From positions 1 to 64,000 of the forward strand of contig NZ_QGMZ01000006.1 in the NCBI RefSeq assembly GCF_003173335.1: a stretch of DNA of 64,000 nt. The letters are read 5' to 3'. This stretch comes from Methanospirillum stamsii. Its GTDB lineage: Archaea; Halobacteriota; Methanomicrobia; Methanomicrobiales; Methanospirillaceae. The notes under the pieces were generated by a model that worked only from the letters and a program-made list of their open reading frames with translations, made no database searches and was not told the origin of the DNA. Each line of letters opens with the position of its first letter. Position 1 is the first letter of the stretch. Positions 1 through 64,000 of the stretch are shown in pieces. The translations under genes and the position numbers were made by a program.

Positions 1-1509
1 GAGGATTGGGTAGAAAAAAGACAACAAATACTGTCCGATTTTTTTTGTCATCCAATCTCTCCTAAACACTTCACCGATGATCGTCTTGCCCGAATTTTAG
101 ACTACTTCTCCAATTCAGAGAGATGGAATGAGTTTGAGTGTCAATTGAATGCTACAATTATTCGTGTCTATGGTGTCTTTTCAGATCTCGTCCGAATTGA
201 CATGACCACAGCCAATTCTGATGGAATTGTCACAGAATCAGGGTTACTACAATTTGGTCACTCAAAAGATGATCCAACCACTCCACAAATAAAAATCGCC
301 CTATCCGTCCTTGATCCCCTTGGACTGCCCCTCACTGTCAGCATTCTTCCAGGGAATACTGCTGATGACCCTCTCTATATCCCTGTGATGGACTCAGTTA
401 TTAAAAACACGAATAATCAGCGACTTCTCTTTGTAGGGGACTGCAAAATGTGTGCACTTGGAACCAGACTTCATGCATTCCTGCACCAAATGGATTATTT
501 ATGCCCGTTGTCTGAAGTTGCTCACCCTACAAGTGAAATAATAGAGGCAGTTCACTCATTTGAGTCTTCAAATGGAATTATGACTCCAATTAAAAGAGAA
601 TATTATACCGGAGATGAAGCAATAATTGCTGAAGCTTTTGAAAAAAAGGTGATGCGTTCAGCACATAAAGATGGGATGCACCATTCCTGGGAAGAACGGA
701 TCATTTATGCAAAATCTTTTGCTCATGCAGAAAAACAGAAAGCAAAATTAGATTCAAATTTGGAAAAATCGTTGGATGAGATTTTTTCTATGAATGAACG
801 AGGAAGAGGGAAACCAGTATACCGAAGTCGTTCTGAAGCTGAAGATAAAATTCAATCCGTTCTTAAGAGTAACTCCATTTTAGGGGTGATTTCATATGAA
901 ATCCGGGAGGAATTAACGAAGAAAACGATCCGTGCCTATGGTAACAGACCTAAAAGAACTGAGAAGAAAATATCCGTCAAAGTCTCTGCAAATGTAAATC
1001 AAGAAGCGTATGATGCTGCAATCGAGATTTTGGGATGGAGAGCATACATCACAAACAGGTCAGAAGATCTTCTTTCAATTGAGGCGGTTGTTCTCGCATA
1101 CCGTGATCAGTATGTTGTTGAGCATGCATTCCATCGGTTGAAGGGAAAATGCCTATCGTTAACTCCTATTCACATTCAAAAAGATGAACGAATCGATGGA
1201 TTGGTCAAATTATTGACTATCCCGTTAAGGATATTGGTAGTTATCGATAAAACTCTGCAAGATTCGATTGCACAGAGAGGAGAAAACCTGAGTGGTTTAT
1301 TCCGGTATAATCCAAAAAAAGAACTCGTTAAACCAAAGGCGGAAAGAATTATTGAATACTTTAAAGGGGTTTTTGTCTCCAAAGTTGCAATGGGAAATCA
1401 ATATTTTACGAGCATTATAGGATTGGAGGAAAAACATATGGAAATTTTAGGTCTTTTGAATCTTTCAGTAGATATTTTTACTGCTTTTGGAGTAATTCAA
1501 GATACTTAG
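1..1509 (+). mobile_element. IS1634-like DDE transposase, 5' end outside the window
   Basis: The reading frame is already open at base 1 and runs without a stop to 1509, so the first listed ATG at 145 is internal and the N terminus lies to the left. The protein resembles IS1634/IS4-type DDE transposases: an early TTANSDG segment holding the first Asp, then GHSKDDPTTPQ, a VGDCKM segment with the second Asp, and near the C terminus VEHAFHRLKG, which supplies the Glu and the basic helix usual in this family. The coding part looks intact up to the stop. I could not define the terminal inverted repeat or target duplication because the left end is missing. Gene order immediately downstream is decayed, which fits insertion into a non-essential region. 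Confidence 0.85.
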
Positions 1510-2178
1510 GTCAAATATGTGCGAACGGGGAGTGAGTTTTCATAGACAAATCATTACAACCCATATTCTTACAGTAAATTATTAGAAGAGAAACCATCCT
1601 GACTCCAATAAAAAATGTCTGGAGAGGGACAAAAACAGTAATCACCAAACTGGCTTTCAGTTGGCCCTGACACTTATCGACCCATACCTTAAACATCAAA
1701 TAATACAGAATCTGGAAATATATGACCCGGATACAGCATTGGAGATAACTCACTTTCGTCCGGTTCTTTTAATCCGGAAGAGCCAGACAGATCTCATAAT
1801 CTCCCGGCATTTTATTTTGAAACTCCATAGGTGAGAAAATAGCATGAATTTCACCTTTTTTCCCTCTCTTAAAATCCTCACCATCTGTGACCCATAGATC
1901 AATTGTACCAAAGATTGTCATGCCCGGATCATATACTAGGCCATAACTTCTAGAGGGGGATGAATATTCATTAAAATAGACCCACAACAAAAAGATAATT
2001 CCTTACAATTTGCCAAATAATCGCCAATATATCCCTTATTCGAAGATAAGGATCTCTCAAAAATTAAACCTCGATTTTGGGATTATTTTCAGAAAATAAA
2101 GGAAGTAACATAAAGAGAGCAACCCGGACTATACCGGGAAAAGGTTCTATCATTCATCAGGATAAATAACACTGTATA
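1510..2178. other. Decayed spacer after the IS element
   Basis: No intact gene is evident over these roughly 670 bases. On the plus strand one frame is open from about 1583 to 1828 and includes a protein-like stretch (FQLALTLIDPYLKHQIIQNL), but it has no convincing start. On the minus strand a 73-codon coding-like fragment ends at 1769 and is listed separately. The two overlap, so at most one was ever coding there. The stretch is most simply read as gene debris beside a transposon. Confidence 0.5.
1769..2002 (-). pseudogene. Coding-like fragment without a start codon
   Basis: The minus strand is open from a stop just above 2002 down to 1769. The only possible starts are adjacent TTG codons at 1990 and 1987, with no ribosome-binding site. 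The product has a sensible composition and a segment SRSYGLVYDPGMTIFGTID. A second decayed fragment at 9971-10102 carries a similar pattern (IEWYGLRYDLGIVTPGTNTM), which suggests both are remnants of one family. I do not recognise the family. It could also be a small active gene with an unusual start. Confidence 0.35.
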
Positions 2179-3759
2179 ATGAGGTTCTTCAACACTGCCG
2201 GACCGGTGAACTGCCAGGACCATTACTGCCTCCCACCACTCTCCCGGTTTAATCTGCCGGAAATTCTCACTCTTATCAGTCAGAAAAAATATTTTGTCCT
2301 TCACGCTCCCCGGCAGAGCGGTAAGACCTCATGCCTCCTGGCACTACGTGACTATCTTAATTCACAAAACCAGCATTATGGACTATACATCAACGTTGAA
2401 ATGGGACAGGCTGCACGTGAAGATGTCTCTTCAGCTATACGGGCCATCATTTCCGGAATGCAAAGAAGAACAGAGATTACTTTTCCAGGGATTGTGTCTG
2501 TTGACGATATAAAGCAGATCACTCTGCAAAATACTCCTTTTGACGCGATAGGAGTATTTTTCTCATTATTATCCGAACGACTGGATAAACCATTTGTTCT
2601 GATGATCGATGAGATAGATTCCCTTGTCGGGGATACCTTGATTTCTGTTCTCAGGCAGATCCGGGCAGGATATGATACCCGTCCTGATCACTTTCCTTCA
2701 TCTGTCATCCTCTGCGGTGTCCGGGATATCCGTGACTACCGGATTCATTCGGAAAAAAATAAATCGATAATCACCGGGGGGAGTGCTTTCAATATCAAAG
2801 CTGAATCTCTCCGGCTGGGTAATTTTACAGAAGAAGAAACCAGAAAACTCTGCCTTGAACATACAAAAGAAACTGCACAGATATTTCAGGAGGATGCACT
2901 GAAATCCATCTGGTCCCTGACAATGGGACAACCCTGGCTGGTCAATGCCCTTGCATATGAGATTTGTTTTAAAATAGAAGAAGGGAAGAATCGTGAAAAC
3001 CCGGTCACCGAAGATCTTGTCATGGAGGCAAAAGAACGACTTGTCCAGAGGAGAGAGACACACCTTGACCAACTGGTGGATAAATTAAAAGAAGAACGTG
3101 TCCGGAGAGTCATCGAACCGATGCTAATCGGTGAAGGCAGCCCTGAAACGATACCGGAGGATGACATCTGGTACGTTGAAGACCTTGGCCTCATCACCAC
3201 AAGGGGACAACTTCGAATTGCAAATCCCATCTACCAAGAGATAATCCCGAGAATTCTTACTTACTCAACTCAGTTGACGATAACAAAAAAACCTGCATGG
3301 TATATTAACCGTGCAGGAAAACTTGAAATGAACCTGCTTCTCACGTCTTTTCAGCAGTTTTTCAGGGAACATAGTGAGATCTGGCTGGACAGGTTTGCGT
3401 ACAGGGAAGCAGGCCCCCAGCTTCTCCTTCAGGCATTCCTCCAGCGAATCATTAATGGAGGCGGACAGATAACCAGGGAATATGGACTCGGTATGGGCCG
3501 AACTGATCTTTTTATCCTATGGTGTCTTCCGGATGGTATGGTTCAGCGGTTTGTCATCGAATGTAAGGTCATGTGGGGATCTAGGGAGACTACAATCAAC
3601 AAAGGACTTGCCCAGGTTACCCGGTATGCTGACCGATGCGGAGCTGACGATGTATACCTGCTTATATTTGACCGGGAAAAAAAGAGAACATGGGATGAGA
3701 AGATCTTTACCGAGACAGTAGAACATGAGGGGATGCAGGTAACTGTGTTTGGCATGTGA
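2179..3759 (+). CDS. ATPase with C-terminal PD-(D/E)XK nuclease-like domain
   Basis: The 526-residue protein opens with an ATPase domain of the AAA type common in methanogens and anaerobic bacteria. A Walker A motif APRQSGKTS lies near residue 45 and a Walker B-like LMIDEIDSL near residue 142. The C-terminal quarter has the pattern of a PD-(D/E)XK fold, with GMGRTDLFI followed by FVIECKV, the E-x-K catalytic pair. Members of this family are widespread and multicopy, and their cellular role is unproven. A defence or mobile-element link is often guessed. The ATG at 2179 is preceded by no clear Shine-Dalgarno sequence. It stands alone between decayed IS-flanking sequence and the chelatase gene. 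It differs from the second ATPase in this window (10584-12159), which has the DUF1703-like layout. Confidence 0.8.
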   Translation: MRFFNTAGPVNCQDHYCLPPLSRFNLPEILTLISQKKYFVLHAPRQSGKTSCLLALRDYLNSQNQHYGLYINVEMGQAAREDVSSAIRAIISGMQRRTEITFPGIVSVDDIKQITLQNTPFDAIGVFFSLLSERLDKPFVLMIDEIDSLVGDTLISVLRQIRAGYDTRPDHFPSSVILCGVRDIRDYRIHSEKNKSIITGGSAFNIKAESLRLGNFTEEETRKLCLEHTKETAQIFQEDALKSIWSLTMGQPWLVNALAYEICFKIEEGKNRENPVTEDLVMEAKERLVQRRETHLDQLVDKLKEERVRRVIEPMLIGEGSPETIPEDDIWYVEDLGLITTRGQLRIANPIYQEIIPRILTYSTQLTITKKPAWYINRAGKLEMNLLLTSFQQFFREHSEIWLDRFAYREAGPQLLLQAFLQRIINGGGQITREYGLGMGRTDLFILWCLPDGMVQRFVIECKVMWGSRETTINKGLAQVTRYADRCGADDVYLLIFDREKKRTWDEKIFTETVEHEGMQVTVFGM

Positions 3760-3784
3760 ACCTGCGGGATTTTTGGGAAATTTG

Positions 3785-3928
3785 ATGCCTTTAATATCTA
3801 TTTTGTATTTCAGTTTAGGATGCCGTTTCAAAAAAAAGTTCAATCATATTACCCGATATTCGGATGAATACGACGAGATCCTGGAGATCCCGTTATACCT
3901 CACCTGGAATCTGAAGACTTACCTTTGA
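3785..3928 (+). CDS. Possible 47-residue protein
   Basis: A short frame starts with ATG 26 bases after the ATPase stop and ends with TGA at 3926-3928. The C-terminal half looks coding-like (HITRYSDEYDEILEIPLYL), while the N-terminal half is hydrophobic and then basic. I recognise no family. It might equally be the tail of a decayed gene. No strong ribosome-binding site precedes it. Confidence 0.28.
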   Translation: MPLISILYFSLGCRFKKKFNHITRYSDEYDEILEIPLYLTWNLKTYL

Positions 3929-3945
3929 GAATTGTTACACCAACT

Positions 3946-3960
3946 GTTTTAACTTAAAAC
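3946..3960. promoter_or_regulatory. Palindrome upstream of the cobN-like gene
   Basis: GTTTTAA-C-TTAAAAC is a perfect 7-bp inverted repeat about 60 bases upstream of the chelatase start at 4020. Its position in the promoter region suggests an operator. A GAGG ribosome-binding site at 4012-4015 supports the ATG at 4020. The regulator is unknown, and A+T-rich palindromes of this size can arise by chance. Confidence 0.35.
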
Positions 3961-4019
3961 AAAAAAAGTTATTTTGCTTCAATAAAGACTTGTATTGCAC
4001 TACCAGATATTGAGGCATA

Positions 4020-7000
4020 ATGAAGTTAATTTTTATCGGCTCTGGAACCGGAGAAAATCCCTGGTTGGAAGAAACAGGAAAACTCTGTCATCGTCCGGAC
4101 TTTTCCGTGGAAATATTTCAGGCAACATCAGAAGATCTGGACTTACAGGAAGGATTATTTCAGTCTCTCTTATTCCATTGTGATGATTGTTCATTACTCA
4201 TCCTGAACAGTCATGCCGGAACTACCTACTTCAAAAAATTTGATCGCCTGCTAAAAATAATCCGGGAAAAATCCATCAATACCTTTATTGAATGTACCAT
4301 TCCGGAAGAGATGCAGGATTTCAGACCATTATTTAAGGGATCTAATGAGGATTACCAGTATATCCATTCATCTCTGGTATATGGGGGAAGAGAAAATACC
4401 CAGGCTCTCATTCTTCAGGTTATGAAAATGACAGGAGGGCATGATATTCAAATACCTCCCCTGGTTCGTCCGCCCACAGAAGGATGTTATCACCCAGAAC
4501 TCCCGGAAGATACCACCTTTAAAACACATATTAACCGGTTGAACCCGGATAAACCAACCATAGGGATTATTTTTCATCAGTCAACATTTATCCGGAATAA
4601 CCTTCTTGTCATTGATGCCCTCATTCATGCTATCGAATCAAAGGGAATGAACAGTCTTGCAATTTTTCTTAACACCGCTCCTGACCCCTTTTCCGGTTCA
4701 CTGGGAATAAAAAAAATCGTTGAATCATACCTCATAAAAGAGCGAAAACCCATAATTGACTGTCTTATCATAAATATGGGTTTTTCACAGATATCTCTCT
4801 CTGATCCAAATGACGGGAGCAGGAAAGAATTCCCCCGGAATTTTTTCCAGGATCTCCATGTTCCCCTGATCCAGGCTCATACCATGTTTCGTTCATTCGA
4901 TGCATGGAATAAAGATATTCAAGGCCTTTCTACCATGGAAATCTCCTCAAATATCGTCTGGCCTGAATTTGACGGACAAATAATTTCTATACCTCTTGGA
5001 TCATCTGAAAAAGACGAGAAAGGAACGACGATAGCAATTCCAATACCGGGAAGACCTGAACGTGTCGCAGATATGGCACAACAAATCTCGCGGCTTCGGA
5101 GGACTCCGGTTTCAGAACGGAGAGTTGCAATCCTCATTTACCAGTATACCGGAGAAACCGACACCCTTGGCCATGCAACAGGTCTTGATGTTCCGGCAAG
5201 TGTAATTGAGATGCTCCGGTATCTCCAAACTGCCGGTTATCATGTGGATCATATCCCGGAAGATGGTAATGCACTCATCAAAAAGATGATTGACGGTCTT
5301 ACCAATGACATCCGGTACCTTTCCAAACAACAGGTAAAGGAGCGATCTGCAGGCCTGATAACGAAAGAAGAGTATAACCAATGGTTTTCCCAAATACCTC
5401 AAAAGAATCAGGGAAAAATATCAGTCGACTGGGGAGCTCCACCCGGAGAACTTTTTGAGAATGATGGCAATTTATGCATACCCGGAATTATCAATGGGAA
5501 CATCTTCATCGGAATACAACCGCCACGGGGTTATTTTGAGCAGGCAGAATCCCTGATTCATTCACACGATCTTGTCATGCCGCATCATTACCTGGCATAT
5601 TACCGGTGGATCAAACATTCTTTCGGGGCACATGCTGTTGTTCATGTCGGAACTCACGGGACTTTGGAATGGCTTCCGGGAAAAGGAACTGCGATGTCAG
5701 AAGAATGTTATCCGGACCTCATCTTCGAAGACATGCCCCATTTGTACCCGTACATTATCAATGATCCCGGAGAGGCAGTTCAGGCAAAACGAAGGAGCTG
5801 GTCAGTAATCCTCGATCATCTCATCCCGGTTATGATGCGGGCAGAAGGATATGGGGAACTATCTGATCTCGACAGTATTCTCCAGGAATATTTCAGGGCT
5901 AAAACAGTAGGAGAAAATTCAAAGACCATAGCATTGCTGAAAGAAATCCACACCATCATCATTGGTAAGAATTTCACGAGTGATCTCGGCCTCCCGGATA
6001 CGCTGACACCGGAAGATATTGCACCTCATGCAGAGCGGATTTATGATTATATCTGTGAATTGCGGGATACCATAATCCGTGACGGTTTACATGTATTTGG
6101 AGCTCCTCCACCGGAAAAACGATTTGAAGAGATGATATATGCCCTAACAAGACTTTCCAACGGGAATGTACCATCCCTTCGGGCAGCAATTGCACAGGAA
6201 TATTCACTGGTTCTCCAGGAATTATTAGACAAACCTTCGGAATATGATCCGGCAAATAACATGACAAATGGTATGCTATTGGATATGGTTGACAGTACAT
6301 GCCAGAACCTTATCCGCAGGATGGCAGAAACAGGTTATTCTTATGATCAGACACAAGAGATCATTTCAAAAGAATTTCCTGACCTCTCTTCTGAAATATT
6401 ACCGTCTCTGGAATTTATCTGTAAATCCGTGGCCCCCGGATTATTAGGAACTACTGATGAACTTCATTATTTTGGTCTTGGACTTGATGGTGATTATGTC
6501 CTTCCCGGTCCTTCCGGAGACCCTACCAGGGGAAATGCACATCTTCTCCCAACCGGGAAAAACCTTTATTCCATAGATCCGGCAACAATTCCTACCCCTT
6601 CAGCCTGGAAAACCGGAAAAGACCTTGCAAACCAGATGATTGAAAGATATATTTCAGAGAAGGGAAAATACCCTGAACGGGTGGGAATTGTCGTCTGGGC
6701 AACTGATACCATGAGAACCGGCGGAGATGATATCGCGTACATCCTCCATCTTATCGGTCTTCGTCCGATCTGGTCTGACCGGGGAGGAGCAGTTACCGGC
6801 CTTGAGGTGATTCCTCTTTCTGAACTTGGACGGCCCAGGATTGATGTAACTCTTCGAATAACCGGACTATTCAGGGATGCATTCCCAAACCTCGTGGATA
6901 TGCTAGATAGAGGAATTGAACTTGTCGCAACCCTTGATGAGGCTGAAGATAACAATTATCTTGCGTCTCACCTGAAACAGGATCTGCTCCAGAGAATTAT

Positions 7001-7760
7001 CGAGGGAATACCAGAAGAAACTGCCCGCGAGATATCTCTAATCCGTATTTTTGGTGATCCACCGGGAAATTATGGGGCTGGTGTCAGTGATGTTGTTCAT
7101 GCATCTGCCTGGAAAGAACAAAAAGACCTGGCAGATACCTATACCACTTGGGGAGCACATGCATATGGCAGGAAATTTAAAGGAGAGACTTTTTCCGGTC
7201 TTTTCAAAGAACAGTTTTCAAAACTTGATGCTACGGTAAAAAACCTCCCTTCCCGTGAATACGATGTCCTTGATACAGACGATGAATATATGTTCCTTGG
7301 TGGCATGAACGCCTGTGTAAAGTCGTATGGAAACAAGAATCCTGTATCTGTTACCGGTGATGCATCTGATCCAGATAATGTAAAAACACGTAGATTAGAA
7401 GAGGAAATCAGATTTACTGTCCGGAGCAGGGTTCTCAATCCTGCCTGGTTTGAAGGGTTGAAACCTCATGGATTCAGAGGAGCACAGGAGATAGTGACCT
7501 CGGTTGAGTACATGTTTGGATGGGATGCAACTTCAGATGTGGTAGATGACTGGGAATACCAGTCGGTTGCAGAGCATTTTCTGTTTAACGAAGAAAACCG
7601 AAAATGGATAGAAGATAATAATCCTTATGCAATTCATAGCATTTCCGGACGGTTACTCGAGGCTAATCAACGAGGGATGTGGGAGACAGACACTAAGACA
7701 ATACAAAAATTGCAACAGTTGTTCCTGAAAGCTGAAGAATATTATGAAGGAACCGGGTAA
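4020..7760 (+). CDS. cobN: CobN/ChlH-type chelatase large subunit
   Basis: The 1246-residue protein matches the length and sequence pattern of CobN/magnesium-chelatase H subunits, the large porphyrin- or corrin-binding part of an ATP-driven metal chelatase. The family signature is clear: a central HVGTHGTLEWLPGKG segment, then SEECYPDL and an ATDTMRTGGDD-like segment near residue 900, with a conserved C-terminal third (VEYMFGWDATSDV). CobN normally needs two partner ATPase subunits (CobS/CobT or ChlI/ChlD type), and none is encoded in this window. The likely substrate is a corrinoid receiving cobalt, because CbiK and a BtuFCD-type importer lie downstream. CobN-like proteins without partners also occur with metal-uptake genes, so the exact metal and ring are not certain. 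GAGG at 4012 sets the start. Confidence 0.85.
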   Translation: MKLIFIGSGTGENPWLEETGKLCHRPDFSVEIFQATSEDLDLQEGLFQSLLFHCDDCSLLILNSHAGTTYFKKFDRLLKIIREKSINTFIECTIPEEMQDFRPLFKGSNEDYQYIHSSLVYGGRENTQALILQVMKMTGGHDIQIPPLVRPPTEGCYHPELPEDTTFKTHINRLNPDKPTIGIIFHQSTFIRNNLLVIDALIHAIESKGMNSLAIFLNTAPDPFSGSLGIKKIVESYLIKERKPIIDCLIINMGFSQISLSDPNDGSRKEFPRNFFQDLHVPLIQAHTMFRSFDAWNKDIQGLSTMEISSNIVWPEFDGQIISIPLGSSEKDEKGTTIAIPIPGRPERVADMAQQISRLRRTPVSERRVAILIYQYTGETDTLGHATGLDVPASVIEMLRYLQTAGYHVDHIPEDGNALIKKMIDGLTNDIRYLSKQQVKERSAGLITKEEYNQWFSQIPQKNQGKISVDWGAPPGELFENDGNLCIPGIINGNIFIGIQPPRGYFEQAESLIHSHDLVMPHHYLAYYRWIKHSFGAHAVVHVGTHGTLEWLPGKGTAMSEECYPDLIFEDMPHLYPYIINDPGEAVQAKRRSWSVILDHLIPVMMRAEGYGELSDLDSILQEYFRAKTVGENSKTIALLKEIHTIIIGKNFTSDLGLPDTLTPEDIAPHAERIYDYICELRDTIIRDGLHVFGAPPPEKRFEEMIYALTRLSNGNVPSLRAAIAQEYSLVLQELLDKPSEYDPANNMTNGMLLDMVDSTCQNLIRRMAETGYSYDQTQEIISKEFPDLSSEILPSLEFICKSVAPGLLGTTDELHYFGLGLDGDYVLPGPSGDPTRGNAHLLPTGKNLYSIDPATIPTPSAWKTGKDLANQMIERYISEKGKYPERVGIVVWATDTMRTGGDDIAYILHLIGLRPIWSDRGGAVTGLEVIPLSELGRPRIDVTLRITGLFRDAFPNLVDMLDRGIELVATLDEAEDNNYLASHLKQDLLQRIIEGIPEETAREISLIRIFGDPPGNYGAGVSDVVHASAWKEQKDLADTYTTWGAHAYGRKFKGETFSGLFKEQFSKLDATVKNLPSREYDVLDTDDEYMFLGGMNACVKSYGNKNPVSVTGDASDPDNVKTRRLEEEIRFTVRSRVLNPAWFEGLKPHGFRGAQEIVTSVEYMFGWDATSDVVDDWEYQSVAEHFLFNEENRKWIEDNNPYAIHSISGRLLEANQRGMWETDTKTIQKLQQLFLKAEEYYEGTG

Positions 7761-8080
7761 AAAGCCATGAAATTTCCTATTGTTTTTACAATCAATTTGA
7801 AATGTTCTTGTGAATAATCCATATCTATACACGAAAAAGAATCAAAGGATGTTTTTTATGAGGAGAACTACAAATTACTGATTCATCATTGACATCACTG
7901 AATGATTTACTAAAAACCAGAATTATTGACCAGGTATTCTATCATAAATTGGAAGATTATTATTTTCATTAAAACCTAAAAAAATAATGAGAAACCATCG
8001 ATAAACAGGTTTTCTGCACTACTTAAGAACATGCCCATCACCGATGGGAGATAGGTATAACTATATTATTACCCACATGT
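7761..8080. other. A+T-rich spacer, no gene seen
   Basis: About 320 bases between the chelatase gene and the toxin-antitoxin pair. Only very short frames are present on either strand. A TATA-like element near 8060-8068 belongs to the downstream antitoxin. I see no stable hairpin or recognisable RNA. Confidence 0.5.
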
Positions 8081-8092
8081 ATGAATTATAAC

Positions 8093-8293
8093 ATGGCAAT
8101 TATTAAAGCAAAAATTATCGATTCTCGGCATCTTGAACTTTCAGAGGATATCCTATCTTCATCCGATGAAGTTTACCTGAAAATAGTTGAAAAAAAGACT
8201 ATTAATTCAATTAGAGGGGGATGGGGTTTAGATGTTGATAGTGCAGAATTTGTTGAGAATTTAAGAAAATCAACGCCAATTGAACCATTATGA
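8093..8293 (+). CDS. Putative antitoxin of a VapBC-like pair
   Basis: This 66-residue protein (70 if read from an ATG at 8081) begins MAIIKAKIIDSRHLELSE, a pattern seen in short archaeal antitoxins placed before PIN toxins. Its stop overlaps the toxin start in an ATGA arrangement, which implies coupled translation. The second ATG at 8093 is preferred: a TATA-like element (CTATATTATT, about 8060-8068) lies close to 25 bases upstream, as expected for a leaderless archaeal transcript, and neither ATG has a Shine-Dalgarno sequence. The C-terminal part probably wraps the toxin, as in other VapB proteins. No DNA-binding fold can be assigned from sequence alone. Confidence 0.7.
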   Translation: MAIIKAKIIDSRHLELSEDILSSSDEVYLKIVEKKTINSIRGGWGLDVDSAEFVENLRKSTPIEPL

Positions 8294-8709
8294 ATTTTTT
8301 TCTCGATACAAGTATTTGTATTGATGTTTTACGTACTTGCGGACCTGATAGTTCATTTGACCTGTTTAAAACATTTGAAGATGTGAATAATGGCTTTATC
8401 TCCACAATTACTGTTGCAGAACTTTTTGCGGGTGCTTTTCTATCAAATAGAAGAAATGCAATTGAGAAGACTGAAGATCTCCTTTCCTTTTTAGAGATTA
8501 TCGATCTAAATTCCAATATAGCCCGGGAGGGAGGGAGAATTTATGCAAATTTATCAGAAATAGGATTAAAAATAGAATTTAACGATTGTCTAATCGCTGC
8601 AACAGCCATCCGGACAGGATTTCATGCAATTGTTACCCGAAATTGTAATCATTTTAAGCGAATCAAGGGTTTATCTGTCACTGTTCCTGAAGATGTAGTT
8701 ACTCACTAA
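8290..8709 (+). CDS. vapC: PIN-domain toxin (VapC-like ribonuclease)
   Basis: The 139-residue protein is the size of VapC toxins, Mg-dependent ribonucleases held inactive by the cognate antitoxin. The acidic PIN residues are visible: Asp in FLDTSICID at the N terminus, Glu in TITVAELFAG, and Asp in EFNDCLIAATA. The usual fourth position lies in VTRNCNHFKRI, as in many members. It overlaps the antitoxin by four bases (8290-8293). The pair sits between two cobalt chelatase genes without an evident functional link, as expected of a mobile stability module. Confidence 0.85.
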   Translation: MNFFLDTSICIDVLRTCGPDSSFDLFKTFEDVNNGFISTITVAELFAGAFLSNRRNAIEKTEDLLSFLEIIDLNSNIAREGGRIYANLSEIGLKIEFNDCLIAATAIRTGFHAIVTRNCNHFKRIKGLSVTVPEDVVTH

Positions 8710-8744
8710 AAGAAATTACCAGTTTAGAAATCCTGCAAAAAAGA

Positions 8745-9599
8745 TTATTTAAGGAAATTATGTGATACCGCTGTTCTCTTCAACCGGTTCATGAAAAGAT
8801 CAGTGATCACCTCATATTCTCCTAATCCTTTTGTTTCAACTGTGACAGAGCATCCGATGGACTCTAATTGTTTCTGCCACGACTGATTGTTAGCATCCCC
8901 CGAGAGTTCTATCCATGCATGAATTCCCGGAACAATGGTCAGAGGTACTAGTTTAACTTTCTTCGCTCCAATATGTGATAAACGCTTTTTAACCTTTTCA
9001 AAATCCGGATATCCGTTTACCGTTCCGATGATCATCTGGCCGCCCGGACAGATATCATCAAGAATCATCTGCAATTGACAAAGAGCAGGTTCTGCTCCAC
9101 CTTCTGCGGTAGGGGACACCAGGACAACCGCTTCATCTTTCGCTTTTGGAGCGAAGATTGACTCGATTGCTTTTGCAGTATCAACATAATCCTCCGGGTT
9201 CATGAGCAATGATGAACTGATGAGGATACCGTCAAAACCGACTGCACCATGTGCTCCGGCCAGGTCATTCAGGGTTGTGATAATGGGATATAACTCATGG
9301 TATCGTGCTCCGGAGGTGATGAAAAGCGGCTGCACTACAACTTGTGAGTGACCTTTATCCAGAAGTGAGGTTATTGCTGCCAGCGGTCCCTGAATAAATT
9401 CATTCTGTTCCCGGAGGACAAGTCTGACAGGTTCGGATGTGAATGAATACGCAACTTCTGCCTTTGGATATAAATTCTGGATCTTCTTTACACAGGAGTC
9501 AATTACTGCTCTGCCTTCCGCTTGCGTTGTACCGATGGAGACAAGTAATACTGCTCCATGACTTTCAATTTTTTTCCCATGACCTTTCATTTTGATCAT
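8745..9599 (-). CDS. cbiK: CbiK-type anaerobic cobalt chelatase
   Basis: The 284-residue protein matches the CbiK/CbiX class II chelatases that insert Co(II) into sirohydrochlorin or precorrin-2 without ATP. Both halves show the family pattern: LLVSIGTTQ near the start, GARYHELYPI with the first metal-binding His, VVLVSPTAEGG, and IVPGIHAWIELSGD with the second His. No signal peptide is evident, so it should act in the cytosol, unlike exported CbiK forms. Starts at 9599 (MIKMKG) and 9590 are both possible. A TATA-like AAATATAT element at about 9616-9624 fits a leaderless transcript starting near here, with a perfect palindrome just upstream. In methanogens related small chelatases also insert nickel for F430. 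The neighbours favour cobalt. Confidence 0.88.
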   Translation of the reverse strand: MIKMKGHGKKIESHGAVLLVSIGTTQAEGRAVIDSCVKKIQNLYPKAEVAYSFTSEPVRLVLREQNEFIQGPLAAITSLLDKGHSQVVVQPLFITSGARYHELYPIITTLNDLAGAHGAVGFDGILISSSLLMNPEDYVDTAKAIESIFAPKAKDEAVVLVSPTAEGGAEPALCQLQMILDDICPGGQMIIGTVNGYPDFEKVKKRLSHIGAKKVKLVPLTIVPGIHAWIELSGDANNQSWQKQLESIGCSVTVETKGLGEYEVITDLFMNRLKRTAVSHNFLK

Positions 9600-9624
9600 C
9601 CATAATAATTATAAGCATATATTT

Positions 9625-9640
9625 GTACAAATTTTTGTAC
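9625..9640. promoter_or_regulatory. Palindrome at the cbiK promoter
   Basis: GTACAAA-TT-TTTGTAC is a perfect inverted repeat directly upstream of the TATA-like box that would serve the minus-strand cbiK gene. The position suits a transcription factor acting at the BRE/TATA region, for example a cobalt- or corrinoid-responsive repressor. I cannot name the protein. Confidence 0.42.
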
Positions 9641-9970
9641 TTATAAAGCTTATTATTTTATGCATTTACCCTATAATAAAAAATTACGGAGAATATAACC
9701 ATTAATTGTTTAAAATGTCATAATTTAGACCATAAAAAATAATATTACATTATCAAGGTCGTAATTATTTTTTAGATAACAAAAAAATACCATATAATAC
9801 TATCATTGATACCTCCAAAAGATTCAAAAATCCTTAACAAAGGTACTCCATACCAACCATAAAGAAACCCGTCATCCCGTTTTCCCGGATTGTTACCATA
9901 GGGAGCTCCGATCTCCTAATCACCACTTTTTTAGAGAAAATATCAACTCGATTTAGCCCTCGGACAATGC

Positions 9971-10102
9971 CTACATTGTGTTTGTACCAGGGGTCACTAT
10001 TCCCAGATCATACCTTAATCCATACCATTCAATGATCTCATTTGATTTGTAATACAGGCCCTTTGACAAATCGCAAATTTTTAAGATTTTCCAATTAATT
10101 GC
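9971..10102 (-). pseudogene. Decayed coding fragment related to the one at 1769-2002
   Basis: The minus strand is open for 43 codons and then broken by stops at 9971-9973 and again a few codons later (ALSEG after the first stop). The product segment IEWYGLRYDLGIVTPGTNTM looks protein-like and resembles SRSYGLVYDPGMTIFGTID from the fragment near 1.9 kb. There is no start codon. The family is not recognised. Confidence 0.38.
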
Positions 10103-10411
10103 CTAAATTAAACCCTAATTTGAGGAACTACATTTCTGAATGATCCACCTTATAATTTGGACCTTATTTCTAAAAATAGGCCTTAATTCCAGATTATTTT
10201 TTTAAAAATTATCCCGGCATATAAGGTACATTATCAAACGAGATCTCCAGTAGTATCATTAAACTACCTATTCAAAAAATGAATGAAAATAACCGCTCAA
10301 CAGTTATGGAGAACCAGAATATCAATTTCACACAAATGTTTCCACCATCCAGAAAAAAAAAGAATTATCTTTCCCCAGGTGAATCAATCCATCTTCGTTT
10401 TTAGATTTTTC

Positions 10412-10463
10412 GAACATCCATACGTCGTGCCCATGGTGTAGAAATCCGAAACCATGGATGTTC
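10412..10463. repeat. 10-bp inverted repeat, 32-base loop
   Basis: GAACATCCAT at 10412-10421 and ATGGATGTTC at 10454-10463 are exact reverse complements. The repeat overlaps a coding-like tail on the plus strand, so it may be a coincidence within a decayed gene, a small element end pair or a hairpin. Confidence 0.35.
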
Positions 10464-10583
10464 AGTAGCCCTCTGCACTACAGTGCCAAAACACTCAAAA
10501 CTCATGAAAGTATGAATATTTTCTATATAACAACAATCCAGAATATGGTCTAGTAGGTGTGAAAATGAATAACACACGATGGT

Positions 10584-12159
10584 TTAACCCTGATCTTTTT
10601 TACCGACCTCCCATTTCTCAATATTCCGTGACTCCGGATTGAAAACAATCCCAATCTCATAAATTTTTTTGGAATCACCGGCATATTTCTCTGCATATTT
10701 CCGGTCACGGATCTGTGCAAGCGGGCTTTTATCTCCGGATGAATCAATTCCCACAACCTTGAACTCAAAGATCCAGATACCGCTCCTTGTTTTTAAGGTC
10801 AGGTCTATTCTTCCTTTATTCGTAGTATCTTCCGGAATAACCTCGTACCCAAGACTTGCAAAATATGTGTAAACCACACTTGCATAATACCCTTCAAATC
10901 CGGATATCTGGTTTTTCCGATAATTATCTGAGGGAATGGATGCGAAAAAAGAATGAAATAGATCGCGTAATCTATCTGTATCGCCTGATTCCAGAATATT
11001 TCTGATTGTTGGAGCCGGAACCTGTTCATTATTATCCTGGATAAGAGTAAGGATCTGTCGGTTAAATGATTCTCGTACTTCCCGGTTTGGAAATCCAAGA
11101 GTATACCATGTCCCTTCATATGGATTACTGACAAAGGATCTGATAGTCAGGTATCCTGCCTGGAAAAGGAGTGTTTCAGTCCGGATTTGTTCCGGATCAA
11201 ATGATCCCAGGAGATCATCACCGGCGATAAGCCCGTCATATTCTGCCGGAAGCCGGGGTTTTGACTGCCAGAGTTTAATAAGGAACGTGGGCGGCCCGGT
11301 TTCAAACCAATAGGGTCTGTATGTTTTTTTAGAGAAGAGCAGCAGAATATCAAAAGGATTGTAAACCGATTCGCCAGTCCAGGAATACCCATTGTACCAT
11401 TCCCTTACTTCATTCGGGTGAAAATCTTTCAGATATCCGGCAAAAACTGTTTCAAGATCTGTCTGGGTGTAGCCGCATAAATCTGAATATCGTGCATCAA
11501 TGGTGATGTCCATCAAGGTTATTCAGACCGGAGAAGATACCGGTCTTTGCAAACTTGGAGACTCCGGTGAGGAGAACAAATTTCAGATATTCATCAAGAG
11601 GTTTTATAGCTCCATAAAAATCTTTCAGATGATCTCGTAATTCTGATACCAGAATTGGATCTTCCAGATTGTCAAGGATAGGTTTGTCATATTCATCCAC
11701 AAGAATGACAACCTGACTGGAAGTTTTATTAAATATTTGTGGAACCAGCGATAATAACCGGTCCCCAATTGAACCAGAAGACTTTTCCAGACCATATGTT
11801 TTCTCCCATGAATCCAACAATTTTCCAATTCTCTCTGTAATATCTGATACTGATCGAAGAGAACCACCGGCAAAATCTATTCGTAAAACCGGATATTGTT
11901 TCGCAAAATCCCACCCGGATTCCGGTGAATCCAGGTACAGTCCGGAAAAAAGTTCTATTCTGCCGGAAAATGCACAGTCTATTGTATCTATCAGAAGGCT
12001 TTTACCAAACCGTCTTGGCCGGGATAAAAAATAGTATTTGCCATCATTAACAAGTTCAGCAATGAAAGGTGTTTTATCAACGTATGCATATCCTCCAGTA
12101 ATTATCTCGGAAAACGACTGGATTCCAATGGGAAGTTTTTTTAGATGCATCATTGTCAT
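10584..12159 (-). pseudogene. Frameshifted DUF1703-like ATPase/nuclease gene
   Basis: Two minus-strand frames make one broken gene. The upstream frame (12159-11497) carries the AAA-ATPase-like domain: LPIGIQSFSEII, Walker A SRPRRFGKSLL and Walker B ILVDEYDKPILD. The downstream frame (11516-10584) carries the rest of the domain and a C-terminal PD-(D/E)XK-like part (GRIDLTLKTRSGIWIFEFKV). At about 11505 the upstream frame reads GLNNLDGHHH then stops. Removing one base restores GLNNLMDITIDARYSDL, the sequence expected for the family. The protein would then be about 524 residues, normal for this multicopy family of unknown role. The break could be a real frameshift or a sequencing error. Everything else looks undamaged, so any loss is recent. 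Confidence 0.8.
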
Positions 12160-12410
12160 GATAATAAATGATCAGGAAAGTATATTCTGTAATATTTTTT
12201 TTGAGAAGCAAAGGGATGTTGGTTATATAATAAGATACCTGTTTTGATAATGTTATCTTTAATATTTTTCTTCCAGGCCTTCTCAATCATGAAACAACAG
12301 ACTTTTCATATCATTATTCCAGAACATTGATTCAGATATTCAGACTGAAAATCAGGTTTTTCAGTTGTGTGTACGCAGAATGATAAACAATAGGTAAATC
12401 AGGAATAACT

Positions 12411-13391
12411 ATGAAAGAAATTATCAACATATCTGGATATTCCGTTGATCTCTCACGGTACAACGATTCCTGGGAAGATGTCAGAACATTTGTTCAGAAT
12501 ATGGGTTGTTCAGGTGTTGAACTCCTTATGGGTGGGGAACATGACGATACGATTCCCCGTTTTCTCATATCTTCAGTCCATCTCCCCGGATGGCTTGGCT
12601 GGGTCCGGCTCTGGCGGGAACCAGAAACAGTTCCAGTCGGTTGCGATCCATTAAAAAAGTCATATTACTTTGGTGCTGCTACTCCGGGCGACCTGGTCCG
12701 GACTTTTTGTGACAATCTTACAAAGGCTGCAAGACTTGGCGCAGCATATGCGGTGTTTCACATCACCCATATTGAACTGGATGAATTTTTTACCCGGAAT
12801 CACCGGTATACCCGATGGGAAGTTCTCTCATCAGCTGCTTCATTTCTCAATACCGCCTGTAAAAGTTTCCACGGAGGTGAACCTCCGGTACCAATCGGAT
12901 TTGAGAATCTCTGGTGGCCGGGTCTGACCTTTTTATCACAGGAAGAAGTGGATTATTTTGTTGACAGACTTGAATTTGATAACTGGATCTTTGTCCTTGA
13001 TACCGGACATCTCATGAATGCCCTGGATGTAAACAATGAGGTAGAAGGAATTCAGAAGGTTCTGTCAGCCCTTAACCGATTGTCGGATAAAACCCTGGAA
13101 CGAATCCAATCAGTTCATCTCCAGTGCAGCATATCAGGCCAGTATCAAAAAGAGCACTTTTTCTGCAGGCCGCCACAGGGGTTTACCGATCTTGATTACG
13201 GTGACCAGATATCTCTCCTGATGCCAATGATATCAGAACTTGATCAACACCTGCCTTTTAAAAATCCGGAATGTATACAGATTCTTGAAAAAATCAGGCC
13301 TGATTATGTAGTGCATGAATTTACCAGCAGGTCACGCGAAGAATTAGAAAAAAAAATCATGACACAAAGAAAAGCCTTGAAAAAAATTTAA
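12411..13391 (+). CDS. TIM-barrel protein of the sugar isomerase/AP endonuclease 2 superfamily
   Basis: The 326-residue protein has the layout of xylose-isomerase-like TIM barrels: an N-terminal strand (NISGYSVDLS), SSVHLPG, AYAVFHITHIELDEF, IGFENLWWPG with a metal-ligand Glu, LDTGHLMNA with a conserved Asp-x-Gly-His, and SVHLQCS. Such proteins act on sugars, DNA or corrinoid-related compounds, and the substrate cannot be read here. It lies tail to tail with the BtuF-like gene, only six bases between them. Association with the corrinoid block is by position only. Confidence 0.7.
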   Translation: MKEIINISGYSVDLSRYNDSWEDVRTFVQNMGCSGVELLMGGEHDDTIPRFLISSVHLPGWLGWVRLWREPETVPVGCDPLKKSYYFGAATPGDLVRTFCDNLTKAARLGAAYAVFHITHIELDEFFTRNHRYTRWEVLSSAASFLNTACKSFHGGEPPVPIGFENLWWPGLTFLSQEEVDYFVDRLEFDNWIFVLDTGHLMNALDVNNEVEGIQKVLSALNRLSDKTLERIQSVHLQCSISGQYQKEHFFCRPPQGFTDLDYGDQISLLMPMISELDQHLPFKNPECIQILEKIRPDYVVHEFTSRSREELEKKIMTQRKALKKI

Positions 13392-13397
13392 TGAAGA

Positions 13398-14363
13398 TTA
13401 CATCTCTCTGATTTTCGGAGCAATCTCTTCAAGCAGATCCCAGAGACGAGGACCGGCCCGGTCAGCTTTATCACTGTCAACCCGGATTATCTTGTCTGAT
13501 GCAATTGCAGAAAGAGCAGATAATCGCGGTTCAGTCTTGAAGTATTCCAGAATATCGGCATCATCGCTCCCCATTCCACTCCCGGAATTTATCATAAGGA
13601 TGTCCGGATTTATGTGAACAAATTCCTCGATGTTCACGATAGCATGCCCTTCCTTATCAGCAAATGCATTTTCGCCACCGGCAATCCGGATGAGTTCATC
13701 CTGAAACGTTCCTTTCCCACTAACATAAATGGGATCATTCCAGATAACGTGAGCTACAACCGGTTTTTTCGTCAGTGCTTCTCCTTCTTTTTGAACGGTT
13801 TCTTCTCTGGCTTTCAGATCAGAAATGATTTCGGTTGCTTTATCCTCGGTTCCGGTGAGATATCCGAGTTTTTCAAACGTAGTATAAATCTGATCCAGAT
13901 CTTCTGCTTCTACATAGTAGACCGGAATCCCAAGGGTCGATAACCGGTCAACGACTTCCAGATTATTTCCCGGAGATGCAACGATAAAATCAGGTTTTAG
14001 TGCGATGACTTTTTCAATGCTTACTGTTGAAAAACCCCCGACCTTACTTTTTTCAAGTGCTTCCTCCGGGTACGTGCAATAATCAGTCACGCCTACTATC
14101 CGGTCAGAAAGACCAAGTGCAAACAGAACTTCTGTGTTTGAAGGGGAAAGTGAGACAATTCGTTCCGGGTTTGCATCAAGAGTAACCTGATTTTGCAGAT
14201 CATCATCTATTGTCCGCGGCCATGATGCATCACTCACTCCCTCACCAGCACAGGTTGCCGGCATTAAAGAGAGAGAAAGAGCAATAATCAGACAAAATGC
14301 AATGAGGAATCCTTTTCCGGATTTCATTTTATCATTCCATTTACGAGATTTCTGGTTCTTCAT
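13398..14363 (-). CDS. btuF: Substrate-binding protein of a corrinoid/iron-type ABC importer
   Basis: A 321-residue class III periplasmic-binding-type protein. After a basic N terminus there is a hydrophobic export segment (FLIAFCLIIALSLSLMPATC), then the fold typical of BtuF/FecB: NPERIVSLSPSNTEVLFALG, VGVTDYCTYPEEA, KVGGFSTVSIEKVIALKPD, and HVIWNDPIYVSGKGTFQDELI. The BtuF group is suggested by the match around VGVTDYCTYP and by the chelatase genes upstream, but binding of iron-siderophore cannot be excluded. A start at the internal ATG of MKSGKG is equally good for the signal peptide. It is transcribed away from the permease/ATPase pair, with a shared 60-base promoter region. Confidence 0.82.
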   Translation of the reverse strand: MKNQKSRKWNDKMKSGKGFLIAFCLIIALSLSLMPATCAGEGVSDASWPRTIDDDLQNQVTLDANPERIVSLSPSNTEVLFALGLSDRIVGVTDYCTYPEEALEKSKVGGFSTVSIEKVIALKPDFIVASPGNNLEVVDRLSTLGIPVYYVEAEDLDQIYTTFEKLGYLTGTEDKATEIISDLKAREETVQKEGEALTKKPVVAHVIWNDPIYVSGKGTFQDELIRIAGGENAFADKEGHAIVNIEEFVHINPDILMINSGSGMGSDDADILEYFKTEPRLSALSAIASDKIIRVDSDKADRAGPRLWDLLEEIAPKIREM

Positions 14364-14374
14364 AATACTATCAC

Positions 14375-14392
14375 TTATCTTGTTTTAGATAA
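14375..14392. promoter_or_regulatory. Inverted repeat between divergent importer genes
   Basis: TTATCT-N6-AGATAA is a perfect 6-bp inverted repeat in the 60-base gap between the btuF-like gene and the btuCD-like pair. A single regulator bound here could control both directions. No ribosome-binding site precedes the permease ATG at 14424, consistent with a leaderless transcript. Confidence 0.35.
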
Positions 14393-14423
14393 AAAATACT
14401 TAAGGAATATCAGTTCTGGTATT

Positions 14424-15389
14424 ATGAATACTATTCGGAATTCACTCATTCTCTTAAGTCTTGGATGTGCTGTTGTTATCGCAGTTCTTCTCTCCGTAGT
14501 AACCGGACCAGTGGAAATTTCGGTTATTGATATAATTACGGGAGCAATAAGTAATGGAACTGAGGCACAGATCATCTTTGATATCCGGCTTCCCCGGGCA
14601 ATCGCAGCCGCACTTGTCGGTGCCGGACTTGCCTGTGCCGGTGCTGCCATGCAAACGCTCTTTCGGAATGATCTGGCTGATCCCTATACTCTCGGGACAT
14701 CTGCCGGGGGTGCTGTCGGAGTATCTCTGGCAATTATTTCCGGTGCTCTCCTGCTCGTCCCGTTCGGAGCATTCTTCGGGGCTATAGGTTCTGCATTCCT
14801 GGTGTATATTCTTGCAGCAGATAGAAAACGACTTAGCACTGGAAATCTTCTGCTCACCGGAATTGCCGTCTCCATGTTTTTCTCTTCTGTTGTCTCGGTA
14901 TGTCTGGTCTTTTCCGGAAATAATATGCACCAGATCATGTTTTGGCTTATGGGTGGTCTTTGGAATGCTTCATGGGCTGACATTCCCCTTCTTCTCATAA
15001 CTCTTATCCCGGCAGGAATCCTGATCTTGTTCTCCAGGGATCTAAATATCATGTCATGTGGTGAAGCAGAGACCAGGACTCTTGGAATTGACCCGGAAAA
15101 GACAAAACTTCTGCTTCTCGCGGTATCAGCAGGCATCACCGGCCTTGTGGTTTCAGTATCAGGATCTATTGGTTTTATCGGCCTTGTTTCTCCCCATATT
15201 ATGCGAATAATCACCGGCCCTGATCACCGGATACTCATTCCTGCATCCCTCGGTTGTGGTGCCATTCTCCTTGTTTGTGCAGATACGGTCTCCCGCACCT
15301 GGCTTGGCGATCTTCCGGTAGGCATTGTAACCGCATTTTTCGGTGCACCCTTCTTCCTCATGCTGATTCGAAGGAGGTCAGACCTGTGA
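14424..15389 (+). CDS. btuC: FecCD/BtuC-family ABC importer permease
   Basis: The 321-residue protein is a polytopic membrane protein of the FecCD family with about ten membrane segments. Diagnostic stretches include FDIRLPRAIAAALVGAGLA near residue 50, AAMQTLFRNDLADPYTLGTS, and GFIGLVSPHIMRIITGPDH near the C terminus, which contacts the ATPase. It should form the channel dimer that passes a corrinoid or ferric chelate inward. Its stop (TGA, 15387-15389) overlaps the GTG start of the ATPase gene, so the two are translationally coupled. Confidence 0.9.
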   Translation: MNTIRNSLILLSLGCAVVIAVLLSVVTGPVEISVIDIITGAISNGTEAQIIFDIRLPRAIAAALVGAGLACAGAAMQTLFRNDLADPYTLGTSAGGAVGVSLAIISGALLLVPFGAFFGAIGSAFLVYILAADRKRLSTGNLLLTGIAVSMFFSSVVSVCLVFSGNNMHQIMFWLMGGLWNASWADIPLLLITLIPAGILILFSRDLNIMSCGEAETRTLGIDPEKTKLLLLAVSAGITGLVVSVSGSIGFIGLVSPHIMRIITGPDHRILIPASLGCGAILLVCADTVSRTWLGDLPVGIVTAFFGAPFFLMLIRRRSDL

Positions 15390-16663
15390 ATTCTGAAATC
15401 CTTACTGTCAATAATCTTCACGCTGGTTATGATGAACATGACGTCCTTAAAGCCATCTCTCTTGCTATCCATGAAAGAAGTTTTGTAGGAATCATCGGAC
15501 CAAATGGTTCAGGAAAAAGCACGTTTATGCAGGTCATTGCCCGCTCCCTCCCTCAACGGGACGGAGAGATTCTTCTTTTAGGTGAATCTCTTACCTCGTA
15601 TTCATTTCGTGAATTCGGGCAACAGGTCGGATATGTACCACAGGAATGTGAAATAAAGTTCAAGTATCCGGTATATGAAGTGGTCATGATGGGGAGGAAT
15701 CCACATATTGACCGGTTTTGCTCCCCTTCTGCAGAAGATCATGAAATCGTCAGAAAAGCACTCGAGCAGACCGGGACAATGGATTTTGCTGACCGGCCGA
15801 TTACTGCTCTTTCAGGTGGTGAACGCCAAAGGGTCATGATTGCACGGGTGCTTGCCCAGGATCCTGCTCTGCTTCTGCTGGATGAACCGTTTGCCCACAT
15901 AGACATCCATCATCAGTACGAATTAATCCGGATTATCCGGGAGACTTCCCGGGGAAAAAGAGCAGTTATTGGTGTGTTTCATGACATTAACCTTGCTGCA
16001 GCATATTGTGATGAACTTGTCATTATGAGTGATGGGAAGATACGTGCATGCGGAAAGCCGGATAAAGTGCTGACAACCGGACTAATTCAGGAGATATTCA
16101 GGATAAAACCGGTGATTGATGTCAATCCTACAACAGGAACACCCTTCGTCTATGTTGAAGACGAATGGAACCTGCCGGCTGCAAAAAATGTCAATGTTCA
16201 TCTGATATCCGGAGGGGGAGCAGGATCGCACCTGATCTCTCTTCTGGTCCATGCTGGTTACTCACTCAAATGCGGAGTATTGTCTGAAAATGATTCTGAT
16301 TGCCGGATGGCCAGGAAGTACGATGTTCCAACTCTCATTGAACCTCCCTTTTCACTTCTGTCTCCGGAGAAAGAAGAAAAACTTAAAGAACAGGTACTGG
16401 ATGCTGATTTTGTCATAGTCACAGCAATGCCGATAGGATGGGGAAATTACCCGAATATCCGGGTACTTGAGAATATTAATCCGGAAAAAATAATTTTTAT
16501 TATCCCTCCTGGAGAGGTTTTGGCTGATTTCACAAGCGGAGTTGCAACGGGTACCATAAAGAGGCTTATTACCGCAGGGGCACACCAGGTTTACGGACCT
16601 GCTGAACTATTAGAGATATTACAATCAGGAACCAACCAGAATAGTTCTGATTTTATAAAGTAA
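15386..16663 (+). CDS. btuD: BtuD/FepC-type ABC importer ATPase with a C-terminal extension
   Basis: The first 260 or so residues are a standard importer ATPase: Walker A GPNGSGKST, a Q-loop in GYVPQE, signature LSGGERQR, Walker B LLLLDEPFAHID and the switch His in VFHDINLAAAYCDE. The GTG at 15386 is chosen because AAGGAGGT sits seven bases upstream and the codon overlaps the permease stop. Longer upstream frames fall inside the permease gene. A second domain of about 160 residues follows (VHLISGGGAGSHLISLLVHAG...), Rossmann-like in pattern, with a proline-rich stretch and an AGAHQVYGPAELLEIL end. Standard BtuD proteins are about 250 residues, so this extension is unusual. It may bind a nucleotide or the imported ligand. 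Confidence 0.9.
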   Translation: MNSEILTVNNLHAGYDEHDVLKAISLAIHERSFVGIIGPNGSGKSTFMQVIARSLPQRDGEILLLGESLTSYSFREFGQQVGYVPQECEIKFKYPVYEVVMMGRNPHIDRFCSPSAEDHEIVRKALEQTGTMDFADRPITALSGGERQRVMIARVLAQDPALLLLDEPFAHIDIHHQYELIRIIRETSRGKRAVIGVFHDINLAAAYCDELVIMSDGKIRACGKPDKVLTTGLIQEIFRIKPVIDVNPTTGTPFVYVEDEWNLPAAKNVNVHLISGGGAGSHLISLLVHAGYSLKCGVLSENDSDCRMARKYDVPTLIEPPFSLLSPEKEEKLKEQVLDADFVIVTAMPIGWGNYPNIRVLENINPEKIIFIIPPGEVLADFTSGVATGTIKRLITAGAHQVYGPAELLEILQSGTNQNSSDFIK

Positions 16664-16677
16664 CAGAGTTTTTCTTT

Positions 16678-16989
16678 ATGAATACGACACATGAAATGAC
16701 TATTCAAAAAGCAGCAGAACTCCTTGGGTTTTCTGATAAAGCGAGTATGCTCGAGATAAGGAAGAGATATCATGAATTAATAAGGGTTTGGCACCCTGAT
16801 GTATCCCAACATAGTCCGGATGAGTCACATGAGATGATGATTCGCATTAAAGAAGCATATGAAATCCTTATCGAGTACTGTATGAATTATCCGGTTACAT
16901 TCAAGGACGAAATGAGTAAAAGCGGGCAGAAATCAAAGTCGATGGAGTACTGGCAGGAACATTTTGGTGATGACCCGATATGGGGATAA
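16678..16989 (+). CDS. Small J-domain protein
   Basis: The 103-residue protein contains a J domain over residues 9-70: helix II is rich in basic residues (EIRKRYHELIRV), followed by the invariant HPD in VWHPDVSQ and helix III (MMIRIKEAYEILI). It lacks the glycine-rich and zinc-finger parts of DnaJ, so it is a minimal type III J protein that would stimulate a DnaK-type ATPase through HPD. It starts 14 bases after the BtuD-like stop and may be cotranscribed. The C-terminal tail ends DDPIWG. Confidence 0.85.
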   Translation: MNTTHEMTIQKAAELLGFSDKASMLEIRKRYHELIRVWHPDVSQHSPDESHEMMIRIKEAYEILIEYCMNYPVTFKDEMSKSGQKSKSMEYWQEHFGDDPIWG

Positions 16990-17017
16990 CCATCCATCCA
17001 GAACCGACTTTTTCGGA

Positions 17018-17614
17018 TCACTCATCTTTGTGAAATACCAGGATACAAAACCCCATTCTGCAATCTGCTGATTTCAGAACAAATCCATTCCGCTTTATCA
17101 TGGATACCACTTCTTCCTGCGTATAAAACCGGGCATGAGAGAGAAATGTGCCCTTGTCCGGACGGGTAAGATAGGTCTGTGCTATAGTCCCTCCTTTTTC
17201 TATAAAGGCGACAACCAGTGTCCCATCATGCATCAAAACCCGGTGCACTTCCCGGAATGTTTCATCCGGACCTTCAAGAAAACAGAGAACGGTAATCATT
17301 ACAACCGTCCGGAATGTCCTGGATTTTACCGGAATTGATTCACCGATCCCCTGAATAATCTCAATTCCTCTCTTTTTTGCCATCAGGCCTAAAGGTAAGG
17401 ATGGTTCAACGCCATGCTTAATAGAAAGCGGCCCTGCAAACCTTCCGCTTCCGACCCCGATTTCAAGGACAGGAGTTGGAACCGTCCCAATGGCTATTTT
17501 TACCCGTTTTAATTCCCCCAGGTAAACATCAGGGTGATCAACAAACCACTGATCATATCTCTCTGCATACTGTTCAAAAACTTTGATAGGCATATAATCA
17601 GGAAGAATTGCCAT
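17018..17614 (-). CDS. Class I SAM-dependent methyltransferase
   Basis: The 198-residue protein has the UbiE/Methyltransf_11 pattern: FEQYAERYDQWF at the N terminus, motif I VLEIGVGSGRFAGPL near residue 50, an acidic/loop position in GVEPSLPLGLMAKKRG, and motif post-I to IV with GIGESIPVKSRTFRTVVMIT. The substrate is unknown. It overlaps the preceding gene by 17 bases and is last in a three-gene minus-strand operon with a cysteine-desulfurase-like protein and a 124-residue protein. It is shorter than the other methyltransferases in the window and not closely similar to them. Confidence 0.82.
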   Translation of the reverse strand: MAILPDYMPIKVFEQYAERYDQWFVDHPDVYLGELKRVKIAIGTVPTPVLEIGVGSGRFAGPLSIKHGVEPSLPLGLMAKKRGIEIIQGIGESIPVKSRTFRTVVMITVLCFLEGPDETFREVHRVLMHDGTLVVAFIEKGGTIAQTYLTRPDKGTFLSHARFYTQEEVVSMIKRNGFVLKSADCRMGFCILVFHKDE

Positions 17615-17972
17615 ATAATCTGGTTTTTACACGCTCCATTAGTGCTTCTTCACGCCGGCTTAATGTTTTATAGTCTGGTTTTCCATTCTGATAGTAATAG
17701 AGGAGTGAATACAGAAAATCAGAGGTAAAATCCATAACTTCTTTTTTAAACCGGACTTCAAAACCCGATTCATTGACAAATCCTTTGATAGAGAAGCAAT
17801 CCTTTTTTTCAAATTTATAAAAGCCCTCTCCCAGTCCGGGAAGCATCTCAAGGGTCCCAAAATACTTTAAAAAATCCAAGAATTCTGGGGTCACCTCTGA
17901 ATCAAGGACAAACTCCTTCATAAACGAACCATCAGCACAATATTTATGGCGATTAGATCTTATGATTCGCAT
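17598..17972 (-). CDS. Conserved-looking hypothetical protein, 124 residues
   Basis: No family is recognised. The protein is mostly charged with a few aromatic clusters (FLYSLLYYYQNGKPDY) and shows no membrane segment or metal motif. A second in-frame ATG lies at 17921 (MKEFVLDSEVTPEF) and may be the true start, but the longer form overlaps the upstream desulfurase by 20 bases, which suits translational coupling. Its position between a PLP enzyme and a methyltransferase suggests a shared pathway. Confidence 0.7.
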   Translation of the reverse strand: MRIIRSNRHKYCADGSFMKEFVLDSEVTPEFLDFLKYFGTLEMLPGLGEGFYKFEKKDCFSIKGFVNESGFEVRFKKEVMDFTSDFLYSLLYYYQNGKPDYKTLSRREEALMERVKTRLYGNSS

Positions 17973-19143
17973 GACGTGCTATCTCCTTAATTGCATCTGT
18001 AGCGATCCGGCATTCTTCATCGGTGGTAAACCATGAAAGGCTTATTCGTACACATCCCGCTCCATTATCAATTGCCTGATGCACGAACGGAGCACAGTGA
18101 AGACCGGTCCGAACCAGGATATTATCTTTTCTGGCAAGAATAAACCCGACATCATCATTATCAAGTCCGGAGACATTTAATGCAATGATAGGAAGAGCCG
18201 GCTTTTGATTATAGATGGTTATCGCAGGTTCGGCAGATAATTCATCTATCATAGAACGGGTCTGCCGGTCTGCTTTCTCTTCCATTTTCTTCATGCCGAT
18301 TGAGCGAATAAAGTTTACACCAGCGATAAGCGAAACAATCCCAGGGTAATTATGTGTCCCGATCTCATACCGCTCCGGAAGGTCTTCTGGCTGATCCAGA
18401 TTTCCGGAGTCTGATCCAGTCCCTCCCATTCTGACCGGAATGACCTGCTCAGGATCTCTGATATAAAAACCGCCGATTCCAGGCATGCCCAGGAGTGCTT
18501 TGTGTCCGGTAAAAACAAAGGCATCCGGATTGATGGATGATAGATCTACCGGGATATGCCCGGCGGTCTGGGAACCATCGATGATAGAAAAGATCCCTTT
18601 ATCATGGAGATATTCACAGACAGCCCGGACATCCTGGACAGACCCGAGAACATTACTCCCATGATTCATCACAACAAGCCGGGTCTTTGACGTTACAGCC
18701 TCCTTTATTTTTTCCGGATTGATAATACTGTCATGAAATGGGATGTAATCCACTGAAATTTTATCCTGCTTTGTCAGATAATGAAATGGCCGGAGAACCG
18801 AATTATGTTCAAGAGTCGTTGACAGGACATGAACTTTTTCATCTTGTGATGCAACAAACCCATGTATGAGGGTGTTTAATGCATCGGTTGCATTTGCGGA
18901 GAAGATAAGATGTTCAGGAGAGTCTTCTCCGAGAAAATTACACATAACTTCCCGCCCTTCTGAAAGGTAATCCCTCTGTTCATTCCCAAACCCCCGGCCT
19001 CCTCCGGAAAAAGGAAAGGATAACGATTCCTGGACTGCCTGGATGACTTCCGGTGGTTTTGGCCAGCTTGTCGCAGCATTATTCAGATATATCAGTGGTT
19101 TTTCCAGTTTCACAGTACTATCATCTTTATGAAGTGATAGCAA
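17953..19143 (-). CDS. Cysteine desulfurase-like PLP aminotransferase (class V)
   Basis: The 396-residue protein is a class V aminotransferase of the cysteine desulfurase-like group typified by EF2568. Visible features are LIYLNNAATSWPKPPEV at the start, the phosphate-binding AAT loop, IIDGSQTAGHIPVDL with the Asp that contacts PLP, FTGHKALLG with the Schiff-base Lys, and VRTGLHCAPF with the conserved Cys. The group is thought to release sulfur or selenium from cysteine or selenocysteine, and its physiological partners are mostly unknown. No IscU/SufU scaffold is nearby. It heads an operon with the two smaller genes downstream. The last bases overlap the 124-residue gene. Confidence 0.85.
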   Translation of the reverse strand: MLSLHKDDSTVKLEKPLIYLNNAATSWPKPPEVIQAVQESLSFPFSGGGRGFGNEQRDYLSEGREVMCNFLGEDSPEHLIFSANATDALNTLIHGFVASQDEKVHVLSTTLEHNSVLRPFHYLTKQDKISVDYIPFHDSIINPEKIKEAVTSKTRLVVMNHGSNVLGSVQDVRAVCEYLHDKGIFSIIDGSQTAGHIPVDLSSINPDAFVFTGHKALLGMPGIGGFYIRDPEQVIPVRMGGTGSDSGNLDQPEDLPERYEIGTHNYPGIVSLIAGVNFIRSIGMKKMEEKADRQTRSMIDELSAEPAITIYNQKPALPIIALNVSGLDNDDVGFILARKDNILVRTGLHCAPFVHQAIDNGAGCVRISLSWFTTDEECRIATDAIKEIARHANHKI

Positions 19144-19448
19144 AAATGTTTTTCAGATAACAGATCTGTTCGATAATAACGAATAGATAATGATAAAAAT
19201 AGATAATATGATTGTACTCAAGACCGAATTAGTTTTTTAATAAAGAAAACAGAGATTTCTTATTCTGATTATTCCATCAGATTATTCCCTTATGGAAATG
19301 GCTGATAAAATTTGATGGTTACGAAAATCATTCAAATTAGTTTTTTTTCTTCATCGAGATTTTTTTTTGACATATAAGAGATCTGATCTTATTTATTACG
19401 GTTAACCGTAATTATTATATCATTACGGATAGCCTTAGTATATGGAAC
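19144..19448. other. Divergent promoter region
   Basis: About 305 A+T-rich bases separate the desulfurase operon (minus) and the MarR-methyltransferase gene (plus). The only marked structure is the palindrome with an extra half-site at 19395-19430. No other gene is visible. Confidence 0.55.
19395..19430. promoter_or_regulatory. Palindromic operator with a third half-site
   Basis: An 18-base perfect palindrome, ATTACGG-TTAA-CCGTAAT, occupies 19395-19412. A further direct half-site ATTACGG follows at 19422-19428. The TATA-like stretch at about 19414-19421 lies between them, with the predicted start of a leaderless transcript close to the ATG at 19449. Bracketing the core promoter is the expected layout for autorepression by the MarR-type domain encoded immediately downstream. 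Confidence 0.65.
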
Positions 19449-20684
19449 ATGGATCCGACTTCACGAATAAGGCTCTCGCTGGGTTTTGTCTCGACTGCTA
19501 TCAGTATGATCTTCGGGATGGACCGGGGGAGAAAAACACCGCTCAGCCCTGGATCTATTGAGGTACTCTATTCATCATATTTTTCAAAGGTCCGGATGGG
19601 AGACATTGCAGGAATGCTGAAAATCACTCCAAGTTCAGCTACAGATCTTGTAAATTATCTTGAACGTGAAGGATTCATGAGAAGAATTCAGGATGAGAAT
19701 AACCGGAGAAGTATCCTGGTCGTTCCAACCGAAAAGGGAGAGGAATGGATCCTGGATACTGAAGAAAAAATGTACGGATTTATTGAATCCGGATTATCCA
19801 GGCTGAAACCAGATGAACAACTGCTTTTTGCTGATCTGTGTGCACGGTTTTCCGGAGTGCATGATAATTTCAGTTTTCTTGCTAGTGTCAAATCATTCAA
19901 AGAAGACCGGGGATCTGTCCGTGTTCCATTGATCACCCGGAAAAATGGCAGACTCCTCCGGCTTGAAGAAGTAGTAGATGCACGGTATAGTGAAAAACAC
20001 GTAGTGGAGAAAAAGGAAGATAACATGATATTTGAAACACGGGTTCCCGAGACATGTGATGGGATTCAGGATGAAGTAACTGTCGAGCAGTATGATGAAA
20101 TGCAGCGGGGTCTTCGAGACGAAGGACACATGCCAATTGAAGAACTGGTAAAATTCTCACAGTCTGGTGATAATGCTCTGGAGGTCGGCCCCGGACCAGG
20201 ATATCTTGGACTTGAATGGCTGAAACATACCAAGGATACAAATCTGACCGGGCTTGAAATCAGTCCGGCAATGATCAGAATGGCAGAAAAAAATGCGAAA
20301 GATTATCATCTGTCTGACCGGGCGACATACAGGGAAGGGAATGCTCTGGCAATGCCGTTTTCTGATGGAACCTTTGATCTTGCATTCTCCAACGGTTCAC
20401 TCCATGAATGGGAGGATCCAAAAAAGGTGTTTTCAGAGATTCTCCGGGTATTAAAACCAGGTGGAAGAGTCAGTGTCAGTGACCTTAAACGGGATCTTTC
20501 TACGGAAATTTACCGGTTCATGCTTGAAACCTGTGAAGGGTCTGAAATAAGGAAAGGGTTTGAGACGTCAGTTCATGCAGCATATGTTCAGGAAGAATTG
20601 GAAAAAATGCTCGGAGATGTCGGATTTAGCTGGTTACAGGTGATAACTCATCCGTATGGGCTTGTGGTTATTGGAAAGAAATAA
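19449..20684 (+). CDS. MarR-type regulator fused to a SAM methyltransferase
   Basis: The 411-residue protein joins two domains. Residues 1-150 form a MarR-like winged helix: VRMGDIAGMLKITPSSATDLVNY is the recognition region and MRRIQDENNRRSILVVPTEKG the wing with its DxRxx-like basic turn. Residues 205-411 form a class I methyltransferase with motif I ALEVGPGPGYLGLEW at 243-257, GLEISPAMIRMAEKNA, and FDLAFSNGSLHEWEDPKKV. A lysine/glutamate-rich linker separates them. Such a fusion suggests a regulator that senses or modifies a small ligand. There is no Shine-Dalgarno sequence and the TATA placement suggests a leaderless transcript. The gene is convergent with the pilin-like pair, four bases apart. 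Confidence 0.85.
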   Translation: MDPTSRIRLSLGFVSTAISMIFGMDRGRKTPLSPGSIEVLYSSYFSKVRMGDIAGMLKITPSSATDLVNYLEREGFMRRIQDENNRRSILVVPTEKGEEWILDTEEKMYGFIESGLSRLKPDEQLLFADLCARFSGVHDNFSFLASVKSFKEDRGSVRVPLITRKNGRLLRLEEVVDARYSEKHVVEKKEDNMIFETRVPETCDGIQDEVTVEQYDEMQRGLRDEGHMPIEELVKFSQSGDNALEVGPGPGYLGLEWLKHTKDTNLTGLEISPAMIRMAEKNAKDYHLSDRATYREGNALAMPFSDGTFDLAFSNGSLHEWEDPKKVFSEILRVLKPGGRVSVSDLKRDLSTEIYRFMLETCEGSEIRKGFETSVHAAYVQEELEKMLGDVGFSWLQVITHPYGLVVIGKK

Positions 20685-20688
20685 TTTT

Positions 20689-21210
20689 TTATCCCTGAAT
20701 AAGAACTTCAGGTTTGGCTATAAGATTCCGGTCATAATATAATTCCAGGTAAAATGTATTACCCTGGTATTTTTCTTTCATCAGATCAAATTCAGGGTTT
20801 ATTTTAGAGATGTTTGCATCCCCAAAAATTCCATGAGTTTCTCCAACTTTCATTGAAGTAATACCATGAGCCCACGTTTTTTGATATGTCCCGTTATTGG
20901 TGATATTGGCCTTATTTATTTCCGAAAATGAATTTTCTGCATTAGAACCAAAAGTCCGGGAAGGTTTTAATATTACAGATAAATCTGAAACAGGTAGTGG
21001 ATCACCCGATACATGAGTTATTAGAAGACTGGCATTCGTGGGATCATCATGATGTTGATGAAGAGTTGCCTGCAAAGTTACTGATGGAGGTTTTACTTCT
21101 GTATCCACCAAGCCTCCGGCAAAGCTATTCACAATTGCTGCAATAATTAATGTCAAAGTCAACATGAGGAGAACACCAATAACCGGCGATACTCCGGAAT
21201 CCTTATTCAT
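20689..21210 (-). CDS. Archaeal type IV pilin-like protein
   Basis: The 173-residue protein starts with the short class III leader of archaeal type IV pilins (DUF1628 group): a charged head, then GVSPVIGVLLMLTLTLIIAA, the hydrophobic assembly helix. A beta-rich extracellular part follows. The leader would be cut before the helix by a prepilin peptidase and the product assembled into a pilus or surface fibre. It is translationally coupled to the next pilin gene upstream by an ATGA overlap at 21207-21210. No pilus ATPase or membrane platform gene is nearby. Confidence 0.85.
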   Translation of the reverse strand: MNKDSGVSPVIGVLLMLTLTLIIAAIVNSFAGGLVDTEVKPPSVTLQATLHQHHDDPTNASLLITHVSGDPLPVSDLSVILKPSRTFGSNAENSFSEINKANITNNGTYQKTWAHGITSMKVGETHGIFGDANISKINPEFDLMKEKYQGNTFYLELYYDRNLIAKPEVLIQG

Positions 21211-21833
21211 GAATTATCTCCCAGAATCAGTTCCTGGCTGTATATTGTTGCTTGTGAAGGAACATGAACAATTTTTATCGTCAGGATAGTATCTTTATCT
21301 ATATTATCAGGACTAGTCCCAAAAAAAACCTGATCGCCAGCTGAAGTATTGATAAACATGTTTGTACCCCCAAAAAGAGTGTAATTTCCAAAATCTTCAA
21401 TTTCAGGTAGCCCATTTTTACTTGGAATTCGTCCTTGAGGATAGAGAGATCCAGGTATTGTAATATTCCCTCCCGAATTTGAAACTGATTTCCAGGACGT
21501 AATAATCTTTAGATCCCGGGTAGGAATACCATCTCCAGCAGAGATTACAGACATAGATACATTTATTAATTCGCTCGATGATTTCCATGCTTCAGTCTGG
21601 AGAACTAACTGTGGCGGTTTACTTTTTGTCTCTGACATTCCTCCTACATACCCGGATATAATTGCTGCTAGAATCACAGTGATAATAAGCATAAGCATGA
21701 TTCCGATCACCGGAGACACTGCCTGTTCTTTTAGTGGACTCCCTACCTTTAAAATAGGAGAATCCAGCCTAAAACGAAAATTTATCCTAATTTTTCTAAC
21801 CATTGGTAAAAAACTTCCAATTGTCCCACTCAC
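21207..21833 (-). CDS. Archaeal type IV pilin-like protein, second copy
   Basis: The core AVSPVIGIMLMLIITVILAA matches the assembly helix of the neighbouring pilin, and the rest is a beta-rich surface domain. Read from the ATG at 21833 the leader is about 38 residues, which is long for the family. A second ATG at residue 11 would shorten it, and no better start is visible nearer the helix. It is the first gene of the pair. The two pilins are only distantly similar outside the N terminus, suggesting major and minor subunits of one fibre. Confidence 0.8.
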   Translation of the reverse strand: MSGTIGSFLPMVRKIRINFRFRLDSPILKVGSPLKEQAVSPVIGIMLMLIITVILAAIISGYVGGMSETKSKPPQLVLQTEAWKSSSELINVSMSVISAGDGIPTRDLKIITSWKSVSNSGGNITIPGSLYPQGRIPSKNGLPEIEDFGNYTLFGGTNMFINTSAGDQVFFGTSPDNIDKDTILTIKIVHVPSQATIYSQELILGDNS

Positions 21834-21978
21834 GATTAACCAGTAATATTTTTTGTTTTAAAACAATAAAACTTTATTTATATGAACAGTACTTTTTTCA
21901 TCTACTTACAATCTAAAATTTTTGAGAAAAAACCGTAATGAAACAGTTCCAGACTTAAAAAAGAGAATCAGATAATTT

Positions 21979-22644
21979 TTATTTATTTTCTGCTAAAAGG
22001 GAACATGGTATGCAGACACGTTTTCCATTCAGTTCACGGGTTTTTGCATCCGCTACCATCTCACCACAGGATGCACACTGAATTGACTTAAAAATACGAG
22101 CCTTCTTTGGTGGTTCCATGTCAACAAAAGAAATTTTCAGGATTTTTTCTTCCGGAGCATGAAGAATAATTTCAGGTACCTTATCAGATAATTCCCGGAA
22201 CCGTTTCATCTCTGCTTCAGTAGCCTGTCCGGAAAAAACCTTTGGTCGTAATGCATCCATCTCCTCTCTTGGTAATACTTCATCAAGGTTCGTAACAACA
22301 CGTACCGCCTTATTACTTCTTCGGCAAAAAAACGTGAATGCATGTTTACCATAATCATTAATTATGAGATTTCCCTTTCCGGCAGTACAGCCGGTGATCA
22401 TCTGGATAGCATCCACAGAGCAGGCATCTGTTTCTGCTATTGCGACTAATTCTTCATCTTTTGGCCGTTCTACCCCAAGTGCTTTCATCGCTGCGATGGC
22501 AACCCGGTATCCGGATGAAAGCCCCCCACATGAATGCCCATGAAATTTAACCGCTTCTTCGTATGTAATAAATTCTCCGGATTTTGGATCCGGTATAGAT
22601 TGTGGTGAACACATGGTATACCAGAGTTGTCCGGAAGGATTCAT
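21979..22644 (-). CDS. FmdE-family protein with C-terminal zinc ribbon
   Basis: The 221-residue cytosolic protein belongs to the FmdE family, named for a gene beside formylmethanofuran dehydrogenase but of unproven function. Family residues are visible: AVKFHGHSCGGLSSGYRVA with the His-x-His-x-Cys ligands, AIAETDACSVDAIQ, and TGCTAGKGNLIINDYGKHAF. Near the C terminus CASCGEMV...RVCIPC is a four-cysteine zinc site. A second ATG at MCSPQS is possible as start. It is divergent from the exported FmdE-like gene and shares a promoter region that carries a perfect palindrome. Confidence 0.85.
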   Translation of the reverse strand: MNPSGQLWYTMCSPQSIPDPKSGEFITYEEAVKFHGHSCGGLSSGYRVAIAAMKALGVERPKDEELVAIAETDACSVDAIQMITGCTAGKGNLIINDYGKHAFTFFCRRSNKAVRVVTNLDEVLPREEMDALRPKVFSGQATEAEMKRFRELSDKVPEIILHAPEEKILKISFVDMEPPKKARIFKSIQCASCGEMVADAKTRELNGKRVCIPCSLLAENK

Positions 22645-22922
22645 ATATTCATCGAATTCATTGTGGATTGTGGATTAACAAACAACAAATATTAAGAATA
22701 TTAAGATAATTATTGAAAAAACAGAAAAATATCATTACAATTGTAATGAATCTTCAGATCTTTTTCACAAGTTATAAATTTCATTATAATCGTATAACTA
22801 TTTACGATGTTGATTACTGGAGTATTGTAGCATCACACTCACTATCAGTAAATGCCGCTATCTTGTAATGAACGTCAGATTTGTTATTGAATGGTAATCA
22901 TTGTGGATGAACGAGGAATCGC
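22645..22922. other. Divergent FmdE promoter region
   Basis: A 278-base A+T-rich gap. It contains a perfect palindrome at 22732-22749 and further half-site-like TCATTA/GTAATGA words near 22785-22800 and 22865-22880. No gene is visible. Confidence 0.5.
22732..22749. promoter_or_regulatory. 18-base palindrome between the two FmdE genes
   Basis: TCATTACAA-TTGTAATGA is a perfect palindrome located between the divergent FmdE-family genes. Its ATTAC/GTAAT half-sites recall those at 19395-19412 but with closer spacing. A shared or related regulator is possible, not shown. Confidence 0.5.
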
Positions 22923-24014
22923 ATGAAACAATTATTTACTCTCCTGCTGGCATTAAGTTGCCTGATTCTCCCCATTTCAGCATTGGCTGAAGACGATCTT
23001 ATGTACGACCTCGGGTCGCGGGCAGCAGAAGTAGGAATGGATCTGCTCAAATTTCAAGCAGGTGATGACAACATTCTTGTACTTACCAATGCCGGACATG
23101 CACTGGTAAAAGGCAAAACCACGGAACGTGCACTATCAGGCATCTCTGATATATCAGGACTGCAAAATGGTGACAACAATCTCTTCCAGGTTAACCGGCC
23201 AAACTGGAAACCACTCTGGTTTTATTTCTTTAATAAGGAAACAGGCATGGCTACATACATGGAACCTGATTCCTCATTCTTATTACTCAATGCAGAAAAT
23301 CGTGCTTCGCTTCCAGCCGACAAAGCATTCTCCCAGGTATCATTAATCCAGGTAAATCTGGACAAGATGCTTGAGAATCCGGATGAGAGTAACACTACCT
23401 TTAACAAGAAAAAATTCAGTGGTAATGAATTTTCTCTCATCGGGCTATCAAATGTCTGGGCTGCCGGAGCATCATATGAGTTCATGAATGCAGCAATGTT
23501 CCATGATCACCTGTGTCCCGGAGTTACCAGCGGATACATGATCATCAAGTATGTTGAAGACGCCATGCCGATAAAAAACGCTTCTGAAACATACGTAGAT
23601 ATTGGGTGCCCAAACTGGTGCAAGGAAGATGCATACCAGATGATCTGGGACAGCACTCCGGGTAAGAGCAGCATGTATGTTATGGCACTTGACCCTGATG
23701 ACGAAGCAGCATTACAGGAAAAGTATGGCATCCGTCCGGCTGGAATCATTGTGAAATGGAACAGTGTATCCAAGACAGGTAAGGGTCTTGCACTTGGATT
23801 TGATTTTGACACACTAAGCGAAGAACTCGGAGTTGCAAACTGGACCGGGCCATCATGGGCACCGAAACTTGTGCAGGACATTGGAATGATGGATTATGTC
23901 GACAAACCGGAAAGTGCCATTAAGACACTCAAGGAATTTGAGGTCGATGATGATCTGATGACACAACTCAAAACCGCTGGTAACAACCCCTATAAAGTTC
24001 TGGGAATGCTGTAA
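22923..24014 (+). CDS. Exported FmdE-domain protein
   Basis: The 363-residue protein carries an export signal (LFTLLLALSCLILPISALA) ending near residue 22, then an N-terminal domain without clear relatives, then an FmdE-like domain: FHDHLCPGVTSGYMIIKYV with the His/Cys ligands and IGCPNWCKEDAYQMIWD, which carries extra cysteines. FmdE domains are normally cytosolic, so a secreted form points to handling of a metal or metal complex outside the cell membrane. It is the first gene of the importer operon, and its stop overlaps the binding-protein start (TAATG). Its exact ligand is unknown. Confidence 0.8.
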   Translation: MKQLFTLLLALSCLILPISALAEDDLMYDLGSRAAEVGMDLLKFQAGDDNILVLTNAGHALVKGKTTERALSGISDISGLQNGDNNLFQVNRPNWKPLWFYFFNKETGMATYMEPDSSFLLLNAENRASLPADKAFSQVSLIQVNLDKMLENPDESNTTFNKKKFSGNEFSLIGLSNVWAAGASYEFMNAAMFHDHLCPGVTSGYMIIKYVEDAMPIKNASETYVDIGCPNWCKEDAYQMIWDSTPGKSSMYVMALDPDDEAALQEKYGIRPAGIIVKWNSVSKTGKGLALGFDFDTLSEELGVANWTGPSWAPKLVQDIGMMDYVDKPESAIKTLKEFEVDDDLMTQLKTAGNNPYKVLGML

Positions 24015-25180
24015 TGGGACATTCCCTTAAAAATTTAAAAAACGTGAAAAATATGACAAACCTGAAAACAATTATGATTACACTCATGATGCTGGCATGC
24101 CTTATTTCAATACCAGTATCATTCGCAGAAGAGACTGCAGCAGCAGAAAAAACTATCACAGACGGATATGGAAGATCTGTCACCGTTCCAGTCCCGGCTT
24201 CAGAAGTGCTTTGTTCAGGCTCCGGATGCTTACGATATCTGACCTACCTTGGTGGTGAAGACCTCATTGTAGGTGTTGACAGTATTGAAAAAGAACCACA
24301 AGTCATGGATGCACGGGGATATGCTCTCTTAAACCCGGAGTTTAAGGACTATCCATTGTTCGGTGAATTCAGAGGCAAGGATGACCCTGAAAAGATTATC
24401 GCTATTGGACCCCAGTTGGTCTTTAAAACCGGATCAACCGGCACTCCATTTGCAACAAATGCCGAAGAAGGAAATAAATTAACAGAAAAAACGGGAATTC
24501 CAGTAATTATGTTCCCATATGGTTCACTCCGGACCCAGACTGAACAGGATGAGATGTTTGGGGCACTCCGGGTGATGGGAGAAGTAATCAACAAGGAAGA
24601 CCGTGCTGAAGAACTGATCTCTTATATTGAGGATACAATTGCAGATCTTGAAAAGAGAACCGGAGATATTCCGGAAGCCGAACAGAAGACTGCATATGTC
24701 GGCGGTGTCAGTTATGCCGGAGCACATGGCATCATTTCAACCGAGCCTTCATACCCGCCATTCATCTGGACCAATGTAAAGAATGCAGCCGGAAAAATGG
24801 GCACTCAGCATGCTGATGTCGCAAAGGAAGCAATCGTTGACTGGGATCCAGAATATATATTCATGGATGTCGGAACCCTTCAGGCAGACAGTGAAGGTGG
24901 AATCGGCGAATTAAAAGATGATCCGGCATTACAGGGCCTCTCTGCAATAAGTGAAGGTAAAGTATACGGAGTGCTTCCGTACAACTTCTATAACACCAAC
25001 TACGAGAATGTCCTTGCAGACGCCTACTTTATTGGAAAGACTATTTATCCGGACCGGTTCGCGGATATCGATCCAAAAGAGAAAGCAGATGAGATTATGA
25101 CCATGTTCCTTGGAGAATCTCCATTGGACAAGATTAATTCCCAGTATAAGAACCTGGGATTTTCACAGATAACACTCTGA
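24014..25180 (+). CDS. Iron-chelate-type substrate-binding protein
   Basis: The 388-residue protein begins with an export segment (IMITLMMLACLISIPVSF), then TITDGYGRSVTVPVPASEVLC and YLTYLGGEDLIVGVDSIEK, the pattern of FecB/FepB class III binding proteins. Later segments (GMPVIMFPYG-like PVIMFPYGSL, KVYGVLPYNFYNTNYENVLADAYFIGKTIYP) resemble archaeal members tied to metal-chelate uptake. The ATG at 24014 overlaps the upstream stop; an internal ATG at 24053 gives a more normal signal peptide. It should deliver ligand to the permease/ATPase pair that follows. The ligand could be a ferric, nickel or corrinoid complex. Confidence 0.82.
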   Translation: MGHSLKNLKNVKNMTNLKTIMITLMMLACLISIPVSFAEETAAAEKTITDGYGRSVTVPVPASEVLCSGSGCLRYLTYLGGEDLIVGVDSIEKEPQVMDARGYALLNPEFKDYPLFGEFRGKDDPEKIIAIGPQLVFKTGSTGTPFATNAEEGNKLTEKTGIPVIMFPYGSLRTQTEQDEMFGALRVMGEVINKEDRAEELISYIEDTIADLEKRTGDIPEAEQKTAYVGGVSYAGAHGIISTEPSYPPFIWTNVKNAAGKMGTQHADVAKEAIVDWDPEYIFMDVGTLQADSEGGIGELKDDPALQGLSAISEGKVYGVLPYNFYNTNYENVLADAYFIGKTIYPDRFADIDPKEKADEIMTMFLGESPLDKINSQYKNLGFSQITL

Positions 25181-25221
25181 TTGAGATATGAAATCTGACA
25201 AAATCCCAATTTTTCCCGGAG

Positions 25222-26301
25222 GTGGATGTAATTCACTTCTCTGATGGAAAAATTCCTGCTGATTATCTCGGGTATGTGCGGATAAAACTACTCTGGATTA
25301 TCGGCGGCATTATTCTGTTATTTGTCCTGTTTATCTTATCAATTTCTGTTGGAGCAGTCTCTATTCCACCATATGATGTTCTGATGACGCTACTTGGTCA
25401 GAACATCAATCACAAGTGGGATGCAATTATCTGGAACATTCGTCTTCCGCAGGCATTAACTGCAATCGTTGCAGGAGTAGGCCTTTCAGTTGCTGGAGTT
25501 GCGATGCAGTCAATACTCCGAAATCCCCTGGGTTCCCCATTTACCCTTGGAATATCAAACGCCGGAGCGTTTGGTGCTGCAGTATCAGTCATTATCTTTG
25601 GTACTGGAACCATCCAATCCACCATAGCAGATCCCATTTCAATTAATAATCCGTATCTTACTACAATAACCGCCTTTGTTTTCTGCATGATTGCAACCGC
25701 CATCATTCTTCTGATTTCCCGGATACGGGGAGCATCACCGGAAGTAATGGTCCTTACCGGGGTTGCACTTTCATCGCTGTTTACTGCTGGAACCATGTTT
25801 CTGCAGTATTTTGCTTCTGATACTCAACTTGCTGCAGTTGTTTTCTGGACATTTGGTGATGTAAGCAGGGCTGGCTGGAATGAACTAGGACTTATGACAA
25901 TTCTTGTAGGACTATCCAGTATCTATTTCCTGGTAAACCGATGGAACTATAACGCTATTGATGCCGGAAATGAAACTGCAAAAGGTCTCGGAGTAAATGT
26001 AGAACGTATCCGCCTTTTTGGTATGACAATATCTGCAATGATTACCGCAGTAATTGTTGCATTTCTTGGCGTCATCGGATTTGTAGGTCTCGTCTGTCCT
26101 CACATGGTAAGAAGGATCATCGGAGATGACCAGCGGTATCTCATTCCCGGGTCATGTATCATGGGAGGAGTACTTCTTCTTGCATCAGATACGGTTGCAC
26201 GACTGATTGTCGCTCCCTATGTGCTTCCTGTAGCAGTTCTTACCGCATTTATGGGAGCCCCGGTTTTCATCTATCTTATTGTCAGGGGGTATAAACGATG
26301 A
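25222..26301 (+). CDS. FecCD-family ABC importer permease
   Basis: The 359-residue permease has the FecCD layout with about ten membrane helices: IWNIRLPQALTAIVAGVGLS, VAMQSILRNPLGSPFTLGIS and GFVGLVCPHMVRRIIGDDQR, the ATPase-contact segment. The listed start is a GTG at 25222 that itself lies inside the GGAGGTG ribosome-binding sequence, so the true start may be a downstream or non-standard codon. The N-terminal FSDGKIPADYLGY segment looks conserved, so the start cannot be far inside. It is coupled to the ATPase gene by an ATGA overlap. Confidence 0.87.
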   Translation: MDVIHFSDGKIPADYLGYVRIKLLWIIGGIILLFVLFILSISVGAVSIPPYDVLMTLLGQNINHKWDAIIWNIRLPQALTAIVAGVGLSVAGVAMQSILRNPLGSPFTLGISNAGAFGAAVSVIIFGTGTIQSTIADPISINNPYLTTITAFVFCMIATAIILLISRIRGASPEVMVLTGVALSSLFTAGTMFLQYFASDTQLAAVVFWTFGDVSRAGWNELGLMTILVGLSSIYFLVNRWNYNAIDAGNETAKGLGVNVERIRLFGMTISAMITAVIVAFLGVIGFVGLVCPHMVRRIIGDDQRYLIPGSCIMGGVLLLASDTVARLIVAPYVLPVAVLTAFMGAPVFIYLIVRGYKR

Positions 26302-27062
26302 TTTTGAATGTACAGGAACTGAACTTTTTATACCGGAACCATGATGTTCTTCAAAACGTTGCTTTTGAAGTAAACCATGGAGAAATTGTTGCAATTCTCG
26401 GACCTAATGGTGTAGGAAAAACAACAATGCTCAAGTGTCTGAACAGGATTCTAAAAGCGAATAAAGGACACATCTACCTTGATGGATCAGAAATTAAAAC
26501 CCTTGATACTCTTGAAATTGCCAGAAGAGCAGGATATGTCCCCCAGCGGGTTGAAACCGGAAGATTTACTGCATTTGATGCGGTCCTTCTTGGGCGAAGG
26601 CCACACATTACCTGGGATGTTTCTGAACGGGATCTTCGAATAGTGGATGCAATTTTTTCCCGTCTTTCTATGGAACATCTCCGGCTTTCGTATATTGATG
26701 AAATGAGCGGTGGAGAACTCCAAAAGATTGCAATCGCACGGGCACTGGTGCAGGAGCCAAGAATTTTACTCCTTGATGAGCCGACCAGCAGTCTTGATCT
26801 GAAAAACCAGGTGGAGATATTATCCACAATTGTTGATATTGTCCGGGAACATGGGATTGCAGCGATTATGACGATGCATGACTTAAACCAGGCATTCCGG
26901 TATGCTGACCGGTTTATCTTCCTAAAAGATGGGAATATTCATTTCCATGGCAATTTCAATGATGTTACTCCGGAAATCATTGAAGATGTCTATGGTCTTC
27001 CGGTTATGATGGGATCAGTTGGCGGAGTCAGGTGCATTGTTCCGGGTACAGCTCCTGCATAA
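26298..27062 (+). CDS. ABC importer ATPase of the FepC/BtuD type
   Basis: A 254-residue ATPase of normal importer length. Walker A GPNGVGKTT, Q-loop GYVPQR, signature MSGGELQK, Walker B LLLDEPTSSLD and the switch His in MTMHDLNQAFR are all intact. It lacks the long C-terminal extension seen in the other importer ATPase at 15386-16663. Overlap with the permease (26298-26301) and short spacing to the methyltransferase gene place it in one operon. Confidence 0.9.
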   Translation: MILNVQELNFLYRNHDVLQNVAFEVNHGEIVAILGPNGVGKTTMLKCLNRILKANKGHIYLDGSEIKTLDTLEIARRAGYVPQRVETGRFTAFDAVLLGRRPHITWDVSERDLRIVDAIFSRLSMEHLRLSYIDEMSGGELQKIAIARALVQEPRILLLDEPTSSLDLKNQVEILSTIVDIVREHGIAAIMTMHDLNQAFRYADRFIFLKDGNIHFHGNFNDVTPEIIEDVYGLPVMMGSVGGVRCIVPGTAPA

Positions 27063-27125
27063 TATCATCAAACAACCAGATTTTTCAAATTATTATCTCA
27101 ATTGACATATTTTTCAGGGCAATCT

Positions 27126-27962
27126 ATGACGAACTGGGCAGAAGTATGGAAACAACTCTATGAAGCAAGTAGCCGGACTAAAACAGTCGGAGAATGTGCT
27201 TCATTATGGGATTCAAAGGAACGTGCACTTGAATTTCTTAACATGTCCCTTGAAAATCCGGAGCGTATTGAACTGGTTTTATCAAAACTTCCCATCACGA
27301 AAAACAGCCGGATTCTGGACATCGGTGCAGGCCCCGGAACTCTTGCAATACCCTTTGCAGAGCGGGCTTTAGCAGTTACAGCCGTCGAACCTTCCACCGG
27401 AATGATTGAAGTAATGAAAGACCAGGCACAGGAAAAAAATATTACTAACCTTACTATCGTTCAGAAACGATGGGAAGATATTAATCCGGAATCGGACCTT
27501 GCAGGGCCTTTTGATATCATCATAGCATCATATTCGCTTGGAATGCCGGACATTGATGCTGCAATTGATAAGATGCAGGCCGTCTCATGTGGTCAGATCT
27601 GGCTCTTCTGGTTTGCAGGAACTACTCCCGGGGAAAGGCATATGACTCATTTATGGCCGAAAATTCACAACTGTGCCTATCAGATCGGGCCGAAATCTGA
27701 TGTGCTCTATAATGTGTTGTATCAGAAAGGAATCTATCCTCACATGACGGTTCATGAGATGAAGTATCAAAAGAAATATCCAACTCTTGATCATGCAGTT
27801 TCAGAAATGAGAAGGCAGATTGGATGTTCTGAGGAATTTAACCCACTTATTAAGGAATATTTCAAAGACAAAGTTTCAAAAGATGCCAATCAACTGATTG
27901 AGAATGGAGATACCGTTCGTGTCTGCATGTGGTGGGATACAAATCAGTTTCCAAAGAATTAG
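27126..27962 (+). CDS. SAM methyltransferase in the FmdE/importer operon
   Basis: The 278-residue protein has motif I ILDIGAGPGTLAIPFAE near residue 65 and AVEPSTGMIEVMKDQA, followed by FDIIIASYSLGMPDIDAAI. The N terminus NWAEVWKQLYEASS matches the family also encoded at 60839-61744, which has a similar WADFWQEAIQEG opening, and these proteins share a long C-terminal part with aromatic residues (RVCMWWDTN). The ATG at 27126 is preferred to an upstream TTG at 27102. Such methyltransferases recur beside FecBCD-type importers in methanogens as far as I recall, and the substrate is unknown. A chelate modified after uptake is one possibility. Confidence 0.82.
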   Translation: MTNWAEVWKQLYEASSRTKTVGECASLWDSKERALEFLNMSLENPERIELVLSKLPITKNSRILDIGAGPGTLAIPFAERALAVTAVEPSTGMIEVMKDQAQEKNITNLTIVQKRWEDINPESDLAGPFDIIIASYSLGMPDIDAAIDKMQAVSCGQIWLFWFAGTTPGERHMTHLWPKIHNCAYQIGPKSDVLYNVLYQKGIYPHMTVHEMKYQKKYPTLDHAVSEMRRQIGCSEEFNPLIKEYFKDKVSKDANQLIENGDTVRVCMWWDTNQFPKN

Positions 27963-28004
27963 ATTTGGAAATTTTTTAAAAAAACTGAAAAATTTGTGAT
28001 ATCA

Positions 28005-28781
28005 ATGAAGATGCTTATTTGTGGAAAAGGCGGCAGCGGAAAGAGTACTCTTACCGCTCTTCTTGCACAGCAGTATGAACAAAAAGGCAAAGATGTAGTA
28101 GTTGTGGATACTGACGAGTCTAACCTCGGATTACACCGATTCCTGGGTGTGAATCCACCAACAGACCTGATGGATCACATGGGCGGAAAACAGGAACTCA
28201 TGGGTAAGATGATGTCAGCCATGAAAAGTTCCGAGGGCATGATGAACATGCAGTTATTTGAAAAGGTTTGGAAGATCCAGGACATCCCTTCGGCCTGCAT
28301 TTCAGAGAACGGAAGAGTAAAACTCGTTTCAATCGGAAAAATTCACCAAGCCGGAGAAGGGTGTGCCTGCCCGATGGGATTTATCGCAAAACAATTCCTG
28401 AAAAACCTGAAACTCGCTTCCGATGAGATGGTTATTGTTGATACCGAAGCAGGGCTCGAACACTTTGGCCGGGGTGTTGAGGAAGGAACCGATGCCGTCC
28501 TGATGGTCCTTGATCCCTCGTATGAATCGGTTTTGCTCGCCAAAAAAGCAGCGGATATGACCGCATCAATGAAACTTCCGATGTATTTTGTTCTCAACAA
28601 AGTGACACCTGAAATAGCCAGTCAAATGAAAAAAGAACTTCCGGTTGAAAAAATAATCGGAGAGATCCCTCTGGACCAGGATATTCTTGCAGCAGGACTT
28701 TCCGGAAAAACCCTTTCAGGGTTCTCTTCTGCAATAGAGCCGGTGGTTCAGAATATTGTTTCGGTAACGATGAATTCCTAA
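28005..28781 (+). CDS. CooC/MinD-like P-loop ATPase
   Basis: The 258-residue protein resembles CooC, the ATPase that helps insert nickel into carbon monoxide dehydrogenase. It has the deviant Walker A CGKGGSGKST, the nearby DTDESNLGLHRFLG, a Cys-x-Cys metal-binding pair in EGCACPMGF, and EAGLEHFGRGVEEGTD with the family Glu/His. The ATG at 28005 gives the normal CooC start. An upstream GTG at 27996 adds three residues. No CO dehydrogenase gene is in the window, so the metal-insertion target is unknown. Its presence in the FmdE/importer operon suggests a role in loading the imported metal. Confidence 0.82.
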   Translation: MKMLICGKGGSGKSTLTALLAQQYEQKGKDVVVVDTDESNLGLHRFLGVNPPTDLMDHMGGKQELMGKMMSAMKSSEGMMNMQLFEKVWKIQDIPSACISENGRVKLVSIGKIHQAGEGCACPMGFIAKQFLKNLKLASDEMVIVDTEAGLEHFGRGVEEGTDAVLMVLDPSYESVLLAKKAADMTASMKLPMYFVLNKVTPEIASQMKKELPVEKIIGEIPLDQDILAAGLSGKTLSGFSSAIEPVVQNIVSVTMNS

Positions 28782-28790
28782 ATCCCTTTT

Positions 28791-29546
28791 TTATATTCGT
28801 AGTGGCATGGTTTTTTTATGAAGGACTATGCTTGCAACGCTCAGTATTATTGTAAATAACAAAAGCATCCAGACATCAAAATAAATCGGGAAATATCCGG
28901 TTCCGGTTAATGAAAAACGTGCGATGTCGGTAAAGTAGGTGAGCGGTGAGAGGTATGCAATAACCTGCCCGGCCCCAGGCATCTGCTCAACCGGCATAAA
29001 AATTCCGGACACAAAGATGAGAGGGAATTTTACCAGGGTTGAGAGTAACATGATGTTCTGTGAGACAGCAGTCGGGGGAACAGAGAGTAACATTCCAATC
29101 GCAGAAAAACAGATAGAACCAATTATTATTGCACATATCAACAAAATCCAATGAATCACTATAACTCCTATTAAGTGCCCGATAAATAGTGCAACCAGGG
29201 TAATCGCAATTCCAAATATGGTTGATGCAATCATATCACCCATAATAATCGATTCCGGAGCAACCGGACAGGAGATAAGACGTTCCAGGGTCCGGGTCTG
29301 TCCTTCCCAGGGGAAAATAACCGGAGAAATAGCAGTTGCAGTAAAAAACAGCGTCATGCTCAGAAGACCGGCAATAAGAAAGGGGAGTGATACAGATTTG
29401 TTTCCCATCAAAAATGCCATACAGAGAAATATTGGCATCAGGATACCGGATATGAGTACCGGAGGCTTATAATAATAGATTCTTAGATCCTTCTTCGCGA
29501 TAGAGAAAGCACGTCTTGTTTGTTCCCGGACCATTCGGATATTCAT
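28791..29546 (-). CDS. ABC-2 type exporter permease
   Basis: The 251-residue protein has six predicted membrane segments of the ABC-2 type: an N-terminal amphipathic stretch, VLISGILMPIFLCMAFLMG, a central SISLP-like helix, IFPWEGQTRTLERLISCPV (the conserved cytosolic loop) and PLIFVSGIFMPVEQMPGAGQVIAYLSP. Export of a small molecule or peptide is expected. It overlaps the ATPase gene by four bases (29543-29546). The two are transcribed toward the CooC-like gene, which ends ten bases away. Confidence 0.85.
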   Translation of the reverse strand: MNIRMVREQTRRAFSIAKKDLRIYYYKPPVLISGILMPIFLCMAFLMGNKSVSLPFLIAGLLSMTLFFTATAISPVIFPWEGQTRTLERLISCPVAPESIIMGDMIASTIFGIAITLVALFIGHLIGVIVIHWILLICAIIIGSICFSAIGMLLSVPPTAVSQNIMLLSTLVKFPLIFVSGIFMPVEQMPGAGQVIAYLSPLTYFTDIARFSLTGTGYFPIYFDVWMLLLFTIILSVASIVLHKKTMPLRI

Positions 29547-30469
29547 TTTTCACCTCCGGTTAGCCGGAGAAACACATCATCAAGTGTCGGGGCAAGAGTG
29601 TTTAAAGAAATAATTGACATTCCTTCATGTTCACTCAGGGCAACAAGAGACCGGATGGCTAGATCCTTGTCCTGTGCGGATAATTTCCATTTGTCACCAA
29701 AACGGGAGAACGTTGTGATTCCAGGCAGATTCCGAAGCATCTCTTCGGGAATATCGCGATTAAAACTGACTTCTATCTGATGAATTTTATCCAGAGTATC
29801 TTTGAGTTTTTCAGGAGAATCGATCGCGATGAGGTTTCCTGACCGGATAATACCAACCCGGTGACAAAGAGTATTTGCTTCATCCATGTTATGAGTCGTT
29901 AGAAAGATGGTAACTCCCCGACTATTCATTTCCCGAAGCATTGAGAGAATCATCCGGGCACTTGAGACATCAAGTCCGCTTGTCGGCTCGTCCAGAAAGA
30001 TAAGTTCAGGCTCATGAATCAGAGCCATGGCAAGAATCAGCCGTTGTTTCATGCCTTTCGAGAACGATTGGACTTTTTTTTGGGCATGCTCATAAAGATC
30101 AAAAATCTGAAGAAGATATAATGTCCGCTCTTTTGCATGTTCAGAACCAAGGCCGTAAAGTTCTCCCATGAACATCAGATTCTGCCATGCAGTCAGGTCA
30201 GGATAGGCATTCGAAGTCTCCGGGACCACTCCGAATTTTTGTTTTGCTAAAAGAGGTGCAGAAACCATACTGTGACCCAGGATCTGCACATCACCAAAAT
30301 CAGGTTTGAGAACACCAGTGAGCATCCTGGTTGTGGTAGTTTTTCCAGCGCCGTTCGGACCTAAAAATCCAAATATTTCTCCTTTTTTCACCGAGAAAGA
30401 GATAGAATTAACAGCGGTGAGCGAACCAAAACGTTTGGTTACATTAATTACGCTGATAGCATCAGGCAT
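29543..30469 (-). CDS. ABC-2 exporter ATPase
   Basis: The 308-residue ATPase has Walker A GPNGAGKTTT, signature FSKGMKQRLILAM and Walker B LIFLDEPTSGLD, typical of exporters of the DrrA/CcmA type, plus a C-terminal regulatory part. It lies just downstream of the cysteine-rich small gene (23 bases) and is coupled to the permease, so the three form one likely transcript under the HxlR operators. The substrate cannot be read from sequence. Confidence 0.87.
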   Translation of the reverse strand: MPDAISVINVTKRFGSLTAVNSISFSVKKGEIFGFLGPNGAGKTTTTRMLTGVLKPDFGDVQILGHSMVSAPLLAKQKFGVVPETSNAYPDLTAWQNLMFMGELYGLGSEHAKERTLYLLQIFDLYEHAQKKVQSFSKGMKQRLILAMALIHEPELIFLDEPTSGLDVSSARMILSMLREMNSRGVTIFLTTHNMDEANTLCHRVGIIRSGNLIAIDSPEKLKDTLDKIHQIEVSFNRDIPEEMLRNLPGITTFSRFGDKWKLSAQDKDLAIRSLVALSEHEGMSIISLNTLAPTLDDVFLRLTGGEK

Positions 30470-30492
30470 GAATAATAAAAATAATGACCTGA

Positions 30493-30636
30493 TTACTCAA
30501 GTTTCTTTTCAAGAGCACTCAGTCTTTCTTCAAAACTCTTTTTCATATCATTGCAGTCACACATTGTTTCTGCTTCGCTTGCCCCGCTACAACAACATGC
30601 ACAGACTTTGTCTCCTTTCTTTTCTGGAAAACACAT
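30493..30636 (-). CDS. Small cysteine-rich protein, 47 residues
   Basis: This gene is short and easy to miss. Translation from the ATG at 30636 gives a basic N terminus, then CACCC with Cys at 12, 14, 15 and 16, then CDC at 26 and 28, and an amphipathic helix to the end (SFEERLSALEKKLE). With Cys 2 there are seven cysteines in 47 residues. A strong ribosome-binding site, AGAGGTGAG, lies about seven bases upstream of the ATG, and the gene is tightly placed before the ABC exporter genes. Metal binding like a metallothionein, or a role as an exported peptide, are both possible. I recognise no family. Confidence 0.7.
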   Translation of the reverse strand: MCFPEKKGDKVCACCCSGASEAETMCDCNDMKKSFEERLSALEKKLE

Positions 30637-30661
30637 ACTTCTCACCTCTTATACCTAGCAT

Positions 30662-30701
30662 ACTATGATAATCATACTATTTAAACTATGACAATCATAG
30701 T
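30662..30701. promoter_or_regulatory. Two operator-like repeats between divergent genes
   Basis: ACTATGA-TAA-TCATACT at 30662-30678 and ACTATGA-CAA-TCATAGT at 30685-30701 are the same 17-base inverted repeat, the second perfect and the first with one mismatch. Their centres are 23 bases apart, about two helical turns. They lie between the HxlR regulator start at 30713 and the cysteine-rich gene start at 30636, so one regulator could control both directions. Confidence 0.72.
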
Positions 30702-30712
30702 AATGACCAGTC

Positions 30713-31141
30713 ATGTGTGTCGATAAAGAACATAAATATCTGTGTGCTGCCGGAGGGATTCTCTCCATAATCTCAAAAAAATGGGCACTCCTAATAATTT
30801 ATAAACTTGGAACCCGGGGAAGACTCAGGTTTACTGATTTTTCAACCGAACTTGATACGATAAATCCCCAGGCATTATCTGAAACACTCAAGGATCTGGT
30901 AAGCGAAGGGCTTATAGAACGTGAATCCTTTCCGGAAGTTCCCCCCCGTGTTGAGTACTTTTTAACCCCGGAAGGTCAGACACTCTGGGAATTAGTAAAA
31001 CCTCTGATACAATGGGCTGCTGAACGCGATTACCGGGATAAGGACAGGTGTGATAAGATCTGCCGGAAAAAAATGTGTCATTCTAAAAATTCACCCTGTA
31101 AACGGGAGTTACAGAATGAAAGAAAGAATAATAATCTCTAA
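30713..31141 (+). CDS. HxlR-family regulator with a cysteine-rich tail
   Basis: The 142-residue protein has an HxlR winged helix: ILSIISKKWALLIIYKLG, RFTDFSTELDTINPQALSETLKDLVSEGLIERE and YFLTPEGQTLWEL. The C-terminal 35 residues are unusual: CDKICRKKMCHSKNSPC supplies four cysteines, with two more near the N terminus (CVDK, YLCAAGG). This makes a metal or thiol sensor likely. It is divergent from the cysteine-rich small gene and the ABC exporter, with the paired operators between. Confidence 0.85.
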   Translation: MCVDKEHKYLCAAGGILSIISKKWALLIIYKLGTRGRLRFTDFSTELDTINPQALSETLKDLVSEGLIERESFPEVPPRVEYFLTPEGQTLWELVKPLIQWAAERDYRDKDRCDKICRKKMCHSKNSPCKRELQNERKNNNL

Positions 31142-31181
31142 ATTATTTCAGAATTAAAACCGATAATCAGAAATAACTCAA

Positions 31182-31209
31182 TTTTTATCTGTTTTTTAAA
31201 ATAAAAAAA
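31182..31209. terminator. Bidirectional T-run terminator between convergent genes
   Basis: A T-rich stretch on the plus strand (ATTTTTATCTGTTTTTT) followed by an A-rich one (AATAAAAAAAG, T-rich on the other strand) lies between the converging ends of the HxlR regulator and the next minus-strand gene. Archaeal terminators are T-runs without a required hairpin, so this could serve both genes. Confidence 0.45.
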
Positions 31210-31236
31210 GTCAGAAGGAACTGATTCAGCCCTTAA

Positions 31237-32250
31237 TTATGTCTCCAGACCTAATGTCTTCTTGGTCTCTTCCATCTCAATTCCACTCTTCAGTCTGCCA
31301 CCGTACAGTAATTTTATTGCTTCCTTATCAAGATCAGAGAGTTCATTGTTCCGGGTTTCACCAACCTGGTAGAAGAAACTGTCCTTTTCAGAGTAGGTAG
31401 TTCCATGCATTCCCATGCTGTAAAGAATACCATAGAGCATATAGTAATGTCTGTCTTCGGTGCTCAAAGAATCTAGGAGGTAGAGATGATCATCTCCTAC
31501 CATTCCAATAAATTCTCCTTCTGGATTTTTAATTAATCTTTCATCGGTTTTTCTATCATCTTTATAGTCTTCCAGCATTTTCTGCGGAATAATCTTGATA
31601 TTATAGAAATTGTATGGAACATCTTCGTAATTAGTCTTTAAAAACCCGAGTGCAAGTTCCTCATCTTCAAATTGTGTAGTGTCAGATAAAGAATTAAGAA
31701 CCGGAGCAAGATCTAACAGGAATTTCGTATCATCTGTGGTGTAGAATGCATCCATCCAGAACTGGTAATCTTTATTTGATTTAAACAGGTTTAATTTTGG
31801 ATTATCATTACCAAAGATAATATCTACAAGATGTTCAGCAACATCGGTTTTATCAAACGTCTTTCCACTTTTCCCCTCTCCTTTCTGTAGTTCTACGAGA
31901 TCACCCCGGATATAGAGTTTTCGTGGAGATACAATACCGATAAGATCACCCTGATCATTGGATATTGGATATTCATCAGAAGTTATCTCATTTTTCATGT
32001 TTTCAAGGTCAGTAGGTGAAATTATTTTGATGTTATAATAGTACCGGTCATCATCCCGGGTTGTTTCACTATCTGAACTGGTTTTTTCTTTAACCGGTAC
32101 TGACTCTTTTTCATCTTCCTGAACGGTTTTATCAGCAGGTGTTACTTCCTCTGATACCTGACTTTTAGATTCAGAGGGCCCGGAAGTACAACCGGCAGTC
32201 AAAAAAACTAATAATAGAAGTGTAATGCTAAAAATAACGTGCCATTTCAT
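31237..32250 (-). CDS. Lipoprotein related to the adjacent 319-residue protein
   Basis: The 337-residue protein has a lipobox (LLLVFLTAGCTSG), an acidic low-complexity spacer, then two similar halves of mixed sequence. The C-terminal part LYGILYSMGMHGTTY...DKEAIKLLYGGRL recalls DUF2927-type putative metalloproteases but lacks an HExxH zinc motif. The next gene (32403-33362) is a paralogue with the same plan (RGLLFSMGFHGEST...DQGAIKLMYGGRL). Anchored at the cell surface; function unknown. Confidence 0.75.
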   Translation of the reverse strand: MKWHVIFSITLLLLVFLTAGCTSGPSESKSQVSEEVTPADKTVQEDEKESVPVKEKTSSDSETTRDDDRYYYNIKIISPTDLENMKNEITSDEYPISNDQGDLIGIVSPRKLYIRGDLVELQKGEGKSGKTFDKTDVAEHLVDIIFGNDNPKLNLFKSNKDYQFWMDAFYTTDDTKFLLDLAPVLNSLSDTTQFEDEELALGFLKTNYEDVPYNFYNIKIIPQKMLEDYKDDRKTDERLIKNPEGEFIGMVGDDHLYLLDSLSTEDRHYYMLYGILYSMGMHGTTYSEKDSFFYQVGETRNNELSDLDKEAIKLLYGGRLKSGIEMEETKKTLGLET

Positions 32251-32402
32251 AAATAATCATGTCCTCATTTTTTTGTTCTGGTAATATTACAAAATAATCA
32301 TATTAAAAAGTAATTTTTTATTACGTTATACATAATCTCAATTCATCTCTATAGTATCAGGATATACGAAAAAAATATCCCTGGATTTCAATGAAAAAAG
32401 AG

Positions 32403-33362
32403 TTAATCATCGATATCAATACCCAATGATTTTTTTACATCATCGGCGGTCAATCCGGATGACAATCTTCCTCCATACATGAGTTTTATGGCTCCCTGGT
32501 CTAGCTCAGATAACTTTGTACCGGTTACATTATCAGGGTTAAAAATACTATCCGGAAGCGTACTTTCTCCATGGAAACCCATACTAAACAATAATCCCCT
32601 GATAAGGAAATGATTCCTTTCATCACCCGTTAGGTCGTTCAGGAGATACAGGTGATTTTTGCGGACAATTCCTACAGAATTATCATTTTTGTCCTTTAAC
32701 AACTGTTCAGTTGAACTATCCCGGTCGTCCAGCAGTTCCTTAAAAAGATCCTTGTCCACGATACTAATCTTGTAATAGAGGTACTGAGTCGGAACATAAT
32801 TCGGTTGATAAGAGGGAAGCGCAATCTCTTCATCTTCAAAGGTAATGGTGCTGGAAAGATCATTGAGAACTGAAATGTACTCACGGACAGCTTCAACATC
32901 AGACTGTTCATACATCGCATCAATCCAGATCATGTAATCATAGGTGTTTTCAAAGAGATCAGTTTGCGCATTATCCCTGCCATAAACGATATCTATCAGG
33001 TGTTTCCCAATTTGTTCTTTAACATTTACTCTTTCAGTATCCAGAACAGGAAAATCATCTTCGTTCAAGTCTCCCCGCAGGTATACAATTCCCGGAGTAA
33101 TTACTCCAATACAAAGGCCCCGGGAAACTTTGAGGGGTACTGCTGATGAACCTGCATTGAATAACACTGATTCAAGCATCTCCGGAGATACTATTCGAAT
33201 TTCAAAAAGTCCCGGATACCCATTCATTATAGCATTACTGCCTGCAGAATCCTCATGAGAGAGATCTTCATCGGCAGTTGAGCCAGGTATCATGAGTAAA
33301 AGAATAGACGTAAAAATTAATAAAAAAATTATGAATTTTTTTATCATTAGTGTTAGGTACAT
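32403..33362 (-). CDS. Exported paralogue of the 31237-32250 protein
   Basis: The 319-residue protein has an export segment (FIIFLLIFTSILLLMIPGS) without a lipobox cysteine, then the same domain plan as its neighbour: YLRGDLNEDDF, HLIDIVYGRDNAQTDLFENT, and a C-terminal RGLLFSMGFHGEST...AIKLMYGGRLSSG. The pair probably arose by tandem duplication. No zinc-protease motif is present. It lies 150 bases upstream of its paralogue in the same direction. Confidence 0.75.
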   Translation of the reverse strand: MYLTLMIKKFIIFLLIFTSILLLMIPGSTADEDLSHEDSAGSNAIMNGYPGLFEIRIVSPEMLESVLFNAGSSAVPLKVSRGLCIGVITPGIVYLRGDLNEDDFPVLDTERVNVKEQIGKHLIDIVYGRDNAQTDLFENTYDYMIWIDAMYEQSDVEAVREYISVLNDLSSTITFEDEEIALPSYQPNYVPTQYLYYKISIVDKDLFKELLDDRDSSTEQLLKDKNDNSVGIVRKNHLYLLNDLTGDERNHFLIRGLLFSMGFHGESTLPDSIFNPDNVTGTKLSELDQGAIKLMYGGRLSSGLTADDVKKSLGIDIDD

Positions 33363-33540
33363 TTTTCAGGATGTAAAAGTTATTCCCTAAGAATCCTATA
33401 TCTCTCCGGAGATATCAGAGAAATTTTGTTTTCTTATCTTCAGAGAATTTTCCTCGCATGAATGATAATTATCAGGATCGATGATACAAAAAATTAGTGT
33501 TTTGATAGAGGAGAAACCCTTCGTCCCCACAATTAACTAT

Positions 33541-34533
33541 TTATGCAAGTTTTTTCTTTGACGGTCGGATTTTTAACAGATCTTCAATGAAAACCAGACA
33601 ATGTTTTAAAAACCGATGATCTACCGGATTATGTATACATCCTCCGGTGAGTCGCTGCCGGACTCGCTCTTCACTTTCATCAGGCATCTCCCTAAACCAG
33701 TGATCTTTATCGAGCATTACAATCCGGCTTACTGATGTAATTTTTTGTCTCAGTTTTGTCTCCAGAAAAAACGCATTACTCACCGGCACATCAAGATCTC
33801 CCGAACCATGCAGAATAAGACATGGATCAACAAGCGCTGAATAGAGAGAAGGGAGAGATTTTTCCTCGGAAAACAATTCTCTGGGGAGATGAAGATCAAC
33901 AAGATAGCCACTTTCTTTGAGCCTGATTTTACCTTTCCCTTTTCTAGATGCCCGGAATATTTTCCCCAGGTTATTCATGATGATATTTGTATCAGGGTCA
34001 AGATAAGGAGAAATATTCTCATCCGTTAATCTAAAACCATAATTTTTTATTGGCAGATATTTTTGTGTCAAAATTGCATCAATATCAGAATAAACCCCTC
34101 CGGCGATGATGTATCCGGCTGGTTTCAAACCATACATTGCCAGTTCACAGAGCATTCTGCTCCCAAATCCATGACCAAATAGTATTGAACGCCGAATCAG
34201 AGAGCCTGATTCCTTGCATATCTGTTTTATTGAGATATAGACATCTGGAATATATGATGCCAGGATCATTTCTTCATCTGTTGGAATAGCATCCGGAGGA
34301 ACTGGTTCCAGAGATAATGTCTCAATTCCACGCGAATGAAAAAAACTGCAGACTTCTTTTTGAAATGAAAGTTCCCGCATCCAGGTATCCTTACGAAGGC
34401 CTGGCCCGCAAAAAGGGAGTAATCCATATACCCAGTCAGGAAGGATAATAACCAGTGCTGAAGACGCGTCATTTCCCGGATGTGATAATTTCCATTGAAG
34501 AGAACAACGATTCGATGTTAAACGAGAATTCAT
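33541..34533 (-). CDS. Alpha/beta-hydrolase-like protein, nucleophile Ser replaced by Gly
   Basis: The 330-residue protein shows the order of an alpha/beta hydrolase: a first strand (ALVIILPDWVYG), SILFGHGFGSRML where the usual G-x-S-x-G elbow reads GHGFG, LILHGSGDLDVPV with the acid and MLDKDHWFREM with the His. The elbow Ser is Gly, so ordinary esterase chemistry is doubtful unless the substitution is compensated. No signal peptide is present. No clear partner genes adjoin it. Confidence 0.65.
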   Translation of the reverse strand: MNSRLTSNRCSLQWKLSHPGNDASSALVIILPDWVYGLLPFCGPGLRKDTWMRELSFQKEVCSFFHSRGIETLSLEPVPPDAIPTDEEMILASYIPDVYISIKQICKESGSLIRRSILFGHGFGSRMLCELAMYGLKPAGYIIAGGVYSDIDAILTQKYLPIKNYGFRLTDENISPYLDPDTNIIMNNLGKIFRASRKGKGKIRLKESGYLVDLHLPRELFSEEKSLPSLYSALVDPCLILHGSGDLDVPVSNAFFLETKLRQKITSVSRIVMLDKDHWFREMPDESEERVRQRLTGGCIHNPVDHRFLKHCLVFIEDLLKIRPSKKKLA

Positions 34534-35277
34534 GTAGATGATTAAGTAATCTCATATCTATTAATACCTATTCTTTTTTGGGTAACATCATTAATACCCT
34601 AAATCGCTTTCTCAATCGTGAAAAGAAATCCCGCAAATAATATTTAGTTTTTTGAAAGATCTAAAATTTTTAAAAATATGCAATAATATTAAGAAATACC
34701 AATTTCGTAATATTTTTCTGACATCAGATCAATTAAGTACTGTGATGGCAGAATAAGGAAGGTTTTTTTCTTTATCAATCAGATATCAGGAAAAATTACC
34801 GCGTGCAAAGCTTGGACACAAATGACATTACACCTGATTTCTGCCATCTCAAATAATTCATTGTCTTTCCAAATCTTTTTTTGATGCTCATAATCCGGAT
34901 GACGATGAGAAGAACAAATACACAACTTAATTATAGTTAGTAAAACATAAATTGTATTGTACTACGGCAATGAGACTACAAAATGAGGTGCCAGTACATC
35001 ACAGAGAAGAAAAATCCGATCATGCTTTTAGAAATCTGGTCCGGGCAAAAATTAGTCTCTTGCTGTCACACCTCAGGCACACCGAAACACTCCGACTTTC
35101 TGCCCGGACTCATGATTTGAATTCAGCATACATTTTGTAGATATCTTTCATGCAAGAATTATTTGTAAAATATTTAAACTTGCATCATCTTATCCATTTT
35201 AAATGGAACTTTTAGGAACTCGGTAACGTTTTTTCGATTATCAGATTCAAAAAAAAGAATAAATCCGAGGAAATATG
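34534..35277. other. Long spacer, no clear gene
   Basis: About 740 bases between the hydrolase-like gene and mcrD. A plus-strand frame at 34970-35140 (MRLQNEVPVHHREEKSDHAF...) is possible but unconvincing. A 10-bp inverted repeat pairs GATGGCAGAA (34744-34753) with TTCTGCCATC (34839-34848), leaving an 85-base loop that could be an RNA structure. The rest is A+T-rich. I find no tRNA. Confidence 0.45.
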
Positions 35278-35766
35278 TTACGCATCCGGATATGCCGGTC
35301 TGATGAGCATTGGTTCAATCGGAGGATGATAATCTGCAAGACCTACAAAAAACTGATCATAGGGATTGTACTGAGGATCTCTACTGATATAATCCGAAAG
35401 CGAAGGCTCTGTTTTTATAAATTTTCCGACAAGGATCTGAAAAGAAAAATCATCAAAAAATTCTTCGCAATAATCAGCTACCTTATCAATTGCCTTATCA
35501 TCAACAGCTTCAACTATCACATCACCCATCAGGACATGCATATTGACATCCTGTTCTGATATTTTAACCATCTTTGGAGAAGGGACCTGGTCAGTATAGT
35601 AATCAGAGGGTTTTTCAGGTGCTTTGCTTAAATATCCCGGCCCATGGACAAGCACCCGGCGAATTCCAGCGATATAAGATAGACCATCAAGAAATTTTTC
35701 CGCATTATCTGACTGAAGCATTCGGATCGGAACAATCCGACATTGAGGATATGAATGTGAATCCAT
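35278..35766 (-). CDS. mcrD: McrD homologue, not linked to mcrBCGA
   Basis: The 162-residue protein matches McrD, the accessory protein encoded in methyl-coenzyme M reductase operons. It opens with CRIVPIRMLQSDNAEKFLDG, continues with GIRRVLVHGPGYL, and ends with FSFQILVGKFIKTEPSLSDY...FFVGLAD, all close to the family pattern. McrD helps maturation or activation of methyl-CoM reductase in an unclear way. Here no mcr structural gene is nearby, so this is a stand-alone copy, either a second paralogue or a displaced sole copy. It is divergent from the PAS kinase gene across a 390-base A+T-rich gap. Confidence 0.87.
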   Translation of the reverse strand: MDSHSYPQCRIVPIRMLQSDNAEKFLDGLSYIAGIRRVLVHGPGYLSKAPEKPSDYYTDQVPSPKMVKISEQDVNMHVLMGDVIVEAVDDKAIDKVADYCEEFFDDFSFQILVGKFIKTEPSLSDYISRDPQYNPYDQFFVGLADYHPPIEPMLIRPAYPDA

Positions 35767-36153
35767 TGTAATCTCCTTCTTTCTAAATTCTTAACTCCAC
35801 CCCGAAAACCCGGACTTGAATTTTTGAGGGATGAAAATTCTGACCTCCAGGGTATCAGTTTTTGAGAAAATGCTGCTCTAACAAAAACAAGGATCAACCA
35901 GGAATAAGATACAGGTTTTCCCTTGTCTGAACCTACTATGACTTTCAGAAAGATATACTTTATTATTAATTTAAAATTAGTACAATTAAATATATAAAAT
36001 TTTAATTTTATTATTAAATTAAGGAAAAGAGTCAGATACCCAAAATTACGGGAAAACCCAACAATCATCAGGAAATATCTGTGATATCGGGAACACATTT
36101 TTCTAAAAGAAGGATAATACAATATGTCGGTGTAAATTTAATTAATCAGGTGA
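35767..36153. other. Divergent promoter region of mcrD and the PAS kinase
   Basis: A 387-base gap with a very A+T-rich core at about 35950-36030 made of TTATTATTAA/TAAAATTTTAA words that can pair with each other. No gene is seen. The AGGTGA sequence at 36148-36153 is the ribosome-binding region of the kinase. Confidence 0.5.
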
Positions 36154-38406
36154 ATGGGCTGTACTATGAATAATTCTCATCTCCCCATAGTTCAATCTGA
36201 TGACAAAAACTCGTCATCCCCCATTTTGGATTCTGAATCAATAAACCATACCAATACTTTTTTCCAGGCATTCATGGACAACCTGGATACACCAGCTTTT
36301 TGTCTTGATACAGAGTTTCGGTATACCTTTTTTAACCAGACTCACATCCAACAAATGAAAAACCTCTATAATGCCGATATCCGGATTGGAGAATGTCATC
36401 TGAACTATATTTACATAAAAGAAGACCGGGAAAGAGCAAAACAGAATCTTGAAAAAGCACTATCCGGAGAAGAAGTGATAGTTCGGGAGTATTCAGGAGA
36501 TCATCTTCTATCCCGCCAGTATTGTGAGGTTCATCATAAACCAATGAAAAACTCTGACGGGGCAATTATCGGCATTTCCGTTCTGGTTAGAAATATCACA
36601 GATATGGCATTCATTCTTGAAAAATTATATTCCAGCGAAGAGAATGCACGTGCCCTGATAAATGCTCCAAATGAATCTGTTTTTATGATGGAACCGGAAG
36701 GGACCATTCTGTATGTAAATGAAACGATGGCATCAAGACTTGGATACACCGTTGAGGAGATGGTGGGAAAATCAACATATCATTTCGTAACCCCCGATGT
36801 TGCCATGCGACGAAAAACATATGTTGATGAACTCTTACGGACGAAAAAACCAATACATGTTCTGGATGAACGAAACGGGAGAGTAATTGAGAACAATCTC
36901 TATCCGGTCCTGAATAGTTCAGGAGAAGTAACCAGAATTGCCATCTATGGCAGGGATGTTACAAAACAGAAAGAGACAGAAAGAGAGCTCAGGGAAAGTG
37001 AAGAAAAATACCGGACAGTCGTGGAGAAAACTCATGAGGGTATTGTTATAGCCCTTGGCTCTAGCCTGGTTTTTGCAAATGAAGCATTTGCGAAAATGTC
37101 CGGATATTCTACTGATGAACTTATCGGAATGGATTACCTGGATTTTGTCCCTGAAGAAAAAAGAGAAGAGATGGTAAAAAAATTTGAAACCAGGTATGCT
37201 GATGATACCGCTCCTCATAAGTATGAATTCGAGCTCCTTAAAAAAGATAAATCACTATTCATTGTTGAGATAAGTGCCGGACTTATTGAATTTAAGGGAA
37301 AACCAGCAGATCTTGTGGTAATGCGGGATATTTCCCCCAGGAAAAGAGCTGAAGAAATTCAAACCCGGACTATATCACTGTTAAATCAGACCCAGGCGAT
37401 AACGAAACTTGGAGGCTGGGATTATAACCTGATTACAAAAGAGATTCAGTGGACTGATGAAGTTTATAAGATTCTTGGTGCAAAACCAGATTTCCTTCCG
37501 ATGGATATTGAACATGCATTTGATCTTTATTCTCCTGAAGATGCCCCGATTATCAAAGCAGCGTATAATAAAGCAGTAACAGAGGCAATCCCTTACGATA
37601 TTGAATTAAAATTTTTCAGATTTGATGGAACTCCCATATGGGTTCGGACAATAGGTAATCCGGTTTTAGAAAACGGACAGGTTGTCAGAGTAACCGGGAT
37701 TATCATGGATATTACCGAGCGAAAACAGATGGAGTCATCGCTCCGGGAAGTAATTCAAAAGCTCAGGTTACTAACAAGAATTACCCGGCATGATATTGTA
37801 AATGGCATAAACGTCATCAATCTATACCTTGAAATACTTCGGGAAACAGAAGATCCGGATGAAAGACAAAAATACATTCAAAAAACCCTTGATGCCTCTA
37901 CTATTCTTGAGAAAACCATCGGTTTTACTCAGGAATATGAAAACTTAGGATCTGTTTCGAGCAGATGGTTGTCACTGTTCTCAATAACAAATTCAGCAAT
38001 CTCCACGGTGTCGATGAAAGGAGTTCGTGTCCTTATTGATATCCCAGTGGAGATAGAGATATATTCTGATCCGATTATTAGCAGGGTTTTTTCTACTCTT
38101 CTTGATAATTCTCTCCGCCACGGAGAAAAAACTTCAGAAATTCGTATTTTTACCAAAGAAGACAATAACAATCTCATAATCTTTTACGAAGATAATGGAG
38201 TTGGTATTGAAAATGCGGAAAAGGAATCAATTTTCAAACATGGATATGGAAAAAATACCGGAATCGGACTTTTTCTGGCAAGAGAGATACTCTCAATTAC
38301 CGGGATGCAGATCAAAGAGACCGGAGTGACAGGAGGAGGTGCCAGATTTCAAATACGTGTTCCCCAGGGAGTGTACCGGATAAATCCGGCTGAAATCAGA
38401 GTATAA
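36154..38406 (+). CDS. Cytosolic four-PAS histidine kinase
   Basis: The 750-residue protein has no membrane segment. Four PAS domains occupy roughly residues 35-150, 160-280, 285-400 and 410-530, the fourth ending in VTGIIMDITERKQ. The His box is TRITRHDIVNGINVINL near residue 545, followed by a HATPase domain with DNSLRHG, EDNGVGI and KNTGIGLFLAREIL. It should autophosphorylate in response to an internal signal and pass phosphate to a response regulator. AGGTGA abuts the ATG at 36154, so the second ATG at 36166 may be the real start. Its 3' end overlaps the end of the convergent response regulator gene by 11 bases. The His box matches that of the 7TM kinase at 55911. Confidence 0.9.
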   Translation: MGCTMNNSHLPIVQSDDKNSSSPILDSESINHTNTFFQAFMDNLDTPAFCLDTEFRYTFFNQTHIQQMKNLYNADIRIGECHLNYIYIKEDRERAKQNLEKALSGEEVIVREYSGDHLLSRQYCEVHHKPMKNSDGAIIGISVLVRNITDMAFILEKLYSSEENARALINAPNESVFMMEPEGTILYVNETMASRLGYTVEEMVGKSTYHFVTPDVAMRRKTYVDELLRTKKPIHVLDERNGRVIENNLYPVLNSSGEVTRIAIYGRDVTKQKETERELRESEEKYRTVVEKTHEGIVIALGSSLVFANEAFAKMSGYSTDELIGMDYLDFVPEEKREEMVKKFETRYADDTAPHKYEFELLKKDKSLFIVEISAGLIEFKGKPADLVVMRDISPRKRAEEIQTRTISLLNQTQAITKLGGWDYNLITKEIQWTDEVYKILGAKPDFLPMDIEHAFDLYSPEDAPIIKAAYNKAVTEAIPYDIELKFFRFDGTPIWVRTIGNPVLENGQVVRVTGIIMDITERKQMESSLREVIQKLRLLTRITRHDIVNGINVINLYLEILRETEDPDERQKYIQKTLDASTILEKTIGFTQEYENLGSVSSRWLSLFSITNSAISTVSMKGVRVLIDIPVEIEIYSDPIISRVFSTLLDNSLRHGEKTSEIRIFTKEDNNNLIIFYEDNGVGIENAEKESIFKHGYGKNTGIGLFLAREILSITGMQIKETGVTGGGARFQIRVPQGVYRINPAEIRV

Positions 38407-39031
38407 AAACAGGATATTGAAATTTTAACATATCCCGTTCCTTTCTCTTATCTCCGATCATCTGATTGATTTGTGCAACTCTTTTATCAAAGCAATCCTC
38501 TCCGGAGACGGGGTCAGGTATCACCTGGGGCTCGAGTAATTCTTTTATCATCTCCATGGATCTAATCTCCCGATTCAGACGAACCCATTTTTGGCACACT
38601 TCTTTTGCAATGTCCTGAATTTTTGCTGCCCCGACATTTTTTAAAAGTGAAGCATACCACGAGAAAAAGTCAGAGATGGTTTCACATAATTCTTCATCAA
38701 CAAAAGGCTTGATGATAAAACCATCCAGGAGGTCAGCATACCTGATAACTTCATCAGGATGAATTCTTTTCGCTGATGACATCATGATAGGAAGATCACT
38801 GCCGTTCTTTAATGACCGGATATGACCAAGAGTATCCCACCCATCAACGGGATCCATCATTATATCAAGAAGAACAAGATTTATCTCTTCTTTCTTGAGC
38901 CGCATGATTCCTTTGGATGGATCATCTTCAGCAATACAGGAATACCCGCATGAATTCAGAGCCCGGACTGTTGCTTCCCGGAAAACTGCCTCATCATCAA
39001 TTACAAGAATTTTTTTCCGAATGGGATTCAT
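38396..39031 (-). CDS. Response regulator receiver protein
   Basis: The 211-residue protein has an N-terminal receiver domain: ILVIDDEAVF with the acidic pair, LVLLDIMMDPVDGW with the phosphoacceptor Asp near residue 55, MMSSAKR with the conserved Ser/Lys switch and IIKPFVDEEL. The C-terminal 80 residues form a charged helical part without a DNA-binding fold, so it may act by protein contact. It converges on the four-PAS kinase gene and overlaps its end, a likely cognate pair. Confidence 0.87.
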   Translation of the reverse strand: MNPIRKKILVIDDEAVFREATVRALNSCGYSCIAEDDPSKGIMRLKKEEINLVLLDIMMDPVDGWDTLGHIRSLKNGSDLPIMMSSAKRIHPDEVIRYADLLDGFIIKPFVDEELCETISDFFSWYASLLKNVGAAKIQDIAKEVCQKWVRLNREIRSMEMIKELLEPQVIPDPVSGEDCFDKRVAQINQMIGDKRKERDMLKFQYPVFIL

Positions 39032-39242
39032 ATAGATATTCCCCGGACCCTGACATCAGCCCACTATCTCTATGATTATCTCTTTTCATATATTGGTCTT
39101 TGGACCATTTCCATCAGACCATCAAATTTTCAAAATACCCTGTATCCTGTAAAGTTATCATGTAAGTTCAAGGTCAGGAAATATCCGGAGTGATAAGGGT
39201 TTAATAAATCACAAGAGCATTCATGCTGCCCAATGCTCCCCA

Positions 39243-40607
39243 TCAGTTCCGGAAACTGTGAATCGGTGCGGGAATCCGTCCTCCTCTGTTGATAAAATCA
39301 CTACAACTGAATTTATTAACCGGCTGGACCGGAGCATATCCAAGAAGACCACCAAATTCTACCGTATCTCCCACATCCTTTCCAACCACCGGAATCAGCC
39401 GGACTGCGGTAGTTTTCTGGTTTATCATACCTATCGCTGCCTCATCTGCAATGATACCGGATATCGTGGAAGCCGGAGTATTACCCGGAATGGCAATCAT
39501 GTCAAGACCGACTGAACAGACACAAGTCATTGCTTCAAGTTTTTCAATCGTCAGACTGCCCCGGTTTACCGCATCTATCATCCCCTGATCCTCACTCACC
39601 GGAATAAATGCTCCGGAAAGACCACCGACAAATGAACTTGCCATCACCCCTCCCTTTTTTACCTGGTCATTTAAGAGAGCAAGAGCAGCGGTAGTTCCCG
39701 GAGCACCGACAGATTCCAGTCCCATCTCCTCAAGGATTTCCGCAACACTGTCGCCGACCGAGGGAGTTGGTGCAAGAGAGAGATCGACAATTCCAAACGG
39801 AATTCCAAGCCGGACCGATGCTGCCTGTGCAACCAGCTGACCCACCCGGGTAACTTTAAAAGCCGTCTTTTTAACGGTCTCACAAAGAACCTCGAAATCC
39901 TCTCCCCTGACCCCTTCAAGTGCATGCTTGACAACACCCGGACCACTGACCCCTACATTAATAACCGCATCAGCCTCTGAAACACCATGAAACGCACCGG
40001 CCATGAATGGATTGTCATCCGGGGCATTGCAAAAGACGACAAGTTTTGCACAACCAAGAGAATTATTCTCCTTTGTTGCCTCAGCAGTCTCTTTTACAAT
40101 CTGACCCATGAGTTTCACGGCATCCATGTTTATCCCGGTCTTTGTCGAGCCGATATTTACCGAACTGCAAACCCGCTCGGTTGTGGAGAGTGCCTTCGGA
40201 ATGGACCGGATGAGGTTTTCATCAGTATGAGTCATCCCTTTTGATACAATCGCAGAGTAACCGCCGATAAAATTAACCCCCATATCTTGGGCTGCTCTGT
40301 CAAGAGTCCTGGCAATTGAGACAAAATCATCCGGAGAAGTGCATGCTTTTCCGGCGATAAGTGCAACAGGAGTGACCGATATTCTCTTATTAACTATTGG
40401 AATCCCGTATTCAAGTTCTATCTCTTTTCCGGTTGAAACAAGGTCTTTTGCGAGCCGGGTTATTTTATCATAAATATTGTGGTTTAGGCTATTGAGATCA
40501 GAATCACCGCAGTCAAGCAGACTGATGCCGAGCGTAATAGTCCGGACATCCAGTTTCTCCTGCTCAATCATCTTGTTTGTCTCATTAACCTCAAAAATAT
40601 TAATCAT
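39243..40607 (-). CDS. UPF0210 (PFL-like) family protein
   Basis: The 454-residue protein belongs to UPF0210 (DUF711): [20 protein letters not shown] at the start, then [45 protein letters not shown], and [19 protein letters not shown] near the end. The family is always paired with the ACT-domain UPF0237 protein and may regulate amino-acid metabolism. The biochemical role is unknown. I chose the ATG at 40607 rather than a longer frame to 40673 because the longer start lies within the upstream gene and adds a non-conserved leader. Confidence 0.88.
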
Positions 40608-40617
40608 GATAAACCTG

Positions 40618-40890
40618 TCAGATACGGTGCATTTTTTCGAAAATATCTTCCCGTTGGCACCTGATTCTAACACCTATCTCATCACCGATCCTTTCGAGAT
40701 CGGTGACCATTTCAGAGTATGGTTTTGAAGATCGTCCGGTGTCAACGATCATCATCATGTTAAAATAATCCTGCACAATCGTCTGAGAAATATCTTCGAC
40801 ATTGACCTGATTATCGGCAAGATATGTGCAGACTTTTGCGATTATACCTACGGTGTCCTTTCCAACTACGGTAATGATGGATTTATTCAT
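40618..40890 (-). CDS. ACT-domain UPF0237 protein
   Basis: A 90-residue single ACT domain: [34 protein letters not shown], then [10 protein letters not shown]. It is the partner of the UPF0210 gene directly downstream (10-base gap), as in many archaea and bacteria. ACT domains bind amino acids and regulate enzymes. The pair is expected to form one complex. Confidence 0.9.
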
Positions 40891-41093
40891 GGTATGTCAG
40901 TCCATACCTATAGGTTCTCATCAGAGATTAATCCAGGTTCAAAAAACAGGTGACTGAAAAGAGAGGACATTCAGGTGTATCATGAATATTTTTTTGGTCA
41001 TGAAATACCTTTCATCCATCTTACAAAAGAAAAACAAGAAAGGATGCTCCGAAAAGTTATTTATTGCGAGATATTAGAGAAAAGGGGGTTTTT

Positions 41094-44000
41094 TTATGAT
41101 ATGGGTGATACCAAAATATCTTCGATTTCATTTGGATGAACAACAGGATCTCTGACATAATTTCTAATATCCAGCCACAATTTTTTTACATCTTCTTCGT
41201 CAGATGGCTGCTCCTTTTTCTCATCCATTTTACAGTAGAACTCCATGTTGTCAAAGGCTTCACGTGCATAAAATTTCGCCTCTTCAAATTCATAGGATGC
41301 AGTGGTCCGGACCCGGTATGCATATATTTCAAAAAACGGTCCGCAATCAAATCCCGGGTACATCTCATTTGAATATACTGTGGCAACTGGCGGGAGTGTA
41401 ACAATATCCTTATCTGACATAATCGGGCCTGCATTTGCATCCAGTATCAGGGTTTCATCTGGGGTGAATGCTTTGATGTTCCGGTCAGAATCCTGTAGAT
41501 ACTCATCAGCCAGGTTGATATTGTCTATCACAAGTTCTTCCCCTGGATTCTGCCTGATAAATGCATTCATAGTCTCCGGATTAATCTTTATTTTTCCGAC
41601 GGGATTTTCAGGCGTATTGTCTGAAATAGTTGCTGCTCCAAGCTCTTCCGGTTTTATGTCACATTTTTTAAACTCATCATATCCCCAGTAGAGGTTTACT
41701 GCTGTTGCTGCTCCACCAGTACCCGGAGATGCCCAGGATGTAGTCAACGGCTTTGTGGTCATTATCTTTTTGATCAACTTTTTAAATTCTCTATCCGTGA
41801 AAACTTCGTAATTAAATGAACTATCTGCAGTATATTGGCCACACATTCCTCCCCTTTTTAAATCATACTCCTGATCTGCAGAAAATAATGTTGGGATCTG
41901 CCCAAGTTCAACAGTAATCGTGACATCCTCGGTTAATGGTTTTGTTCCTAATTTATTGATTGCCACGATATGATGTTCCAGGTTATGGTCAACAGAATTG
42001 GGAACCGGGAGCTGTAATGTCTGTGCTCCGAGTTGTTGCTCAACCATAATTACTCCTTCATTGTCGATCCGGTATTTAAAGAAATCAATTGGATTTGTAG
42101 CCTCCACAGTAGCGGAGGGGATAACAAATCCGTCTATTGTGTACGTTACTGCAATCCAAGCTCCTGGCATGATACCGTATGTCCCTCCCTGAACAACGGT
42201 ATGGAACTGACTTTCATCCGATAATGAGGTATCAGCAGTAGTGATCTCTCCATTTGGATTCTTTGCGGTAATATGGACTAATCCTCCCTTAGCATTTGGA
42301 TATTCAACCGGAGGTAATATATCATCAGGAACTCCGGGTATTGTCAGAGGCTTTCCTTTGGGAACAAAACCGTCTACCTGGTCCTCGAAAAACTCACCGT
42401 AATTTATAATAACCTCTTTGAATGGGATTGAACTCTCAATTGGGGATGTTTTAGCTCCCTCGACATTCGGGATACTAACAATCACATAATCACCTTTTAC
42501 GACATCAACATTCGGTTTTAAGGTGAAATCAAATACCCCTAAGTCATTTGTCGTTGTCTGTAATGTATCTTGAAGTTGTCCATCTCTGAAAAATTCAATA
42601 TTTACATCTCCGTTTGCATATGCAGCCGGGCAATTTTTACCACAAATGAGAGGGTAATCAACACGCTCTGAACTATCACCATGTTCAATATCCTTTAAGA
42701 TAAGACCGATAATCCGGTCTTCATAAGCACTGAGATCTGATACGTAGAAGTGATATCCTCCGGTATACACTTTCTCTCTTTCAAAGATATTTTCACGAAC
42801 GTTCAGAATAGGAGCCGGATTCAGGTCAAATACATCGATATAAAATATCATGATGAAATTCAATCCATAATTTAACATACCGGAATGAACAGAGGCGTAT
42901 CCTTCAAATCCTGTTGAAAACTGGAGTTCAAAGAGATCATACCCTAGGACTTCAAAATTAACCAACACCCCAATCTGTACGGTGCATGTAATATCCCCAC
43001 CAAAGTCACAGTCTCCTTCTGAATATACTCCAGAATCATGATACGGATGAACTGATGACGGCCAGAAGAAGTCTACATCTCCCGCTAATCCGGCACTTGC
43101 ATACGCACCTTCATCAATATCCACAATTACCTGGAACGTACCGTCAATATTGATTAAAAGCCCCAGTCCTCCTTTTAATTCTGCAATTCCAAAGTCTGCA
43201 TTAATCCCGATAAATGGAATGAACAGGGGATCTTCCCCGGATCTCTGGCCCTCTATCCTGACATTAACATCAAGGTACTGAGCACCTGAAAGGCCCACCT
43301 TATACTCATCATTCCAATCATATTCTATATCCAGGGAAGAACCTATTCCAATGTCACCTTCTAAGTATACTTTCATACCTCCCTCATCGTATACAACGGT
43401 TTCATCTGGAAAGGAAAGGACAATACCGGACCCCTGGAATTGACTATTATCTACAATTGCCTTTGCTTTTTCTTTTTTTGCCTCTTTTCCATTAGAATTG
43501 AAAGCAACCAGTGTTTTATTAAATGCCGGTGTGTCTGGTTTAACCTGCCCTCTCACTGATTTGAAGGGTAAAACTTCCTGTGTATTTTTCCGTGTCATTT
43601 CCTTTGGAGCATCAGGGTGTTCAACAATAACATTCTCCAAAGGAATTTTTTGCTCTGCAATTTTGAGATTTTTAAATACTTCAGACAACTGAGCAGGCCT
43701 GATAACAAGGGCTCCGTTCGATTGGGTGAAAAGAACTTTCACCGCTTTATTATTTTCTTTATCCACCAGGACATCACCAGGAGCAAATGTCCCGCCAGAT
43801 ATGAGCACTCCACCCTCTGTATCTGTCATACTTCCAAGGTCCGTCTCTATGACATCTTTTGTGAAACTATAGGTAATGCCAGATTTTTCCGGAGAAATCC
43901 CGGGTATAATTCCATTCTGGTCACTTGCCTCCTCAGATGAATCACTTGAAATCCTTGAGAGATTTTTAGTAAAATTTGTATTTCCTGCAGCAAGTTGGGT

Positions 44001-44138
44001 AAAACCAGGATTTTTCCCAATAGAGTCACTGATTTTTAGTGATACAGCATCACTTGAAAAAATAACCGGAAAAAAGGGTTGTCCGACAAACATTACAATA
44101 AATGCACAAATAATGATGAAATGAGATGTTAATTTCAT
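41094..44138 (-). CDS. Large exported protein, unknown family
   Basis: The 1014-residue protein starts with an export segment (FIIICAFIVMFVGQPFFPVIF). The rest is beta-rich with several acidic and glycine-rich stretches: GGVLISGGTFAPGDVLV near residue 110, a barrel-like middle region of alternating hydrophobic residues, and a C-terminal portion with paired cysteines. There is no C-terminal membrane anchor, so it may be secreted or held by other means. Next upstream is a decayed acetyltransferase remnant, then two genes of unknown role. No homologous family is recognised. Confidence 0.65.
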   Translation of the reverse strand: MKLTSHFIIICAFIVMFVGQPFFPVIFSSDAVSLKISDSIGKNPGFTQLAAGNTNFTKNLSRISSDSSEEASDQNGIIPGISPEKSGITYSFTKDVIETDLGSMTDTEGGVLISGGTFAPGDVLVDKENNKAVKVLFTQSNGALVIRPAQLSEVFKNLKIAEQKIPLENVIVEHPDAPKEMTRKNTQEVLPFKSVRGQVKPDTPAFNKTLVAFNSNGKEAKKEKAKAIVDNSQFQGSGIVLSFPDETVVYDEGGMKVYLEGDIGIGSSLDIEYDWNDEYKVGLSGAQYLDVNVRIEGQRSGEDPLFIPFIGINADFGIAELKGGLGLLINIDGTFQVIVDIDEGAYASAGLAGDVDFFWPSSVHPYHDSGVYSEGDCDFGGDITCTVQIGVLVNFEVLGYDLFELQFSTGFEGYASVHSGMLNYGLNFIMIFYIDVFDLNPAPILNVRENIFEREKVYTGGYHFYVSDLSAYEDRIIGLILKDIEHGDSSERVDYPLICGKNCPAAYANGDVNIEFFRDGQLQDTLQTTTNDLGVFDFTLKPNVDVVKGDYVIVSIPNVEGAKTSPIESSIPFKEVIINYGEFFEDQVDGFVPKGKPLTIPGVPDDILPPVEYPNAKGGLVHITAKNPNGEITTADTSLSDESQFHTVVQGGTYGIMPGAWIAVTYTIDGFVIPSATVEATNPIDFFKYRIDNEGVIMVEQQLGAQTLQLPVPNSVDHNLEHHIVAINKLGTKPLTEDVTITVELGQIPTLFSADQEYDLKRGGMCGQYTADSSFNYEVFTDREFKKLIKKIMTTKPLTTSWASPGTGGAATAVNLYWGYDEFKKCDIKPEELGAATISDNTPENPVGKIKINPETMNAFIRQNPGEELVIDNINLADEYLQDSDRNIKAFTPDETLILDANAGPIMSDKDIVTLPPVATVYSNEMYPGFDCGPFFEIYAYRVRTTASYEFEEAKFYAREAFDNMEFYCKMDEKKEQPSDEEDVKKLWLDIRNYVRDPVVHPNEIEDILVSPIS

Positions 44139-44565
44139 TATACACCCGGTAGAGTCATGTATTGAAATACACTACCCTCATGGGCGAATATGCATTGTTT
44201 ATATATATTGATATGCAAGACATTCGAATTTTAGGACGTCTAAAAGATCAAAATTTTTCTATGTTATTGTCATAAAAACTAAAACGAAAAAAAATTCATT
44301 TCTATTGATTCATTCGATATTCTTTTCTCTTAACATAATACTTAAAAAGGATCATGATTCTTTTATTTTATTGCGCGAATATTTTTTTAAAGTTTAAAAA
44401 AATGGGATATGAACAGGAGAAAAAAATGGCGTTTTACATTGACGGGAGTTATGCAGACCTCTGTCTGATGGGAAAAATAATTTCTGACATATGAATAATC
44501 ATATGGCATTCTTTCATAATCCTGCAATTGCCCAAATGAACTGAATAGTTACAAAAAATTGGGAA
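44139..44565. other. Spacer with a decayed acetyltransferase remnant
   Basis: A 427-base gap. The left part is A+T-rich promoter-like DNA for the large exported protein. A plus-strand remnant at 44402-44494 is listed separately. No other gene is visible. Confidence 0.5.
44402..44494 (+). pseudogene. C-terminal remnant of a GNAT acetyltransferase
   Basis: A 30-codon frame reads GYEQEKKMAFYIDG followed by ADLCLMGKII and a stop. This parallels the C terminus of the intact GNAT at 53893-54414 (GYLQEGRKKEAFFIDG, EDLILMGKIL). The acetyl-CoA-binding core is absent, so this is leftover from a deleted paralogue. Confidence 0.6.
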
Positions 44566-46164
44566 TTATCCGGTATCATATTCCCGCAGACAATAATAGC
44601 ATCCGTTGTATCCAGCGGCAAGTGCATCTTCAAGTCGGCAGTAATATTCCCGGTTTATCCTTTTTATTTTTCTGCCATATTCGCATACACGCCGGTGTAC
44701 TTCACCGGTATCACGGTTTGCAATGAAAGCAGCGTAGGTCTCTACTCCTGATGTGATCAGGGAAGCTGTCACTGCTGCATCTTCATCGGTTACCTGGATA
44801 GAACTGAATCCTGCTGAAATGGTCATATCTGTTCCGGGTAGTTCTCCTTCAAACATAGCTGGTGCAATAACAAAGGGTGGCATGGATTCCACAGCATAGC
44901 CCACTACAAAATCAACAATTGCATCCAGTATCAGTTCAGGCATATCCCAATCCAGGGGGAGGTCGATATCGAGGGATCGTAAATCAACGGTCAGACGATT
45001 ATCTTCATTCAGATAAAATTGTACAGATGCAGAATCAATTCTAACCACAAGATCCCGGACTCTTCCGGTAAATACCTGTAGATTTCTTGTTTCAGGTTCA
45101 CCTTCAATTGCTCCAAATAACCAGAGATCTGTTGTCGTAACCTGCATACTAACTACTGCTTCAAGATCTAATGTGAATTCAGTAGACATACTAATTGTTC
45201 CATCAGAATTGAATGAAAAATCAAATTGTTCAAAGGCAATCGACATTTGAAAATCAATCCACAAAGCATCGATTGAAGATTCTTCTGTATAAATTCCGGC
45301 AGTTAATATTCCAATTATTGCAGTTTGAACCCAACCAAGTATCTCAAGTATCTGCTCTGCATTGTCAGGTATTTCGACATCATATCGATATGGAGGGTCC
45401 GGAGGGTTAGGTATTGTAATTACCTTATTCCATGTGGTGTTCTCCCACCAGAAATCGTAGATTGCATGCATTCCTGCTTCATTAACTGCTAATCCGAGAT
45501 CTGCATCATTTAGGTAATCGGTGAGAGCATTAACATCACCAGATTCGTTATCAAACAGGTTTATCGCGACAACCAGTGTTTCCGGACTTGCTACTTTGAA
45601 ATTTCCGAAAAGAATCGGCAGACGAAACCGTTCATCATCAGGCATTTCTGGTAATTTTGGAGAGATAATCACCGGACTTATGGGAATGCTGGTATAATCA
45701 CCGAGAAGATTCTCCGAAATGATAATTTCCAGGATCTCGTTAAGACGTTCAATTATTACCGGGGAGAGGTGATATTCATCATTGATTTCAATGTCCTCCA
45801 GGGCGATTTCAATAAGTCCAATGGTTAACCTGCTTGTGTCCTGGTCATAACCCGGATTTATCTCTCCCCTTATTTGAACTTCAAAATCAAGTTCAATACC
45901 TCCAAGAAGAACGAATTTTCCCTCTATCCGTGCTCTCATAAAGAGATTTAGATCATACGTGCAATCGATTACCGGTGACTCGGCAAATGAGATCTGATAA
46001 TCTATCTCAATAAATTCCTGAAGACTTTCAGGAACATCAGGAAATGGAAGAGTATAGGTTCCGGAAAAAACGAGAGAATTACTGCAAAAAGCCACGTGAA
46101 GAAAATTGTTGATAAGTCGCTCATGAACCTCTGCGGTGATATAATAGCCTGCAGTAGCGCTCAT
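44566..46164 (-). CDS. Large protein with C-terminal Ada-like cysteine motif
   Basis: The 532-residue protein has no signal peptide. Its long beta-rich body alternates polar and hydrophobic residues and carries repeated strands such as IELDFEVQIRGEINPG, suggesting a TULIP-like (BPI/LBP-type) lipid-binding fold, an inference only. The last 55 residues change character: FIANRDTGEVHRRVCEYG, then EYYCRLEDALAAGYNGCYYC. This resembles the small domain at the end of some exported nucleases and Ada N termini, in which Cys and His bind zinc. It is coupled by an ATGA overlap to the 117-residue gene upstream. Role unknown. Confidence 0.65.
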   Translation of the reverse strand: MSATAGYYITAEVHERLINNFLHVAFCSNSLVFSGTYTLPFPDVPESLQEFIEIDYQISFAESPVIDCTYDLNLFMRARIEGKFVLLGGIELDFEVQIRGEINPGYDQDTSRLTIGLIEIALEDIEINDEYHLSPVIIERLNEILEIIISENLLGDYTSIPISPVIISPKLPEMPDDERFRLPILFGNFKVASPETLVVAINLFDNESGDVNALTDYLNDADLGLAVNEAGMHAIYDFWWENTTWNKVITIPNPPDPPYRYDVEIPDNAEQILEILGWVQTAIIGILTAGIYTEESSIDALWIDFQMSIAFEQFDFSFNSDGTISMSTEFTLDLEAVVSMQVTTTDLWLFGAIEGEPETRNLQVFTGRVRDLVVRIDSASVQFYLNEDNRLTVDLRSLDIDLPLDWDMPELILDAIVDFVVGYAVESMPPFVIAPAMFEGELPGTDMTISAGFSSIQVTDEDAAVTASLITSGVETYAAFIANRDTGEVHRRVCEYGRKIKRINREYYCRLEDALAAGYNGCYYCLREYDTG

Positions 46165-46514
46165 ATTTCGTCCTCCCGGGGCTGAATTTTTCTAACCTTC
46201 CCATCGGTTGTGAGAAATACCCGGATAGAAATTGGTTTACCATTTCGAACCATCGAGTAATAAGGAATCTTATCTTTTGGTACCCCCTCCATCTTATTTC
46301 TCAGATCCTCCCGGACCCATTTCTGCCAGTCTCGCTTTAATTTATTTTTTTCTTTATCGCCGTATACTATCCCAAGATCTCGAATAGTTCCCTGGAAATC
46401 ATCTTTGAATCTTTGAACAAGAGTAGGATCTTTTTTCAGTCTGTCTTTGATGTCGTCCAGAACAGGATGATGAAATTCCTTGATGGATCGACTATTTGAA
46501 ATTCTTTTTTTCAT
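46161..46514 (-). CDS. Small protein coupled to the 532-residue gene
   Basis: The 117-residue protein is basic and has no membrane segment. Residues near 25-50 (LKKDPTLVQRFKDDFQGTI then RDLGI) resemble the leader of nitrile-hydratase-like (NHLP) RiPP precursors, but the rest is not a typical core peptide and no RiPP enzyme is nearby. The ATGA overlap with the next gene suggests a fixed-ratio complex. No family is recognised. Confidence 0.6.
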   Translation of the reverse strand: MKKRISNSRSIKEFHHPVLDDIKDRLKKDPTLVQRFKDDFQGTIRDLGIVYGDKEKNKLKRDWQKWVREDLRNKMEGVPKDKIPYYSMVRNGKPISIRVFLTTDGKVRKIQPREDEI

Positions 46515-46828
46515 GCTGATACCTCACACAAACAATAGGAGGTACGCAATCGAATTGACTATGAAACCATCAATTTACAAGAGACCTCATGCTCTCAAAA
46601 AACACACAATCCTGAAAAATTCGTTATTCCGCACTTCCTATAAATAGGTATAATGTCCATTCGAGTATATTAATATTGCTTTAACATCCGGATTTTTAAC
46701 TGATAATAATATTCTTTGCTCACGTTATTCTTGAAATACCGTAAAATTCAGCTGATTAAAAAAGGATAAACAAAATTTAGAATGTAATAGGACAAAAATT
46801 ATATGTTTCAAGCCCGAGAAAAAAATAA
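46515..46828. other. A+T-rich spacer
   Basis: About 314 bases upstream of the two-gene unit and downstream of the next minus-strand gene. Only short frames occur. T-runs near 46700-46780 may terminate the gene at 46829. No feature is supported. Confidence 0.45.
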
Positions 46829-47314
46829 TTATCTCTTTAGGAAAGAGAAAATACACAAAACAGCCATGAATCCGAAAACCACAGTGATTAGTGATATGGG
46901 GGACTGAGTTTTTGTTGGAATTGGTGTTGGTTTTTCGGGAACTGTTTCAGTATTGGATGTCACCGGAGTTGATTCATTACCACTCTCTTCAGGTTTTACA
47001 TAGTCCGGATTTGCCTGAAGTTTGTCCTTATATAACTCAAGGATGTTCCTGACTTTTCCGGTTGCACCAACAGAAATTGCTGCCCGGAGTACAGAGGTAT
47101 CCACACCATTTGACTCAAGGTTTTCAAGAACCGTGGATTGCAATTCAGTATCATTGATAATATCCATAGAATTGATATCCATGGTGTTTACCGTTTCAGA
47201 TACATTCATTCCAGTGTCTTCTGCTAATGATACACCAGTCATAATACAGAGTATCAAAGCAGTAAGGATACATAAACCCGAGAATCTGACTTTTAATTGC
47301 ATATGAATGCTCAC
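46829..47314 (-). CDS. Exported protein with C-terminal membrane anchor
   Basis: The 161-residue protein has an N-terminal signal (GLCILTALILCIMTGVSLA), an acidic central helix region, a Thr/Pro linker (EKPTPIPTKTQSP) and a final membrane segment ending FSFLKR. This plan is common in methanogen surface proteins with a sorting-type C terminus. Exported and cell-surface attached; the function is unknown. Confidence 0.65.
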   Translation of the reverse strand: MSIHMQLKVRFSGLCILTALILCIMTGVSLAEDTGMNVSETVNTMDINSMDIINDTELQSTVLENLESNGVDTSVLRAAISVGATGKVRNILELYKDKLQANPDYVKPEESGNESTPVTSNTETVPEKPTPIPTKTQSPISLITVVFGFMAVLCIFSFLKR

Positions 47315-47494
47315 AAATGTGATAATAGTAATTAATTCATTGAGATATATACTTTAATACGAACCGTTCTGGAATAATCCAGAAACAACCGTTTTACCGA
47401 TGAAATGTATAAGTCGTGGTTTTTGGATAACCTTCATTTCAGGTCAACTTACCCCAACCCTTTACCAGGCACTATAGCTGTTGATAATAACCAA

Positions 47495-47722
47495 TCATTT
47501 CAGATATGGAAATTCAATAAGATGACAGATTCCTAAACTACAGATCGGCACCAGCAGGAAAAAAATAAATTCCGGCCTGAAATACGCTGTGATGAGTATT
47601 AAAACAATACTTCCTATACACGACCGGATCAGAAGAATCGCTGTCTTCTGATGAGAAGATGCAAAATTACTTGTTATTCTTCCTGGTTCTTTGGAAGTTC
47701 TTTTAGTCGCAATACTATTCAT
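47495..47722 (-). CDS. Possible small membrane protein
   Basis: The 75-residue product has two hydrophobic segments (AILLIRSCIGSIVLILITAY and FIFFLLVPICSLGICHL) and a basic N terminus, consistent with a two-helix membrane protein. It follows the PH-domain-like gene by about 20 bases in the same direction and may be part of the SdpI-like operon. No homologue is recognised. Confidence 0.45.
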   Translation of the reverse strand: MNSIATKRTSKEPGRITSNFASSHQKTAILLIRSCIGSIVLILITAYFRPEFIFFLLVPICSLGICHLIEFPYLK

Positions 47723-47743
47723 GATTAAGAATCCATAATGTCT

Positions 47744-48373
47744 CTAATCTTCCTTTACTACTCGATTACAGGCATGTCTGAATACGTTTTCAAATACTTC
47801 AATCATTTTTTCCGGCTCATCTGTTCCTATCTGTACTCGCTTTCCCGAGTGTAACGTGAGTTCCAATGCATCAGGACCGGCAATATTATAGAGTGTTCCA
47901 TGGGGAATCCACCGTACTCCGTATCCATAGTACCAGGGATTTTTTACCAGGCTGTATGCTTTTATCTTCTCAAATGGAAATGTTCGTTTAATAACAGAAA
48001 CCGGACCAAATTGGACCTTAATAGCATCTGTAGTTATAATTACAGTCATTGTGGAGAAGAACGCCACACCGAATATTAGTGCGAGTATTGGAATCAGAAG
48101 TAGCAGGATGATATCCTGACAAAAATATGCGGTGAATAGAAGAATATTCAGACTGATAATTCCTGCCCATACCTGAACTATCCCTACCTGTTCATGAGAA
48201 TACTCAAGGTTTTTTGTAAGTCCAGTCGGGTCTTCAGGATTTTTTCCCATAGTCAAAACATCCATAACTGAAAATTCCGCCTTTCTGTTCACCGGTTTGT
48301 CATGATTTGGGCACCAACCGGTAATTACTGAATCGGTATCTGTAATAATCGTAGTATTCATGTTTTCTTTCAT
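47744..48373 (-). CDS. Membrane protein with a GWCPN motif and a PH-like domain
   Basis: The 209-residue protein begins with a cytosolic stretch holding TGWCPNHDKP, then two close membrane helices (GIISLNILLFTAYFCQDII and LLLIPILALIFGVAFF), then a soluble domain of bacterial-PH type (ITTDAIKVQFGPVSVIKRTF...IPHGTLYNIAG). The ATG at 48373 is preferred because ATGA overlaps the previous stop. A longer frame to 48481 runs inside that gene. It shares the GWCPN motif with its neighbour. Confidence 0.72.
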   Translation of the reverse strand: MKENMNTTIITDTDSVITGWCPNHDKPVNRKAEFSVMDVLTMGKNPEDPTGLTKNLEYSHEQVGIVQVWAGIISLNILLFTAYFCQDIILLLLIPILALIFGVAFFSTMTVIITTDAIKVQFGPVSVIKRTFPFEKIKAYSLVKNPWYYGYGVRWIPHGTLYNIAGPDALELTLHSGKRVQIGTDEPEKMIEVFENVFRHACNRVVKED

Positions 48374-49161
48374 ATTGGACTTCCATTCCTGGTATCCATG
48401 ATTTTTGACAATCGGTACGAATAAACTGCAACATAAAGCGATGCAAGAAGAACTACCAGCAGTAAGACAAATATTCCCCATATTCCGGCAAAGGGAGCTA
48501 TCAAAATAACCAATAATCCGGCAGCCATGAATATTTTGCCCCCATGAACGTGGGTTTGTTTCCAGATGCGATCATCACGAAGGGTCCAGGGGAACCTGAA
48601 TCCAACGGTCGTATTCCGTTTGATATAGGGCATGATATAGCCAAGAATTGCGAAAAAACATCCTATCAGAATCGGAATCATTACCTCCAGTGAGATCATT
48701 GTTCCGGATGAAACGAGGAGCACAAGGATCTCTATTCCATACAGGAGAGAGATAGTAGAACAGATAATCACCTGATAAAAATCACCTGAAGCCTCCAGGT
48801 TTTCTTTCATCTTTTCAAACCGGGGAAGAAGATTTAAGAATAGGGCCATTATCAGGATAATTGCCGGAAGACCAAATGCTCCGGATAGTTTATCAGAAAA
48901 CCGGTCTGCATCCCCCTGGATATTCCAGTGAACCGGCACGATTTCTGGAAGATATGGCAAAAAAGCAAGAGCCGTGAGAAATGAAAGCCCTACCACTATC
49001 CAGGTAAGCTGGAAGAATAACAGCCCTCTTCCGGATATCGGACTTCCTTTTTCAACGATATTCAGATAAGAAGGGATTTCTATAGCGGTATGAATGGCAC
49101 TGCTATTCGGACACCAACCCATCCAGGAATAGACTTTTTTTGATATTCCCATGTGACTCAT
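48370..49161 (-). CDS. SdpI-like membrane protein with a GWCPN motif
   Basis: The 263-residue protein starts with a short cytosolic segment holding WMGWCPNSSA, then several membrane helices. The pattern VPVHWNIQGDADRF and TTVGFRFPWTLRDDRIWKQTH matches DUF1648/SdpI, the immunity protein and co-sensor of the Bacillus SdpC toxin system. SdpI proteins often occur with an autorepressor, and here one (49158-49604) is directly upstream with a four-base overlap. Its ligand or toxin partner is unknown. Confidence 0.78.
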   Translation of the reverse strand: MSHMGISKKVYSWMGWCPNSSAIHTAIEIPSYLNIVEKGSPISGRGLLFFQLTWIVVGLSFLTALAFLPYLPEIVPVHWNIQGDADRFSDKLSGAFGLPAIILIMALFLNLLPRFEKMKENLEASGDFYQVIICSTISLLYGIEILVLLVSSGTMISLEVMIPILIGCFFAILGYIMPYIKRNTTVGFRFPWTLRDDRIWKQTHVHGGKIFMAAGLLVILIAPFAGIWGIFVLLLVVLLASLYVAVYSYRLSKIMDTRNGSPI

Positions 49162-49604
49162 AACGCCTCCAGTAATTTTTTAAATAACTCATCAGCCATT
49201 TTTGTCGGATCTTCTGTTTTTTCAATGATTATTCCAAGTTCTCCGGCATAATCCCAGAGTAACTCGATACACTCGGTATATAGGGGGCAACTATTACAAT
49301 CCCCTTCGTGTTCATACCAGACCTGCATGCCATGTTTTTGTGAAATAAAGATAATTGCCCTGGTCTGAAACGGAATTGACCTCCCAATGAGAACGCCCCG
49401 TTCGGAATTTACCTTTTCAATGGAGATCTGGTTTGCACGTGCCATATCCTCAAGGGCAGACCCGATCTTCTTATCAACACTCAGAAGAGCCCGTGACACT
49501 GCCTGTCTTGAGATACCCAGCAGATTTGCGATGGTTATATTAGGAGTTCCGTCTCTCCGCATAATCCAGAACTGAAACTGCTTTTCATCCGTTGGTATAT
49601 GCAC
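49158..49604 (-). CDS. Helix-turn-helix regulator of the SdpI-like operon
   Basis: The 148-residue protein has an HTH near the N terminus: FWIMRRDGTPNITIANLLGISRQAVSRALLSVDKK. A central region with three cysteines (GDCNSCPLYTECIEL) suggests metal or redox sensing. The start is a GTG at 49604, with no ribosome-binding site and a TATA-like box about 25 bases upstream, so a leaderless transcript. A perfect inverted repeat covers the promoter. It overlaps the SdpI-like gene by four bases. Confidence 0.75.
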   Translation of the reverse strand: MHIPTDEKQFQFWIMRRDGTPNITIANLLGISRQAVSRALLSVDKKIGSALEDMARANQISIEKVNSERGVLIGRSIPFQTRAIIFISQKHGMQVWYEHEGDCNSCPLYTECIELLWDYAGELGIIIEKTEDPTKMADELFKKLLEAL

Positions 49605-49605
49605 A

Positions 49606-49627
49606 TGTCAACATTGTAGTGTTGACA
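49606..49627. promoter_or_regulatory. Inverted repeat at the regulator start
   Basis: TGTCAACA-N6-TGTTGACA is a perfect 8-bp inverted repeat lying between the TATA-like box (about 49627-49633) and the GTG start at 49604. A protein bound here would block polymerase, as expected for an autorepressor operator of the operon. Confidence 0.65.
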
Positions 49628-49687
49628 ATATAAGTTTTCTGATGGTACCAGACGAGAAATTATTACAGAAAAAAGATTTCAAAAAAA

Positions 49688-50536
49688 TTAGCGGAAATAA
49701 TCCACAATATTCCGGAATAACCTCATATTTATGGACTCTGACGGAACCGGAAGTTGCTTTCGCTTGAGTATCTCTTTTTGTAGTGTCCAGTCATACTGGT
49801 TTACAAACTCCATTGCTCGTTCCGGATGGGGCATCATTGCCAGAACTTTCCCATCTGCAGAGGTAATTCCGGCAATATCAGCAGTCGAACCATTCGGATT
49901 AAAGGGATACTCTCCATCGGCAGGTCTTAAATCCTCCCGGCAGTACGTAAATGCAATCATCTTCTGACTCTTCAGACGTTTCAGAACCTCCGGAGAACAT
50001 GAAAAATTTCCTTCCCCGTGAGATACCGGACAGACTATCCGTTCTATCCCTTTTGTCCAGAGATTCTCGAAGGCGGGTTTTATTGTTACATACCGGCACT
50101 CAAGCACTCCTTTCCGGTTAGGCATAAGAGCAATATCCCGGTTATACTGCTTATCAAATGCCGGAACAAGCCCAAGATTTGCGAGTATCTGAAACCCGTT
50201 ACAGATACCGAGCACCAGATTGTCTTCTTCAAGAAATTCGGTCAGATCATTCCAGAGATTATTCCGGACCCGGTTTGCATAGGCATTCCCGGCACCAGTA
50301 TCATCACCGTAAGAAAACCCTCCCGGAAACACAAGCAGTCGATAATCGGTCATCCGGAATTTGCGATCGATGAGATCATTGATATGGACGATATCTGCAT
50401 CCATTCCGGCACGAAGAAGGGCCTCTTTCGTCTCCATCTCGGAGTTTATCCCGTACCCGCTCATAATGAGGGCCTTGTCCGGAATCAGTTCCTCTCCGGA
50501 CACCTTTGTTGAGGATGAAAAAACTGCCTGAGTCAT
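49688..50536 (-). CDS. purQ: FGAM synthase glutaminase subunit PurQ
   Basis: The 282-residue protein is the glutamine amidotransferase half of formylglycinamidine ribonucleotide synthase. Catalytic features are LGICNGFQIL with the nucleophile Cys, FPGGFSYGDD with the oxyanion region and MMPHPERAME with the His/Glu pair. It supplies ammonia to PurL for the fourth step of purine synthesis. The ATG at 50536 follows the PurL stop by one base, so the genes are coupled. A longer frame to 50575 lies inside purL. Confidence 0.92.
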   Translation of the reverse strand: MTQAVFSSSTKVSGEELIPDKALIMSGYGINSEMETKEALLRAGMDADIVHINDLIDRKFRMTDYRLLVFPGGFSYGDDTGAGNAYANRVRNNLWNDLTEFLEEDNLVLGICNGFQILANLGLVPAFDKQYNRDIALMPNRKGVLECRYVTIKPAFENLWTKGIERIVCPVSHGEGNFSCSPEVLKRLKSQKMIAFTYCREDLRPADGEYPFNPNGSTADIAGITSADGKVLAMMPHPERAMEFVNQYDWTLQKEILKRKQLPVPSESINMRLFRNIVDYFR

Positions 50537-50537
50537 G

Positions 50538-53477
50538 TTAGTACCCTCCGAATGGTTTCTTATACGCAGTTTCAAGGTCGCTGACCGGCACTGCTACCCG
50601 GAATCCTTTACCGGTGATCTGCAGACTCTTCCCGGTTACCCGGCCAATAAGAAATGCATCATAGCCCATTGCAAGTTCAAACGAGCGTTTCTTATCCGGT
50701 GCAATCGTGACGATAAACCTTCCGAGCGTTTCAGAAAAGAGAGAATAATCAGGCCTCATGTCTCCGGAGATGGTGACATCCATACCAATTCGTCCGGCAA
50801 TTGCAACTTTCGCAAGGGCTATTGCAAGACCTCCATGAGTTACCGGAAAAGCGGATGCGACAAGATCATGAAGGATGGCATTTGATAACCGCTTATATCG
50901 TGCTTTCATTGCCGCAATATCAATATCCGGCACCGTTCCGCCGGAACAGCCAAGGTGGGCAAAATACTCTGATCCACCGCATTCCTCCCGGGTCTCTCCA
51001 ATCAGATACACAAGATCTCCTTCTACCTTTGCATCAAGCGAGACCGCCTTTGTCACGTCCGGATGAATACCGATAGAAGATACGAGAAGTGTCGGTGGCA
51101 CCGAGACCTTTACCCGGTTGTTCTGCTCATCATACCCGGAGAAATCATTAAACATGCTGTCTTTTCCGGAGATAAACGGGGTCTCAAAACCGGTTGCTCC
51201 ATCATAACACCCGATTGCAGCATGCCTTAACTGGGAAAGCCTTCCGGGATCATCAGACGAACACCAACAGAAATTATCAAGAATGGCTATCGCTTCAAGG
51301 GGGATTCCAAGAGCGATAAGTCCACGGATAGCAGTATCAATACAGGCAACAGCCATCCGATAGGAATCAATTTCAGAATAGGACGGGAAGATACCCTGTG
51401 AGAGTCCCACTCCTTTCTTTGATCCGGGAACAACCTTTGTCAGGGTTGCCATTCCCTGAACCCTGCCGGTTCCCTGGACCGGACCGAGCACATGCCCTCC
51501 CTGCACGGTATGGTCATACTGAAGAGAGATGAACTCCTTTGAGCAGATATTTTTCCGGGAAAGCATCTCCTTTACCATCTCATCCAGATTATCCGGACAT
51601 GGAGGGACAGGAGTTGTTGACACCGGAGCAGGAGGCGTTGTCCGGAGGTGTTTTACCGGAAGACCGTCATGCAGGAAGGATAGTTCAATATCCATCACCA
51701 CCGCTCCGTTGAACTCAACCACACACCGACCAGAATTGGTAAACTCTCCGATAACCGTTCCCTCAACCTCCCGACGACGAAGTAAACTCATGAACTCATC
51801 AAGTTTTTCCGGGGGAACGGCGAGAGTCATCCGTTCCTGTGATTCAGAGATCCAGATCTCCCACGGTGCCATTCCCGGATATTTCAGGGGAACTTTGTCC
51901 AGAAAAACATGACAACCGTTACATTCCTTCGCCATCTCTGCAACCGAACAAGAGATACCGCCAGCCCCGTTATCGGTAATACTATGGTAAAGACCGAGAT
52001 CCCGGGCTTCCTTCACGATAACATCTGATACCTTCTTCTGGGTTATTGGATCCCCAATCTGCACGGCAGTAACCGGACTTCCCGGATCAAGTGCTTCGGA
52101 TGAGAACGTTGCTCCATGAATCCCGTCTTTTCCAACCCGGCCCCCGACCATAACAATATGATCGCCCGGCTGTGCCTGTTTCTCATGAAGGTTCCGGGAA
52201 CCATCAGTTCTTGGCATAATACCGACTGTTCCGGCAAAAACCAGAGGTTTACCCACATACCGGTCATCAAACCAGACAAATCCCTGGGGAGTCGGGATAC
52301 CGGAACAATTTCCTCCAACGCCCACTCCGGATACAACACCGTCCAGAATCCGCCGAGGTGAAAGGATTGGATTTGACTTGTCTTTTCCTCTGAACAGGGC
52401 CGGACTTTTCTCCGGATCTCCAACACAGAATCCGTATATATTAATACAGGGCTTTGCCCCAAGACCAAAACCGATAGTATCCCGATTTACCCCCACGATT
52501 CCGGTAAGAGCACCGCCAAAGGGATCAAGTGCTGACGGGGAATTATGCGTCTCAACCTTGTGGGTGACCAGGTACTGATCATCAAAAATTATCCCGCCGG
52601 AGTTATCGGAAAAGACACTCAAACAGATATCCTTGTCTCCTCTCTCCTGCCGGATTCTATTGGTAGCCGCCTGGATACAGGTTTTATACAGGCCTTTTGG
52701 CATATCATCATCCAGGGGTGAAGCAAAGATAGTGTGTTTACAATGCTCACTCCATGTCTGGGCAAGTGACTCTATCTCGATATCAGTAGGTTTTCTCCCT
52801 TTCGTTGCAAAATAATCCCGGATAGCATGAAGCTGGGCCAGGTCAAGAGCAAGTGGTCCTCTCCGCTGACCTGTCTCCGAATCGACAATTCCCTCTTTTC
52901 CAATCCGGATTAGATCTGGGTCATCAAGATCCAGGGAAACCAATTCAGCAGCAGGGAGTTCATGGAGATCTACAAGAGGGATTACGACATCCATGCCCTT
53001 TGTTCCATACTCTGCCCTGCTTTTAATATGCACCCGGTGTATCAGCGGGTTTGCAAGCGTGGTTGCAAGGTTCTGCAGGGCATCCGGAGATAGTTTTCCG
53101 GTGACAAAGAAGAGCTGCGAAGAATAGACCGCTTCTCCTGGCTCAAATTTTCTCTTTATATAGTCTTCGATGGTCTGCCTTGCAGTAGTACCAACGTTAT
53201 CGGTGACACCAGGAAGGAAACCAACCTCGATGGCTGAATCAAAGAATGCAACCGTAGCCTTATCCACGGTAAAGGTCTGCACAACCGGGTTTGCAAGCTG
53301 GATTCCAATCTCCCGGAGTTCTTCAGGACTAAAATCGCAGGAGGTTGTGTAGACAGTATAGATATCTATTACATGGAGTTCTTCAATGGGGAACCCAAGT
53401 GAGCGTATTCGATTGGTTCTCACGGTAAGGCGGGGATCATTTTTATAACGGACTTCTATCCGGTGGACATATGCCAT
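50538..53477 (-). CDS. purL: FGAM synthase large subunit PurL
   Basis: The 979-residue protein is large-type PurL, converting FGAR to FGAM with ATP and ammonia. The first 170 residues contain two PurS-like repeats (HRIEVRYKNDPRLTVRTN and IEVGFLPGVTDNVGTTARQT), then AQTWSEHCKHT, THKVETHNSPSALDPFGGA, GGNCSGIPTPQG, and a C-terminal half with the second ATP site. The internal PurS-like part explains the absence of a separate purS. A GGTATCC stem lies about 55 bases upstream. Confidence 0.93.
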   Translation of the reverse strand: MAYVHRIEVRYKNDPRLTVRTNRIRSLGFPIEELHVIDIYTVYTTSCDFSPEELREIGIQLANPVVQTFTVDKATVAFFDSAIEVGFLPGVTDNVGTTARQTIEDYIKRKFEPGEAVYSSQLFFVTGKLSPDALQNLATTLANPLIHRVHIKSRAEYGTKGMDVVIPLVDLHELPAAELVSLDLDDPDLIRIGKEGIVDSETGQRRGPLALDLAQLHAIRDYFATKGRKPTDIEIESLAQTWSEHCKHTIFASPLDDDMPKGLYKTCIQAATNRIRQERGDKDICLSVFSDNSGGIIFDDQYLVTHKVETHNSPSALDPFGGALTGIVGVNRDTIGFGLGAKPCINIYGFCVGDPEKSPALFRGKDKSNPILSPRRILDGVVSGVGVGGNCSGIPTPQGFVWFDDRYVGKPLVFAGTVGIMPRTDGSRNLHEKQAQPGDHIVMVGGRVGKDGIHGATFSSEALDPGSPVTAVQIGDPITQKKVSDVIVKEARDLGLYHSITDNGAGGISCSVAEMAKECNGCHVFLDKVPLKYPGMAPWEIWISESQERMTLAVPPEKLDEFMSLLRRREVEGTVIGEFTNSGRCVVEFNGAVVMDIELSFLHDGLPVKHLRTTPPAPVSTTPVPPCPDNLDEMVKEMLSRKNICSKEFISLQYDHTVQGGHVLGPVQGTGRVQGMATLTKVVPGSKKGVGLSQGIFPSYSEIDSYRMAVACIDTAIRGLIALGIPLEAIAILDNFCWCSSDDPGRLSQLRHAAIGCYDGATGFETPFISGKDSMFNDFSGYDEQNNRVKVSVPPTLLVSSIGIHPDVTKAVSLDAKVEGDLVYLIGETREECGGSEYFAHLGCSGGTVPDIDIAAMKARYKRLSNAILHDLVASAFPVTHGGLAIALAKVAIAGRIGMDVTISGDMRPDYSLFSETLGRFIVTIAPDKKRSFELAMGYDAFLIGRVTGKSLQITGKGFRVAVPVSDLETAYKKPFGGY

Positions 53478-53529
53478 GGGTACCTGGGTACTTAATGGTT
53501 TTTTTAAGCAAAATAAGTATCAAACAAAA

Positions 53530-53554
53530 GGTATCCTGAGTAGTGCCGGATACC
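53530..53554. promoter_or_regulatory. 7-bp inverted repeat upstream of purL
   Basis: GGTATCC at 53530-53536 pairs exactly with GGATACC at 53548-53554, with an 11-base loop. It is about 55 bases from the purL start and between purL and the small plus-strand frame. It could be an operator for either direction or an RNA hairpin. Confidence 0.35.
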
Positions 53555-53597
53555 CTCATTCCATCCCGGTTTACTCTCCCCCTCTGACCGGACAGTA

Positions 53598-53840
53598 ATG
53601 AAGAGATCATCTCCGGAAACGGGGAATATAGGCAGGAATACGGTTACTGTGGTCGGTTGGATCATCAGACAGGAATCGGTTGACGGGCTGGTCCGGCGCA
53701 TGACCAGGGAGATCTCCAGACTCCCGGTAAGCATAATCTTTACCGATGACCGTAATTACCATCACCGGTTGTCCGGACAATTTTTAGAAGCATTTCAAAA
53801 TCCTTTCTTTGCCAACGGTATGATGAATAACTTTTTTTAG
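53598..53840 (+). CDS. Possible small protein, 80 residues
   Basis: The frame runs from an ATG to a TAG with codon choice like neighbouring genes (many G/C third positions). The product, with VVGWIIRQESVDGLVRRMTR and IIFTDDRNYHHRLSG, is charged and has no membrane segment. There is no clear ribosome-binding site. No homologue is recognised. Confidence 0.42.
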   Translation: MKRSSPETGNIGRNTVTVVGWIIRQESVDGLVRRMTREISRLPVSIIFTDDRNYHHRLSGQFLEAFQNPFFANGMMNNFF

Positions 53841-53892
53841 ATAATATGGTGCTTACCCATACTCTTATCCGGCTAAATTTTCAAGATGATAT

Positions 53893-54414
53893 GTGACTCT
53901 CCGTCAATTATCAGTACCAATACATTTTTCTCCCCTGCAGGAATCAGAACTTGAAAGAATAAATGAACTTTCAAATATGCCGGAGATATCTGAACATTTT
54001 GAAACAATACCACCCATCTCCATGGAAACTACCCGGACACTCTGGAATTACATACAGGCCGGTCTGGTCTTTTTATGGGGAATTCATGAAGATGATGAAA
54101 AAGGCAGGATTATCGGAGGAGCAGGATTTTATGCTCAACCTCCCGGAACCCGGCTTTCTTATATTGCTACATTTTTCCTCTACGTAGATCCGGCATACTG
54201 GGGAAAGGGGATTGGGAAATCTGCAATTTCATTCCTGGAACGTGAAGTAACAGACCGGGGGTACCATAAAATGGAGTGTATGGTCGCCGATACAAATCCC
54301 CGGGCAGCCAGGTTGTATGAGCAGATGGGCTATTTACAGGAAGGGAGAAAAAAAGAGGCGTTTTTCATTGATGGGAGGTATGAAGATCTCATTCTTATGG
54401 GAAAAATACTCTGA
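53893..54414 (+). CDS. GNAT acetyltransferase
   Basis: The 173-residue protein has the GNAT fold: GRIIGGAGFYAQPPGTRL, a beta4-5 segment FLYVDPAYWGKGIGKSAI with the Q/RxxGxG/A-like acetyl-CoA loop, and ECMVADTNPRAARLYEQMGY. The RimJ/RimL-like subfamily is likely. The start is a GTG at 53893. A C-terminal remnant of a related gene is found at 44402-44494. The acceptor substrate is unknown. Confidence 0.87.
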   Translation: MTLRQLSVPIHFSPLQESELERINELSNMPEISEHFETIPPISMETTRTLWNYIQAGLVFLWGIHEDDEKGRIIGGAGFYAQPPGTRLSYIATFFLYVDPAYWGKGIGKSAISFLEREVTDRGYHKMECMVADTNPRAARLYEQMGYLQEGRKKEAFFIDGRYEDLILMGKIL

Positions 54415-54656
54415 ACCTAGGTATCCATACCAAATTATTATCTCTTCTGGTAGATAGGGTTTAATTAAACAGAATATTACCGAAAAACCAACTAAATTGA
54501 TGACAGAGATATTTCAAATTAAAGAGTAATTACCGGGTTATTTGGGAAAAACTCATCGATTTTTTCTGAATCTTTAATAAACTTCATTTAAAAAAAGTGG
54601 TTTACTTTGAACAATCAGTACCTTTTTCAGTACCACATCATTGGATTCAATAGTGA

Positions 54657-55586
54657 TTACAAATTTCCTTCAATGGTACTTTTCATTTTCAAATAATTTG
54701 GGTCATCGGGAATCAATTTAAGCGCTTCATCGATTGCGATTAAAGCTTCATCATAGCGGTTAAGATTCATCAATATGGAGGCTTTCGTGCCCCATGCATA
54801 ATTATTTTTAGGATTCTGTTCAATTGCCTGATCAACGACTAAAAGGGCCTCATCAAATTTTCCGGATTCCTGCAATGAATAAGCTTCGTTGTTCAACTCA
54901 TTACTTTTCGATTCGTTTGACACCTCAGCTGATTCATCACTCCCCCCAACTTTTTGTTCAATCGTTTTTTTCATATTGATAAGAGTGGAGTCATTTGGGC
55001 TCAGTTCAAGTGCCTTATCAATTGCGATAAGAGCTTCATCATAGCGGTTAAGATGCATCAATATGGAGGCTTTCGTGCCCCATGGATAATGAGAATTTGG
55101 ATCCTGTTCAATTGCCTGATCAACTACTAAAAGGGCTTCATCATATTTTCCGGATTCCTGCAATGCATAAGCTTCGTTGTTCAACTCTTTACTCAACGAT
55201 TCGTTTGTTACTTCAGTTGATTCATCACTGGTTCCAACATTTTGTTCAATAGATTTTTTCATCTCTACATATGTCGGGTCATCTGGGATCAACGTAAGAG
55301 CTTCATCAATTGCGATAAGAGCTTCATCATAGCGGTTAAGATTCATCAAAATTGATGCTTTTGTACCCCATGCATAATTATTTTCAGGATTCAGTTCAAT
55401 TGACTGATTAACTACTAAAAGAGCTTCCTCAAAATTTCCGGATTCCTGCAATGAATACGCTTCGTTGTTCAACTCATTACTTTTCGATTCGTTCGTTGCC
55501 TCAGTCGAATCAGCAATAACACCTACCATACATGTTGCCATTACCAGACAACAAATAATAACAAATAAACTTTTTGCCATCATCAA
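54657..55586 (-). CDS. Exported TPR protein with three near-identical 96-residue repeats
   Basis: The 309-residue protein has a signal peptide to about residue 25, then three copies of a block starting ELNNEAYSLQESG at residues 38, 134 and 230, an exact period of 96 residues (288 bp). Each contains two TPR units (EALLVVDQAIEQNP and NRYDEALIAIDEALKL), separated by a Ser/Glu/Thr-rich linker. TPR arrays mediate protein binding. The high identity points to recent duplication within the gene. Confidence 0.85.
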   Translation of the reverse strand: MMMAKSLFVIICCLVMATCMVGVIADSTEATNESKSNELNNEAYSLQESGNFEEALLVVNQSIELNPENNYAWGTKASILMNLNRYDEALIAIDEALTLIPDDPTYVEMKKSIEQNVGTSDESTEVTNESLSKELNNEAYALQESGKYDEALLVVDQAIEQDPNSHYPWGTKASILMHLNRYDEALIAIDKALELSPNDSTLINMKKTIEQKVGGSDESAEVSNESKSNELNNEAYSLQESGKFDEALLVVDQAIEQNPKNNYAWGTKASILMNLNRYDEALIAIDEALKLIPDDPNYLKMKSTIEGNL

Positions 55587-55910
55587 AAGTTTAGGTTTTT
55601 TGTATTTAAACCTGTTTAAATATTTTTATCTATTGAACATTAATAATATATGCTCTTATTTTTCATTTTTTATGAATTCGAGCCGACATTTATGAAACAA
55701 TTTATCGTATTCATAATTCCCAGAACATATCTTTAAAAGAACGAATTCAGCGTTAATGCCCGATAAGTTCAGTTTCGATTAAAAATCAGCAAGAATTCTG
55801 ACAAAGTTGCCTAAATATTTACCAATCGTCTCATATTTAAACGATAAAAAGGTTGGTTCAGCGACAAAAAAATTCAGAGTTGCGGTAAAAATCTCATTCC
55901 ACAGGATTTA
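55587..55910. other. A+T-rich spacer
   Basis: About 324 bases upstream of the TPR gene and downstream of the 7TM kinase gene. A TTTAAACCTGTTTAAA word near 55605-55620 is a near-palindrome in the TPR promoter region. Nothing else is evident. Confidence 0.45.
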
Positions 55911-57611
55911 CTACTGATGGTCAGGAATTCTCCGGATCAGATCTTCCGGAATAGTAATCTCAAATCTCGCTCCACATCCTTTTTTTCCTGTTTCGGTGAT
56001 TCCCATCTCTCCAACAGACAAGATCTCCCTGATAAAGTATAATCCCATCCCGGTATTCTCACCATAACCTCTCCGGAATATAGACTGTTTTTCAGTGTCT
56101 TTGATACCTTTTCCATCATCTTCACAGATAAGTATCTCACCGGACTCTGATTTCTCCATGGAAAACCGGATAACATGCATAATTCCCCCATGTCGGATGG
56201 CATTATCAATCAGGTTCCGGATGACTGTTCTGATAAGAGAGTCACTATATATCATGGTTTTTCGGGGAATCAGATTTTCAAATCTGATATCTCCGGTGAC
56301 CATGACCCCTTCATTATCGACTGCTTCCCATAAATCAATCCACTCAGGTTTTTTAAGCCCCATCTCTTCGTATTCTCTTGTAAACCGGACAAGTTTTAGA
56401 ATATTCTGAGCTGCTTCCTTTGAACCGCTCCAGAGATCCTTCTCGATAGGATCATGAGGGGGATCAATAAGATTGAACGCTGAGAGAATGATTGTCAGTT
56501 CATTTACAATATCATGCCTGATAACACCACTCATCAGAGAGAGTTTCACATTTGTCCTTTGGATATCTGCAGAACTCTTTTCAAGGTCACGCATCAGGTT
56601 TTTTCGGATAGTGATATCCTGAATAATAATAAGACGACCATCTTTTCCGGAATGTCCGGAAGGCATACTATTACTTCTGATATGAAACCACTGAAAATCC
56701 GCCTCTATCTCTATATCCTGCTGTGATCCGGTGAGAAGCAATCCGATATCCGGCCATGAATGGAGGGCCGATATCGCATCTTCTCCGATGACCGATTCAG
56801 AGAGTTTTGTAAACTTACAAGCAGCCGGATTCAATGAAATAATCCTGTTTTTATGATCAAGGACAATCACCCCTTCCTGAAGGTTCCGGAAGATCTGTTC
56901 ATACGCAGCAGGGAAGATCTCGAGTAGATTGTGACGAGAAATTGCATATCCACAAAAAATTCCGGTAAATGAGAACAGGACCGGGGTCGTATCTATACCA
57001 GACAACGCCGGACCAAAATTCGTATACAGAATATTTCCGATGATTGGTATCAGCGAGGCAATCAGAATTATCACCATCTGCCGGTTAAATATCCCCGGAC
57101 CTGAGAGGATTACCCGGATAATACAGATGAGTGAAACTGCAAGAATCAGATAAATGTACACAACCTCAACCGGAAACCAGGGCCCGTGTTCAATAACAAG
57201 CGATTGTCCGGCAATGGTTGTCTCAACTATCCGGGCACTGGTCCACAATAAATGATGTAATTCATTTGTTCCGGCCAGAAAAATAGTAATAGCCGGAATG
57301 AAAAAGAGGACCGGGATACATTTTTGCGGAAACCAGGTTCCGCTTCTGGTCAGAAGTAAGATGAATATCAGGAAAAGGACAGGAGAAGTCTGGTTACCGG
57401 TATAGATGATGATTGTCCAGAACAACTTCATCCCAATACCTGAAAAAAAAAACTCTCCGGCAGTGCCTATCGCCCATACGGCAATAAAGGTCATCAGGTA
57501 GCCGAATGCTGCCATTTCAGGTTCAGAGTATCGCCTGAATCCATATATCGCCAGGGATAGAGAGATGCATATGGTAATGAGAAGGATTAGAATGTAAAGG
57601 GATACTTGCAT
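55911..57611 (-). CDS. 7TM histidine kinase with PAS domain
   Basis: The 566-residue protein begins with about seven membrane helices of the His_kinase_N 7TM type (residues 5-230, ending GIFCGYAISRHN), then a PAS domain (LQEGVIVLDHKNRIISLNPAACKF), a His box in SGVIRHDIVNELTIILSAF near residue 372, and an ATPase domain with DNAIRHGG, CEDDGKGIKD and GENTGMGLYFIREIL. It should sense a membrane signal. No response regulator adjoins it. Its RHDIVN box matches that of the soluble kinase at 36154. Confidence 0.9.
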   Translation of the reverse strand: MQVSLYILILLITICISLSLAIYGFRRYSEPEMAAFGYLMTFIAVWAIGTAGEFFFSGIGMKLFWTIIIYTGNQTSPVLFLIFILLLTRSGTWFPQKCIPVLFFIPAITIFLAGTNELHHLLWTSARIVETTIAGQSLVIEHGPWFPVEVVYIYLILAVSLICIIRVILSGPGIFNRQMVIILIASLIPIIGNILYTNFGPALSGIDTTPVLFSFTGIFCGYAISRHNLLEIFPAAYEQIFRNLQEGVIVLDHKNRIISLNPAACKFTKLSESVIGEDAISALHSWPDIGLLLTGSQQDIEIEADFQWFHIRSNSMPSGHSGKDGRLIIIQDITIRKNLMRDLEKSSADIQRTNVKLSLMSGVIRHDIVNELTIILSAFNLIDPPHDPIEKDLWSGSKEAAQNILKLVRFTREYEEMGLKKPEWIDLWEAVDNEGVMVTGDIRFENLIPRKTMIYSDSLIRTVIRNLIDNAIRHGGIMHVIRFSMEKSESGEILICEDDGKGIKDTEKQSIFRRGYGENTGMGLYFIREILSVGEMGITETGKKGCGARFEITIPEDLIRRIPDHQ

Positions 57612-57757
57612 AAAATAAGACTGTTCTATACAGATGAGATGAGATCATTGATAATACTAAGCATTCTCTCCGGGATGAAAAAAAAATTTATGTTTCGAAA
57701 GATCTCTTTATACCAATTTCAAACTCATGAATACTGATTACAACAACCGGACAATTC

Positions 57758-58753
57758 ATGAATCAAATAATCATCGAAACAGACAACCTGATAAAAAAAT
57801 TCGGTTCAAACATTGCGGTAGACAATATTTCTCTGTCCATTAAACGCGGCGAGGTCTTCGGCCTTCTCGGACCGAACGGGGCCGGAAAAACCACTCTCCT
57901 TTCAATGCTCTGCACTATCCTGAAACCCACCTCCGGAACTGCCCGGATAAACGGATATGATATTATCAGAGATAATTCCATGGTGCGAAAATCAATCGGC
58001 ATCGTCTTCCAGGACCCGAGCGTGGACACTGACATGACCGCCAGGGAAAACCTGCAGATGCATGCCGACCTCTATGGCGTTCCGGTGTCAGAACAAAAAG
58101 AACGGATAAAAGACGTTCTCAACCTGGTAGGTCTCTCTGATAAGGCTGAAGATTTTTTAAATACGTATTCCGGAGGCATGAGACGAAGACTTGAGATTGC
58201 TCGTGGTCTGCTCCATTATCCAAGGGTTCTTTTTCTTGATGAACCAACCATCGGTCTTGATCCCCGGAGCAGGGAACATATCTGGGATTATATCAGAATG
58301 CTCCGGAAACGGGAAGACATGACCGTTATCCTCACGACCCATTACATGGAGGAGGCAGACCGACTCTGTGACCGGATTGCCATCATTGATCGGGGGAAGA
58401 TAATAATCCTCGACAAGCCGGATGTCCTGAAAGGAGGTATCGGAAAAGATACGGTCATATTAATCACCGATGAACCGGACAAACTCCAAACAGTACTTAC
58501 CGGAGAGAACATATCCGAAGATATCAGGATATCAGGCAGGGAGTTGAAGGTAGGAGTGAGTCATGCCAATCTCCTGCTCCCGAAAATCATGGAATCCGCT
58601 ATTAAGGCAGGAATCCGGATTGAATCAGTCACCATAAGTAATCCTGACATGAATGATGTGTTCATTCATTATACCGGAAAAAACCTCTCTGATGATGAAA
58701 CCCGGGAACGAACCGGACGGGTTGCGATGATGAAACGGAGGCGGGCCAGATGA
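57758..58753 (+). CDS. DrrA-type ABC exporter ATPase
   Basis: The 331-residue ATPase has Walker A GPNGAGKTT, signature YSGGMRRRLEIARG and Walker B VLFLDEPTIGLD, followed by a C-terminal accessory domain. It is coupled to the ABC-2 permease by an ATGA overlap at 58750-58753. The pair resembles daunorubicin-type exporters. Substrate unknown. A TATA-like TTTATACC near 57708-57717 fits its promoter. Confidence 0.9.
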   Translation: MNQIIIETDNLIKKFGSNIAVDNISLSIKRGEVFGLLGPNGAGKTTLLSMLCTILKPTSGTARINGYDIIRDNSMVRKSIGIVFQDPSVDTDMTARENLQMHADLYGVPVSEQKERIKDVLNLVGLSDKAEDFLNTYSGGMRRRLEIARGLLHYPRVLFLDEPTIGLDPRSREHIWDYIRMLRKREDMTVILTTHYMEEADRLCDRIAIIDRGKIIILDKPDVLKGGIGKDTVILITDEPDKLQTVLTGENISEDIRISGRELKVGVSHANLLLPKIMESAIKAGIRIESVTISNPDMNDVFIHYTGKNLSDDETRERTGRVAMMKRRRAR

Positions 58754-59505
58754 GTGAAATCAGGGGAATTTACACACTCTGGCTCAGGGAAGTAAAAAAA
58801 TTCCTCCGGGAAAAACCCCGGCTCATCAATGCATTCTGTCAGCCGCTCATCTGGCTGTTTATTTTCGGAACAGGCATGAGGTTTTCTGCAGGAATTCCCG
58901 GAATAAATTACCAGGAGTTTATCTTTCCCGGACTCATAACCCAGGCTATGCTCTTTACTGCCATGTTCATGGGCATTTCAGTCATCTGGGACCGGGAGTT
59001 CGGGTTCATGAAAGAGATCCTTGTTTCGCCCATATCAAGACCGTCAATATTTCTTGGAAAAATGATTGGAGTGAGCACTGATGTCATGATACAGGGGATT
59101 ATCATCTTCCCGTTTGCTCTGCTCATTGGAATCCCGCTGAACTTTTTCATGGTTATAAAAGCTCTTCCGATTATGCTTCTCGTAACATTTGGCCTTGTCT
59201 GTATCGGACTAATATTTGCAAGCCTAATGAAAAGTTTTGAGGGTTTCGGCCTTATTCAGACATTCATAAACCTGCCCATGTTTTTCCTGTCCGGAGCATT
59301 GTTTCCTCTTTCCCAGGTGCCAGATTGGCTCCAGGTGGTCAGCTATGCAAATCCCCTCACCTATGGAGTGGATGCACTCCGGACGGTAATGATGGGAGAG
59401 AGCTGGGTTCAGTTATTCCCGATGGAATTGGATTTAGCAGTGCTAATCGGGTTTGATATTCTCATGTTTGTTATCGGAACAATGGCATTCAGCCGGATTG
59501 AATAA
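58750..59505 (+). CDS. ABC-2 exporter permease
   Basis: The 251-residue protein has six membrane segments of the ABC-2 type: a conserved IWLFIFGTGMRF, PGLITQAMLFTAMFMGISVIW, REFGFMKEILVSPISR in the cytosolic loop, and FLSGALFPLSQVPDWLQVVS. It pairs with the ATPase just upstream to form a half-transporter dimer. Confidence 0.9.
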   Translation: MSEIRGIYTLWLREVKKFLREKPRLINAFCQPLIWLFIFGTGMRFSAGIPGINYQEFIFPGLITQAMLFTAMFMGISVIWDREFGFMKEILVSPISRPSIFLGKMIGVSTDVMIQGIIIFPFALLIGIPLNFFMVIKALPIMLLVTFGLVCIGLIFASLMKSFEGFGLIQTFINLPMFFLSGALFPLSQVPDWLQVVSYANPLTYGVDALRTVMMGESWVQLFPMELDLAVLIGFDILMFVIGTMAFSRIE

Positions 59506-59522
59506 AAAAAGTCCGCTAATTT

Positions 59523-59746
59523 TTATGCATCATCCAGCATTGAGATAAACAACTCCTTATCTATCCCTACTTCATGAATAATTGTTCGAAGAAGCCCTTT
59601 ATGAATATCTTCTCCATTATGTATGGGAATTATCGTGGTTCGTACATCGGGATGTTGCATTATCAGATTCCCCTTTGCCTTATAGTGACAAATCCAAGGG
59701 AAGAATGAACTTTAATAACTTTTTTGGGATTAACAGGCTAGAGCAT
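59523..59746 (-). pseudogene. hicA: Decayed HicA toxin
   Basis: Read on the minus strand after HicB, the product starts at an ATG (59746) with TAG as its third codon. It continues NPKKVIKVHSSLGFVTIRQRG, then shifts frame and resumes as LIMQHPDVRTTIIPIHNG and on to a stop at 59523. The RQRGSH segment that normally holds the catalytic His is missing, consistent with a 4-base deletion. Two independent lesions make this a pseudogene. Confidence 0.8.
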
Positions 59747-59948
59747 CTACGATCTGAACCCCGACAAATGAACGCAATTCCTCAACAGGAGGTTTGCCTT
59801 TTACCTCAAGATAGAGGGTTATCGCTTCACGTATTCTTTCAAGGAGGTCATCAAGACTTTGAGCCTGAGAATGACACCCGGGAAGAGATGGGACAGTCGC
59901 TACAAACCAACCATCTTCATCCTTCTCAATTATGATATTAAATTGCAT
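59730..59948 (-). CDS. hicB: HicB-family antitoxin
   Basis: The 72-residue protein has the HicB fold: FNIIIEKDEDGWFVATVPSL, PGCHSQAQSLDDLLERIREA and ITLYLEVKGKP. It normally binds and blocks HicA ribonuclease. Here the toxin gene immediately downstream is broken, so HicB is orphaned. It is still intact, as expected if it acts on other toxins or was not yet lost. Confidence 0.87.
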   Translation of the reverse strand: MQFNIIIEKDEDGWFVATVPSLPGCHSQAQSLDDLLERIREAITLYLEVKGKPPVEELRSFVGVQIVDALAC

Positions 59949-60205
59949 TATCCCTCATTTATGTATATATTCTCAAACCCTATCGTTTTTGTGTTTATAT
60001 CCAGTAGTGAATAATGAAAAATTCCGGATGGGGGATTTCTTATAATATATATGGTTTTTATCAAGAATGAAGTCATTCCTTTCAATTGGGTATTATCATA
60101 CTTGATGATGGATGTTTAATTACCCCAATTAAGGAAGCACATGAACAATTTATCGAATCAATCAGTGTCAGAAATACAACATCAGTGAATATCGGTTGGA
60201 AAAAA

Positions 60206-60826
60206 TTATTTGGAAGATTTTTCCCGGTATTTTTCAGCCAGAGGATCTCCCCGGCCAGGAAACATCGCACTAAAAGGATCAGAACGTCCGGTTGGTGTAA
60301 CAGTCCCATAATGCATGTGTGTATCTGATCCGGTCATCATAAGAGGCTCTGCCTTTGAAACATCCCATGAACCATCTTCCCGGAAGTATTCATCATCTAT
60401 CTCAAGATGTACAACCTTACCCATAATGAGGATGTATGACGGCTCTTCAAACAATTTATCGAGTTTACACTCCATCCATGCATAACACCCTTTAATTCCC
60501 GGAGGTTTGACCACCACTGAGGGTTTTTCATCGAGTTCGGCAGTAATGAACTCGTCTTCCTCTGGTGGAGACATCCGGGCGGTCGGGATTACCTTATCGG
60601 AAAGAGCAGTTCCGGCCATGTTTATAACAAATTCTCCGTTTTCCCGGATATTATCCAGGGTATCACGCCTTTTCGCGGTTGCAATACAGACCAGGTCAAG
60701 AGGCCGGAGAACTGGCATGACACATGAATAGGGAGCAATATTCCTGACACCTGCATTGCTGATGGTAGAAATAAACGTCACCGGAAGTGGCATGACTGAT
60801 TCCCGTTTGAACGGTTTCAAATCCAT
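60206..60826 (-). CDS. Flavin reductase/flavoredoxin-like protein
   Basis: The 206-residue protein matches the flavin reductase-like family that binds FMN: FKRESVMPLPVTFISTIS, NIAPYSCVMPVLRPLDLVCIA, and KRRDTLDNIRENGEFVINM. It may serve as an electron carrier or as a flavin or F420 reductase. It is followed by the methyltransferase in the same direction, 12 bases away. Confidence 0.82.
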   Translation of the reverse strand: MDLKPFKRESVMPLPVTFISTISNAGVRNIAPYSCVMPVLRPLDLVCIATAKRRDTLDNIRENGEFVINMAGTALSDKVIPTARMSPPEEDEFITAELDEKPSVVVKPPGIKGCYAWMECKLDKLFEEPSYILIMGKVVHLEIDDEYFREDGSWDVSKAEPLMMTGSDTHMHYGTVTPTGRSDPFSAMFPGRGDPLAEKYREKSSK

Positions 60827-60838
60827 ACTTGTTCACCA

Positions 60839-61744
60839 TCATAAAAGTACAGGAGTTTGGTCTCTATTACAGTTTTTTCTCATATCCCAGACCATCATTC
60901 CGGTTGTAACCATCGTTTTTGAATGATACACTCCATTATCTGTTTTCCTAGCAAAGTATTCCCGGATTTTAATTTTTTTATCTTCATCAATATGCTTTGT
61001 AACTCCGAAAAACCCGGAAACGGTCTCAACAATCTCATCCAGCGTCTCTTCACTCTGCCATTCATCCTGTTTGAGGACAATATCCGGCTGGTATCCAAGC
61101 ATGTACAGGTACATGAACGGCAGGTAAATTCCATGGGTTCCCTCACGATGCTCTTCATGAAAGAGATCACGATAGAGTTCGTAATATTCCGGAGACCATT
61201 TTCTCTTCACCCATCCACTATAGTAACAGACTCCTTTTGAAGCTTCGAGCATGAGTCTGAAATCATCCGGAGTCCGGACAGCAGGAGTCATCGATGCAAG
61301 GACAATATCAAATTGTTTTTTAAAACCCTCTTTTTCAAGATCAATGGCATCCCAGGATGAAAGAATGGTCCGTTCTATAGGGACTTGTTCTTTTTGTGCC
61401 CGTTCTTTAAGTTTCTGCAGCATACCTTCGGAAAAATCAACAACCGTAACCCGTGCACCGCTTTTAGCAAGAGGTATCGCTAGTGCTCCGGTCCCGCCAC
61501 CAATATCCAGTACCCGGGCACCGTCCAGTATGATTCCGGTACTTTTCAGAAGATTAAAAATTGTTTCGAGCCGCTCTGATTCTCTCTTAAGGTCTTTATT
61601 CCGTTCGTATTTTCCGGCCATATGATTCCAGAAACCAGGATTCATCGGTCCTCTTCGTACTCCTTCCTGGATTGCTTCCTGCCAGAAATCTGCCCATAAT
61701 CCGGAGTTGTTGTGATAAGTAGTAGTCATGTTTAGATCACTCAT
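60839..61744 (-). CDS. SAM methyltransferase, relative of the one at 27126
   Basis: The 301-residue protein has motif I VLDIGGGTGALAIPLAKSG and VVDFSEGMLQKLKERA, then FDIVLASMTPAVRTPDDF. Its N-terminal SGLWADFWQEAIQEGVRRG and overall plan match the methyltransferase in the FmdE/importer operon. It is transcribed with the flavin reductase-like gene downstream. Substrate unknown. A start at MTTTYH is also possible. Confidence 0.84.
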   Translation of the reverse strand: MSDLNMTTTYHNNSGLWADFWQEAIQEGVRRGPMNPGFWNHMAGKYERNKDLKRESERLETIFNLLKSTGIILDGARVLDIGGGTGALAIPLAKSGARVTVVDFSEGMLQKLKERAQKEQVPIERTILSSWDAIDLEKEGFKKQFDIVLASMTPAVRTPDDFRLMLEASKGVCYYSGWVKRKWSPEYYELYRDLFHEEHREGTHGIYLPFMYLYMLGYQPDIVLKQDEWQSEETLDEIVETVSGFFGVTKHIDEDKKIKIREYFARKTDNGVYHSKTMVTTGMMVWDMRKNCNRDQTPVLL

Positions 61745-61845
61745 GAGAATAATGTCAAAAATTAATCAAAATACTAGCGATTAATATGAATTATGAATTT
61801 GTTATTATTTTATAATATCAAATTCTATTTATTCATTCTTCTTTT

Positions 61846-61928
61846 AGGTATACTTAGCAGGCAGGTATACTATGAAGAAACCTGAAACCCGGATTACACC
61901 GGATGATCACGAGAATAAAAAATTAAAA
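61846..61928 (+). promoter_or_regulatory. Direct repeats before a 19-codon frame
   Basis: AGGTATACT occurs at 61846-61854 and 61863-61871, each containing the palindrome GTATAC, 17 bases apart. A tiny frame of 19 codons begins at 61872. The repeats suit an operator. Whether the frame is translated is unknown. Confidence 0.35.
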
Positions 61929-62344
61929 TAGGAATTTACGCGAAATAGAAGAATGTTCGAATTTTCCCCCGGATGCGGCATAATTAAAGCAGGATAATCG
62001 ATTCCTCTCCTTCCCCAGGGAGTAATGAACCGATCATCCTTCTTTTCAATCGTATCATATTGAACCATTACGGTACTCGTTAGATCAAGGAAACTCTTTG
62101 CATTCAGAGGAGGACATGTTTTTTCTGAGTACAAATCCAAAAAAACATCTTCATCAACTGTACCTTTCCTTTCAGGCGACTGTGTGATAGGTGTGGAAGA
62201 GAATTCGGTTTTTAAAGGGGGGGGAATAATAAAGGGACGTGTACCTACTGAATCCGGAACTGCAAAAAACTCCCAGATAAGTCCATACTTAAGTGCAGCC
62301 CTTGCATTCAGGTTTAGTGTCATTATTATTCTCCGGATGAACAT
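61907..62344 (-). CDS. Hypothetical protein, 145 residues
   Basis: The product has MTLNLNARAALKYGLIWEFF near the start and GIDYPALIMPHPGENSNILLF near the end, without signal, membrane or metal motifs. No family is recognised. Codon use is similar to neighbouring genes. An internal start at MTLNLN (62323) is likely. Confidence 0.5.
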   Translation of the reverse strand: MFIRRIIMTLNLNARAALKYGLIWEFFAVPDSVGTRPFIIPPPLKTEFSSTPITQSPERKGTVDEDVFLDLYSEKTCPPLNAKSFLDLTSTVMVQYDTIEKKDDRFITPWGRRGIDYPALIMPHPGENSNILLFRVNSYFNFLFS

Positions 62345-62584
62345 GGTAACCGAACATACCCATATTCACTACTATCCAATTACCAAAACAGCGTATAAAC
62401 TCTGACGATGAAGTGCAAAAAGAAAAAAACGGTATAATTTTTTAGAAAATAATTGACAAATCATATTTTTGGTAGTGCAACCAATACCTTTATTACACTG
62501 CTCCGGTATCCGGAATAGGAAAAAAATCCCATAGAGAGACTATCATCTCAAGCGAAAAAAGAGAGAACCCGGGGTTTTTCCTAT

Positions 62585-64000
62585 TTATGATACTATCTTC
62601 GCTCCCTGGTTTCTTCCCTTGGTAAGGATAGTTTTCCCGCCGGAATAATCATTCATGACCTCTTCTGCCGCAGAAATCACAGATGATGACCCGGTATCAC
62701 AGACCCCGTATACCACCGGACCAAAAGAACTCATCCCTACACCAGATGCACCGGCATCTCTCATGCTTTCCATCAGAGTTCTGATAACCGGAGGCTGGAT
62801 ATCAAGTTCGCACTTTTTAAACCCATATTCCTGGAATTCATTTATAGCAGTTCCGAACTGATCCAAATCATGCTCGATTATTCCGGGAATGAGTTTCATG
62901 AGAAGAATATGAGACAATACCTGCACATCATGAACCGGAACCGGACAACACTTCTGGAAAATGTTTACTTCATCAGTCCCGTGAATTTCATGGAGTCCAT
63001 CAGGAACGGCAAGAACAAAATTCCATTCTTTTGGGATATCATACCTGCTTATCAGCGGTGCAAAACCTGCACCACCAGATACAGAAGAAGGAGCAAACGA
63101 ACTCTTGGATTTCCCCGGACCAAACCGGTGTCCGGCATCAACAATAAGTCCCCCCTGGAAAAAAGCCTTCGTTCCGATTCCGGAAGTCCCTCCCCTGCCA
63201 GTTAAACCAATGAGGTAACTATCAGAATAAGATTCACCCTGAAATCCGGAGATACCTGCAGCTAAACCCAGTGCAAGCTGGGTTCCACTACCAAGCCCGC
63301 AATGGAATGGAATTGCCTGATCAATGTGGATGTGAAGAGGTGGAATATCAAGCCCGTTGGCTCTTAACCGTTCTATGACCGACTCAGCATTCTGACTTAC
63401 TTTTGCATCTGATGAAGTAACAGAGAATGCATCTGCTTCAGAAATACGTATCTCAAATCCTGGGTTGTCTAGCGTAATCCCGGCCCCACCGTCAACTCGT
63501 CCGGACTCACCATTCATATCCAAAAGCCCGATATGAATCCGGGATGGTGTCTGAATCCGGATGGTTTTTCGTTCTGAAAACAGGTTTTCCGGAATTATCT
63601 CGTTAATCAGAAATATCGGCCGGTTGTTATGAATAATCCGGTATGACTTGCTTATTGAAGAAGAAACACGGGAAATCCCGGGTTTTCCCGCACCCGGCTG
63701 CTGCGATGGGAGTCGCTCCAGAGATATAATCTCCCTTCTGGATTCCATCATTTCATCCCGCATAATATACCCAATCGGTTCATCTTCGTTCATCAGACGG
63801 ACCAGTGCATTTTCCGGAAGATGTGAGATTGGTGCGTAAGAAATTGCATGAATCAGGGTATTCAGGTTATTTTTATTATAGAGATCCACTTCACGATAAT
63901 TTACCGGTTCATCCGGAGAAATATCCAACCTTGCAGCAATATCCGGAGAAGCCGGGATAATTTTCTGGCAGATTGTCCTCACCCCGACCGGAGCATTTGA
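62585..64000 (-). CDS. Chorismate-lyase-like domain fused to beta-RFAP synthase, 5' end outside
   Basis: The frame is open to the right edge, so the gene starts beyond 64000; the GTG at 63982 is internal to it. The first 150 visible residues (CQKIIPASPDIAARLDIS, PVNYREVDLYNKNN, HLPENALVRLMNEDEP) match a DUF98/chorismate lyase-like domain that yields 4-hydroxybenzoate. The remaining 300 residues are beta-ribofuranosylaminobenzene 5'-phosphate synthase, a GHMP-type enzyme with IPFHCGLGSGTQLALGLA, that uses 4-hydroxybenzoate or pABA in the first committed step to methanopterin. Confidence 0.88.
   Translation of the reverse strand, partial: SNAPVGVRTICQKIIPASPDIAARLDISPDEPVNYREVDLYNKNNLNTLIHAISYAPISHLPENALVRLMNEDEPIGYIMRDEMMESRREIISLERLPSQQPGAGKPGISRVSSSISKSYRIIHNNRPIFLINEIIPENLFSERKTIRIQTPSRIHIGLLDMNGESGRVDGGAGITLDNPGFEIRISEADAFSVTSSDAKVSQNAESVIERLRANGLDIPPLHIHIDQAIPFHCGLGSGTQLALGLAAGISGFQGESYSDSYLIGLTGRGGTSGIGTKAFFQGGLIVDAGHRFGPGKSKSSFAPSSVSGGAGFAPLISRYDIPKEWNFVLAVPDGLHEIHGTDEVNIFQKCCPVPVHDVQVLSHILLMKLIPGIIEHDLDQFGTAINEFQEYGFKKCELDIQPPVIRTLMESMRDAGASGVGMSSFGPVVYGVCDTGSSSVISAAEEVMNDYSGGKTILTKGRNQGAKIVS

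Follow-up and report, generated by a model that had tools for sequence, protein, structure and literature searches.

We interpret six co-directed genes of Methanospirillum stamsii as an operon for the acquisition of a metal chelate, most likely one of nickel, in which the complex would be captured outside the membrane, imported and then handled inside the cell; we hold this best explanation tentatively, at close to an even chance. Nickel would be the likeliest of several metals that could be imported, an assignment made with slightly more caution still. The genes lie in a window of 64,000 nucleotides, which is the first part of a 209-kb contig in a genome of 3.74 Mb. ORF, Pfam and PDB sequence searches confirmed all seven genes that a sequence-only reading had placed here:

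21979-22644, minus strand: cytosolic FmdE with a C-terminal C4 zinc finger (PF02663, E=2e-43; PF01258; 2GVI, E=5e-18)
22771-22798, no strand: hyphenated palindrome GTTATA-N16-TATAAC in the divergent promoter, a possible operator
22923-24014, plus strand: exported tandem FmdE (PF02663; signal peptide recognised by eye)
24014-25180, plus strand: FecB-type binding protein (PF01497, Peripla_BP_2; 2ETV, E=7e-68)
25222-26301, plus strand: FecCD-type permease (PF01032, E=3e-88)
26298-27062, plus strand: ABC ATPase of the FecE/BtuD class (PF00005, ABC_tran)
27102-27962, plus strand: class I SAM methyltransferase (Pfam, AF2 model and fold matches)
27996-28781, plus strand: S-type CooC-like ATPase with GKGGSGKS and GEGCACPMG motifs (CbiA/ParA P-loop; 3KJE, E=7e-15)

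The plus-strand genes (22923-28781; exported FmdE, FecB, FecC, FecD, methyltransferase and CooC-like ATPase) are spaced by -1, 41, -4, 39 and 33 nt, which suggests a single operon and agrees with the earlier description of a tightly coupled set led by the exported FmdE and divergent from the cytosolic one. The zinc ribbon ascribed to the cytosolic protein matched the dksA/traR C4 zinc finger family in Pfam. A 97%-identical copy was present in a MAG. Because 15 FecCD genes score well in the 3.74 Mb of this genome, a randomly picked gene would have one within 5 kb in about 4% of cases; FecB directly follows the exported FmdE in all eight Methanospirillum genomes whose contig continues past the gene, and this adjacency is therefore not due to chance.

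The exported FmdE was found in 11 of 12 Methanospirillum genomes, the twelfth being 64% complete, and the cytosolic FmdE adjoins or sits inside the operon in 10 of the 11. The window species and two others (G156, G150) share the order exported FmdE, FecBCD, methyltransferase and CooC, with the cytosolic FmdE divergent. G154 lacks CooC, and its methyltransferase is followed by a set comprising SBP_bac_5, two permeases and two ATPases, while in three genomes (G160, G153, G151) the operon has the cytosolic FmdE as its fifth gene and contains neither methyltransferase nor CooC. These gene orders point to a core of exported FmdE, FecBCD and cytosolic FmdE to which methyltransferase and CooC are accessory. 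Conservation of the seven-gene neighbourhood, suggested earlier as a check, thus holds for the core across Methanospirillum but fails for the last two genes, which are optional: they are absent from three Methanospirillum operons, and in another genus (G047) a methyltransferase-CooC pair, 77 and 76% identical to that of the window, has neither exported FmdE nor FecBCD beside it.

Two FmdE domains stand in tandem in the exported FmdE. Pfam detects one of them (residues 193-290; 56.1 bits to PF02663, cut-off 22.9). A profile of the first repeat (residues 24-168, from 24 homologues) aligned with the cytosolic FmdE profile at E=1.2e-12 and a score of 80.8, the best of 60 column shuffles reaching 21.6, and the C-terminal half aligned with the same profile at E=2.9e-14. 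Compared directly, the two repeats fell into the expected register without reaching significance, so that the tandem claim is based on the alignment of both halves with the cytosolic profile and not with each other. The AF2 model (pLDDT 94) matched the fold of 2GLZ, and the order of helices and strands, judged by eye, ran parallel in both halves. A His-His-Cys-Cys set was kept only in the second domain (H194, H196, C198 and C233); it is invariant among 24 archaeal and bacterial sequences and aligns with His15, His17, Cys19 and Cys55 of 2GLZ, a solved FmdE whose site contained zinc and nickel in a 2.6:1 ratio (PMC2954224). The nickel in 2GLZ may be adventitious, since that protein had been passed over nickel resin. 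In the solved FmdE structures two chains intertwine as a dimer, an arginine from one reaching the metal site of its partner (PMC2954224), and the exported FmdE would, on a natural reading, be a covalent dimer with one working predicted site.

The cytosolic FmdE scored 147.8 bits to PF02663 (cut-off 22.9) and has its zinc finger where solved relatives carry a treble clef (PMC2954224). Most genes of the family had already been noted beside metal-ion transporters (Axelrod et al. 2010, PMC2954224), and only 13 of 208 were in an operon with formylmethanofuran dehydrogenase (PMC2954224); no Fmd/Fwd genes occur among the annotated genes around 19449-31141. Elsewhere in the genome, a 1393-aa neighbour of another FmdE, considered as a CobN, is a CoA-enzyme activase according to Pfam.

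In our genome collection, an importer binding protein or a TonB receptor lay within 5 kb of the exported FmdE at 45 of 80 loci. Methanothrix shows the order exported FmdE, an SBP_bac_5 protein of the NikA/OppA family, CooC and flavin reductase, sometimes with a methyltransferase and a heavy-metal P-type ATPase; in ANME-2 an SBP_bac_5 gene, a pair of permeases and a pair of ATPases come after the FmdE repeats; a TonB receptor adjoins the gene in Sporomusa, Desulfonema, Desulfobacterium and Syntrophaceae; and a Desulfofundulus locus combines S-type CooC with FecBCD. About half of the loci, chiefly from Methanosarcina, had no recognised importer nearby, and because the Methanosarcina copies mostly lack such neighbours, the link between FmdE and importers is not universal. 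The conserved neighbourhoods in archaea and bacteria nevertheless support well the idea, put forward in the sequence-only reading, that a metal complex is taken up and processed. That reading also took the combination to be uncharacterised, which is only partly so: an association of FmdE with metal transporters has been on record since 2010 (PMC2954224), but our literature searches, which combined FmdE with CooC, TonB or ABC transporters, found no description of the present system, of a tandem exported FmdE or of a CODH-free CooC clade.

The CooC-like ATPase with its CAC pair, as previously recognised, has CooC1 (3KJE, E=7e-15) as its best solved relative, and the CxC pairs align. It belongs to a separate clade and not to the CODH-maturation type. 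Sequences of this S-type carry GKGGSGK and mostly GxGCxCPM (GCACPMG in the window protein), and 47 of them formed one group, set apart from 26 V-type sequences with 100/100 support. Three caveats attach to this tree: its alignment includes, as one column, the motif letter by which the types are named; the V-type sequences were drawn from Methanomicrobiales; and some few of them sit on long branches. A CODH match lay within 8 kb at 26 of 27 V-type places, at none of the 50 S-type places and at none of five unclassified ones (0/55 together); the other CooC of the window genome, on contig 1, is V-type with CODH nearby. Nickel delivery to CODH, the role that the earlier reading gave as known for CooC, is unsupported for the window protein because the S-type clade is separate and mostly stands beside importers or this methyltransferase; we reject it on clade and gene neighbourhood.

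Many of the S-type loci had been fetched through the exported FmdE, whereas 28 were found through CooC itself; at these CooC-centred loci, FecB or SBP_bac_5 occurred within 8 kb in 17 of the 28, and an importer or methyltransferase gene in 24 of the 28. This bears on the possibility that FmdE-FecBCD and methyltransferase-CooC are separate metal-related modules that are merely adjacent and share no substrate, as the free-standing G047 pair and the three Methanospirillum genomes without methyltransferase and CooC after FecD could indicate. We regard such an arrangement as improbable, the least likely of the explanations weighed here: the loci just counted were chosen without reference to FmdE, S-type CooC and the methyltransferase family recur beside importers in several families, and the gaps of 33-41 nt suggest a single transcript.

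Peripla_BP_2, FecCD and ABC_tran occur together in the operon, which assigns the importer to the FecBCD/BtuFCD class, while the SBP_bac_5 and BPD_transp permease domains that would define NikABCDE were absent from the window operon in Pfam searches and present in relatives only. What is known of FecBCD-class genes mostly concerns iron and heme. The operon might accordingly encode an iron importer for a siderophore or heme, with FmdE, methyltransferase and CooC as accessories and with CooC and the flavin reductases of its relatives releasing or reducing the iron. The closest PDB entry to FecB, 2ETV, is indeed named a putative iron(III) ABC transporter binding protein, flavin reductase genes lie near S-type CooC at 20 of 50 places, and for the TonB receptor of a Desulfobacterium the top-scoring models are heme receptors, at scores under the cut-off. 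We nevertheless think iron unlikely, as the HxHxC..C motif, with zinc and nickel in 2GLZ, and the NikA-family partners in Methanothrix fit nickel or cobalt better.

A more serious alternative is cobalt, given the corrinoid genes close by, although we still judge it a good deal less probable than nickel. FecBCD would then import a cobalt complex or corrinoid fragment (a corrinoid/tetrapyrrole system), which the methyltransferase and CooC would remodel or load and cobalt chelatases would finish. CobN (TIGR02257, over the cut-off), CbiK and BtuFCD-like genes occupy 4020-16663 of the window; the order of CbiK and BtuFCD is kept upstream in G150 and G154, and BtuFCD also in G156; CobN is found near the exported FmdE at two Methanomicrobiaceae loci and in Ammonifex; and in Sporomusa ovata a cobalamin riboswitch precedes a NikA-type importer near the exported FmdE. 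However, corrinoids are already served by the separate BtuFCD, the operons of G160 and G153 lie away from the syntenic corrinoid genes, and the CooC relatives handle nickel. The permease and the ATPase also fell below the NCBIfam equivalog cut-offs for B12 transport (195.6 bits for BtuC, cut-off 334; 178.1 bits for the corrinoid ATPase, cut-off 537). No riboswitch was found in the window.

The methyltransferase has a class I fold (AF2 pLDDT 90), and its fold search returned many unrelated small-molecule methyltransferases as nearest matches, pointing to no particular substrate. Its start may lie eight codons later, as in a 278-aa relative, and most Methanomicrobiales genomes encode members of the family, frequently more than one. 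In the divergent promoter, GTTATA-N16-TATAAC is conserved in the alignment and has no second exact occurrence in any of five Methanospirillum genomes; it is a possible operator, part of which may overlap a TATA box. Control by NikR was considered but is not proposed: NikR is encoded in the genome, yet none of the upstream regions of nikR and nikM/cbiM that were checked showed such a palindrome or any shared site.

Returning to the acquisition of a nickel chelate, the exported tandem FmdE would bind the metal or its complex at the single His-His-Cys-Cys site outside the membrane, with the degenerate first repeat serving as a built-in dimer partner, and might pass it to the FecB binding protein. 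FecC and FecD would use ATP to bring the complex into the cell. There the metal might be accepted or stripped off by the S-type CooC, a MinD/NifH-like ATPase whose CxC pair occupies the place of the CooC1 metal site, while the zinc-finger FmdE may act as acceptor or sensor in the cytosol and the methyltransferase would probably modify the ligand. Computation establishes which genes are present, how tightly they are packed, their synteny, the tandem build of the exported FmdE, the conserved metal ligands and the distinct CooC clade with its neighbours; from these we infer the identity of the metal, the direction in which it flows and what CooC, the methyltransferase and the cytosolic FmdE do. 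Nickel appears likeliest in view of the CxC of the CooC family, the partners from the NikA/OppA family and the zinc and nickel of 2GLZ. Many of the hosts are known for CODH/ACS, which we count in favour of nickel. Against this explanation, Methanospirillum is already equipped with CbiM/NikM transporters, the resin may be the source of the nickel in 2GLZ, and the methyltransferase and CooC are missing from three Methanospirillum operons. A bolder proposal, which we consider rather unlikely as a whole, is that the exported tandem FmdE represents a new class of extracytoplasmic metallochaperone and that S-type CooC is an ATP-driven stripper of nickel or cobalt from the imported chelate, the two forming a dedicated pathway of anaerobes distinct from NikMNQO. 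The operon offers named candidate proteins for capturing a complexed metal, importing it and handling it inside the cell, and FmdE, a family of unproven function, gains a concrete hypothesis.

Several known systems resemble the operon in part. CooC1 (3KJE), the ATPase for nickel insertion into CODH, shares the MinD-like P-loop fold, the Walker motif with a second lysine and the CxC pair, whereas the window protein belongs to the GKGGSGK/GCACPMG clade, for which no examined locus had CODH within 8 kb; a CooC annotation thus does not equal CODH maturation, as a whole clade lies outside CODH loci. The Hmu heme system with its de-chelatase HmuS (PMC12583661) provides a precedent for a heme uptake operon with a metal-stripping enzyme, but Pfam found no CobN-like HmuS in the window operon, a CobN lying 15 kb upstream, and the proposed stripping ATPase is of a different family. 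A binding-protein family related to that of NikABCDE/Opp replaces FecBCD beside the exported FmdE in Methanothrix and ANME-2 and also follows the methyltransferase in G154; most of these NikA/OppA-family partners score under the NCBIfam cut-off for NikA. The nickel/cobalt importer of Helicobacter mustelae presumably belongs to a class related to FecBCD/BtuFCD. Nickel/cobalt import in that species is attributed to Stoof et al. (2010), cited in PMC11247825. The FmdE family (2GLZ, 2GVI, 3D00; PMC2954224) has the same fold and the same four metal ligands, and its two-domain members (PMC2954224) share the zinc finger of the cytosolic FmdE, but unlike the known members, the FmdE leading the operon is exported and tandem, with one working predicted metal site. 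Importers of the FecBCD/BtuFCD class have the same binding protein, FecCD permease and ATPase, to which the window operon adds the exported FmdE, the methyltransferase and CooC.

The features flanking the operon in the window are as follows:

4020-7760, CobN
8745-9599, CbiK
13398-16663, BtuF-, BtuC- and BtuD-like genes
19449-20684 (+), MarR-methyltransferase fusion
20689-21833 (-), two archaeal type IV pilin-like genes (Pilin_N), adjoining cytosolic FmdE
28791-31141, ABC-2 exporter pair and HxlR regulator, adjoining CooC

The MarR-methyltransferase fusion is possibly a regulator; several Methanospirillum genomes retain it alongside the pilin-like genes and the gene for cytosolic FmdE. Comparable pilin-like gene pairs again lie close to exported FmdE in two Methanomicrobiaceae (G013 and G066). 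The exporter pair and HxlR regulator are likewise retained beside CooC in another Methanospirillum genome (G150). A corrinoid/cobalt island (4020-16663) is located 5-18 kb from the operon on its upstream side, and its gene order is kept in part in three Methanospirillum genomes (G150, G154 and G156).

The same genome contains a second pair of methyltransferase and S-type (GKGGSGK clade) CooC genes (L057, G000:C9:24001-37300, at 10603-12261), flanked by FecB-like genes and without FmdE, and a further FmdE cluster (L067, G000:C52:10000-29000) comprising CoA-enzyme activase, DGC protein, TrmO, FecBCD and methyltransferase genes.

An ANME-2 exported FmdE of 1047 aa (L146, ORF 2793-5936), with an SBP_bac_5 importer downstream, looks like several consecutive exported FmdE units. 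The exported FmdE proteins of Desulfofundulus and Ammonifex (L138, L143) carry an additional N-terminal domain that, judged by eye, resembles a copper amine oxidase-like stalk.
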